From NCBI RefSeq assembly GCF_964355755.1, contig NC_092675.1, forward strand, positions 26,638,412-26,702,411: DNA of 64,000 bases, written 5' to 3'. Source of the stretch: Antedon mediterranea (Eukaryota > Echinodermata > Crinoidea > Comatulida > Antedonidae). The notes under the pieces were generated by a model. It saw nothing but the letters and a program-made list of their open reading frames with translations. It made no database searches and had not been told where the DNA came from. Of this stretch, positions 1-64,000 are shown one piece after another. A program made the translations under genes and the position numbers. The first letter of the stretch is position 1. Every line of letters starts with the position of its first letter.

Positions 1-2229
1 TGACGATTAAGATAATGTAAAAATCCAATAGTTGCGTGTATTTATACCGAGCCGTGTTCCTTAATTTTTCGGTAAAATGTATGGGTGAACGACCGGGGAA
101 AAAACACAAATTTTGTTTAATTACTTACATTTCAGCTTCCACCACCATTTTGTGCCAATTGTTCACGTTCGTGTGCCTACTGTTGGCTTATCGGTTTCAG
201 TTACTTTTAAATAAAGGGAGCTAAAACCATATGATTGAATGATGATGATATGATGATTTATATATGCCTATTGACAGGAATACAAGGTCATTGTGATTGG
301 TCGTCCTCACTTCACGTAATAGTAGAAGGAAATATGGCGCATGAGCATTACTTACATCACAGGGAAATAGTAGTGTATCTTGTTTTCTGTTGTATCAAGT
401 ATAAAGGAAATTACCAAATAAAGTCATTCTCAATTAACTGTTACCTGATATAATAATGATCCTAAGAACCATTTTTGGATTTTCTGAATTTCAGTTTATT
501 GAACACCTTTAATTGTATATAGTAGGTCCTAGACTGTGTTTTCACTTAACATTAGTATAAAGATAAATGTTTGGCACATAATATGGCGTTTTAAACGTAT
601 ACTTGATCTCGACAAAAATGTCGATGAATTGAATTGAATTGAAAGATTGAATTGATTTATTATCGTTCTTTTTTAAATGTAAATTGCCATAATTGTCATT
701 AATTTGAGGGATTCCGTAGCTATATTCAAGATTTATTTTTAAAAAATATTCGAGGGAATACTAGAAATACTTAGTATTTATAAGGAAATATCGGCCTTTA
801 GACCATGCGCTTATTTTTCTTGAGACCACCAAACGCAATACGACTTTGAATTATACTTAGAATATTGGTTCAAATGCAAATGGAATAGTGGTTATTGTGG
901 GCGGATGGATGAATAGGGAAACGGACAGGCTGGGCCTAACAATATTGTACAAAAAAGTATAAGTGAAATTATTTGTTTATTTACAACTAGAATAGTTGAT
1001 AGATGATTTGAGAGTTGAAAATAACAGATACGGTATTTCTGTGTCGTCAAAACTAATGTTAATGGTAATTGTCGAATTTATAGGGTTTAATAAGATGTGT
1101 GTGGCTATTTATAGACCACCATAGTACTGTGGTATAATATAGGCCTATTGAAATCTGTTCAAATGTGGCTCTGAAAATGAAACTAAGCATCTTCGGGCGG
1201 TAATTCATTGTGGTATTTCATAGCAATTTACTACTAATTTTGGCTTGAACGGATGAAGGAAATCATAATATTATATAGTTTCAATTTGAATGTTATTTTA
1301 TCTAATTTAGATTTTCATTTTCAATCAGGATGTGGTTGTATTTGTTAGGGCATTGACCATCTTGGTGGATGGGAGATTTATCAAATGTACTTACAAGAAT
1401 ATTGTGAATGTTGTGTTAGTTTCCGTCTAAGTGCATAATTAGCCTGGTTCAGTGTTCGCATCCGGGATACTGAAAGGTGATTTAAGGGATGGAAGGGGAA
1501 GAAGAAGATGATGATGTTTGAGAAAGGTTTAAAAATATTTTATAATAAAGTAGTAATAAACTTTACCCAACACCGTCACTAAGAAAAAGATGTTATTCAG
1601 ACTAGAGCACATATCTATACTTAAATAGCTTCCTGCATTGGTGAATGCAATTCTTGGAAAACTACAAACTATGATACTATTTATGTCTTTCTCAACAGGT
1701 GGTATCAGATTCAGGTAATATTGACGTAATATTGAGTCGGAAATATAATATTTTATTTCCTTCTGTTTTCATTTTAAATACAGTAATTACAGTTATCGAG
1801 TAGTCGACCGATGTTTAAATGTTCATAATTTAATTTCAACATAATATTTTTTATTTTATTTTATTTTATTCAATTTCCAGGTAACATACAAAAATCATAA
1901 ACAAGGTACGGCATCATTCAAAAAACAGAACAAAAGTACTATCAGCACCTGCGGGTACCAAAAGTGGATCAGTTCAAAAGAACATAACATTTATATAGCG
2001 TTTTTACAATGAACAAAGCGCTTTACAATAACCTAAGACTAAGATACAGTATTTGGTATTGTAAAACACTGATATATAATTTAAAATAAGCCCAGAACAG
2101 AGTATTTTCACAATAATGCCTTAAATTGGCCGTTTGATATTAAGAAATAGGTTTGTATCTCATTGACATGAGATTAAGGAAGTATAGTAAGCATACCCAA
2201 TTTGTTCGTTTCCATTTTACGAGTATCAA
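1..2229. other. Gene-free flank with retroelement debris
   Basis: I see no convincing exon here; open frames are short and unlike any family I recognise. Around 590-655 a segment ending in GAATT-type repeats looks like the microsatellite-tailed 3' end of a non-LTR retroelement. Around 1985-2035 the minus strand carries an AAGCGCTTT ... CTATATAA motif like the tail seen at 45675-45735, again a likely retroelement end. A TTTTA-rich simple stretch lies near 1848-1870. These identifications are by pattern only. Confidence 0.4.
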
Positions 2230-3447
2230 TTCATGTCATAAATAGTTGTTTTTTAGTATTTCTTTTTTTAAACAATATCCTGTTTACTCGAAAGACATAC
2301 TGAAGGCCTACGTCTATCTTCAATATACAGCAGCATGCAGTATTGCATCTGTGACAAGCAACATTCGTCCCACATTGCTGACACATAATGTTGCAGCCTG
2401 TTTTGCAGTTTGGAGACTTAGATGTTAACATTGGTTTGTAAGAAGGATATACGTATTCGACATAAACTCTACATATCAACGTTTTGAAAATCTCTACTGT
2501 TAAAAATGCTAAGATATTATCGTTCATGACCAAATGGCAGAATTCAATCGACTTTTTTGCTTAACCTAATAAGAAGCTGGGTAACAGACCAAAACATAAT
2601 ATTATGATCATATGTTCAAAGCATGACATTTTTCGCATACTTAAAGGCGTCTTATAATTATGACCATTTTCTATATAGAACATAACCATAGATCATGTTT
2701 GTTGATTGTCTTAGTACCGTACAGTTGGAATTTCAGAAGTTTGTAGTACTTTTTTTTAATGTGTGACGCGCTAAGCATATGAATTATCATGACATTTACA
2801 TATTAAATTTACATATCACATTATTATTGTTATAAACAGAACAAAATCAACTCTCAATGCAAATTTCAGAAACAATAATTTTATTTAATGTTTAATATAG
2901 AATTTAAGTATTAACAATAAGCATGGTTGCCAAAAAGTCTAATTTAATTTAGCTTTTTTTACATCTACAAAAAATTTTTAAATATATAAACACGCTTCAA
3001 TTATTTGCAAAATTAAGAATAAGGTTAATGATTGAATACTTCCACTAGCCTATAATTATGTTTAATATTGGGAAAGTTAAACTAAACAAAATGGACTTCC
3101 TAAGACACAACTACGAAAGCAAAATAATGCATTTAATATATACATGATATTGTTGAATGAAATTGAATAAAAGTGGTGCATGCCACAAAAAAAGCAAAGT
3201 TATAGAATTCACGCACAGAGAGTTACAATAAAACATGTTAATTTTGGTGAAATATATAAGATAACATGAACATAACTAAAACATATCATCAGAATATTAG
3301 AGTATATAATGTAATTTCATCAGGGTTCCTATCCAAATAAAAGCTAAAAATATATGTTATTATTCCTTCGTTTTTGTCAAATACAATTCACATTTATAAA
3401 GAAAAAATGGTATGTTATGTATCTGTTAGATATTGTAGGTTGACTGT

Positions 3448-5165
3448 TTAGTAATTAAATATTTTAACACTGTTATCATCATAATCAATTACTGCTATTG
3501 TTTGTGGTCTGTTGGAAATGACAGCGATTCCAAGTGGTTCTGGTAGTCTATCTTCAATACTATCTATTCGTTTTAAGAAAACACCATTGTTATCAAATAA
3601 TTGTAGTTTATACATACTGGATATTATTATACTTCCATTCATGTCCATTTCTATACCACGGGGGTTCATAACTTTCCCATCTTTATCACCTTTACTTACT
3701 ATTGTTCTAATAAACATACCATTTGAATCAAACATTTGTATTCTATGATTATCAAAATCTGTAACCATCAAATTACCTTCCCTGGTTAAAGTGACATCAA
3801 TTGGATAATCAAATTGTTTTCTTATTTCACCCAACTGGCTACCATCATCAATGTTAAATTTAAAAACACTATTACCTATACTGTCTACAACAAACAAAAC
3901 CCGTGTTTCATCGTTTACTGTCAGCCCATTCGGGTATTTTAATATTCCTTTACCAAATTGAGCGCACTCTTCAAATTTATCATTAAGCATCACAACAATA
4001 TTTCTTTGTAGGCCTACATCACAGTACACAATGTGACCATTACCCATGTTATGTATGCTACGAACCTTTGCATTTTGTGCCAGTATAATATTGGCAACAA
4101 ATTCACCTAATTTGTTGAATTTCAATAACTCATTACCAATGCTTGATACTAATATACAACCATCTGAGCCTAATGTTACATCTGTTACTTTGTATTCAGT
4201 ATATTTGTGTGCTTCAATGGTACGAACAAGCCCCAGTGGTTCCACTTTGATCTTCACAGGTGAACCTTTAAAGTGTGCTACTCCAGCCATGACCTCAACC
4301 CTCTTATCACCTTCCTTATCACATCTTCCCTTTATTGTATACTCTCCACTTCCCATGTCTTCTACCTCAGTGGCAGTTTTTTCACCTGATGCAGATATCA
4401 GAGTAGCGGCTACTTTACATTTATCACTTTTATCCAGACATTCTGTTTTCACTACAAATGTTTGTCCCTTTGATACTGTATGGATCTATCATCTTTGTCA
4501 ATGATGAACCTGCTATCAATACTTATGATTTCACCAAGGCCTTTTGTAGTGAGAACATCATCCAAATGTTTATTTATAATGAACATTGGTTCAATGTATT
4601 TCATTGGTAAATACCTGGAATACATTTCCTTCAAGGATTGTTTAACTTGTTCTAAATCTGACTTAAATTCATCAAGTGCCTTTGTCTTTTCTGGTTTGTT
4701 CTTCGTTTTAGTAACCGATGGCTTCACACCTTGCACTTCCATTTGGTGTGTGATTCTAGCTCCATCACTTGACGCTCAATGGCCCCATTCTTTTGCTGAC
4801 GTACATTTTCTAGATCCAACAATACTTTTCTACTTTCTTCTTTCACACTAGAAATAATCATTAATGCGTTTCAATAACTCCTTTAATCGTCTGTACCTCT
4901 GATTCAAAATTTGCTTTGTCATCCATTATAGAATGAAATGTAGTTTCTAGTTCTTTCTTGATATCATCAGCTGACAGAATAAGTTCGGTTACTCGTTTAT
5001 TAATTGCATCTATAGCATCACTGATTTGTGTAAAATCATGATCTGATTTGTAACAATTAACTCATAAAACATTTCTTACATACACTTTTTGTTACAAGTT
5101 TTACAAAATCTTTCTACTGTGTTTTCTGGATGGTCTTGACATCTTCCTTGTACTTGACTTGACAT
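3448..5165 (-). pseudogene. TRIM-like B-box/NHL gene, copy 1, frameshifted
   Basis: Colinear with the intact copy at 8157-9863 from the start codon (5165, directly after a TTTGCAG-type acceptor) to the stop at 3448. By comparison with that copy it has a 1-nt deletion near 4479, a 2-nt insertion near 4750, a 4-nt deletion near 4862, a 4-nt insertion near 5056 and a 1-nt insertion near 5088. The B-box, coiled coil and propeller therefore lie in different frames. The filamin/NHL part (3448-4452) is still open for 334 codons. If expressed it could only give a propeller fragment starting at an internal Met. Sequencing errors are an alternative explanation for single-base changes but unlikely for all five. 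Confidence 0.82.
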
Positions 5166-5356
5166 CTGCAAATTTAAACATTCATTTTTAGTATGCAAAC
5201 ATTTTTGTATTAATTAGTTGTTTTAGTTTCATAATTTAATAATAAACACACTTTTGGGACTCTACTTTCAAAACCATTTTAACTAGTCTAGCAAAACTGC
5301 AGACCATACACAAAGTCGGTGTGTAGTTGAATGACAGTTATTTGCAAACTGGTTTT

Positions 5357-5546
5357 ATACGGCCATACTGCGACATCGGTTCTCGTCAAATCACCGGAGT
5401 AAGAAACGTTAGATCGGGTTGCATCCTGGATGGGAGACTGTCGAATGGCGTCGGGTGCTATATATACACCGGGAAGTAAGGTGTAATGGCAATATCAAAC
5501 AAGTGATAGGCATGAGTTCGAGCCTCTGTACCATACTGATTGAATC
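5357..5546 (+). mobile_element. 5S rRNA-derived retroposon (SINE3-like), copy in unit 1
   Basis: The first about 110 bp read like a degenerate 5S rRNA: TACGGCCATAC at the start, CGGTTCTCGTC, ATCACCGGAGT, then CCTGGATGGGAGAC (the C-box region of the internal promoter) and GGGTGCTATATA at the end. A tail with GGCATGAGTTCGAGCC follows. The head lacks the exact pairing and length of a working 5S gene. The same head plus tail recurs in unit 2, so this is a dispersed 5S-derived element rather than a solitary rRNA gene. The SINE3 label is inferred from the 5S head only. Confidence 0.65.
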
Positions 5547-5550
5547 CTTA

Positions 5551-6097
5551 AGCCGATTTTCCACTAGGCAAATTTGTTCGCGCGAATCCAACGTTTCGAA
5601 GAGAAAGAAATCGCTTACTCTCTTTCTCCACTACATGAGCGAATAGCTGTGACGTTCAAGTTCCTCGCGTGGCTGCTGAGCTTTTCAATTCGCATGAGTG
5701 CTCATGAAAGTGTCGTAGCTCATTTCCTGAGCTCTGATTGGCTGCGCAAAATTTCGCTTCGCAAAAGGTAGAAAGCGTCATGCTATGCGCATGCGTATTC
5801 AAGTTTCTGTCTGTCATACTCCCTTCTGCGACGAATTCTTGTTCCTTTGATTTTTCGCTTCAGCGAAATTTACTAGTTCGAATTGTTTCTACTTTTTGCG
5901 AAGCGAAATATTGCGCAACCAGGAAATGAGCTATGACGCTTTCATGAGCACTCGTGCGAATCGAAATGCTCAGCAACCACGCGAGGAACATGAACGTTGC
6001 AGCTATTCGCTTTATGTAGTGGAAAGAGAGTAGGCGATTTTGTTCTCTTTGAAACGTTGGATTCGCGCGAACAAATTCGCCTAATGGAAAATCGGCT
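5551..6097. mobile_element. Large palindromic MITE, PIF/Harbinger-like TTA duplication
   Basis: The ends are AGCCGATTTTCCACTAGGC and its inverse, with TTA on both sides (5548-5550 and 6098-6100). The two arms pair along most of their length, giving a fold-back of about 550 bp, and contain GCGAAGCGAAA-type inverted motifs. A further right-hand arm of a related element lies at 6131-6282. No transposase is encoded, so it is non-autonomous. A smaller relative occupies the equivalent position in unit 2 (13471-13625). Confidence 0.75.
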
Positions 6098-8156
6098 TTA
6101 GAACATAGTCAATAGAAAGTATTGACTATGATTAGAACTAGTAAATTTCGCTGCAGCGAAAAATCAAAGGAACTAGAATTCGTCGCAGAAGGGAGTATGA
6201 CAGACAGATTCTGGAATACGCATGGGCATAGCATGACGCTTTCGATTCGCGCGAACAAATTCGCCTAGTGAAAAATCGGCCTCAGCAACTAAGCAACATT
6301 TAAAACTTAGGCACTGTTTTAAAAGAGATATGAGTATCTTTTTGTATAATAAATGATACCAAGGAACAAAACTTTGACAGGATTAGTCTGGTTTTATTTA
6401 GCAACTAACGTTAGTTTTCTGCTACCTGTTGCTGTACAGTAGGCCTGCTGTTTGTAAGATACAAAACTTTCCAAAGTCTGGTTGATACCCTGCTGTTGCT
6501 TAACAAACTTATAATACAAGCAATATATAAAATAAAATTCATAAAACAATATTGATTTTGCTGTGGACTTGATTCCAACAGAAAGTAATATTCTTTGCAA
6601 TAGCAACACTGTTTTGCATATAAGGAAGTTGCTGATTGGTGTGAATGAACAAACACAATGGCTGAGTCAGCAAGAAATTGTATTATATCCTATGTAAAAT
6701 ACGTGAAAATGATTAGTATCTCCTCAACCTTGAAAGTGATATATCAGTTATGAGTTATGATTTTCTAGGCGTGACGTTACTGTTAAAGGATATGTTAAAA
6801 TAATTGCAAGTTAAAAAACATATTGAGCTTGAACGGACATTGAAACTTGCAATATCATGTTCTAGATGTTTGCTGAATATAGAAACTATTGAATCTTCCA
6901 AAAACAAACATTATATATTAAACAAATAATGAATGTTTATGAGTGTAATGGTACAAATAATGGCATGAGGTGAATGATAAAGGTTATATTTCAACGAGGC
7001 GAAGCAATAGTATCAAAAAAAATATTTTCCAAACGTGAATAGATTTTTCTCTTCGTACACGAAAAAGTAATATTGAACGATCGTTTAATAGTGCGTACAA
7101 CAGCACGCCATGTGACCCACAATCGTCCAATCAAATGACAGGATTTATTTAGGTGTTATATGATATTACTTATATAGAATGTTGCAATTGTAGGCCTATA
7201 CCAACGTTATTCATGATTTTCTAGGTCAATTGGTATTTATTTATGCTTAACTGTTTCCTCAACAAATGGCAGTTAATTCAATTCACTTTTTGGTGAACCA
7301 AATAAGGAATTGGTCAACAGACAGCATATTATAATATTATATAGGTTTAAAGCATCAGGTTTTCCGCTTCCTTAACGGCATCTTTGTTATGATTATGAAC
7401 ATTTTCTCGATAGAACATAAAATGAACCTCGATTGTTGATTGTCTTGCTCCAGTTGCGTTTGCAAGCTTTGTTGTGCTTTCTTGAAATTGTTTAATTTGT
7501 CATTCACACAATCAGACGCGGTAAACCGATATAGCATGCATTATCATGACATTCAAAATTTAAATTTACAGATCACATTATTATTATTGTTATAAACTGA
7601 ACAAAATCAATTCACAATGCAAATGTCAACATTTTGTTTAATATTTAACATAGATTTTAATCATGATCAACAAAAGCATGGTTGCCAAACAGCCTAATTT
7701 AATTTACCTTTTTTAAATCTACAAAATAATTTAAAATATAAAAATTGCACATCAGTCTATATAAACACTTCATTTAATTGCATAATTAATAATTATGGTA
7801 ATGACTAAATCCTTTCGATTTTGAACATAAACAAAACGCATTTCCGCAACGCAAAATCTAATTATTACAATTCAAGCATATGTTACAATAAAACCTGTGA
7901 ATTTTGGTGAAATATAATAGATAACATGAACATAACTAAAACATATCAGAATATTAGAATATATAAAGTAATTTCATTGGGTTTTTAACAACTTCTAATA
8001 GTAAATTATTAATTAGAGTATTGATGAAAGAAGGGTTCCTATCAAAAGAAAAGCTAAAAATGTATGTTATTCATTCATTAAAAAAAATGTTTAGATACAA
8101 TTGACATTCATAAAGAAAAATGGTATATTACGTATCTGATATTGTATGATGACTGT

Positions 8157-9863
8157 TTAGTAATTGAATATTTTAACACTGTTATCAGCATGATCAATTA
8201 CTGCTATTGTTTGTGGTCTGTTGGAAATGACAGCGATTCCAAGTGGTTCTGATAGTCTATCTTCAATACTATCTACTCGTTTTAAAAAAACACAATTTTT
8301 ATCAAATAATTGTAGTTTATGCTTACTGGATATTATGATATTTTCATTCATGTCCATTTCTATGCAAACAGGGTTCATAACTTTCCCATCTTCATCACCT
8401 TTACTTACTAATGCTCTAATAAACATACCATTTGAATCATACATTTGTATTCTATGGTTACCATGATCAGTAACCATCACATTACCTTCCCTGTTTAAAG
8501 TGACATCAACTGGAACAATGAATTGATTTTGTATCTCACCCAGCAGGCTACCATCATCAATATTAAATTTACAAACACGATTAGCTGTACTGTCTACAAC
8601 AAACAGAACTCGTGTTTCATCGTTAACTGTCAGCCCATTCGGGTATGTTAATATTCCTTTACCAAATTGAGCGCACTCGTTAAATTTATCGTTAAGCATC
8701 ACAACAATATTTCTTTGTCTGTCACTGTACACAAGGCGACCATTACCCATAATATGCATGCTACGAACCTTGGCATTTTGTGCCAGTTTAATATTGGCAA
8801 CCAATTCACCTAATTTGTTGAATTTCAATAACTCGTTACAAAGGCTTGATACTACTATACAACCGTCTGAGCCTAATTTTACATCTGTTACTTTGTATGC
8901 AGTATATTTGTGTACTGGAATGCTATTTACAAGGCCCAGTGGTTCCACTTTGATATTCACAGGTGAACCTTTAAAGTGCGCTACTCCAGCTATGACCTCC
9001 ATCTTCCAATCACCTTCCTTATCACATCTTCCCTTTATTCTATACTCTCCACTTCCCATGTCCTCTACATCAGTGGCAGTTTTTTCACCTGATAGAGATA
9101 TCAGAGTAGCAGCTACTTTAAATTTATCACTTGTATTCAGACTTTCTGCTTTCAATACAAACGTTTGTCCCTTTGATACTGTCATGGATCTATTATCGCT
9201 GTCAACAACGAACCTGCTATCAATACTTGTGATTTCACCAAGTCCTTTTGTAAGAGCATCATCCAAATGTTCATTTATAATGAACGTTGGTTTAATAAAT
9301 TTCATTGGTAAATATCTGGAATACATTTCCTTCAAGCATTGTTTAACCTGTTCTAAATCTGACTTGAAATCATCAAGTGTCTTTGTCTTTTCTGGTTTGT
9401 TCTTCGTTTTAGCAACCGATGCCTTCAGACCTTGAACTTCCATTTGGTGTGATTCTAGCTTCATCACCTGACGCTCAATGGCCTCATTCTTTTGCTGACG
9501 TACATTTTCTAGATCCAATAAAACTTTTCTACTTTTTTCTTTCACACTAGAAATAATTATTTCTGTATGCGTTTCAATAACTCCTTTGATCGTCTGTACC
9601 TCTGATTCAAAGTTGGCTTTGTCATCCATTATAGAATGAAATGTAGCTTCTAATTCTTTCTTGATATAGTCAGCTGACAAAATCAATTCAGTTACTCGTT
9701 TATTAATTGCATCTATAGCATCACTGATTTGTGTTGAAGCATGATCTGCTTTGTAACAACTCATAAAACATTTCTTACATACACTTTTGTTACAAGTTGC
9801 ACAAAACCTTTCTACTGTGTTGTCTGGATGGTCTTGACATCTTCCTTGTACTTGACTTGACAT
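8157..9863 (-). CDS. TRIM-like protein: B-box, coiled coil, filamin domain, NHL propeller
   Basis: The only intact member of the local array, 568 residues in one exon. The start is chosen because the ATG follows an acceptor (CTTTGCAG) and is shared by all copies; the frame stays open upstream only into 5S-like repeat. Visible domains: a B-box type 2 zinc site (C9, H12, C21, C24, C29, C32, C36 or D40, H41), a coiled coil at about 48-182, an immunoglobulin-like filamin/ABP280 repeat at about 215-308, and NHL-type propeller blades at about 315-568 (for example DHGNHRIQMYDSNG). This is the TRIM2/3/71 layout without a RING finger, so it is probably not a ubiquitin ligase itself. Propellers of this class bind RNA or proteins; the target here is unknown. 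A 5' untranslated exon must lie upstream but I could not place it. Confidence 0.88.
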   Translation of the reverse strand: MSSQVQGRCQDHPDNTVERFCATCNKSVCKKCFMSCYKADHASTQISDAIDAINKRVTELILSADYIKKELEATFHSIMDDKANFESEVQTIKGVIETHTEIIISSVKEKSRKVLLDLENVRQQKNEAIERQVMKLESHQMEVQGLKASVAKTKNKPEKTKTLDDFKSDLEQVKQCLKEMYSRYLPMKFIKPTFIINEHLDDALTKGLGEITSIDSRFVVDSDNRSMTVSKGQTFVLKAESLNTSDKFKVAATLISLSGEKTATDVEDMGSGEYRIKGRCDKEGDWKMEVIAGVAHFKGSPVNIKVEPLGLVNSIPVHKYTAYKVTDVKLGSDGCIVVSSLCNELLKFNKLGELVANIKLAQNAKVRSMHIMGNGRLVYSDRQRNIVVMLNDKFNECAQFGKGILTYPNGLTVNDETRVLFVVDSTANRVCKFNIDDGSLLGEIQNQFIVPVDVTLNREGNVMVTDHGNHRIQMYDSNGMFIRALVSKGDEDGKVMNPVCIEMDMNENIIISSKHKLQLFDKNCVFLKRVDSIEDRLSEPLGIAVISNRPQTIAVIDHADNSVKIFNY

Positions 9864-10062
9864 CTGCAAAGTTAAACATTCATTTTTTAATATATAATGT
9901 AATAATATAATAAACCATTCAACTTTTAGGACTACTTTCAAAACAATTTGTAATAGTCTAGCAAATCTGCAGACCATACAAAACGTCGGTGTGTTGTTGA
10001 CTGACCGCCATTTGCAAACTGGTTTTATACGGCCATAATGCGACACCGGTACTCGTCAGATC

Positions 10063-13000
10063 CAGTGGTGGCGCCAGCGGGGGGGCTACGGGGGCTCTAG
10101 CCCCCTCGTCGGGGAGCCTAGCCCCCCCGTCGGGGAACACGGGTACTTTTTGTCGGGGAATATAATATACAGTAAAAAACGTTCGCGTTCACTTCATATA
10201 GCTTCAGCGCCTAGAAAACCACGACGTTCCATTGACCGTGAGAGTACGTCAGAGGGCTATTATGCACTTTAAATTTATGCATTCATTTATTGCCAGCGAT
10301 CTAACTTACTACTAAACATTAGCTAGGTACGCAGTTGTCTGGCGGTATCCCTTTGTACGAATCGTTCAACGTTGGGTCGAGACGCGTGATATCAAGTTCC
10401 ATCCAGGGACCAAAATGTGTAATGTAGTTATTTTCCAGGCAGTGGTGGCGCCAGCGGGGGGGGGGGGGGGGGGGCTACGGGGGCCCTAGCCCCCTCGTCG
10501 GGGAGCCTAGCCCCCCCGTCGGGGAACACGGGTACTTTTTGTCGGGGAATATAATATACAGTAAAAAACGTTCGCGTTCACTTCATGCTTCAGCGCCTAG
10601 AAAACCACGACGTTCCATTGACCGTGAGAGTACGTCAGAGGGCTATTATGCACTTTTATGCATTCATTTATTGCCAGCGATCTAACTTACTACTAAACAT
10701 TAGCTAGGTACGCACTTGTCTGGCGGTATCCCTTTGTACGAATCGTTCAACGTTGGGTCGAGACGCGTGATATCAAGTTCCATACAGGGACCAAAATGTG
10801 TAATGTAGTTATTTTCCAGGCGAAGTTTACCGACGGTTACCGAAGGGAACACGGGTACTTTTTGTCGGGGAATATAATATATACAGTAAAAAGCGTTCGC
10901 GTTCACTTCGTAGCTAGTTTCAGCGTCTAGAAAACCGCGACGTTTCATTGACCGTGAGAGTACGTCAGAGTGATATTATGCACTTTATATGCATAATACT
11001 ACTAAACAATAGCTAGGTTCGCACTTGTCTGGCGGTATCCCTTTGTACGAATCGTTCAACGTTGGGTCGAGACGCGTGATATCATGTTCCATCCAGGGAC
11101 CAAAATGTGTACTGTAGTTATTTTCCAGGCGAAGTTTACTGACGGTTACGTCGTGTACTGCGTCGACGTACGCTACACTACAGCAAAAACGAATTATGTT
11201 AATTGTTCGTATGTTCACCAATTTTTTAATTTACAAGTAACCTTCTGTACCGTGGGGCACCTAAAATAAATTTTTCATCCATTACTAAACAAAAAAACAT
11301 GCCATTTTCGCTTAGCCAACATCTTATTATAGCTAAGTTATTACATTTTCAATGTCATGTCCTGTATGTCATGAATTTCTCACCACTTGGAAGTCCAGAT
11401 AGTACGCACGCATACACTTGGGAGGAATAAACTTATTTCCCCGACTGAAAAAGGTCTACGCTTGCGTTTTTTAAGCCTCTAGGCCTGATGTTTCTAAAGT
11501 ATAAAATGCAATTTTTTGAAGACCTGCAGCTGCAGCTCTAGTTTTAAACAGTTTCTTAGCTCAGCCCCAACAATAAAGCTGGTCATATTTCGAAGTACAA
11601 GAAGTGCATTTTCCGGGACCTAACATCTCTATTTTTCAAACATTTCTTAGCTCAGTCACAACCATGATAGGGACTTATATATTTTGTTTCATGTTTTGAA
11701 GTATATTAAGTCCAATTTCCGGGACCTCCAACTCTATTTTTCTAAATTTTCTTTGAACTTTTATTTTTTAAATTGAAAAATATGGATTGAAACAGTCATC
11801 GCGCATCGTTTTTTTGCACGCAGTATTTTATTTATGCATTATAAAAAATGGAAAAAATGGCTACCCTAAATCTGATTAAAATGACCTCAAATGACGCTAG
11901 AACGCGTTGCTTCCGGGGGCTTCGCCCCCCTGGACCCCCACCGGGGGCCCTTGGCGGCCCCCTGGCCCCCAGCCTAGTGATGCTCGCTTCGCTCGCATAG
12001 CCCCCTCGTCGGGGAATGTAGCCCCCGCGTCGGGAAGATCCTGGCGCCACCCCTGTTTCCAGGCGAAGTTTACCGACGGTTACCGAAGGAAACACGGGTA
12101 CTTTTTGTCGGGGAATATAATATACAGTAAAAAGCGTTCACGTTCACTTTGTAGCTAGCTTCAGCGCCTAGAAAACCGCGACGTTTCATTGACCGTGAGA
12201 GAGTACGTCAGAGTGATATTATGCACTTTATATGCATTCATTATTGCCAGCGATCTAACTTACTACTAAACAATAGCTAGGTACGCACTTGTCTGGCGGT
12301 ATCCCTTTGTACGAATCGTTCAACGTTGGGTCGAGACGCGTGATATCATGTTCCATCCAGGGACCAAAATGTGTACTGTAGTTATTTTCCAGGCGAAGTT
12401 TACTGACGTACGGTTACGTCGTGTACTGCGTCGACGTACGCTACACTACAGCAAAAACGAATTATGTTAATTGTTCGTATGTTCACCAATTTTTTTAATT
12501 TACAAGTAACATTCTGTAGGCCTACCGTGGGGCACCTAAAATAAATTTTTCATCCATTACTAAACAAAAAAACATGCCATTTTCGCTTAGCCAACATCTT
12601 ATTATAGCTAAGTTATTACATTTTCAATGTCCTGTATGTCATGAATTTCTCACCACTCGGAAGTCCAGATGGTACGCACGCATACACTTGGGAGGAATAA
12701 ACTTATTTCCCCGACTGAAAAAGGTCTACGCTTGCGTTTTTTAAGCCTCTATGCCTGATGTTTCCGAAGTATAAAATGCAATTTTTTGAAGACCTGCAGC
12801 TCTAGTTTTAAACAGTTTCTTAGCTCAGCCCCAACAATAAAGCTGGTCATATTTCGAAGTACAGGAAGTGCATTTTCCGGGACCTAACATCTCTATTTTT
12901 CAAACATTTCTTAGCTCAGTCACAACCTTGATAGGGACTTATATATTTTATTTCATGTTTTGAAGTATAATAAGTCCAATTTCCGGGACCTCCAACTCTA

Positions 13001-13318
13001 TTTTTCTAAATTTTCTTTGAACTTTTATTTTTTAAATTGAAAAATATGGATTGAAACAGTCATCGCGCATCGTTTTTTTGCACGCAGTATTTTATTTATG
13101 CATTATAAAAAATGGAAAAAATGGCTACCCTAAATCTGATTAAAATGACCTCAAATGACGCTAGAACGCGTTGCTTCCGGGGGCTTCGCCCCCTGGACCC
13201 CCACCGGGGGCCCTTGGCGGCCCCCTGGCCCCCAGCCTAGTGATGCTCGCTTCGCTCGCATAGCCCCCTCGTCGAGGAATGTAGCCCCCGCGTCGGGAAG
13301 ATCCTGGCGCAACCCCTG
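10063..13318. mobile_element. Non-autonomous hAT transposon (outer copy)
   Basis: The ends are CAGTGGTGGCGCCAG and the inverse of CAGGGGTTGCGCCAG, and the element is flanked by a perfect 8-bp duplication GTCAGATC (10055-10062 and 13319-13326). Eight-bp duplications with CAG...CTG ends are typical of hAT elements. It landed inside the 5S-derived retroposon of unit 2. After removing the nested copy and one duplication the element is about 1632 bp. It has roughly 300-bp direct subrepeats (GGAACACGGGTACTTTTTGTCGG blocks) and GC-rich ends, but no transposase frame, so it needs an enzyme supplied in trans. Confidence 0.9.
10440..12055. mobile_element. Non-autonomous hAT transposon nested inside its own family
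   Basis: A 1616-bp second copy of the surrounding element, in the same orientation, with ends CAGTGGTGGCGCCAG and the inverse of CAGGGGTGGCGCCAG and a perfect 8-bp duplication TTTCCAGG (10432-10439 and 12056-12063). Its right-end inverted repeat matches its left end better than in the outer copy, consistent with a younger insertion. It carries a 19-G run (10456-10474) where the outer copy has seven G (10079-10085). No coding capacity is visible. Confidence 0.9.
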
Positions 13319-13466
13319 GTCAGATCACCGGAGTTAAGCAACGTCCTGGATGGGAGACTGTCGAAAATGGCGTTGGGTGCTGTATATACCGGAAACCAAG
13401 GTGTACTGCCAATATCGAACAAGAGATAGATATGGGTTCGAGCTTCTGTACCATACTGATTGCATC
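13319..13466 (+). mobile_element. 5S rRNA-derived retroposon, unit 2, second half
   Basis: Continues the 5S-like head that starts at 10027-10062 and was split by the hAT insertion. This part has ATCACCGGAGTTAAGCAACG, CCTGGATGGGAGAC and GGGTGCTGTATA, then the same tail as the unit 1 copy (GATATGGGTTCGAGCTTCTG, ACCATACTGATTG). The A-box-like AGTTAAGC and C-box-like TGGATGGGAGAC resemble the 5S internal promoter. Interrupted and degenerate, it is not a functional 5S gene. Confidence 0.65.
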
Positions 13467-13470
13467 CTTA

Positions 13471-13625
13471 AGCCTATCCACTAGGCGAATTTGTTCACGC
13501 AATCGAAAGCGTCAGCTTATACGAATGCGTATCCATGTTTCCATCTTCCAAATCCCTCTCTACGCATGCGTATAAGCTGACGCTTTCGATTCGCGTGAAC
13601 AAATTTGCCTAGTGGAAAATAGGCT
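13471..13625. mobile_element. Palindromic MITE with TTA target duplication
   Basis: A 155-bp fold-back: left AGCCTATCCACTAGGCGAA, right its near inverse, flanked by TTA at 13468-13470 and 13626-13628. The arms share AATCGAAAGCGTCAGCTTA. It sits at the same place relative to the 5S-derived element as the 5551-6097 MITE, so an ancestral insertion predates the duplication of the units and the interiors later diverged. Confidence 0.75.
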
Positions 13626-15665
13626 TTAGGCAAGATGCTTTACTCTCATTGCCTCGTCCTTTGGATGGGAAACAAAGTCATGGCCCTGTGCACATAATGG
13701 ATGTTAAGGAACTTGGTACACTATTTAAAAAAAAGTAGGCCTCCCAGTGCCGGTGTTTCCAGTTATTAATTGAAAAGAACAGGAAAAACCCTACGACATT
13801 GAATGATCGTACATTAAGACGTAAAGTTAATCCATTATTTAAGACGACTGAATTAAGACAAATAAATACACTGAATACACTAAAAGGGGATAGCCCTAGG
13901 CCGCCGTAAACATGTGATTTGATTTCGTAACGTATGGGCATGATTTCGGGATAAAAAGCAACTAAGCTAGCCAGGAAAAAGTCAACAGAAAGGGAAGTAC
14001 CCTTAATACCATTCCCTTTGACGTAGCCGCACACACCAAACAAATCTGCACCCCTACTTTTAAAATGAAATAACCCTACAATAACTTCCGGAAACCAATC
14101 GGCAGTAATTCCGAAACTTAAAACTTACTGTTTTACAAGAGATGAGTATTTTTTTGTATAATAAATGATACGAAGGAATAACACTTTGACAGGATTAGTC
14201 TGGTTTTATTTAGCAACTAACCTTAGTTTTCTTCTACCTGTTGCTGGGCAGTAGGCCTACTGTTTGTAAATGGGCCTGGGTGCGGCCAGCTGGCAATGCT
14301 GAAATGCAAGGTACAAAACTTTCCAAAGTCTGGTTGATACCCTGATGTTACGTAACAAACTTACAAAACAAGCAGCATATAAAATAAAATTCATAAAACA
14401 ATATTGTTTTTGCTGTGGATTTGATTCCAACACAGTTGTAAATTGTTTTTAATGGTCTTTGCAATAGCAACACTGTTTTGCATATTAAAGTAGTGACGTC
14501 TGATTGTTGAATGAACAAATACAAAATCTGAGTCCGTAAGAAATTGTATTATATTCTATGTAAATACGTGAACGTTATTGTTATCTCCTCAACCATGAAA
14601 GTAATATAACAAACACATACTTACTTATAAGTTATGATTTTCTAGGTTACTGTTATATGATATATCTAAATAAGTGTAAGTTAAATAGCATTTTAGGTGA
14701 ACGAACATTGATCCTTTCAATATAATAATCATAGATATTTGCTGAATATAGAAACTATTGATTGTTCTAATCATATAGGCCTATATCAACATTATGCATG
14801 ATTTTCTAGGTCAATTTGTATTTATTTATACTAAACTGGGTTGTGCCTTTAGGTTAGCTTAATTGGGATTGTAATTAACCTTTCTCAACAAATGGCAGTT
14901 AATTCAATTCACTTTTTGCTGAACCAAATAAAGATTTGGTGAACAGACAGAATATTATAATATTATATAGGTTTAAAGCATCAGGTTTTCCGCTTCCTTA
15001 ACGGCATCTTTGTTATGATTATGAACATTTTCTCGATAGAACATAAAATGAACCTCGATTGTTGATTGTCTTGCTCCAGTTGCGTTTGCAAGCTTTGTTG
15101 TGCTTTCTCGAAATTGTTTAATTTGTCATTCACACAATCAGACGCGGTAAACCGATATAGCATGCATTATCATGACATTCAAAATTTAAATTTACAGATC
15201 ACATTATTATTATTGTTATAAACTGAACAAAATCAATTCACAATGCAAATTTCAATATTTTGTTTTAATGTTTAATATAGATTTTAATCATGATCAACAA
15301 AAGCATGGTTGCCAAACAGCCTAATTTAATTTAGCTTTTTTAAATCTACAAAATAATTTAAAATATAACAATTTCACATCAGTCTATATAAACACTTCAT
15401 TTATTTGCATAATTAATAATTATCACATGAACATAACTAAAACATATCATTAGAATATTAGTGTATATAATGTAATTTCATTGGCGTTTTAACAACTTCT
15501 AAAAGAAAATTATTAATTAGTATTGATGAAAAGAGGGTTCATATCAAAAGAAAAGCTCAACATATATGATATTCCATCATTATTTTTTATTTCAGATACA
15601 ATTCATATTCATGAAGAAAAAATGGTATGTTATGTATAATATGTTAGATATTGTATATTGACTGT

Positions 15666-16835
15666 TTAGTAATTGAATATTTTAACACTTTTATCATCAG
15701 TTACTGCTATTGTTTGAGGTCTGTTGGAAATGACAGCGATTCCAATTGGATTTGATAGTCTATCTTCAATACTATCTACTCGTTTTAAGAAAACACAATT
15801 TTTATCAAATAATTGTAGTTTAGACTTAGTGGATATTATTATATTTTCATTTATGTCCATTTCGATACCACGAGGTTTCATAACTTTCCCATCTTCATCA
15901 CCTTCACTTACTAGTGTTTTAATAAACATACCATTTGAATCATGATATTTGTATTCTATGATTACCATGATCTGTAACCATCACATTACCTTCCCTGGTT
16001 AAATCCACATCAATTGGATAATTAAATTGATTTTGTATCTTACACAGCAGACTGCCATCATCAATGTTAAATTTACAAACACGATTACCTATACTGTGTA
16101 CAACAAACAGAACCCGTGTTTCATCGTTTACCATCAACCCATTCGGTTCTTTTAATATTCTTTTACCAAATTGAGCGCACTCTTCAAATTTATCATTAAG
16201 CATCACAACAATATTTCTTTGTGTGTCACTGTACACAAGGTAACCATTACCCATGATATGCATGCTACAGACCTCAGCATTTTGTGCCAGTTTAATATTG
16301 GCAACAAATTCACCTAATTTGTTAAATTTCAATAACTTATTACCAAAGCTTGATACTAATATACAACCATCCGAGACTAATGCTACATCCGATACTTTGT
16401 ATTCCGTGTATTTTGTGTGCTGCAATGGTACGCACAAGGCCCAGTGGTTCCACTTTGATCTTCACAGGTGAACCTTTAAAGTGTGCTACTCCAGCCATGA
16501 CCTCCATCTTCCAATCACCTTCCTTATCAGATCTTCCCCTTATTCTATACTTTCCACTTCCCATGTCTTCTACCTCAGTGGCTGTTTTTTCACCTGACGG
16601 AGATATCAGAATAGCAGCTACTTTACATTTATCACTTTTATTCAGACTTTCTGCTTTCACTACAAAGCTTGTCCACTTGATACTGTAATGGATCTATCAT
16701 CTTTGTCAATGGTGAACCTGCTATCAATACTTATGATTTCATCAAGGCCTTTTGTAATGAAAACCTCATCCAAATGTTCATTTATAATGAAAGTTGGTTT
16801 AATGTATTGCACAGGTAAATACCTGGAATACACAA
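15666..16835 (-). pseudogene. TRIM-like B-box/NHL gene, copy 3, 5'-truncated
   Basis: Retains the propeller, the filamin domain and the end of the coiled coil, with frameshifts near 15945 (1-nt insertion), 16412 (1-nt insertion) and 16665 (1-nt deletion) relative to the intact copy. At about 16831-16838 coding sequence stops in the coiled coil and joins directly to the 5'-flank block (TTAGTCTGGTTTTACTTAGC) that normally lies more than 1 kb upstream. The B-box and start codon are gone, which makes this copy certainly non-functional as a TRIM-type protein. Confidence 0.85.
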
Positions 16836-17860
16836 CAGAATTAGTCTGGTTTTACTTAGCAACTGAACTTAGTTTTTTTCTACCTGTTGCTGTAGTACAG
16901 TAGGCCTTCTGTTTGTAAATGGGCCTGGGTGCGGTTCGGCTGGCAATGCTGAAACAAGAATCAAAACTTTCCAAAGTCTGGTTAATACCCTGCTGTTACT
17001 TACAAAACAAGCAGCTTATACACTAAAATTCATAAAACAATTTTGATTTTGCTGTGGATTTGATTCCAACAAAGTTGTAAATTGTTTGCTGTTCTTTTCA
17101 ATAGCAACACTGTTTTGCATATTAAAGTAGTGACGTCTGATTGCTGAATGAATAAGTACAAAAGCTGAGTCCGTAATAAATTGTATTATATTCTATGTAA
17201 ATACGTGAACGTGATTGTTATCTCCTCAACCATGAAAGTAATATAACAAACACATAATAACTTAGTTAAGATTTTCTAGGCATGTCGTTACTGTTATATA
17301 GGATATATTTTAAAATAATTATAAGTTAAATAGCGGTTTAGTTGAACGAACATTGATCCTTGCAATATGATATTCATATATTTGCTGAATATAGAAACTA
17401 TTGATTGTTCCAATCGTATAGGCCTATATCAACATTATTCATGATTTTCTAGGTCAACTGGTATTTATTTATACTGTTTTGTGCTTTCACAGGTTAGCCT
17501 AATTAGGATTGCGATTAACATTTCTCAACAAATGGCAGTTAATTCAATTCACTTTTTGCTGAACCATATATGGCATTGGTCAACAGACAGAATATAGTAT
17601 AATATTATAGAGGTTTAAAGCATGAGGTTTTTCGCTTTCTTAAAGGCATCTTTGTTATGATTATGAACATTTTCTCGATAGAACATAAAATGAACCTTGT
17701 TTGTTGATTTTCTTGATCCAGTTGCATTTGCAAGCTTGTTGTTGTGCTTTCTCGAAATTGTTTAATTTGTCATTATCATCCAATCAGACGCGGTAAACCG
17801 ACATAGCATTATGAATTACCATGACATTCAAAATTTAGATTTACAGATCACATTATTATT

Positions 17861-17874
17861 ATTATTATTAGTGG

Positions 17875-17906
<32 letters not shown>
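17861..17906 (+). repeat. ATT trinucleotide microsatellite
   Basis: An interrupted (ATT)n tract in the 3' flank of copy 4, expanded from the short ATTATTATT present in the sister units (for example 7578-7590). Simple length polymorphism is likely. Confidence 0.85.
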
Positions 17907-18656
17907 GGCCTATAAAAAAACAGAACAAAATCAATTGACAATGCAAATTTCAATATTTTGTTTTAATGTTTAATATAGATTTTAATCATGATCAACAAAA
18001 GCATGGTTGCCAAACAGCCTAATTTAATTTAGCTTTTTTAAATCTACAAAATAATTTAAAATATAAAAATTGCACATCAGTCTATATAAACACTTCATTA
18101 TTTTATTTGCATAATTAATAATTATAGTAATGACTAAATCCTTTCGATTTTGAACATAAACAAAACGCATTTCCTACTACTTACAATAAAAAATCAAATT
18201 AATACAATTCAAGCATAATATGTTACAATAAAATATGTGAATTTTGGTGAAATATAAAAGATAACATGAACATAACTAAAACATATCATCAGAATATTAG
18301 AGTATATAATGTAATTTCATTAGAATTTTAATATATTTAGTATTGATGAAAAGAGGGTTCCTATCCAAAGAAAAGCTAAAAATATAATTATGTTATTTCT
18401 TCATTTTTTTATGTCAGATATAATTCACATCATATCATCACATCATATCATCAGAATATTAGAGTATATAATGTAATTTCATTAGGTTTTTAACAACTTC
18501 TAAAAGCAAATTATTAATTATTATTGATGAAAAGAGGGTTCCTATCAAAAGAAAAGCTAAAAATATATGTTATTCCTTCATTTTTTAAATTTCAGATACA
18601 ATTCATATTCATAAGAAAAAATGGTATGTATCTGTTAGATATTGTATGTTGACTGT

Positions 18657-20297
18657 TTAGTAATTGAATATTTTAACACTGTTATCATCATAATCAATTA
18701 CTGCTATTGTTTGTGGTCTGTTGGAAATGACAGCGATTCCAAGTGGTTCTGGTAGTCCATCTTCAATACTATCTATTCGTTTTAAGAAAACACCATTGTT
18801 ATCAAATAATTGTAGTTTATACATACTGGATATTATTATACTTCCATTCATATCCATTTCTATACCACGGGGGTACATAACTTTCCCATCTTTATCACCT
18901 TCACTTACTAATGTTCTAATAAACATACCATTTGAATGAAACATTTGTATTCTATGGTTACCATGATCAGTAACCAGCACATTACCTTCCCTGGTTAAAG
19001 TGACATCAACTGGAACAATGAATTGATTTTGTATCTCACCCAGCAGGCTACCATCATCAATATTAAATTTGCAGCCCACTCGGGTATGTTAATATTCCTT
19101 TACCAAATTGAGCGCACTCTTCAAATTTATCATTAAGCATCACAACAATATGTCTTTGTCTGTCACTGTACACAAGGTGACCATTACCCATAATATGCAT
19201 GTTACGAACCTCAGCATTTTGTGCCAGTTTAATATTGGCAACAAATTCACCTAACTTGTTGATTTTCAATAACTCGTTACAAAGGCTTGATACTAATATA
19301 CAACCATCTGAGCCTAATGTTACACCTGTTATGTATTCAGTGTAATTGTGTGCTGCAATGGTACGAACAAGGCCCAGTTGTTCCACTTTGATATTCACTG
19401 GTGAACCTTTAAAGTGTGCTACTCCAGCCATGACCTCCATCTTCCAATCACCTTCCTTATCACATTTTCCCTTTATTCTATACTTTCCACTTCCCATGTC
19501 TTCTAACTTAGTTGCAGTTTTTTCACCTGATGGAGATATCAGAGTAGCAGTTACTTTACATCTATCACTTTTATTCAGACATTTTGCTTTCACTGCAAAC
19601 GTTTGTAATGGATCTATCACCTTTGTCAACGTTGAACCTGCTACAGTGTATCAATACTTATGATTTCACCAAGGCCTTTTGTAGTGAGAACATCATCCAA
19701 ATGTTCATTTATAATTAACGTTGGTTTAATGTACTGCACAGGTAAATACCTGGAATACATTACCTTCAAGCATTGTTTAACTTTTTCTAAATCTGACTTG
19801 AAATCATCAAGTGTCTTTTTCTTTTCTGGTTTGTTCTTCGATTTAGTAACTGATGCCTTCAGATCTTGCACTTCCATTTGGTGTGATTCTAGCTCCATCA
19901 ATTGATTTTCAATTGCTTCATTATTTTGCTGACGTAAATTTTCTAGATCCAATAATACTTTTCCACTTTCTTCTTTCACACTAGAAATAATCATTTCTGT
20001 ATGCGTTTCAATAACTCCTTTGATCGTCTGTACCTCTGATTCAAAGTTTGCTTTGTCATCCATTATAGAATGAAATGTAGCTTCTAATTCTTTCTTGATA
20101 TCACCAGCTGACAGAATAAGTTCAGTTACTCGTTTATTAATTGCATCTATAGCATCACTGATTTGTGTAGAAGCATGATCTGATTTGTAACAACCCACAA
20201 AACATTTCTTACATACACTTTTGTTACAAGTTGTACAAAACCTTTCTACTGTGTTGTCTTGATGGTCTTGACATCTTCCTGATACTTGACTTGACAT
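18657..20297 (-). pseudogene. TRIM-like B-box/NHL gene, copy 4, frameshifted
   Basis: Start codon at 20297 after an ATTTGCAG acceptor, stop at 18657. The B-box and coiled coil are open from 20297 to about 19641. Relative to the intact copy there is a 59-nt deletion in the propeller near 19071, a 14-nt deletion near 19605 and a 7-nt insertion near 19644, each shifting frame. The open 5' half could still give a B-box/coiled-coil protein of about 218 residues without filamin or NHL domains; whether it is expressed cannot be seen. The 3' flank also has a local duplication (18280-18420 against 18450-18590). Confidence 0.82.
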
Positions 20298-20464
20298 CTG
20301 CAAATGTAAACATTCATTTTTGTTATGCAAATCCTTTATTAGTTGTTTTAATTTCATAATTTAGTAAAACAAACATTAAGGCTCCAAATTAATTCTACTT
20401 TCCAATCTACTTTCACGTGCCCTAGTAAAACGCAGTGTAGCTGTAACTTGTAGTGATCGAGCTG

Positions 20465-20675
20465 TACTTGTAGCTTAGTGGTTAACATGCTTTCCAATCC
20501 CAAGGTCCAACGTTCAATCATGACCTAGTGCCAGGGTTGTAACTCATGACTCCACTCCCTAAGCTTAAATGAGACTTACTTTATAACAATGGTAAATTAT
20601 AACATAGTTTATCAACCTGAAACTGGCGAGTTACTCGCTGTTGGATGCGTGTGAAATTAAAAAACAAGGCCATAT
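20465..20675 (+). mobile_element. tRNA-derived SINE
   Basis: The head carries an A-box-like TAGCTTAGTGGTTAACATG and, about 35 bp on, a B-box-like GTTCAATCATG, in tRNA-like spacing. A non-tRNA body and an A-rich end follow. Similar heads occur on the minus strand at 29430-29497 and 46668-46740. It is too diverged for a functional tRNA. Confidence 0.6.
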
Positions 20676-21745
20676 ACATGGCTGCAGTTGCGTGCTCAAA
20701 TTTCAGTTAGTGTTTACCGACCGACGGACCTACTAACCGAACGACCGACCAACATAGTTAGCTACAGAGTTTACACACACCAGGCAAAGGTCGCCTTCGG
20801 TGTTCTGCGATGTAAAGTTGGTACCTGTTATTAGTGGTGCTAATTTCATAATAATATTATTTAACCGCTATTTGCAAACTGATTTTATAGAGTTGTTTTC
20901 GCTTTAAAAGAAGGTCTCAAAGTTTTTAGATAATATTCATTTGTGAATCTTCTACCACATAAGCATTTTTCAATGTTTGTTTACCATTTTAAATTAAAAT
21001 ATTTTGCCGTTGTATTGTAAGCCTTTCGATATTCAAAATATGAAATGCATTAAAATTTAACTTACTGTATATTTTAAAAGATATATATGGGTATCTTGAT
21101 GACACGAAAAAACAATACTTTGACAGGATTAGTCTGATTTTGTTAGTAACTAACATTAGTTTTCTTCTACCTGCTGTGCGGAACAGTCTATTGTAATTAG
21201 GTGCGGCTGCTGAATGCTTTAATGGAAGGTACAAAAAGTGCAAAGTGCAATGTTGTGTATAAATATACTTGTTGCTAAACAAACTTACAAAACAAGCAGA
21301 ACATAGCATACAATATTTGCTTAATTGCGGTAATTTATTATTGATTTTTCTGCGGACTTTATTCCAATACTGACAGTTATTAATTGTTTTTAATGTTCTT
21401 TGCAATAGCAACACTTGTTTTCATATTAAAACAGTTGCTGATTGGTGAATGATAATTTGCGTTTTTTCTCAGGAAAGTTTCCCTTCATAGGGGTTTCCGA
21501 GATGACGGATTATTGTACTGTAGAGTAACGCTTGGAGATTATTAAAGTTAATGTCAATTATTATATGTAGGTCACCAGAGAAGAGTGACATTTCAATCTT
21601 CCACGGGACTACATGATTCAAATTCACATGCCTAAATATCATTCAATATTCAAAACATGGCTTAAAAAGAACAAGGGCATATACATGGCTGCAGTCGCGA
21701 GCTTAGTTATTGTTGACCGACCGACCGACCAACCGACCGACATAC
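20660..21745 (+). repeat. Direct repeat pair with ACCG-rich tracts
   Basis: Two segments about 1 kb apart (20660-20770 and 21665-21745) share CATATACATGGCTGCAGT followed by runs of GACCGACC-type units and a similar end with GAGCTGTA or GCTACAGAG. This is a dispersed repeat with an internal tetranucleotide tract; its class is unknown to me. Confidence 0.5.
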
Positions 21746-22737
21746 AGTAGTGAGCTGTAAATGGGTAATACTGAACCTAATTCTCGGTAGGTTTACTAAT
21801 ATTCTAGATTGTATGTACCACTACGGTCAGCCCCTTCAGGAAGCGATTGAAGAATTAGAAAGATGATAAATAATCAAAACTTAATAAATGTTTGTTTTCA
21901 TCAAATATTCGGTAGGTTAGCTTCTATTCGAAATGGAAAAATGGGTTGAGGAACTTTTCTTCCATATGCGATGACGTATTTCAATGGCCTGATGCATGAA
22001 CACGCTAGCACTGTAAACACCTGTAAGTTAAGTTGGCTTTTCTTGGAATTGTATTTCTGTAAGTTATATATATTGAATTTAAATTTTGAACTATTCGTGG
22101 TAATAAGAATTCTAATGATGAACTACTGTATTCCTATTATTCCCAGGTAGCCTAACATTTCTTTATAAATCCAACGTTTAATAGGAAAATAAGGAAGATT
22201 CGGTCCTAAAATATGACCGTTTTCTATGAACTGGCAAATATTATTTATGCAATTTATTTTCCGGTTTGTACTAAATGAATACCATAAATGTCAGCGATTT
22301 ATTTAAGGTTCAGTTGTTATGTGATCTATTGCTGTAGAGGCGTCATCATTTCCTTTTTGTATGCATCAATATGTATGTCATACTAAAATAAAGTTCATAA
22401 ATCCATTTTTATTTTTCTCAAATTAAACTTACAGATGACCCAACAATTATTATTATTATTACATCCATTTTATTCGTTATTTGCCAGTCTGAGATATCCC
22501 TCGCAGACAAAAATTCGTCCACTCAAATTTATTTTACAGAAGAAATTATAATTACTACTGTAGCTAAACGTTTGGCCTAATAATAACATCTAAACGTGTT
22601 ACTATTTTTCACCCAAAGTTGTATATTTATATATGTATATTATATGTTACTAGTAAACAAAAAACAAATAAAAAAATACAGTAACATAGAATCGATCAAA
22701 AGTGTAACTAAAATCAGATAGATTCGGTAAATAAATT

Positions 22738-23536
22738 TAAGCTTTGTTCACACTAGATACGGTAAATAAATGTAAGCTTAGTTCCTACTAGAATTTGGTT
22801 CTCACTAGAGACGCAACGCAACGACGTAACACAACGTATAGTGATTTGACCAACCACAAGCGACGGATTATTCGAACAGTCGCTTGTCATTGGTTAAGTC
22901 GCTTGCGTTGCGTCTCAAGTGGGAACCAAGCTTTAGACTCAGCGTAAGTACGTAACCGCAACGTGGGTAATTTAGCCAATCACGACGCGTTAGATAATAA
23001 TAATCCACAACGGGTTATGATTGGTTAAACTACCCTTGTTGTGCGTAAATTATTGCGTTGTGTGTCTTGAGCTTAGTTCCCACGATGACGCAACGCAAGC
23101 GAATTGACCAATGTCAAACGAAAGTTCGAATAATCCATCGCCTGCGATTGGTCAAATTACTTAAATTGCGTTTAAGTACTTGCGTTGCGTCCTAGTGGGA
23201 ATCAAGTTTTAGTGGAAACAAAGGCTTTAGTGGGAACCAAGCTTCAGCATCTTTCGGAATAACATTAAAGCTAGATTTACACTAGTTCCGTTTTTGTTTC
23301 TGGGAAATCTATATGGTTTTCCAATAAAAAAAAAACACCCGCCGTCTTCCGTTATGTGGAACGGAACCTGTGAGAATTCAGCTTTAAGCTTAGTTCCCAC
23401 TATGACGCAACCAAAGGACGTAAACGCAACGCAAGCGTGTTGACCAATGACAAACGACAGTCGAATAAATCCATCGCTTGTGATTGTTCAAATCCCTTAC
23501 TTTGCGTTGCGTCTCTAGTGGCAACTAAGCATTAGC
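22738..23536. mobile_element. Cluster of at least four palindromic MITEs
   Basis: Adjacent fold-backs of about 125-190 bp: roughly 22738-22934, 22930-23075, 23068-23215, 23266-23386 and 23387-23531. Most start AAGCTTAGTTCCCACTA or a variant and contain a central ATTGGTCAA or TTGACCAAT motif in both arms. The best-defined copy, 23387-23531, has TTA on both sides. The 23266-23386 member has a different interior (ends with TTCCGTT and its inverse) but the same AAGC...CACTA end pattern. No coding capacity. Confidence 0.75.
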
Positions 23537-26338
23537 GGGGAAGATTGTAAAGCAATAGAGTAACCCATATCCTCACTATAAAATGTACATAGATTTATCA
23601 TTTATAAGAAACATATCACACTCTCCTGAAAAATCCCCGCTGTATATAATGGTTAAATTTGTAACTATCGCAAAAATATGGAAATTTAACACACTGGAAA
23701 AGTGCAGGTGTATGACCTACATATAAATCATTGATTCAAATTTTGTTACACAATATTTAGATAACTACCAACGAAAATGTATGAACTCTGACCTTAACTA
23801 AAAACAGTAAACCATAAATAATCACATACGCGACATATAATATAATTGTACATACGCCACCTACAGTAGTTATACATCGCATTATTGTTATTGATTGACA
23901 AATATGTGTGACAAATAAAAATAATTTTTGAAATCCAAATTAACAAAATATTGCTTTACATACAATTTGTACTAATACGTTTTTTTATAATTAAGAGTTG
24001 ATTAAAAATATTTAAGCAATGAGTGAAGAAAGTAATAGTTTGACGTGAAATCAGAATGTACAAAAACAATACAGTACCACAGATCATTATAAAGTATTAA
24101 AATACTCTACACAATTGTAAAATTCACAAATACATCAACATACATCATCTAGTCATACTCAGACGTCTTTATTATATTATTAGTAAATTAGAATAGTCAT
24201 GTGCTAATAAAGTCATTAAATGGGGAAAAAAACTTATTGCCTTCATGTAAATACTATCCAGTTACCTACCCCAAAACTATTTCACTTTAAGTCAAATGTG
24301 GTATTCACTTAAATAGCAGAATTTTTCAGATTTAAATTTCCCTTAACCTAAGTGTGACTGCTGAATACCTTCATGTCATCACAAAATCGAAAGGTTTAAA
24401 AGTGTTATCATCATATCATTTTTCAGAACAAATCATTTGATTGTCAATGGGAAGATTCATAAACTGGAGATAATCTTATTCTTAACTTAAGTTAAAAAGT
24501 TGCTTAATTAAGATTATCCTTTCTAAAATCAGTCAAATACCAACATGCACAAAATCGTGATGTACATTAGGCTATGTAAAAAAAAGTAGTTGATCGTCCC
24601 CACATCATCATCTGAATATGGCTAGACGATTTTTTTCTCTTTCTGATGAACTGAAATTTGCGAAAATATCTTTGAAAGCCACATTTCAAAGCCAATTCGT
24701 ACTCGGATTTTGCACACGTTTTAGTAATTTTTTTATTTTAGGAACATACCGAAACATAAAACAAAACAATCATTTTGTCAGTTGTTGTCCCCTGGTGCTC
24801 CTTGCGACTTTTTTCAACTATCAACAACTTTTGTTTACGTGGCCTTAGGTTGTCTTTATCATCATCTGAATTTTAATTTAAACCATTTTATGCTTGCTTC
24901 ACCATCCTTGTGAACTAACTTCAAACGTTCTGCAACTTCTTCTATGGTTTTAATTCAACAAAAATCGACAAACAGTGGTACGATAACCAACCAATCAGGT
25001 ACCACATTCCTTAACGTTTGTTATTCTGCAATCACGTTTGATAAATTTTCATTTTTTAAGGTTTGGTTTCAAATTCTATAAAATAAAAAAAAAGCATAAC
25101 AACTTAAAATATGTATAGATTACAGAAGACTAGCTTGTAAATTACTACACTCTAGGAACATTTAAGAAGAGGGTGGGGGTGGGAAGGGGAAGCAGTTTAC
25201 ATAATGATTTGATTTTATTGAATTCAATCTCCTGAAATTAATGTTAAGAAACAAAATTTCCAGAATAGCCCAAAAAAATGTATGATCATGTAATTAAAAC
25301 TAAATACGAAAAGCAAAACCGACAAAATAATATGACGTAACAATAAAAAAAACCTGATAAATAAAGAGGAAATATTATATTTTCAATAACGAACAAATAA
25401 CACCAAAATGAAACCTAGTTATGTGATTTATGCACGATTAATATAAAATTATTTTTTGGGTAAATTCTTTGGTAATTACACACTATCAATATAGCTATAA
25501 AACTACAAAATTTACAGCTTTTATTAAAACATTTCAACATATTTGATTGGAAATAAATGGAAAATACCAGAGTAAAATCTATTTAGAGACAAAATAAATT
25601 GTGATTTTATGAATAGAGTATTACGGTTATAAAATCATTTTGTTGGTAATTACAATATTACAGATGTAACTGTTATTATATTATTAGCTGTAAATTTTGA
25701 TTAAAAAGATTACATCATTTAATAAGTTTTAAAGAAATGAGAAAATCTATATATCTATTTTTCAAGAAATAATACAGTGACAATGAGACATATCTAGAAA
25801 ACATACATCTGATTATTGTAAGAAACAATTATTAAATTATTTTGTTGGTAATTACAATATTAAAGATGCAACTGTCTATTATTATTACCTGTATATTTGG
25901 ATTAAAAAGATTACATCACTGAATAAGATTAAGTAAATGGGAAAATCTGCGTATTTGTTTTCAAGAATAAAAAATACAATGAAAAAACATAGAAAAACAT
26001 AAATTTGATTATTTTACGAATAAACAAAGAAGTAGTAACGATTATAAAATTATTTTGTTGGTAATTATAATTCAAAAGATGCAATTCTCTATTTTTAGTT
26101 ATGAAACGTGTATTATAGAAAGCTATTAACTTTCAACTAATGTACTAAACAAAAAAATACAACATGCATATCATATCTAAGTTGTCTTCTTCTGCCCATT
26201 ATTGATAACTTGTTGGAGCAAGAGCAGTTAATTATTATATTTAATAAATATTATTATTATAACTAGTTTTTCTTTGATATTATAAGCAAGTTTATCAATA
26301 TTTTTCAAATCTCAGAAGACAGTGAAATATTTTCTTAC
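23537..26338. other. Gene-free region downstream of SEC24
   Basis: AT-rich DNA between the MITE cluster and the SEC24 stop codon. It must include the SEC24 3' untranslated region just below 26339, but I could not fix its polyadenylation site. No open frame here resembles a known family. The only clear structure is the tandem repeat at 25610-26110. Confidence 0.5.
25610..26110. repeat. Imperfect tandem repeat, period about 205 bp
   Basis: The block ATTTTGTTGGTAATTA recurs near 25637, 25840 and 26050, each time followed by ATTAAAAAGATTACATCA-type sequence and a GAAAATCT block. Three diverged units are clear, and a fourth, weaker one may lie near 25450-25600. It is close to the SEC24 3' end and may be transcribed with it. 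Confidence 0.65.
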
Positions 26339-29300
26339 CTAACTCTTGACTTCTTTTTGCAGATGTTGCAAGTATTCATAGTAAGACATACTAGACTCTG
26401 TTCTATCTTCTACCAAATGTTGTAGAAACAAAATGCGTTTTGGACTATTCTCTCTGTATAAACAATTAATCAAAGAAAGGTATTTGATTAAAGCAGAATG
26501 AAAACAATAATATATCTTAGTATCATTATAACATTGTTAAATTATAGTTATCATTCAATTCAAGCAATCGTAATTATAAACACATAACAAAGTAGTTTAT
26601 TACTACATACAGAGTGCATGCATGTGTGTGTGTTGTATCATCCTAGCCTCTGTGTTTGTACCAGGCTAGGCCTAGCTCTTTCCTGGTGTTGATAACAAGT
26701 TTTCATCCAAAATAAAATGTGTTGAAATTTACATATAGTAAATTTGGATTGTGAGAGGCATAAAAATATACAAACTGCTATTTTATATTAGTTGTCAAAC
26801 ATTATTTTTTCAACCATATCATATACAAAATGAGATATAATCTATACCCATTGTCGAATTGGCAATTTCCAGTGACGTCATGGCAGTTACCATTTCCTCT
26901 ACTTAAATACTAATAAATGAGATTTAGTAATACGTTCAGGATACAAACATGATAAATGTTTACTTTAATAGGAACTAAAGCTCTGTCTACTCTATCAAAC
27001 TTCATGTGACAAAAAAATGTGATGTGCCCATATATGGACATGATGATGTCATATCACTACCATATTTATGCACATCAAACTTTTTTTGTCAAACTACTTT
27101 GATAGTGTGGACAATGCTTGAGACAGGAAATCTCATTTCCAAATTTTCTAAAGGTTCAAAATGTTAAAAATATTTTCCTACTATGTAAAAACACATTCTA
27201 CTAAAAACCAGAGCTTCTAGATATCTTGGATCAGCTTGCCCGGTTGCGGGAAAGCCGACTAGTACTGTAACAGAATGCATAAATTGCCATACCTGATTAT
27301 TTGTAATGGGGCATGTACTGTTCTTTTTCCTAGCAACCAGCCAATAAAGTTTCTAAGTCTTTCTGATGCTGGGTTCTCCAAAACTGGCAATTCCATCTGA
27401 AGAGATATAAAAAAAAACAATACACCATCATTCAATTACAGTAATTATTCAAAAGGATCTTTTTGAATAAACGACCCTTCCTGGATTAACCACCCCAGGG
27501 ATTTGATTATTTTTCATGAATAAACGCCCTCACATACATTCATAACACCCAAAACTGTATTCAGCAAAACATCAAACATTTCTATTTTGTAGATATACAC
27601 TTAACAAAACAGATCAAATTTAGACTGTATTTTATGACTTCTTGAAATAAATTTTGTTAAAAAACTTTGGAGACAACTAATAATAATAATATAATATAAT
27701 GTACTGATTATGTTTAATATGATAGTTCCACATAAGGATAGAATTACTTTTTAATAACCTTTTAACCACAACATTAGATTAACCGTAGAAAAAGAAACTA
27801 TGTACAAGGAAATAAGGAAGTACTTTACATCCCGTCCATTTTCTTACCGTGCTTTCAGAAATAGATGAGTAATCCGGACAATCCAGTATATCCTGACAGA
27901 ATTGTGGTGATATGGCAGCCTGCACAAACAGGAACATCATATCTCCTGTATCCATCAGGAATGCCCCGTTTCGGCTCAGGTATTCCGAGGATAGCCCGAG
28001 CAATGGTGGTTGAGGAACATCCACATCTTTTTCACTCAGAGAGCCCTAATAAAACAAGATAAATACAATTATTTTCCAATTACAATAATTTTATTATTTG
28101 GTGTTTGCCTTTTTCACTATTTATCTATTAAATTATAAACAGCATATTTTGTATTTGGAGAGGGATTTATCTCCTTTTCACTACCTTTAGAATATTCAAA
28201 TTGTTAGATAAGACGGGAAGGAGACATACATGTTGCAATTATTCTTTCTTATTCTTATTTGTACATTTGGATACACTTGAATTTGTACTTTACCTTTGTT
28301 CTTCATACCCTAATTGATAAATTCTATTAATTTTTATATTTATTTTCATCATTTACGTGCACAATTGGGTACTTAATGCAAATTTGTGTAAAATTTCCTA
28401 TTTTGAATTTCCTTTGGACCTAATCCAAGGGTCACATAAGCCTACTGAAATTACCTCATGTGAAAATATTATGGTATAAAGGCTTACATACATTTTAGCA
28501 TAAGCTAATATAAGCTCTAAATGAGATTGTAAACAACATATAGGATGAAAATGAATTTTGCACTTTTTCTCTTCATACCCTACTAAAAATTGTTATGGCT
28601 ATGGTTTGCAATGCCCCTGCTATAATTCAAGTTTCAAAACCTTTATTTACACACTCTAACATAAAAGATAATACAGTACAATGCAGTAAAATGTTTGTAT
28701 AAGATCAGATGAAGAAAAACATCTTGTGTTGGGCGAGCAGTAACAAAAGAAAGGATAATGAATAGGATATTTAAGAAAGAATAAATAAATAAATTTTAAC
28801 AAAACAAAAAACAAACAAAAATTGTATGGAAAAGACAATCCACTCGACCCTAAACTACCCGCCTTACCTCATCAGCAAGATTGTGAACAGCGTACAGGCT
28901 AGGATAAACCTGTAACATAATCAAACTTAATGGTTGACTCTTAAACATCTCCATAGCAAAGACTCGATCATCTAGTTTTGTACTGGAGCCCAAACGAAAT
29001 GCAATCTATAAAACAAAATTAACAATTGACTTTAAGCATCATATATAAATAAAGCTTTGGTTTTAGTTATTATCAATTATTATTATTTGAATAGATTAGA
29101 TAATTTTTATACACTTACATTTTTTAACAAAGCTAAGGTATATAATGGAAGCAGACGAAGACTGTATGGTATTGAGAGAGTGCCAATGGTTTGACTCGAT
29201 GGTAACGTCTCCTTAAACGCCGTCATTGAGTCAATGCACACGTTAACAATAGCATCACGAGAATCTTGCATTGACGATGATTGACACTTATCAACAGCTG

Positions 29301-32300
29301 AAAAAGTTATCTCATTAAAATTTAATTTATTATATTTACTTAAAAAACCATCAAACAGCAGGTACATGCTTTCTAAACCAACAACTAGCAACATTGTATT
29401 GGTCATCACAGATAGGAAACTGTTATAGGATTTGAACCATGGACCCAGGGATTAGTAAGCATGCAGGCTAACCACCTAGCCACTATGTCACAATTACTCT
29501 GCATACAACATTTAATGTAAAGCATATCACTTTAGCATTCTGAGGAGAATGGCCATAAATTTATGCAATTCTGGAGTAATTAAACAGCCCTAAATTTTGT
29601 ATAAAGCTACCCTGGGATAAAACACAAGGTAATCCAAGTAAATAAGGCATCCCAAAAATATTTATTGGATATTAATGTTTTTAATGATTTAAAATTTACA
29701 ATAAAAGTACAAATTAAATTAAAGATAATATTGTTGTTTCATTAACTTACCCATTCTTGATAACAAGCCTATGATGGCCTGTGAATCTGCCCCTGCGTAG
29801 ATTTCTGATAATTGACCGGTTATAGGGAGACACATGGTATGTACCCGGATACGTCTTTCACCTATATCAAGTAAAAACAATAAAAAAGTAATAAGCGCAA
29901 TTGTACATCAATGATCCTCATTTTCAAATTAGGCACTCTATCGATAAATTCACAGTACAGCACTCACAATGGCAAGCACCCGTACTCGTGCCCCTTATTC
30001 ACCATTGAGAGTAACGCTAAGGGAAACACTTATCCTGAAACTTTTAAAATTCTTAATCTATCTTCTATACTTAAGGAAAATCCTGAAATATTTATTAAAT
30101 GCCTAATTGATACATACTATCATATGTCTTTTTATCGGAACAGCATTGCTAAGGCTGTTCTTTTGAAGCTGAATAAAAGGGAAATGTCTCTCGTGAATTC
30201 TTTAGCATGTACATAATAACACTGGTTTTTAATAATGAACATACCTTTGCTGCTTGTGTAGAGCAAGGCTGCCTGAAAGCAGGCTGTCTGTGAGTCGTTT
30301 AAAGTGTCTTCAATAGACATCTGCATAGCATAGCCAGCATCTGGACTAACATTTGGCAGAGACAACAGATCTGTTGACCGCACAAAGAAATTGCCATGGA
30401 ATGTGTGCAAAGCCAAACCTAAAAACAATTAAAGAAAGGTTATACTTACTGGCATCCAGTGGATGACAGAGAAACAAAAACCAAACAAAAATTGCAATGT
30501 AGATAAAGACATGGAATAAGATATATAGAGGGGTTTTCAAATTGCGAAAACCTAAAGACAAAGCACACACGCAGATTGTTCTGACAGTAATTTCCTAGAA
30601 CTAGATTCCTCTAAAACTGTATTGAAAAATAAAGTAAGGAAAGTCTCTACATGCTGAAAATGCACTAACATGGCGTAACGAAACATTAAATTTAACGCGA
30701 AAGCTCCTGAAAAAATATTTGATTTAGATTTAGTTTACCCTTTGTGCAACGAATCCTCATAACTGCTTCAAAGCCAATCTTTCGAGTCAGATAGCGACGG
30801 AAATCTTTTTCAAATCTATCAGCTTGAAGAGGGTTTGCATTGGTATGTAGTCCTGGGAAATGGTACACTGATCCTGCAGAAAACTTGGCCATTCCAGCTT
30901 AAAAATAAAAATGAATAAATTATTTGTTGCTCTAACCAGTTATTTTAGTGGGATACAAAACGTAATAGAGCATATAAAAACATATATTTCTGAATTTGGT
31001 ATATTTGTGGTTAGTAAGAGTTGTGATGTGTGTTGTATGCTCTACTGAATCCTAAAGCTTGTTTTCCACTAGCCAATTATTTTGCATGTTCTCCGATTGG
31101 TTGAGAATTGTTTCACATCATGGGAATATGAATTTTCAGGTGCATAAACCACTCCTTTAATTTTCCTAGTGGAAAACATGGTTTTAGTTTTGTGTATTGA
31201 ATAACAATTTCATACACTGTACTGTAACAACCTAACTACAGTGTGTTTACAATGAGCTTACCAAGCGTAGCCAAGTCAGCATATTGAGAACTGAACAAAA
31301 ACAGATCTGCACCAATCTGTTGAGCTGAGAAGTCTAAAGCCATCTTCTTGTAAAAGTCTGTTGCGGGGCCTAAGTTGGCCACATTCTAAATATAAAATAC
31401 ATTACCGTTTCATCAATACAGTATATGTACATTTTGTTAATAGAATATTCTTGATTGGTGACGGAAGACTTCTTTCTCATTCAACATAGATTGAACGAGA
31501 TTCATCAATAAGGTGGTAATGTAAGGGGTTACCCTGGTGTACTAGTTCACACACAGCCACTGTCACAAACTCATAATAGTACTATAGACTGGGTCCTCTT
31601 TGATTGAAGAGGTTACCCAGTATAAAGAAGAAATAATAATGGTAATGCTGCATCATGAAAACTAACCTTTGATGATCGTTGGTTAGGATCTTCTCTAGAT
31701 TTAAGAGATCCTGGGCCGGTGGTAGGCAAACTGGACTGAATGACAGTTACACGACCTCCAGTTGGACTCTATTGAAAACGAATAGCAAAAGTCAGTCAAT
31801 ATTTACTATTATTTATAAAACACCTGAATATATCCAATTGATTGGTTAATTACATATCACAAGAAGAGTTTAATGGTGATTATGAATGGTAATCTCTTGA
31901 ACGTTCATTTTTTTGATAAAAACATTCATTATTTTTTATATTATTTTACTTTGGTGATTGGAAATTAATGTTTTTTTTGGTATAAAATATGGAATTTACA
32001 AAAAGCCTTTAAATCTTTAAATTCCAGAAGGAATTTTTATAATTTTCAGGATATAATTTGGAAACTCTGGAGACTGGAAACTGTACCTTAAATACACAAG
32101 AAAGATATCGCTATTTGTTTAATTCACTTACCAAGAGTTTATATGCAGCCTGTAATGCTGGTCCAAGTGCGGTCCTTGTTTCTTTATTGTTTTCAAACAA
32201 GCTAGGCAATTGGTTTAACAGGTCTTGAACAAGCTGATAAAATAAACATACACAAATACATGTTATTCTTAAAGACTTCTAAACGCATGTGATTGTTTAG

Positions 32301-35300
32301 ATGTTTGCCCTACTCTGATTGGCTACTCCAAAGTAGTTACAAACAATTACAATCCTGTATATTTTTATTTTTTTTATTTATTTTTTTTTTAAAACCAGAA
32401 ACAACAGCAGAAACAAATCCACCACTTACAGCTTGGTTTAACAGATACAATACAATTACAACAACTCAGAAACACTTAAATTACGACGAAACTGATAAAG
32501 ATTGGAATTAAAAATGTCAATATGGGGATGGGCCTGGACTAAACTATTATAATATAAACTTAATCTACTGATGTAACCATTTTTTAGAACATTGACTCTA
32601 CAAAAGGGAACACAAAGGATATTGTTGTTTCTTTGTGATTATGATTGTGATTATTATTGATTGTTAAGCATGTTGAATTTTTAAGAAAACCCTATTAAAT
32701 ATAATATAGTTTTAGTAATATAATTAAATGTTTTTACCTCCTTTGATTCATTTAAATTAACTAGCAGGTCACCTGGTAAAGGTAAGAAAACATCTGAAAA
32801 AACAACCAATATTAACAATATTAATTAATATCATTTTTAAAATTGTCCTATAAAAGATTTAAATTAGGTTTTTATAATCAGTATCAACAAAAGTCCCCTT
32901 TGCTAAATGCATTTAAAAATCAATAAGACATTTAAAAAAAAAAAAAATTCAAAATTAATGAGTTTAATTTTACCATCAATATCAGAAATCACCATCATCT
33001 GCGGACGCGTGGCGCCCTCTTGCATGTTGTAGAAATGAAGTGTGTTGTCATATGTGATGAAGCCAATTTTTGTTCTCGTATCTCCTGGCAACCGGTCTAA
33101 CTCTTCAAGGAGAACTTGACAGAAAATAGGTAAGATTCCAGACTGGACAGAACTGAACGACACATCTAGTAAAAATAGGTAGACAGCAGGCTGAGGTGGA
33201 CGCAACTGTAGATGAAATAATATTGAAGAAATTAGATATATACAACATATTAGACTTGTTATGTTTTCGATATTAATTATTGAATTATAAATTGTTGTAC
33301 TAGCATTCTAAAAGAGACTCGCACAACATTTTTTGTTCTTACCATATATTCAGATGGTGCAATAAATTCAATGGTGGATGAACGGATTTCAGGCCGTCTT
33401 GAAGGGTCACCATATGTACGAGTCACTGGGTCAAAGGTGAACTCTTCTTGTACTAAAATAAGAATAAATAAATCTCTGGTTACATCAATCGTTTGGAAGG
33501 ACGGCCAATTGTGCGTCTATTCTCTATCCACAAGGGTCCATTTTGGGCCCATTATTATTTATAATTTATTTAAACGATATTGTTTCTATTTCAGATAATT
33601 TCTCATTTTATTTATACGCAGATGACACCAATATAGTAGTTTCTGATAAAAATATTAAACAACTCATTACGACAGTAAATCAAGAACTAAATAAAGTTTC
33701 CTCCTGGCTTAAATCTAATAAATTATCACTTAATATACTTAAAACAAATTACATTATGTATAGTATAATAATAAGCATAGTAGACGACAATATCACAATA
33801 TTCAAATTATGATTGACAATACTACTATTTCACAGGTCTCTAATACTAAATTTTTAGGCGTAATTATAGATGAAGCACTAACATGGTTTAATCACACAGA
33901 ATATATATCCAACATTATTTCTAAATATACTGGCATTTTATTTAGACTAAAACATGCTCTCGCACCGAATATTTTATTTTCTTTATATCGCACATTAGTT
34001 CTCCCATACTTATATTATTGTAATCTTATTTGGGCAGATGCAAACAACTGCAATTTGAAAACCATTCATTTAAAACAAAAGAAAATAATTAGACTCTGTA
34101 CAAACTCATCCTGGCTGGCCCATACTGCACCCTTATTTTTAAAATTAAAAACTTTAACAATCTATGATATTCATAAATTACAAAAAGCAAATTTTATGTT
34201 TAATTTTGTTAATAATAATCTACCAAGTAATTTCAATACTTTTTGGGCTAGGGTAAAAGAAACACATTTTCATAATACAAGAACATTAAATGATTTGCGT
34301 CCGCATAATTTCAGAACAGACCTGGGAATGAATACCATTAAACGGCAAGGACCTATATTGTGGAATGATATAAGCAATTTTATTAAGAACCAATGTACCT
34401 TAAGTTTATTTAAGAAGAAATTTATTCACAGTTTATTATCAACGTATCAGTAATATTATGTTATATTATTTAATTAGTAGAGTAACATTATTTAAGTTTA
34501 CTTAAACAACATACATATATATGTGTGTGTATGTAAATCTATTACATTTTTTATCTAAAAGATGATATTCAGATTTTATTACCATGTACTAGTAAAAATA
34601 AAAATAACTATATGTAATCTTCATGTTAACCTTCTTCAGAAGTAAGTTAAAAATTATCATTTTATGATCAAAAAGAAATATACTATCTAATTTTCTCCTT
34701 TATATAAATATATTATTTTATCCAAGGGGTTGCAAACACAAGTGTTCACATGTCTTGTTATGTATTGCACCTTTGTCTTGTCTTTATGTTGTCTGTAATG
34801 CCACTGCACTAACGGGTGACCGGCTAACGAGCTTCGCTCTTACGGTTATCCATCCATATAAGTTGTTTATCTTATGTTCATAAATTGAAATGGAAAATAA
34901 ACTGAAACTGAAACTGAAACTATCAAGACAACAGAATTAAGGAGCATGGGCACAAAAAAGGGAGTCAGATACATGGTTGACCTAGCCAATAGAAAACAAC
35001 GATGTAGTCCGTGCCTATAGAGAAAAATTTTACATTACCCACATTATTGACTGTGCAAATAGCCTCATCCCAATTATTGAGTTCAAACATGGTTTAAAAT
35101 GGTAATATACTAATGAAATAATAAAGTTTATAATAATTGCATCATTTGTCAATTTAAAGATGATTTTAACACAATTATTTAGAAAGTAAATTTGAAAACA
35201 TGATTTTCAATGTACTTACAATCATTAACTCTAAAACAAAGATTGCACCTCCAGCGGCGTTGATCAATGAAACTAACAAAGGGATTGATGTACGTCCTAC

Positions 35301-38300
35301 AGGAACGACATCGAACAATCACACTTGACTGAATTACAGGTAAATGCTTGAAAGAATAAACAACAAAACATTCACTGATTTAATGCATATGATATGCAGG
35401 TTTCTTAAATATCACATTGTTTTTGCTACATCACATTTAGGTTTTGTGATGGGTTAGTCACACTATAGAGAGTCTTCTATTGTGGATAGCAAATAGAAAG
35501 AATAAAATAGACAACAAGTACATCTTTCGAGATGAGTAGGGGATTACCCCGATGTACTATTAAAATACATCATAGTCACTTATCATAACTGGGCGCTCTT
35601 GGAGACCAGTCTTTGACTGAAGAGGTCACCCAGTATAAATAAATAATATAATAATAAAGTTGTTGCAATGTGCTGTCAAATTAATCCGTAAAGGTATAAA
35701 GTGGTGTATTGTATGAACACAAATTTTAAATAATTTGTGTATTACTTACAGCATCATGTATACTTACTGATAGATCCTTATAAGGATGAATTAAAATTCC
35801 TAGGGGTAACTTAGACTTCTGAAGTAAAGATTGAGTTTGGGGTATAGAGGTGAGAGTGCATCGAAACAAACTGCAATAAAAAAAGTATACAACTAGATAC
35901 AGATAATTTGGAAGTCGGTGTTGAGTTTTAATTGACCACCCTGTAATATAAGTTTAATAAACCAAAGTGAAGGAGTAAATATATCTAATAATAGTCTACA
36001 ATGGTAATCCCTTGCTTGCAAACTCAACCTAACTAGGAGTTTTGCTAGTGTAGACAAGTTTGAAAAACTTTGGCAAACTGCAGAAAGCAAGGTGAACAAA
36101 GCATACACTATCAAACTTTACTCTGCAAGCTAGAGCAAACTCTGAGTTCACAAACAAAATATTGGTGAAGGTTTCTATTGTAGTCTTTGACAATTCTAGA
36201 TAAATACTGTTTACTCTACTTAACTGGTGTGAAAATAATTTTAAAAAACACAACTCACTCAGGGTTGACTTGAGATTTTTGATTTTCGCTACTAAGTTTC
36301 GGTTTGGGAGGCTCAATTGGAGTTTTTGGTAAAATATGTCGCTCCTGTAGTAGGTTCAGCGGCCTAGCTTCACTCTGCTGCATATTCATCTTTCCAACTC
36401 CAGCTGCTAAATTGTTCATCTAAAACATCACAGAAAATAACATTGACAACATACACAGGCAAAAGATTACTTCGCAGATTACTGAAATAAAAGGTTTGAT
36501 TCCCACTTCGACGCAACAATATAGGCGACACAAAGCAAATGAGTTGACTAATCACAACAGTTCAGATAATTATTTACGTCGTTATTGGTCAAATTATTTA
36601 TGGTACACTTAAGCTCTGTTTACACTATCAAACTAGTTTGACCAAAAAGTGTGCCTAAATATGGTAGTGATGACATCATCATGTCCAAATATGGGCAGAT
36701 CACATTTTTTTGTCACATAGTGTAGACAGAGCTTTACATCCTATGATAGAATCAAAGTGTAATTTTGGTTTAAAAAGAGTCCATACAGTCTTAAAATAGA
36801 TATAGTAAATCTCACCATAGGTTGAGGAATATGGCCAGGTTGATTGTTAGGTAAATTTGTTCCTACGGTTGGTCCCATTGTGCCTGGTGGTTGAGTTGGC
36901 ATCTGTCCACCAACTTGCTGATATGACTGGTTAGGGTATTGACGTCTTCCTGCTACATTCATGTTCTGGCCTGGAGGACCCTGCATTTGACTAGTAGGGG
37001 GAGCCATGTTACCAGCTCCTTGTGGCATTGAGCCCGGGGGTGGCGGCATTGAACCTGGGGGTGGTCGCATTGAACCTGGGGGTGGTGGCATTGAGCCTGG
37101 GGGTGGTGGCATTGCTCCTGGGAGTTGCGGCATCGCATTGGATGTTGAATGCATAGGGCCTGAAGGTGGTGGTATGGAGCCTGGGGGTGCAACCATGTGT
37201 GGCGGCATTCCACCTGGATATTGGCCTCTAGGTGGTTGTTGTACACCTGAAACAAAAATAAATTGTGTTTAATGAAGTATGTTTATCAGGTAAAGTTACT
37301 GTGTTCAGGGAATTGGCTAACGAAATCAAAGGCTTGGGTGCTGAAAAGTTAGGGTGGTATAAAAAACGGGTAATTTCAGGTACCCACAGTTTTCTTGGGT
37401 TGGTGCTGTGTTGAAATTAGGCTCGGTAGAAGGCCCTAAAACAAGTGAATGTGGGTTTCCCTTCCAATATGAAGATCATTTGTAATTATATTTAAAAAAA
37501 TCATCAAACTAACCTGTTGAAGAGAAGGGTGTGCCACCTTCCAAGTAGTCGTATCTCAAGCCAGGTATTGGCGATGGAGCTGCTGATGATCTGGCTGATG
37601 AGGGGCCTAATACAAATTGTAATAAAATAGTAATGCATTTCAATTTAGAAGGATCAATTTCATGAAAATAATAGTAATAATTCTGAACAAAATTGTTCTA
37701 GAGTATGCAAACAAAATACAAAAGTGGAGAGAATGATGCCAGGTCCTAGAATAAAAATTGAATTACAGAATTTTTTTGCTGCAAATTATAAGACTACATT
37801 ATAAGCTCAATGAGTTATCACTTAAAAGTTATCGGACACTAATTTACAATGTGCTGTAATATTCCCGATAATTAAAAAAATTCTTAATTTCTTTCCTTAT
37901 AAATTAAAATACATTAATTTTGTACAATGTAATTTAAAATGTATCATTTAATATGGGTCTCTTCAGTTATTTCAAAGAGTACCAATATGGGGAGTCCCAA
38001 TAATCGCATGAATGTAATGTATGTGTGTAATGAAATAGATTAATCTGATATTAAAGTAAATAGAGTATGATGTTGATAAATTCATACAAAACTTATTTTT
38101 AATTTTTTTAATTTTAATATACTTTAATATATCATACTTAATGATCAGTTTGTTCACTTGAATGAATAGGCCACCCTTATTAAAGATGTTATTAAATAAA
38201 TAAACTTTTTTTTTTATAAATTTAGGGATTGCTAACAAAATGAAGAATATAGACAATGTAAATATTCAATATACCTTGTATTAATATAGAATTAGAAAAA

Positions 38301-41300
38301 ATATAATATAAATGAAATTGAATATATAATGTAAAAAAAAGTCATATAACATGTTAATATGGTTAGGTTTCAAAAATTGTGTAAAATTATAAAAAAAAAT
38401 AATCTTATACCATGCCAGACTATATATTTTATACTTCAGTACCAATTTGGAGATTTTTATCCTTTTCTACTTAATTTCAGAGATGCAGTTAAAAGAACAA
38501 AAGGAAGTTTTAAAAATGTATTAGAGTATTATTAGACAAACAATATATAACAGAAGAGAAGTCAAGTGTTTTTATCAATCCAGTTTAATTGTGTATGATG
38601 TGGCAATATGACCATGGCTTGTGTGTGAGTTTGCACACATGTTGAAAATAAAGGCAGAATTCATACTTAGTACAACTAGAAATAGTATAGTGAACTAATT
38701 AATAACTACAGACATTCACCATCTTTAACCCCTATTGACAATTGAAGTTTATGCTAAAAATGTTTTCAATTTGTTTGAACTCAGATCTAATTGTTTTAAC
38801 CTAATTTACAGTAAATACTGTTCTACTATAGTGTTCAATAATTATAACCCCATAATTCTATACTAGTGCTTCTAAATTAATATTATATACAAACTATTAT
38901 ATTAGTTGAATTATTGTACAAATTAATTTGTTGGTAACATGCAAAAGTAAAGAATTACTAGAAAAGAGAGATTATTAGTTACTGTACATGCCACAAATCA
39001 TTCATGTTCAAGTAATGCAATGAAAATGATAAGCCACATCTACAAAATGAATTTATTAATTTTAATGAAAATTCTTATTTTTTGTTGTAACTTATACCTG
39101 TAATGTCCAGTAGGCCATCCATACTCGAAGCAGACATGGATCGATGAAACTCATATGTAGGCACGGGCAGCGAACCCAGGGAGGAAGCCGAGGGCGAACG
39201 GTTCAATGTTGGTGGCGGCGCATGCAAGTATCCTGAAAATTGTGTTAGTTTATGGGATGTTAGCGTAACATGCAAATAAATATTAATATGAAATAAAAAC
39301 ATGATAAGTAAAGCTTATTATATTGATGCATACAAATTATAACATTTAATTGAAAAAAAAAACAAAATTTTAAAAGATTTTTAAGGTAATATTATATTAA
39401 TCTTTAATGTAAATTTTATATTTATACCTACAGTTATTTAAGGAAAAACAAACAATGTTTGAATCTGAAAAACCATTCCATATGTTTCTTTCATTTTCTT
39501 TCATAATTAATTGATGAATTTAAAATATTAATGACAACAGAATGTCGGTATTCAAGTAGAAATCAATTATTTCTATCTACAATGTGGTCAATACTGTTGT
39601 TTACAAGCTATGAAATTCACAAATGTGATTGTGAATCAGACTTGGTATCAAATTTCCCAAATCAATTTTCACTTTTTTTTAGCTCCACTTGAAATGATTG
39701 AGGGTCATGGATAGGGGGTTCTTAAAGTAATATGTTTTTCCACTAATAGCTGTAACATTAAACTTATTGTTATAATACGAATGTTTAAGAGGGAAATATT
39801 TAATTTAATATTTACAAAATTAATAACAAAAGCTTAGCAAAGAATAAAAAAAAAGTAAAACAAAAGTTCAGTTGTTAAAGAAAATGTTTTAAATTAAAAC
39901 TATTAATTGGAAAAACAGTAGAACACCTACTATCAGGATTCCAAGTGACCCCTAAATAGGGGTTTGCAATATTTTTAAAAAATAATAAATTTCCCCTCAT
40001 TAATTTTACAGGAAACGGTGCCTTTATTAGGGGTGTCCTCTAAATAGGGATGACCTAAAGAAAGGAGTTCAACTGTATAAACGTTTTAAAGATATTGGTG
40101 GTAGCACAGTGTACTGTAAGTATAAGAGGTGCAGTGAATTGTGTTAGGCCTATATTATCAAAGTACAGTACTAGACTACTCATTTTCAGCATTAATATGA
40201 GCTGTGGTGTGAGCAAATGTGACTTTTTGGGTATAATAAGTATTTTAAACCCAGAAAACCTATAAATTACATTGTACAGAAAATGTTATTTTCAGATCTA
40301 AAGATACTGTAGCAAATTGTAAATATATTGGATTATTATAGTTTTGTTTGTCATTAATCAAGATGTTTCTTTAATACTATAAGACAACATGATCTAAAGG
40401 ATTTAGTAATAGATTTAGTGTTTAAACATATTGTCTTCATAACAACAACTATTTAATTTCAACAAGATTTGGTTGCTGCAAATGGGACTGAACGAAATAC
40501 ATTCAGAAAATATTATGAATGAGAGTAACAACTTGTCATGCATACTGTATGTTATAAAAGACATAATATAAAACCAGTCTTCTTCATGTTAAAAATTAGT
40601 GTTTAAACTTACCATGTATAAATCAAATACATGCTTTGCTTTTGATACATGCAAAGTACAGTATCATGTGAAATATAGTATGTGATTTGTGTATTACATT
40701 AATCTTACCTGAGCCATTTATCTGTTGACCAGCAGGTACACTGGTAGGTGGTGGGCCATATGTTGTTGCTTGCACATTTACATTGGGGATTGCACCTAAC
40801 CTCGGTTGCATACCAGTTGGCGGCCCAGCTACATTTGCTGGTCGATTTACACTGGGTGGCCCACCATTAGGCGGCTGCCTATTTTGGTCCATTTGCCAGT
40901 TAGCTGCTGGTGGACCACTGTGTAAATTGAATTGATTTGAAGTTTGTGGCTGAGCACCCATTGAATTCATATTTTGTTGGCCTCTACCACCGGTCGGTGC
41001 TGGTGGCCCACGACTGTGAGGTCCACTAGGTATATGAAAGTTCTGTGGAGCACCACCTGGTGGTCCTATAGCTGCATTATTTAGAGGTCTCTGGGGCGGT
41101 GGCCCCTGAGGATGAGAGTTCGTAAAAGGTGAATTTTGTCCAAAAGTTGGTGGTGGGCCAGGCATTCTATTTTGCATTTGCCCTGAAGGGGATGGAAGCC
41201 GAACTCCAGGCATGAAAGAATCCTTGCTTGGTTGTCCTATTTGATTTTGAACTTGGTTGAACATTCCACCCGGAGGCTGGCCTTGTTGGTAATTGTAGCT

Positions 41301-41330
41301 CCCAGGCTGAGGTGGTCTTGGCTGCTGCAT
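26339..41330 (-). CDS. SEC24A: SEC24A/B-class COPII cargo adaptor, complete, 21 coding exons
   Basis: SEC24 pairs with SEC23 in the inner COPII coat and selects cargo at ER exit sites. Coding exons, 5' to 3': 41330-40709, 39232-39098, 37606-37514, 37246-36816, 36419-36259, 35870-35768, 35346-35220, 33452-33343, 33205-32974, 32793-32738, 32233-32132, 31768-31667, 31385-31262, 30897-30739, 30418-30245, 29861-29751, 29297-29119, 29005-28868, 28045-27848, 27396-27293, 26453-26339. They sum to 3576 nt, 1191 residues, all in phase with GT-AG introns. Visible parts: a Pro/Gln-rich N-terminus (1-430), the [10 protein letters not shown] block, a zinc finger (C528, C531, C549, C552), the trunk ([10 protein letters not shown] onward), the helical region ([19 protein letters not shown]), and a gelsolin-like end finishing [14 protein letters not shown]. 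Recalled human proteins place it with SEC24A/B rather than C/D. A 5' non-coding exon probably precedes an acceptor near 41349. Confidence 0.95.
26978..27120. mobile_element. MITE, AAGCTCTGTCTACACTATC family
   Basis: In SEC24 intron 20's upstream neighbour DNA; the left end AAGCTCTGTCTAC and right end GTGGACAATGCTT are imperfect inverse copies around a palindromic interior with TGTGCCCATATATGGACA. Same family as 36612-36733, 45510-45644 and 61126-61260. Confidence 0.7.
29430..29497 (-). mobile_element. tRNA-derived SINE head, minus strand
   Basis: Read on the minus strand it has an A-box-like TAGTGGCTAGGTGGTTAGC and a B-box-like GGTTCAAATCC at tRNA spacing. It lies inside a SEC24 intron in the same orientation as the gene. 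Body and tail limits are unclear. Confidence 0.6.
31055..31188. mobile_element. Palindromic MITE in SEC24 intron
   Basis: Left end AGCTTGTTTTCCACTAG, right end CTAGTGGAAAACATGGT, its near inverse. The inner arms share the TTTCCACTAG motif with the 5551-6097 element. The target duplication is not clean (TAA against TTA). Confidence 0.65.
31500..31640 (+). repeat. Dispersed repeat, second copy at 35500-35650
   Basis: Both copies, in two SEC24 introns, contain a GGGGTTACCCTGGTGTACTA-like block, a CATAATAGT or TCATAACTGGGC middle, GAAGAGGTTACCCAGTATAAA, and end in an AATAATAAT-type tail. This is the pattern of a SINE or short retroelement tail; I do not recognise the family. Confidence 0.55.
33484..34921 (+). 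mobile_element. 5'-truncated CR1/Jockey-type non-LTR retrotransposon
   Basis: Lies antisense in the SEC24 intron between exons 7 and 8. It starts within the reverse transcriptase domain at a [11 protein letters not shown] motif, followed by the catalytic YADDTN box, then the [15 protein letters not shown] and [13 protein letters not shown] blocks typical of the C-terminal half of such ORF2 proteins. The frame breaks near 33795 and again before the first retained motif, so it is dead. After the stop near 34453 comes a 3' UTR ending in a GAAACT microsatellite (34897-34921), as in other microsatellite-tailed elements. The truncation point is about 30 bp from the exon 8 acceptor. Confidence 0.88.
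36492..36611. mobile_element. Degenerate MITE, GATTCCCACTTCGACGCAAC type
   Basis: Related to the 22.7-23.5 kb cluster: GATTCCCACTTCGACGC at one side and an inner GACTAATCACAA...TATTGGTCAAATTA inverted pair. The right end is lost next to the neighbouring MITE at 36612. Confidence 0.5.
36612..36733. mobile_element. MITE, AAGCTCTGTCTACACTATC family, TTA-flanked
   Basis: The best-preserved copy: AGCTCTGTTTACACTATC at the left, GTGTAGACAGAGCT at the right, TTA on both sides (36609-36611 and 36734-36736). It is 122 bp with a palindromic interior and lies in a SEC24 intron. Confidence 0.8.
37030..37134 (-). repeat. 21-bp coding minisatellite in SEC24 exon 4
   Basis: Five consecutive 21-bp units encode a seven-residue repeat of the form MPPPPGS (variants MRPPPGS and MPQLPGA). 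The block lies in the disordered Pro-rich N-terminus of SEC24 and always keeps frame, so copy number can vary without breaking the protein. Confidence 0.85.
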
Positions 41331-44206
41331 TTTGTATTTTTATTAGACCCTATATAGAAGACAAAGACAAAATGTTTGATTCAAATGAAATATTATTCTT
41401 AATAATTATTAAAAGAAAAGTAAGATAAATAACAAATTGATAAAGAATAACATTTAAAAAAATTACTTACAGTACTAGGCCTACCTACCAGGGAGTTTAC
41501 AACTCCCTGTACCTACTAATAATAAATACTACTGAACTGTACCATTCAGAAATTCAGAGTGAAAAAAATGACAGTTCATTCAGTTCTATTTTATTTTATT
41601 TCACTAAAAATTAAATAATAATGTATCATTTTTTCATTAGAATATATGGCCTCTTGTCCCTAGCTAGGCCTAAACATAGATTAGACACATACTTATCATG
41701 GCTTTGTTAGCTAGGCCTAAAGAGATCTGTTTGATAGATATGCTACCGACCGTACTTCTCTGCCAGAAGACCCGAACGATGGATGTTCGTGAGACCATCA
41801 TTTATCAACATTAACAACGATCAACGAAATTGTAATCAATAAAAGCAACATACATTTCTTATGATATACCTAAACTACATATTATAAATAATAATATTAT
41901 AATGACTATGATCCCAGATTAAACTATATTGTAATTTTTATTATCATTACATAATTGTGGACTTACTAGTTAGGCCAGTCAGCCTCAAGTTGGTAAGTGA
42001 TTTTGCTCACGGTCTCAATCACTTTTTCCCTGTGTAAAATATAAGCCGGAAATCTCTATGACCCCTATGACACAGCTAGCCTATCTCTCTCTCGTCAAAA
42101 TTCGCCCATGTGTAGCACGCCCTCTTACTCAACGTGGCACGCTGCTAAATACCGGGGCTCACGAGGTTATAAATAAATGTTCTATCCATCATTTATATGA
42201 TTACCATTACATTCATAAAATGAAAAAAAAAAATGATTCTAAAATGTAATATTTTTTCCCCAGTTTTAAATCACATACATGATATTTTATAGATACATTT
42301 TTAATGTTCAGTTTCTATTTAAAGATAATTGTTCCGCATTAAATTTTGATTTAAAGTGAACTTTAAAACTATAAAAATAAAACGACAGGGGCTATGATTT
42401 AACAAAATTCTTCAGAACAAATTCCAATTACTTTTATTCTATAGTTGCTGTACCCCGTAATTTCATTTGATGACCTTTTTATATTTCACGACCTACACCT
42501 TTTTTACGTGGAACAAAGTTTCTGAAATGCATTATTTATTTGTATATTTCTTATGTTAGCAGCATGAAAACATTTTCCATTACATATTATGTTAGATTTT
42601 GTTAAAATTTAAGAGATAATTGTTATATTTTATAAACGCATAATGAAAATGTCACTACTATAGACCAATCAGATCAAGCTTTATATAAGGTTACGGAGTA
42701 ACACTGACGTATCGGATGCAGCCATCTTTTGGTGTGTTCAATCGCAGGATTTCCCAATGACATTGACAATAAGTTCCACATTTTTACCCGTTTTTAGTTA
42801 GCTGGCTATATCAAAAAGTGCTGATTTCATTAGAGGTAAATTCTTGATATATTTCAAGACAGACGTTGTACTATTTTTTATATATAAATTTGTTTAGCTT
42901 CTGTAAATCAATATTTCCCGGCACTCGACTCTATTTTTGTTTCATCATTGAATTGTGAGTAGGCTAGCCTAGGAAATGGTGAAATGGTACCTCTCGATGC
43001 TATACGTACGGACTTTAACTGTAGCTCTGCAGAGATAAGGGTGCCTGCTAGGCTAGCCTATTACACTAGCCTAGATGCGAGTGGATTTCTCTTTACAGGT
43101 CGAAAACGATATGGAATAACATTAAATTACCACTTCTGCCCAGCTCTCTCTGAGTGAGCTAGCTCTAGGTAGGCCTAGCCTAGTTTTGTAGCATACCATA
43201 ATTCCAGTTGTGTTGAGCTTACTAAAACTCAAACCAAATTTCATTTCATTTATTTAATTGACCAACAACCATTAAATCTATAATGATTTACGAATATGTA
43301 AAATATACAGAGAAGACCAGAGAGTACAAGAGTCAGCAGTCCTATCCATGATCTTAACTAAAATAAATTTATAATATTAATAAACAGTACTGTATATTTA
43401 GACGTGTTACAAACAAACAAAAACAATTAGGGCCTGCCTAGTTATTAAATATAGGCCTTGCCTAATAGTAGGGGTGCCTAAAAAATAATTTGGCCTACTT
43501 TTTGATTTAATAAAAAATAAAATTATTAATTAGGCCTACTGTAGCTAGGGCTTATAATAACATTAATAAATTCACATTATTCATTTTATTTAAGTGTTTA
43601 ATTTAATTAACAATATTATTATTAAAATATTGTTGCTACTTCTGTATTATATTAGGCCTACAGTCCATTTTGGTATTTATTTGATGAACTATTTGAAATA
43701 AACCAACTTGAAAAACCAGGAAAAAATATTTAAACTTTGTCAGTAATGCTTAAAATAAAAGTATATTTAATCTGAATTAAATACCGAATGTATAAATACA
43801 GTTATGAATTGAAAATATCTTTATGAGGCTTTAGTGTGAAATAATGACATGTACTTACTTATTATTCTGTTGTTTCCTGTATAAAACCCTTAAACTTATT
43901 TAATCTTACTTAATAGTACGTGTATAATACTTATTTGTCAATTCTGCTGATCTTGAGAGAAAGTTTTGACCAATAAATGTTTGTAGTTTTGAAACATAGA
44001 AATTATTGATACTAAATATAGCATATGACACACACTATTTAAATTCTTATTTTGTTGTGCTGATGTGTCAGTTTGTGTACAGTTTTATTATCACGCAACA
44101 CATGTCATTACTGCCAACACATCGACGGCGGTGTCATATAAAACCATACAACAAGTGCATTTTATTAGATTGTTAAATAATCGGAAAATAATTAGTTTCC
44201 TTAAAG
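41331..44206. other. Spacer between divergent SEC24 and SAR1
   Basis: Holds the 5' ends of both COPII genes. On the minus strand a good acceptor (CTATATAG) at about 41349 and a donor-like CTAGTAAGTCC at about 41965 suggest a SEC24 non-coding exon starting near 42000. An ETS-like GCCGGAAAT lies at 42044. SAR1 promoter signals are listed separately. Around 43240-43340 a minus-strand retroelement tail (ATAAATGAAATGAAA read in reverse) is possible. No other gene is seen. Confidence 0.4.
42660..42836 (+). promoter_or_regulatory. Candidate SAR1 promoter and 5' non-coding exon
   Basis: A TATATAAG box lies at about 42682, a TGACGTAT CRE-like site near 42706, and GCAGCCATCTTTT (a YY1-like core) near 42718. 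Downstream, a donor-like TTAGAG|GTAAATTC at about 42836 would end a first non-coding exon spliced toward 44345 (or the optional exon ending at 44248). All of this is inferred from motifs. Confidence 0.35.
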
Positions 44207-44365
44207 ATGGAGTCTGTATTTTATAAGAAAAGAGCCTGTTATATTCAGGTAATATGTAAAGCTATGCTGTACCAGTGGGTGACTAATATTAAAAGTAGTT
44301 ATTGGTTTTAATATACCATATTAACACTTAATTTTTAATTTCAGGTTGAAAATACCAAATTCAGT

Positions 44366-47300
44366 ATGTTTAGTGGATGGTTTGATTGGTTTACAAATAT
44401 ACTTAGCTTTTTAGGTGAGTAAATTTTTAGTAGATATATTTTTCAGATTTTGAATCTTCTTATACAGTAATTTAAGTAATAAAATAAATATTTGGTGCCA
44501 TTATCAAACTGTACTGTACATATTGTACTGTAAGAAGCACTACAGTAATTTGGTGCCATTATCAAACTGTACTGTACATATTGTACTGTAAGAAGCACTA
44601 CAGTAATTTGGTGCCATTATCAAACTGTACTGTACATATTGTACTGTAAGAAGCACTACAGTAATTTGGTGCCATTATCAAACTGTACTGTACATATTGT
44701 ACTGTAAGAAGCACTACAGTAATTTAGTGCCATTATCAAACTGTACTGTACATATTGTACTGTAAGAAGCACTACAGTAATTTGGTGCCATTATCAAACT
44801 GTACTGTACATATTGTACTGTAAGAAGCACTACAGTAATTTGGTGCCATTATCAAACTGTACTGTACATATTGTACTGTAAGAAGCACTACAGTAATTTG
44901 GTGCCATTATCAAACTGTACTGTACATATTGTACTGTAAGAAGCACTACAGTAATTTGGTGCCATTATCAAACTGTACTGTACATATTGTACTGTAAGAA
45001 GCACTACAGTAATTTGGTGCCATTATCAAACTGTACTGTACATATTGTACTGTAAGAAGCACTACAGTAATTTGGTGCCATTATCAAACTACTGTACATA
45101 TTGTACTGTAAGAAGCACTACAGTAATTTGGTGCCATTATCAAACTGTACTGTACATATTGTACTATAAGAAGCACTACAGTAATGTTGTACAGTACTTA
45201 TTATTATACTGTGCATCTCTTATTCTTCATAATTCCTCGGCTGCTGTTAGTTTGTATTTTATTCATCCATATAATTCCTAAGAGATCTTTGCTATCTACT
45301 GTACTGTAGTTCAAAATCTGTATTACTCAGTCCGTCCATCCGTCAACAAAGCATTATGGTTTTTCGTTTCTTTTCCTTTGGCCTCTGTCGTCCTTTGGAA
45401 TGGTTTGCCCATCTCTATTCATAGGGCTACTACAATCGCTTGTTTTAAGGCTGCTCTGAAAACTCACCTTTTTAACTCTTTTTTTTCTCTTAAGCTCACT
45501 ATCATTATGTGACAAAACAAATGTTATGTGCCCATATATGGACATGATGATTGTCATATCACTACAATATTTGGTCATATCACTACAATATTTTGGCATA
45601 CAGTATCACAACTTTTTTATTAAACTAGATTGTGTAGACAGAGCTTCTGTTTTCTGCTTTTTATTTCTTTTGTTAAAAAGCGCTTTGAAGCTTTGCATAA
45701 TGCACTATATAAGTCCCAATTATTATTACTGCAATTTTAAGATGTTTTCTGTTGTGTGAAATGATAATAATATTATACCATACTTATTTACAGGTTTATA
45801 TAAAAAAACTGGCAAGTTAGTATTTTTAGGCCTAGACAATGCAGGAAAGACAACATTACTACACAGATTAAAAGATGACCGAATGGCTCAACATGTCCCC
45901 ACATTACATCCAAGTAAGTCGCTCTTAAATTATTTAAATTTTTTTTTTTGAAGTAATACTTTAAGATTACAATTGTGAACTATTATTGCATTTTTATAAA
46001 TTATTAATTTCCAACAATATCTTTGTAATAAGTTACCCTTTAATGCAACAGCGACCAAAGTTGCTTACAGAATTGATAAATAAAAAACACAATACAGTAT
46101 AAAGATAAGACTTATTTGGTAGAATTCAAAATAACTCTTATTACAATAACGATTAAGGAATTTCAACAAAATATTTAATCATTCTAACATTCTTTTTAAT
46201 TTCTGTTATTGTACAGCTTCAGAAGAACTTCAAATAGGTGGGATGCGTTTCACAACATTTGACCTTGGAGGTCATCAACAAGCACGCCGTATTTGGAAAG
46301 ACTATTTGCCGGCTGTAGAAGGTATTGTATTCCTGGTGGACGCAGCTGACCGAGAACGACTTATGGAATCAAAAGAAGAATTAGATGTAAGTCTGAACAT
46401 CTGTTGAGAATAATTATTTGTAGAAGGAAAAAAATGTGAATATTTTCTCTCAATTATTCCAAAAAATACCAATACCAACAGTCAAGCGTGCATGTACTAT
46501 ATATATATATATATATTTTTGACCATATTAATGAGGGTGATCCATCCATCAATTGCTGATCATTAGGGACCCTCACAGGTTCACAAGACAAACTTATACA
46601 CAAGATGCTCTACATAAGTCGTATTACAAGTCTTTGTGAGTGGATTTTTTAATTTTGTCCTGACATGCAACAGGAATTAAACCCAGGACCCTGGGAGTGG
46701 TAGCCAAGCATCATAACCACCAAGCTACAACTCCACTCTATTTCAATCAGCAAAGTTGATCTTGTGCCCTAGAAATGGGGAGGTGTTACTATTACCTTAC
46801 CCTACCCTACCTTACCCCCCTTAAGAAAGGTTAAACAAGTACTTCCAGTACTTGCTTAAAACATATATATATGGGATTTGGATTTGAAGAGTGCAAAATA
46901 CAGGGAGCTAAAGTAACTGTTCAGGTGTTTTCCCATCTCTAACATAAATTTTATTTATGTTACAATATTGAGAACACTATTATCATGTTGAAGTGACATA
47001 TTTTGTAATTTGTAAAGTTTTGTGTTTTTCCATTACAGAGCCTAATGACTGACGAACAAGTTGCCAATGCACCTATTATGATCCTAGGAAATAAGATAGA
47101 TTGTCCAACTGCATGTAGTGAAAATGACTTGCGTTCTATATTGGGCCTTCATGGACAAACAACAGGCAAGGTATGAACACCTCAGTCTTACAATTTCTAC
47201 TTGTCTGTGTTTTTGTATTGCTGATATATTTGATATTTACTAGAGGCATTTTCTGTACACAATCATAACAACCATTCATTATTCCTCCAAAATATCCATT

Positions 47301-47483
47301 TTCTAAGAATCCATTTTCTTGATTAAAAGTTTACAATCAACTGATTGATATGACTTTTTCTTTTTTCAGGGCACAGTTCCAATTAAGGATTTACCAGGAC
47401 GCCCCTTAGAGTTGTTTATGTGCAGCGTGCTGAAGCGACAAGGTTACGGAGATGGGTTTAGGTGGTTAGCTCAGTATATCTAA
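44366..47483 (+). CDS. SAR1B: SAR1 small GTPase, COPII coat initiator
   Basis: SAR1-GTP inserts its N-terminal helix into ER membrane and recruits SEC23/SEC24. Coding exons 44366-44414, 45794-45913, 46217-46386, 47039-47170 and 47370-47483 give 585 nt, 194 residues (vertebrate SAR1 about 198). Seen: an amphipathic start rich in W and F ([13 protein letters not shown]), P-loop GLDNAGKT (29-36), switch II DLGGH (72-76, with the catalytic His), NKID (131-134), and the C-terminal FRWLAQYI. The start matches the family's usual N-terminus. The exon 44345-44414 follows a TTTCAG acceptor. An upstream exon ending at 44248 would extend the frame by 21 codons. SAR1A or SAR1B cannot be told apart here; the name follows the SEC24A linkage. 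Intron 1 carries a minisatellite and retroelement fragments. Confidence 0.95.
44491..45184. repeat. 58-bp minisatellite, 12 units, in SAR1 intron
   Basis: Units start at 44491 and every 58 bp (TTTGGTGCCATTATCAAACT...), with the last at 45127 after a unit with a 2-bp deletion. Units differ by only a few single-base changes. Each contains the near-palindrome TACTGTACATATTGTACTGTA. Very high identity suggests recent expansion or ongoing homogenisation. Confidence 0.97.
45350..45735 (+). mobile_element. 3' end of a CR1/L2-type non-LTR retroelement, MITE-interrupted
   Basis: Around 45397-45495 a frame reads [20 protein letters not shown], the usual C-terminus of this reverse-transcriptase class. 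The 3' tail AAGCGCTTTGAAGC...CTATATAAG and an ATTATTATT end follow at 45675-45735. A MITE sits between ORF end and tail. It lies in the SAR1 intron, sense to the gene. Confidence 0.75.
45510..45644. mobile_element. MITE, AAGCTCTGTCTACACTATC family, left end lost
   Basis: The right end GTGTAGACAGAGCT and the interior GTGCCCATATATGGACA match 26978-27120. The left terminal about 25 bp is missing. The TCATATCACTACAATATTT motif is duplicated inside. It interrupts the retroelement fragment around it, so it is the younger insertion. Confidence 0.7.
46545..46740 (-). mobile_element. tRNA-derived SINE, antisense in SAR1 intron
   Basis: On the minus strand the head has GTAGCTTGGTGGTTATGATGC (A-box region) and GGGTTTAATTCCTG (B-box region) in tRNA-like spacing. 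The body extends left to about 46545. Same class as 29430-29497. Confidence 0.65.
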
Positions 47484-47707
47484 TTAGGTTACTTTTTGTA
47501 TGCATATCTTTAATCCAAGTTCCTAAAAATGAGAGGATAACTCTCATTAAGTTCAACAAAAGTAATAATAAACAAAATAAATTAATATACACATTTGTAC
47601 AAGTTGCAGTGAAAGTTTAAATGATTTTTAACTTAGCTGGTTTGGGTGCATTTGTGTTTTTTTAATTGAAGACAAAACAGTTAATTTGTAGCAGTGTGTG
47701 AATACTA

Positions 47708-47828
47708 CCTGATTGTTACCAAATGGATACAAAATGGCAACCTGATTGTTTCCAAGTGGATACAAAATTTGCAACCTGCTTGTTTCCAAATGGATACAAA
47801 GTGTTCATACAAATGGATACAAAATGGC
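47708..47828 (+). repeat. 33-bp tandem repeat in the SAR1 3' region
   Basis: Units begin CCTGATTGTT at 47708, 47741 and about 47774 and share AAATGGATACAAAATGG, with a partial fourth unit ending AAAATGGCGG. It probably lies within the SAR1 3' UTR. Confidence 0.75.
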
Positions 47829-49543
47829 GGTAGATAATTTAAAGATTTGTTGGCACACTGACTTGATACTGATAGTATTAACATCACTATTCAACTTTTT
47901 AGAGATACCTCATTTCATCATCTTAAACATAAACAAAACTTGCTACTGTTTTAAGAAAACAATTTTAATATAGTTTAGCCGGTTTACAAAACAAGAGAAC
48001 AATTTAATTTTCTGCAGTGAGGTGGCACTGTAAATTACAGAAAGTAAAATACATGCCAATTATTTGTTTAAAACATGGTACATGAAGAACTATATTGTTT
48101 TCATTCTAAAAATAATGTATATTACAGTAATAAAAAAATAAGAAATGGATTTGTCGGTCTTTTATCTATATTATCTTTTTTGTTTTGATACAACCACAAT
48201 AATCAGCCGGTTCTTGTTACTGTGTCTACAATTAGTCTATTTTGTAGGCAAGTTCCTTGACACATGTGAAGTTTGTATCATGAGAACAATGTTGCTGTAT
48301 TTAACCTAACCTTTAAAATGATTCAGTTTTAAACAACATGTGATTCACATGTAATGGTGTATAGAACTTGCTATGAAACTGGAGAGATAATAATAGGTAT
48401 GGAGAACCAGGTTTAATATTAAAAATATAATTTTCATTTATGGAAAGTTTTATTATGTTGTGGTTGTATATACAAATTGTACCCATTTATATTGTGGAGA
48501 TACTTACATATTTTAAGTCCATTACAGAAATATTTTTGAGCTGATATCTATTTATCTTCCTTACATTATATTCATTGTATATTATATTATCTATGTTTAT
48601 GACATATAATAATTTTGTATTAGTAACATTGGTAATAACATAATAATAATAATAATAATTAAATTTTAGCACAAAAATGCAGAGCAACTGTGAGCTAGGA
48701 TACATTGTTGTGCATGCTATTCATTTGAATATGCAGGTGTATGTGCTTATATGAAATTTGAAGACATTTAAATAAATTTGCATACATGTAATAATTTGAA
48801 TACAAAGGGAAATGCAAATAAGTTTAAATATTTGATTTTGTTCAATGCATAGTAACATTTGCATTGCAAATTTGCACACTTGAATAATTTGCATACATGT
48901 GATAAATAATTGTCTAAGAAGAATATGTTGCTTTTCCCTTTATATTTGTTGAGATAAAAATATAATAATATTAAATAAAAAATTATTCAATTTACCAATT
49001 TCATGATTGTAAGTATTTTGTGAATACATACGAACATTTTGAAGGTGCTGCATGAAATAGTCCTGTTTTTTAAAAACCAACACATATAAAAGATTGTTTA
49101 ATTATATTATTTTGGGTTTTCTTTTCTGGTTTAAGTTATGCAGATTTTTATATCGTGCCACAGTCAAATAAGCACCCAATCAACTAAAATGTTTTTCACA
49201 TCGTTGTAGTAAGCACAAATATTTATTGTGACTTAATACTTAATTTCCAGGTAGTTCCAACAAAATAAATGATCACTCCAGTTGAAATTATTACTGAAAC
49301 TTGTTATGAGAATATGTTCAATATTTTAAGTTTAAGTGACACGTACATATGATGCTTTAGTATATTTATTAGATTATTGTAGCCTTATTGTGTTGAGCCT
49401 ATTAACAAGTTCAAAATACCATTGAGTTTAATACTAAAAGTACATATTAATTTACACAAAGTCAATGAAAAGGTATTTAGGGCTACTACTGGACGATAAA
49501 AAATGACTATAAATAAATGTTTTCAGAATTTCATCCTAGAAGC

Positions 49544-49582
49544 ATGGACCTATAAATTAATAGGTCCAATTTATAGGTCCAT
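49544..49582. other. Perfect 15-bp hairpin
   Basis: ATGGACCTATAAATT is followed by a 9-nt loop and its exact inverse. The loop itself contains AGGTCC, a third copy of the stem core. It lies in the spacer between SAR1 and POLB; function unknown. Confidence 0.7.
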
Positions 49583-51373
49583 TCTTGAACCATAGGCCAA
49601 CCATTTAGGCCTTTACTGTTTTCACTAAGAAATGAAATTTCATTATCAGTAAAGATTAAAATTCATCAATTTATAGTCATTCGTTGTATAAACATACTAA
49701 GGGCAACAGGTACAAATACATAGGCTTACTGCTGAGCTTCATTTATAAGTACCACTTGGCGCTTTAAGCAGTACCAAGTAATTTTGTTTATCTGGAACAT
49801 GGTGGTGTTTTTTGCTTGGTAGTATAAAACAGATTATTTTTTATTGTTTTTTCATCATAATAAATAAGATCATATTAAAATGAATTTGAAAGTAATATTT
49901 GTTTTTAAAAGTTGTGTTAACTGTTTTATCTAAATATTGAAAACAGAGATTTTCAGTTTTACGGTGTAAAAGATTAAGTAACAGAATATTATGGTAGTCT
50001 TGCTTGCAAACCAGAGTTGTCATATAGGAAGCTATCACAACCAACGAATTGATTTAAAATGTCCCAGGGACGTTGCCACTGGTATGGTTGGTAAGGTTTC
50101 AACCTGACCGCTTTTTCACAGAGGCCTTTGACAACCCAGTGGCTTGAACAGATATTTTTCCCATTTCTTGTGAAAATATTTTGAAGAAAATAGGGGGCTT
50201 CTTTTCGAGATGGGTTCCCTTGGCTTCATTTCAAGGTTTCCAGTATGCAGTTGTTTATTTAGATTTCTTTTATTATTAATGCACATTAAATAATATTTCA
50301 CAACTGCTTTATAGTAAATTACTGGGAAAAAATTGCTGTACCAGATCTCAAAAGATAAAATACAATGTGTGGTAGCTGTCACACATTAAACAATACTCGC
50401 ACTTTATTAATATTTTATTGAAAACAAAATTAAATATGAGCATTCATGTCATTTTTTAAAATTCATAAAACTAATGTTTACAGTATTCTAAAATAAATAC
50501 ATTTGAAAAAAACATAAAATTGAATAATTTAGTAAAAGTCTGTCTGAATTTTACTATAATTTTATTTAAGTACTTATCCCAACAATTCCATACAATTGGA
50601 ATGTATTATTTTATTAGCCAAGGATTACATAGTGAATTCAATCGATGGTATAATATTAATCAGCCAAGGAGGGAATTCAATTAATGGTAGGCCTATATAT
50701 ATTCACAGGACAACCACATTAAATATGTTTTTAACATTTCATAGTTAAAATGTAAATTAAAAATTTGATTTCATACAGTAACAATAACATAGAAACATGT
50801 TTTTCTTAATAAGAATAATAAAACCATTTACTTAATTAAAACATATCATCTAGAATGTGCTAGGGAAATTAAAGCTTTGTTATAAGGAGCATGAAAAGTA
50901 CTGGTTATCTAAAATAAATATTTTATTCATGGCTCAGATATAACTTATATGTTATAGTCTGTTCGCCCATTATACTTTAACATTAACTGTGCACGAAAGA
51001 CAAAAATAAAACACAATTGTTCTTCTCCACTATAATAACACTATAACAGGGGTGGATCCATGAGTTTTGTAAAGGGAATTTGCATGAAAAATAGACTTGA
51101 GTAGGGGTGTCTAAGCTTTTTGAAGGACACACCCTTGATTTATAGACGCACCCCTTTGTGCCATCATGCTTTGACAATTTTGGTGTTTATTTCATTACCT
51201 ATAAATTTAATTAACATAAAGTAATACAAAAAGTTAATAAATTCATTTTTTCTGTCAAGGAGTGCGTGCGACTTTAGCACAAGCCCCTGTATCCACTCCA
51301 GCATATTGTTGACAAGATAAGTGTGAAATGTTAATGTACATTGCTTTTTATGACGTGACATTAGTAAAGATAA

Positions 51374-54300
51374 TTACAGACTTCTGTCTGAAGGCTTCTT
51401 GTATGTCATATTTATGTAATCAAAAATATCTTCCTCACTACTGACTGGTAGTGGTTCTCCAGGAATTCCTAAAAGAAAAAAAAAACATAAAAATAGTAAT
51501 AAATTATAATTATATTTTTCCTTACTGTGTCACTTATTTGTTCTGTAATTAGCTATTCATTATAATATTATTATTGTTTCTACATCTTTATAAGCCATTG
51601 CGGTTTCTGTGGAACCTTTTCATCTTTAATTTAAGATGAATAAAGTGTTATTTATTAATTTGAAAACATTTAGTCTATAATTATAAAGAATAAATAAATA
51701 AATGTGCTTAAAAAAAAAGCCCATATCTGTTAAGTGTTGGTTTAATATATTAATATCTATTATTTATAGTCAATACACAAGATTTAAATCAAAATAAATA
51801 ACATAATTTTCATACCAGTGCTTCCCATTGGTCGAATTGTATATTCATTAATTGTAAATCCTTCTTCCAATGCCTTTCCTCTCATTTGTTTATTAAAGAC
51901 ATCACTACCGGTAAAATACAGAGTGCCACAGAAGTACTGATCGTTAGGTATTAGCCTAATATCAATTCTTCTATATAGACGCTCTCCTTTTGGGTTTTCA
52001 TCGTCTTTTGGAAGTCTGCAAACACCCTATAAAATGATTTAAAAATAAATATTATTTATTAATGTATGTATTATAAAAAAAAAACCTTTATCTCCTCCTA
52101 AACCACACAACCGTTATTTGTGCTGTTTTTTTTTTGGCGAAATGTAGATTTTAGACCAATTTCTTGGAAATGCTGTTTTTGGCAATTCCCAGTCGTTTTC
52201 TCTATGCCATGATCAAGTCACAGAGAGGTCATTGAAGAGAGCAAGCATGGTCTGTATAGCAGCTGCTGTAGCACCTTGTTCGGATTATACAACGATGTCA
52301 ACGATTTTAACTTTTATATGAATTTTATATAATCATTGTAAATTTTTATGCCTTTAATATATTTTATGTCATTTGAATATTTTATGTGTTGTACTGTATG
52401 TTTGTTTTATCGAGGGCCCTGAATGATCAGTTCTATTAGGAACTGGATAGGCTACCCTCAGTAAATATGGTAATAAATAAATAAATACAACAAATTCACT
52501 ATTTAGATGGTGCCCATCCATTGGTAAATATTTACCATCGGTAATCTCTAGTTTTATATAATGTTTGCTTATTAAACAATAATAATTAATAATAATAAAA
52601 TATAATTGTAAAGTTGATGTACCATGAATTTAGTATCACCAATAGAAATAGTTTCTGTAACAAAATTAGATTCTTTCATTGCTTCTACCACATTGCGAAG
52701 TAGTTCCGGCTTTTTATCATCAGTGGATGAATACGATTCATGTGCAAGAAGGCAATCAATATCACCACTTGATTTAGCACCTCTTCTGTAACTTCCACAT
52801 ATTGTCGCAATATAGTCCTTATCAACACCTTTAATTTCTTTAAGCATTATGCTCTCAAGCTGTTCCATTTCTGAGCGGGGTATTCTTTTTTCAAAGTCTT
52901 CAAAGTGCCTATAATAGGGTGAATAAAACATATATGTGTTATTTTTTTCAATCAGATTTTTTGCAATATGACATCAAGTCTGCGTAGTCAATTCGAAGTG
53001 CCCTTTAAAACTAGAGACAATAGAAATGATAGTAAATAGGCCTAACTTGCCTTTCCCATGATGTTTCTTGCCCTTTTGTGAAAAAACAAACTCTCTTTAA
53101 AATCCTGGCTACAGGCTTGGACGTAATACAAAACTCTTACTTAATAAGTATAACAAAAAGTAAGAACAAATCACAATGCATTTAGGATTTCCTTACTGAC
53201 TGCTAAAATATTGAAACACTTTACAAACCTTAAACCAATCTTCTGATGGTGATTAAGTCTGTCAACATTTTCCCTTAATTCTGAAAATAAAATAAAGAAT
53301 GATGAATTAAATTAGAGGTACATTTTGTACATACATAATCATTAAGCTTCTTGATGGCAATTACAGTAATACATTGATCTCTAAATATGGCCCTATTTCA
53401 AAAGGGTCTTGATATATTAAGGGGTCCCAAACTACTAAGTGCATGTTTCAAAAGAATGAAGGGGTACCAAACTATTAAGGTCTGGGTCATCACATACTAT
53501 TAGATACAAAGTTATAAGGAGGCACAAATTATTCAGGATCGAGTCCTAAACTATCAAGGAGTTCAAAGCATGTAAGAAGTTCCAAACTATTAAGTCAGCA
53601 TATACTATTAGTTGATAAATTATTAAGGAGTCCACAACTATTAAGAAGTCCCAAACTAGTAAGGATTCCAAAGCAATTAAGTGGTTCCAAACTATTAAGT
53701 GGTCACATACTATTAGGTGATACATTATTAAGGAGTCCACAACTATTAAGGAGTCCAAACTATTAAGGATTCCAAAGCAATTAAGGGGTTCCCAACTATT
53801 AAGTGGTCACATACTATTAGGCGATAAATTATTAAGGAGTCCACAACTATTAAGGAGTCCCAAACTATTAAGGATTCCAAAGCAATTAAGGGGTTCCCAA
53901 CTATTAAGTGGTCACATACTATTAGGCGATAAATTATTAAGGAGTCCACAACTATTAAGGATTCCAAAGCAATTAAGGAATACAAAATGAATGATTAATG
54001 AATTATTATCAAATTATTGAATACCTTCAATTGTTGTAATGCCATCTTCAACAAGTTTCCTAGCAGCAGCTGGCCTAGAGTATTAGGTACAAGTCAAATG
54101 TGAGTATAGTACTTTAAATAAGAATTTATATAAAAGTTAATCAATTCAAATGTCAGTACATATGTGAGATTTTTACAAATGCTTGGTTCCCACTATGCAG
54201 CATGCGAGGACGTAAACGCAACGCAAGTACATTTTACCAATCACAAGTGATGGATTGTTCGAAATGTCGCTTGTCATTGGTCAACCTGCTTATTACATTG

Positions 54301-55518
54301 CGCTTATGTCCTTGTATCACATCCTGTACTGGGAGCCAAGATTAAAGAATTTCAATCAATTATTTGTCCACAAAATGTGTTTTTACCCAATTCCAGTCAC
54401 TCTTGTCATTAAGTTAATTGCTACACTGGTATCATCAGCTCGAATATTTTCAAGTTTTTGAAGTTTTCCTGTCTTCATAAATTCATCTATTTTCTTTCCG
54501 ATTTTGTCACCAATTCCATTCTAATTTGTCAAAATTAAAAAGAAAATTTACAGAGTGAAGAAGTTCAATTCTGTTTTTTTTTTATTTATCACATACTTTC
54601 TCATTTATAGGTTAGGCATTACAAATGTTTTTAAATAACTAAAATATCCTTATGGATAAATTCAGGGAAGAGTATGATTATCAATAACCTCACACTAACC
54701 TCAAGTTTAAATTTATTTATTGATCAATCACTTTTTTTTTATCAGTGGCACACACATGGTTAGTGTTGAAACCAAAATAAATAAATTAGTAAAACAATGA
54801 ATGGAAATGGAAAAATAGTCAAGAAAAGTACATTAGTAAATAAAGGTCAATAAGTGTGAAGTTTGTGAGAGGTGTGAAAGTTTCTAGTTATTGTCTAAAA
54901 TTCTGTCTTTACTAGGGAAGCAGTTGATGAATTAAAGAAAAGTTAGTTAAATAAAAAAGAGTTACGCTACCAATTTTCTTGCATCATCGCCATCAATTAC
55001 TCTTGTAGGATGTTTAGCCAACACACTAGCTGCTTTACGATAAGCATTATACTTGTGCATTGCTCGTGTAACATTCTTTTCATAGTTTGCAAGTTCTATA
55101 ATTGAAATTAATGAGAAGTCAAATAAATCAATAATACTGTACTGTAATATTAAAATAAATATTTTTTATTTAATATATTATATATTCTTAAAATATTTCC
55201 TAAAATAAATTGACCAGGTTTCTATAAATACAGTCGAAAAAAAATATTTAAAAATAGCTCAAAATTGCGAGGCTTATCTAGTAGCTAGGCCTAAGAACTA
55301 AGGCAAGTGTCCATTCAGCGAGGACCGCGGGCCATTCCTTCTTCTTTCGCCTGTCACATACTACCACAGAACATGCAACAATAGATCGAGCGACGAGGGC
55401 CTACCTAGCTAGGCCTAGGCTAGCCTAACTAAAATAAAAGTCTAACTAACTTACCAGTGAGAAAGTCAACAAAATCAGCGTTTGGATTTGCTCCTTGTGG
55501 TGCCTTTCGTTTACTCAT
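51374..55518 (-). CDS. POLB: DNA polymerase beta, complete, 8 coding exons
   Basis: POLB fills single-nucleotide gaps and removes 5'-deoxyribose phosphate in nuclear base excision repair. Coding exons: 55518-55455, 55095-54971, 54520-54387, 54074-54025, 53280-53229, 52908-52623, 52026-51816, 51468-51374; 1017 nt, 338 residues (human 335). Seen: the lyase domain ([13 protein letters not shown]) with the Schiff-base lysine equivalent at K62, helix-hairpin-helix motifs [14 protein letters not shown] and TRVTGIGPAAARK, the polymerase active site [18 protein letters not shown] with catalytic D191 and D193 and the third at D259 (RRIDIRL), and [10 protein letters not shown] for sugar selection. All junctions are GT-AG; the exon 2 donor is weak (TTG|GTAGCG). 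It is head-to-head with HIF1AN. A minisatellite fills part of the intron between exons 4 and 5. Confidence 0.96.
52390..52500 (+). mobile_element. 3' tail of a non-LTR retroelement
   Basis: GGGCCCTGAATGATCAG, GGAACTGGATAGGCTACCCT and an AATAAATAAATA tail are the pattern of a retroelement 3' UTR end. It lies in a POLB intron, antisense. Upstream limits are unclear; similarity may start near 52250. Confidence 0.45.
53400..53990. repeat. Compound minisatellite in POLB intron, higher-order unit about 105 bp
   Basis: Built from 15-18-bp subunits of the type AACTATTAAGGAGTCC. The marker GGATTCCAAAGCAATTAAG recurs at about 53663, 53767, 53872 and 53959, giving units of 104, 105 and 87 bp. Farther left (53400-53560) the subunits are more diverged. 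Minus-strand open frames here are just translated repeat. Confidence 0.88.
54180..54341. mobile_element. MITE, GCTTGGTTCCCACTA family, in POLB intron
   Basis: Left TGCTTGGTTCCCACTATG, right CTGGGAGCCAAGA, with inner arms ACCAATCACAAG and CTTGTCATTGGT. Same family as the 22.7-23.5 kb cluster. The target duplication is eroded. Confidence 0.7.
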
Positions 55519-55822
55519 AATTAGGGTTTGTTTAGATTAGTTTCGGGTAAGGTAATTCTAAGAACAGAGAGATTGTGTCTTGTCTCTGCTTGTTTTTAAA
55601 AAACACAAGAGAAAATAAACAAAGGAAAATCTAAAAACGGATCTCGTACGACCGGCAGAGGTTATTCACACGGCTGCCGTATAATTGATATGCATGACTG
55701 ACCTGACCTCCTGCAGGATAAAGAAAAGATAAACATTGTGTGACTGAAGAGTGGGCGCTGTGTGTTGGGCCTACGTGACTGTTGTTTAGTTGGTTTAGTT
55801 TCTCCCAAAACAACAATGGAAA
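55519..55822. promoter_or_regulatory. Likely bidirectional promoter of POLB and HIF1AN
   Basis: Only 304 bp separate the two divergent start codons, so both transcripts must start here unless 5' introns exist. I see no clear TATA box for either gene. The strip is richer in G and C than nearby introns and has an ACGTG (HIF-type RCGTG core) at 55773-55777 close to the HIF1AN start. A single ACGTG in 300 bp is not unlikely by chance. Confidence 0.7.
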
Positions 55823-62102
<6,280 letters not shown>

Positions 62103-62786
62103 CAGACAAACAGACAGAGAGGTAGAATGTACTATAACTAGAAGAAAGTAATGTTAGTTCTATATGGTGCAAGATTTGCTTCTTAGATTTGTTAATTAAC
62201 AGTAATAGTGAATTTGCTCAGTAAAAATTCAATTTTTTTTTTAGAATGAAAGTAAAACAATAGGGATAATTGGCTGTGGTCATGTTTCAAAGTGAGTTAA
62301 GAGTTGTCAGAACAATTTAGACAATCTGATAACTTAACCACATAACAATCCTAGAAATTAGGAACTCTTTTGCCATTTTTTTCTGACTGTAGGCAATATA
62401 ATAGTTTTAAAACTGATGTTCACAACTCGTATGTACAAATTCAATTCAATCATCCTATTTTATTTTAATTTTTTGTTACCTTTTTCGACCAAGTCAAGTG
62501 TGTTTTCTGACTGATAATTCCGTCATGCTCATACAAGTAATACTGTATGTATTAGATATTTTCATTCTCATCCCACTGTTAGCTAAACTACCTCTAATGC
62601 TTTTTGATGTTTTCAAACATGAATTGAAGGGGTACTTTTTTACATAATTTCAGGAATAAATACAATATATTAAGAATAACATATTCATATATTTTAATTC
62701 AATGCAAAGTTTGGGCATAGAGTTCAAATGTTTTTAATAATGATAAATAGCAAGCACACTATTAGATAGCTAATGTTGTTGCATTA

Positions 62787-63119
62787 AGTGCCCGTTTACA
62801 CTAGGACGATAAAGATTGACGATAAGTAGATAAACATACATTTTTCTGATATAAAACAAAATAAATTGGAAAAGTTTTCATTCTAGCACTATAGGATAAT
62901 CAAATGACGTCAGGATCAATAAAAAAAAAAAAAATTGTTATATTGTCACGATATTAATGCTCTATCATGACATTATTTGATTAGACATGTGAAAATATTA
63001 TTTTTATCAAAGGCTAGTTCTAGGATAAAAACTTTTTAGATTTCTTTTGTTTCATGTATAAAAAATATTATATATATTTATCTATAGTCGATCGTTATCG
63101 TCCTAGTGTAACTGGGCTT
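62787..63119. mobile_element. MITE, AGTGCCCGTTTACACTAGGACG family, TTA-flanked
   Basis: Left AGTGCCCGTTTACACTAGG, right CCTAGTGTAACTGGGCTT, with GACGATAA and its inverse next to the ends. TTA lies on both sides (62784-62786 and 63120-63122). It is 333 bp, AT-rich inside, with no coding capacity. Confidence 0.78.
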
Positions 63120-63865
63120 TTAAACTGTATTGGCTGGAGGTAGGTCATAATCTAGTTTAGATTCAATTATTACATAAATGTAGTGTCATAATTTTAAGTT
63201 TATATTAAAATCTGGGCATTATGTGTGTATTTGCAGTGGACAGATGTGTCAAGCTGTAAGATGATATTCAAGATTTAATCTCTTTATTCTAAAATTCAGA
63301 TTCACTTGGCTGTTTAAAAATGACAGCCTTTTAAAAATTGCCAGAATGTTTTAAAATGTGTTTTCTAAATCGGTTGTCTATTTTTTGTATTAGAAACAAT
63401 TTAGTGTAATGTATTTCCTGCCAATTAACAGTTTTTAAATATAATTGTAATGTATTGATTGGTTGGATACAAATAATGATGTATAGGAATATTTATTGTG
63501 AAGAATTTAAAGATTTCTCTGTGCTCTATTTTTATATTTTTTAACAAACAAAAGATGAGTGATTTTTTCTAAATATTGCATTTAATTGCATTATGTTTTT
63601 CAAACGTTTGAATTTGCAAAATTAAAGATAAGAAGATTGTTAAATAATATTTTTACTCCCAGCCAAACCCTCTTGGGTGTTAGTTATATATTTATTATAT
63701 TACATTGTCTTTTATTGGCGTACTGTTACTTAAATTAGGGAAGTATTTGTTCCTTTTTATAGACACAAACGTAAATCTAAATTTTATGATATTTTTATTT
63801 ATTTTTAAATACTTACTATCAAATTAAAGTTTATTCACATATTAAACTACGGTTGTTACAGTATA

Positions 63866-63990
63866 AAGCTTGCTTCTCACTAGGAAATCATAAATGGATC
63901 AGTTGCTTGTGATTGGTCAAGCTTGTTTTGTGTCCAATACCCCTTTTGCATCACCTAGTTAAACTCTGGAGTTTTACACACACAATTTTG
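63866..63990. mobile_element. Degenerate MITE, AAGCTTGCTTCTCACTAGG type
   Basis: Left end AAGCTTGCTTCTCACTAGG, with the interior CTTGTGATTGGTCAAGC typical of the GCTTGGTTCCCACTA family. The right end is unclear. The window closes on TTAAGCTCTG, which could be the first bases of another MITE. Confidence 0.5.
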
Positions 63991-64000
63991 TTAAGCTCTG

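Follow-up and report, generated by a model that had tools for sequence, protein, structure and literature searches.

SAR1 recruits SEC23/SEC24 in the COPII coat, by which cargo leaves the endoplasmic reticulum, and in human the genes SEC24A and SAR1B are adjacent and divergent at 5q31.1. The closest described system is the mouse pair Sec24a/Sar1b, which is divergent with starts <10 kb apart, is co-expressed and has been described as 'likely sharing a promoter region' (PMC3575404, 2012). It was the only interacting pair among the duplicate-free pairs above the neighbourhood-score cut-off in the G-NEST analysis (PMC3575404). Ancient conserved microsyntenic and divergent gene pairs of animals are comparable in that unrelated genes have stayed tightly linked over hundreds of millions of years; SEC24 and SAR1 differ from these in that the two proteins are direct interaction partners, something that G-NEST reports as uncommon for neighbouring genes that are not duplicates (PMC3575404). 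The SEC24-SAR1 pair is not mentioned in the text of PMC8851819.

The locus described here lies in a stretch of 64,000 nucleotides, hereafter called the window. It resembles the mouse pair in its gene classes, its head-to-head arrangement, starts within a few kb and the proposal of a shared promoter region. It differs in that mouse Sec24a and Sar1b are post-duplication copies, whereas here the genes are single, pre-duplication orthologues, with POLB and HIF1AN as the next genes beyond SAR1. Since the mouse pair has already been published, the present case is a further example of a known pair, new and evolutionarily deep, and the shared-promoter idea, published for mouse in 2012 (PMC3575404), is not new. 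The comparison covers one invertebrate genome and the mouse as given in the literature.

The SEC24 and SAR1 genes of the window

A complete SEC24 gene on the minus strand (ATG at 41330, end of the stop codon at 26339; 21 coding exons, 1191 aa) and a complete SAR1 gene on the plus strand (ATG at 44366, end of the stop codon at 47483; five coding exons, 194 aa, GT-AG introns) are adjacent and divergent, with 3,035 bp between the start codons. The original prediction had described two complete, divergent genes about 3 kb apart, and the gene models confirm it, the outer ends at 26339 and 47483 matching exactly. The introns of SEC24 are GT-AG in 20 of 20 cases and its spliced frame is open throughout.

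26339..41330, minus strand, SEC24A/B-class gene (open spliced frame, phmmer, tree)
41330-40709, 39232-39098, 37606-37514, 37246-36816, 36419-36259, 35870-35768, 35346-35220, minus strand, SEC24 coding exons 1-7
33452-33343, 33205-32974, 32793-32738, 32233-32132, 31768-31667, 31385-31262, 30897-30739, minus strand, SEC24 coding exons 8-14
30418-30245, 29861-29751, 29297-29119, 29005-28868, 28045-27848, 27396-27293, 26453-26339, minus strand, SEC24 coding exons 15-21
44366-44414, 45794-45913, 46217-46386, 47039-47170, 47370-47483, plus strand, SAR1 coding exons (spliced frame, phmmer, Pfam)

The best PDB matches of the predicted SEC24 protein (phmmer) were human SEC24B (1057 bits) and SEC24A (1044 bits), those to SEC24C/D being far weaker (409 and 380 bits), and its sequence identity was 60-61% to SEC24A/B versus 30-32% to SEC24C/D. 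A maximum-likelihood tree was built from the human SEC24A-D domains of solved structure and both SEC24 genes found here, and every branch had a support of at least 97. In it the window gene was sister to human SEC24A and SEC24B together (100/100) and outside these two, which were themselves sisters at 98/97. A gene at 30.03 Mb on the same chromosome (C6) was sister to human SEC24C and SEC24D (100/100). The window SEC24 is a pre-duplication orthologue of the SEC24A/B class; its predicted place in the A/B clade thus held when the tree was made, the C/D gene being a separate locus.

The SAR1 protein matched SAR1b (336 bits) and SAR1a (322 bits) of the PDB over the full length (phmmer) and the Pfam Arf family with 207 bits; its best match was SAR1 over the full length, set apart from Arf/Arl. 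SAR1 was found as a single copy in the genome search, the next matches being Arf-type genes with 33-39% identity. The window protein shared 150 of 193 residues with human SAR1B and 143 of 193 with SAR1A, a comparison to which we give little weight. As there is a single SAR1 and a single SEC24A/B gene, both are the lone orthologues of genes that were duplicated in vertebrates.

Intron 1 of SAR1 contains a tandem array (44490-45185) of 12 copies of a 58-bp unit, 98% alike, possibly a length polymorphism beside an essential gene. Directly past the SAR1 stop codon, at 47707-47800, there is a 34-bp repeat in about three copies. To the left of SEC24, at 3451-20360 on the minus strand, at least four consecutive open frames with B-box, filamin and NHL repeats, several apparently broken, make up a tandem array of TRIM-like genes that has expanded in this lineage.

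Linkage on chromosome C6 and lineage of the genome

The genome of 354 Mb is made up of 11 chromosomes, each 22-41 Mb long, together with seven small pieces; a search for mitochondrial COX1 gave no match. Three loci of the Sec23/24 type were found in the genome search, namely the window SEC24, the SEC24C/D gene, 3.4 Mb from the pair on the same chromosome C6, and SEC23 on C10. Perfect MMGAPPNS and PGPGMP repeats occur in the N-terminal region of the SEC24C/D gene (C6:30.033 Mb, local 3200-3700), which may therefore differ in length among individuals. A PITX-type homeobox, searched for with a homeodomain sequence, was also found on C6 (88% identity, the next best matches having 52-64%). Since C6 makes up 9% of the genome, any one result of a shared chromosome is weak by itself; two hits among three markers would occur by chance with a probability of about 0.02, and for the presence of SEC24C/D and PITX on C6, descent from one ancestral chromosome is a better explanation than chance.

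In human, the PITX genes are close to SEC24A (5q31), SEC24B (4q25) and HIF1AN (10q24), and SEC24A/B/C/D, SAR1A/B, PITX1/2/3, HIF1AN and POLB together are on chromosomes 4, 5, 8 and 10. Remnants of four NK clusters, a paralogon, are located on human chromosomes 4, 5, 8 and 10 (PMC2446394). The genes of C6 match the human gene set above, in a comparison of few markers in which PCBD does not fit.

Beyond SAR1 the window contains the DNA polymerase beta gene (POLB, 51377-55165, minus strand) and a HIF1AN-like cupin gene (about 55800-59217, plus strand), flanking genes which differ from the human ones. Human PCBD genes are near SAR1A and SAR1B; here PCBD is on C8, a different chromosome from that of the pair. 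The genome search gave no match for CAMLG, and the control queries were equally without match. Judging from PCBD and from the genes that follow SAR1, the wider block of human 5q31, with CAMLG and PCBD as neighbours, is not present around the pair, and this block does not define the pair itself.

Human SAR1A and SEC24C are both on 10q22, which the original prediction had taken as a hint that the pair predates the vertebrate duplications. That this linkage duplicates the SEC24A/B-SAR1 pair is ruled out, SEC24C belonging to the C/D class in the tree; what stands is its fit with an ancestral chromosome on which SEC24C/D was also present. With the SEC24C/D gene on C6 here, the 10q22 linkage more plausibly goes back to an ancestral chromosome with both SEC24 classes and SAR1.

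The lineage was assessed with microRNA markers. The genome contains let-7 and is thus bilaterian. For the protostome family miR-2, neither a covariance model nor a 20-base pattern, in which one mismatch was allowed, gave a match in the genome, a result which is no proof of absence. Two copies of miR-2012, the distribution of which is given in PMC11076791 (see also PMC11521371), are in tandem 707 bp apart at 27.617 Mb on C7, with hairpin folds of z -5.9 and -3.2. With let-7 and miR-2012 present and miR-2 undetected, the genome is probably that of an ambulacrarian, most likely an echinoderm, in agreement with the deuterostome setting that had been supposed for the pair.

The strip between the start codons and the CCACGT sites

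The intergenic strip contains the following features, of which the promoter and splice assignments are predictions from the sequence.

41331..44365, no strand, intergenic strip of 3,035 bp, without other copies in the genome apart from a single short dispersed repeat
42000..42170, minus strand, CpG-rich stretch, putative SEC24 promoter zone
42132..42138, plus strand, ACGTGGC, putative CREB3/XBP1-type site (0.04 expected in the strip)
42506..42511, plus strand, ACGTGG, second putative CREB3/XBP1-type site (sequence motif)
42665..42728, plus strand, predicted promoter-like cluster facing SAR1 (motif scan with Markov controls)
42835..44345, plus strand, predicted SAR1 5'UTR intron of 1.5 kb (donor GAG/GTAAAT, acceptor TTTCAG/GT; 42835 is the last exon base and 44345 the first base of the next exon)
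43238..43430, no strand, short dispersed repeat of about 190 bp, with dozens of genome copies

The cluster facing SAR1 is a CCAAT/TATA/YY1-like run, with CCAATCA at 42665, TATATAAG at 42682, TGACGT at 42705 and the YY1-type GCCATCTT at 42721 (0.06 expected), and the transcription start of SAR1 would be near 42,710-42,730. With splice-site matrices trained on the 24 introns of SEC24 and SAR1, the good donor at 42835 and the strong acceptor at 44345 point to an untranslated 5' exon, followed by an intron, ahead of the SAR1 ATG. On the minus strand, splice sites for a SEC24 5'UTR were predicted with the donor near 41967 and the acceptor near 41349, which together with the CpG-rich stretch suggest a SEC24 start near 42.1 kb. 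The strip allows other pairings of splice sites. The putative start sites would be about 0.6 kb apart, with the start codons 3 kb apart.

CCACGT is the core to which CREB3-type factors and XBP1 bind. The strip has two such sites, those at 42132 and 42506 of the list above. The 2 kb upstream of the SEC24C/D gene contained four CCACGT sites, all at most 375 bp from the ATG (local 1621-1968), and one, TGACGTGG, was seen in the corresponding 2 kb of SEC23. In the three COPII upstream regions seven CCACGT sites were seen versus 0.47 expected (rank 1 of 553 CpG-containing 6-mers), the expectation being from a 141 kb background which was not promoter-matched and leaves the strength of the enrichment uncertain. 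The fly factors CrebA and Xbp1 have one common binding motif (PMC12262295), and CREB3L2 raises Sec23A and Sec24D (PMC6616197, PMC5554210). The four-site cluster of the SEC24C/D gene resembles the human Sec24D promoter, which is driven by CREB3L2 with CRE-like sites between -525 and -205 (PMC5554210). As CCACGT is carried also by SEC24C/D, 3.4 Mb away, and by SEC23, on another chromosome, co-regulation need not depend on adjacency; judging from these motifs, the parts of the COPII coat could be kept in step by a common factor alone, and adjacency need not be selected for it.

Probable ancestry and retention of the pair

A vertebrate counterpart in the same orientation, which the original prediction had named from human, is provided by mouse Sec24a/Sar1b (PMC3575404), and the linkage since early deuterostomes that it had proposed is now well supported for two lineages, those of the window and mouse, with the same SEC24 class and orientation. 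Since the same genes, class and orientation occur in mouse and in a probable ambulacrarian, the linkage would date from the ambulacrarian/chordate split or before it. It is probable that the pair is a retained ancestral one, with SEC24A/B and SAR1 already head-to-head in the ambulacrarian/chordate ancestor or earlier. An ancestral chromosome would have carried the head-to-head SEC24A/B-SAR1 pair and also SEC24C/D and PITX, and the arrangement would then have survived here and in mammals. Within the 3 kb strip the genes would have separate core promoters, of the CCAAT/TATA type near 42.7 kb for SAR1 and CpG-rich near 42.1 kb for SEC24, and a CREB3/XBP1-type factor at the CCACGT sites would raise both genes along with other COPII genes. 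Adjacency may aid via common open chromatin or enhancers, and would not be required for the co-regulation.

Two further readings concern why an ancestral pair stayed together, not whether it is ancestral. To the first, that the pair is a relic of slow rearrangement here and in vertebrates with no selective reason, we give slightly less than even weight: the linkage was kept also at the level of the whole chromosome, with SEC24C/D and PITX on C6, and the authors of G-NEST hold that protein interaction is unlikely to drive the formation of neighbourhoods (PMC3575404), whereas, as far as one window can tell, the other neighbours were shuffled and the pair was not.

According to the second, the pair shares a bidirectional regulatory strip under selection, and separation would unbalance SAR1 and SEC24. 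Selection for such a strip is possible from the sequence, and as the explanation of the linkage it is rather doubtful. SEC24 and SAR1 are not known to be neighbours in flies, the strip is 3 kb long rather than <1 kb, and with CCACGT sites also present at COPII genes elsewhere in the genome, co-regulation can work without linkage. On the other side, the predicted core promoters are close together, the sequence of the strip is mostly unique in the genome, and the mouse pair is co-expressed with starts <10 kb apart (PMC3575404). The stronger form, in which selection would have acted since early deuterostomes and the strip would set the ratio of GTPase switch to cargo adaptor in the coat, is unlikely. 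If a selected strip were true, the pair would be among the very few direct, non-duplicate partners that have been side by side for >500 million years.

That the pair formed independently in this lineage and in vertebrates is very improbable. In its favour, the flanking POLB and HIF1AN are unlike the human genes, PCBD is on another chromosome and one non-vertebrate genome was compared. Against it, the orientation and SEC24 class are those of mouse, a match that is hard to explain by chance, and SEC24C/D and PITX are on the same chromosome. By our own estimate (20,000-25,000 genes), a named gene would be 5' and divergent only a few times in 100,000.

With the pair read as ancestral and retained, the known mouse pair is now seen to be older than the vertebrate genome duplications, and probably older than the ambulacrarian/chordate split. 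This offers a reason for the human SEC24 and SAR1 genes being scattered over one related set of chromosomes. The compact 3 kb strip is also a place to ask whether the adjacency of interacting partners matters or a shared factor is enough.
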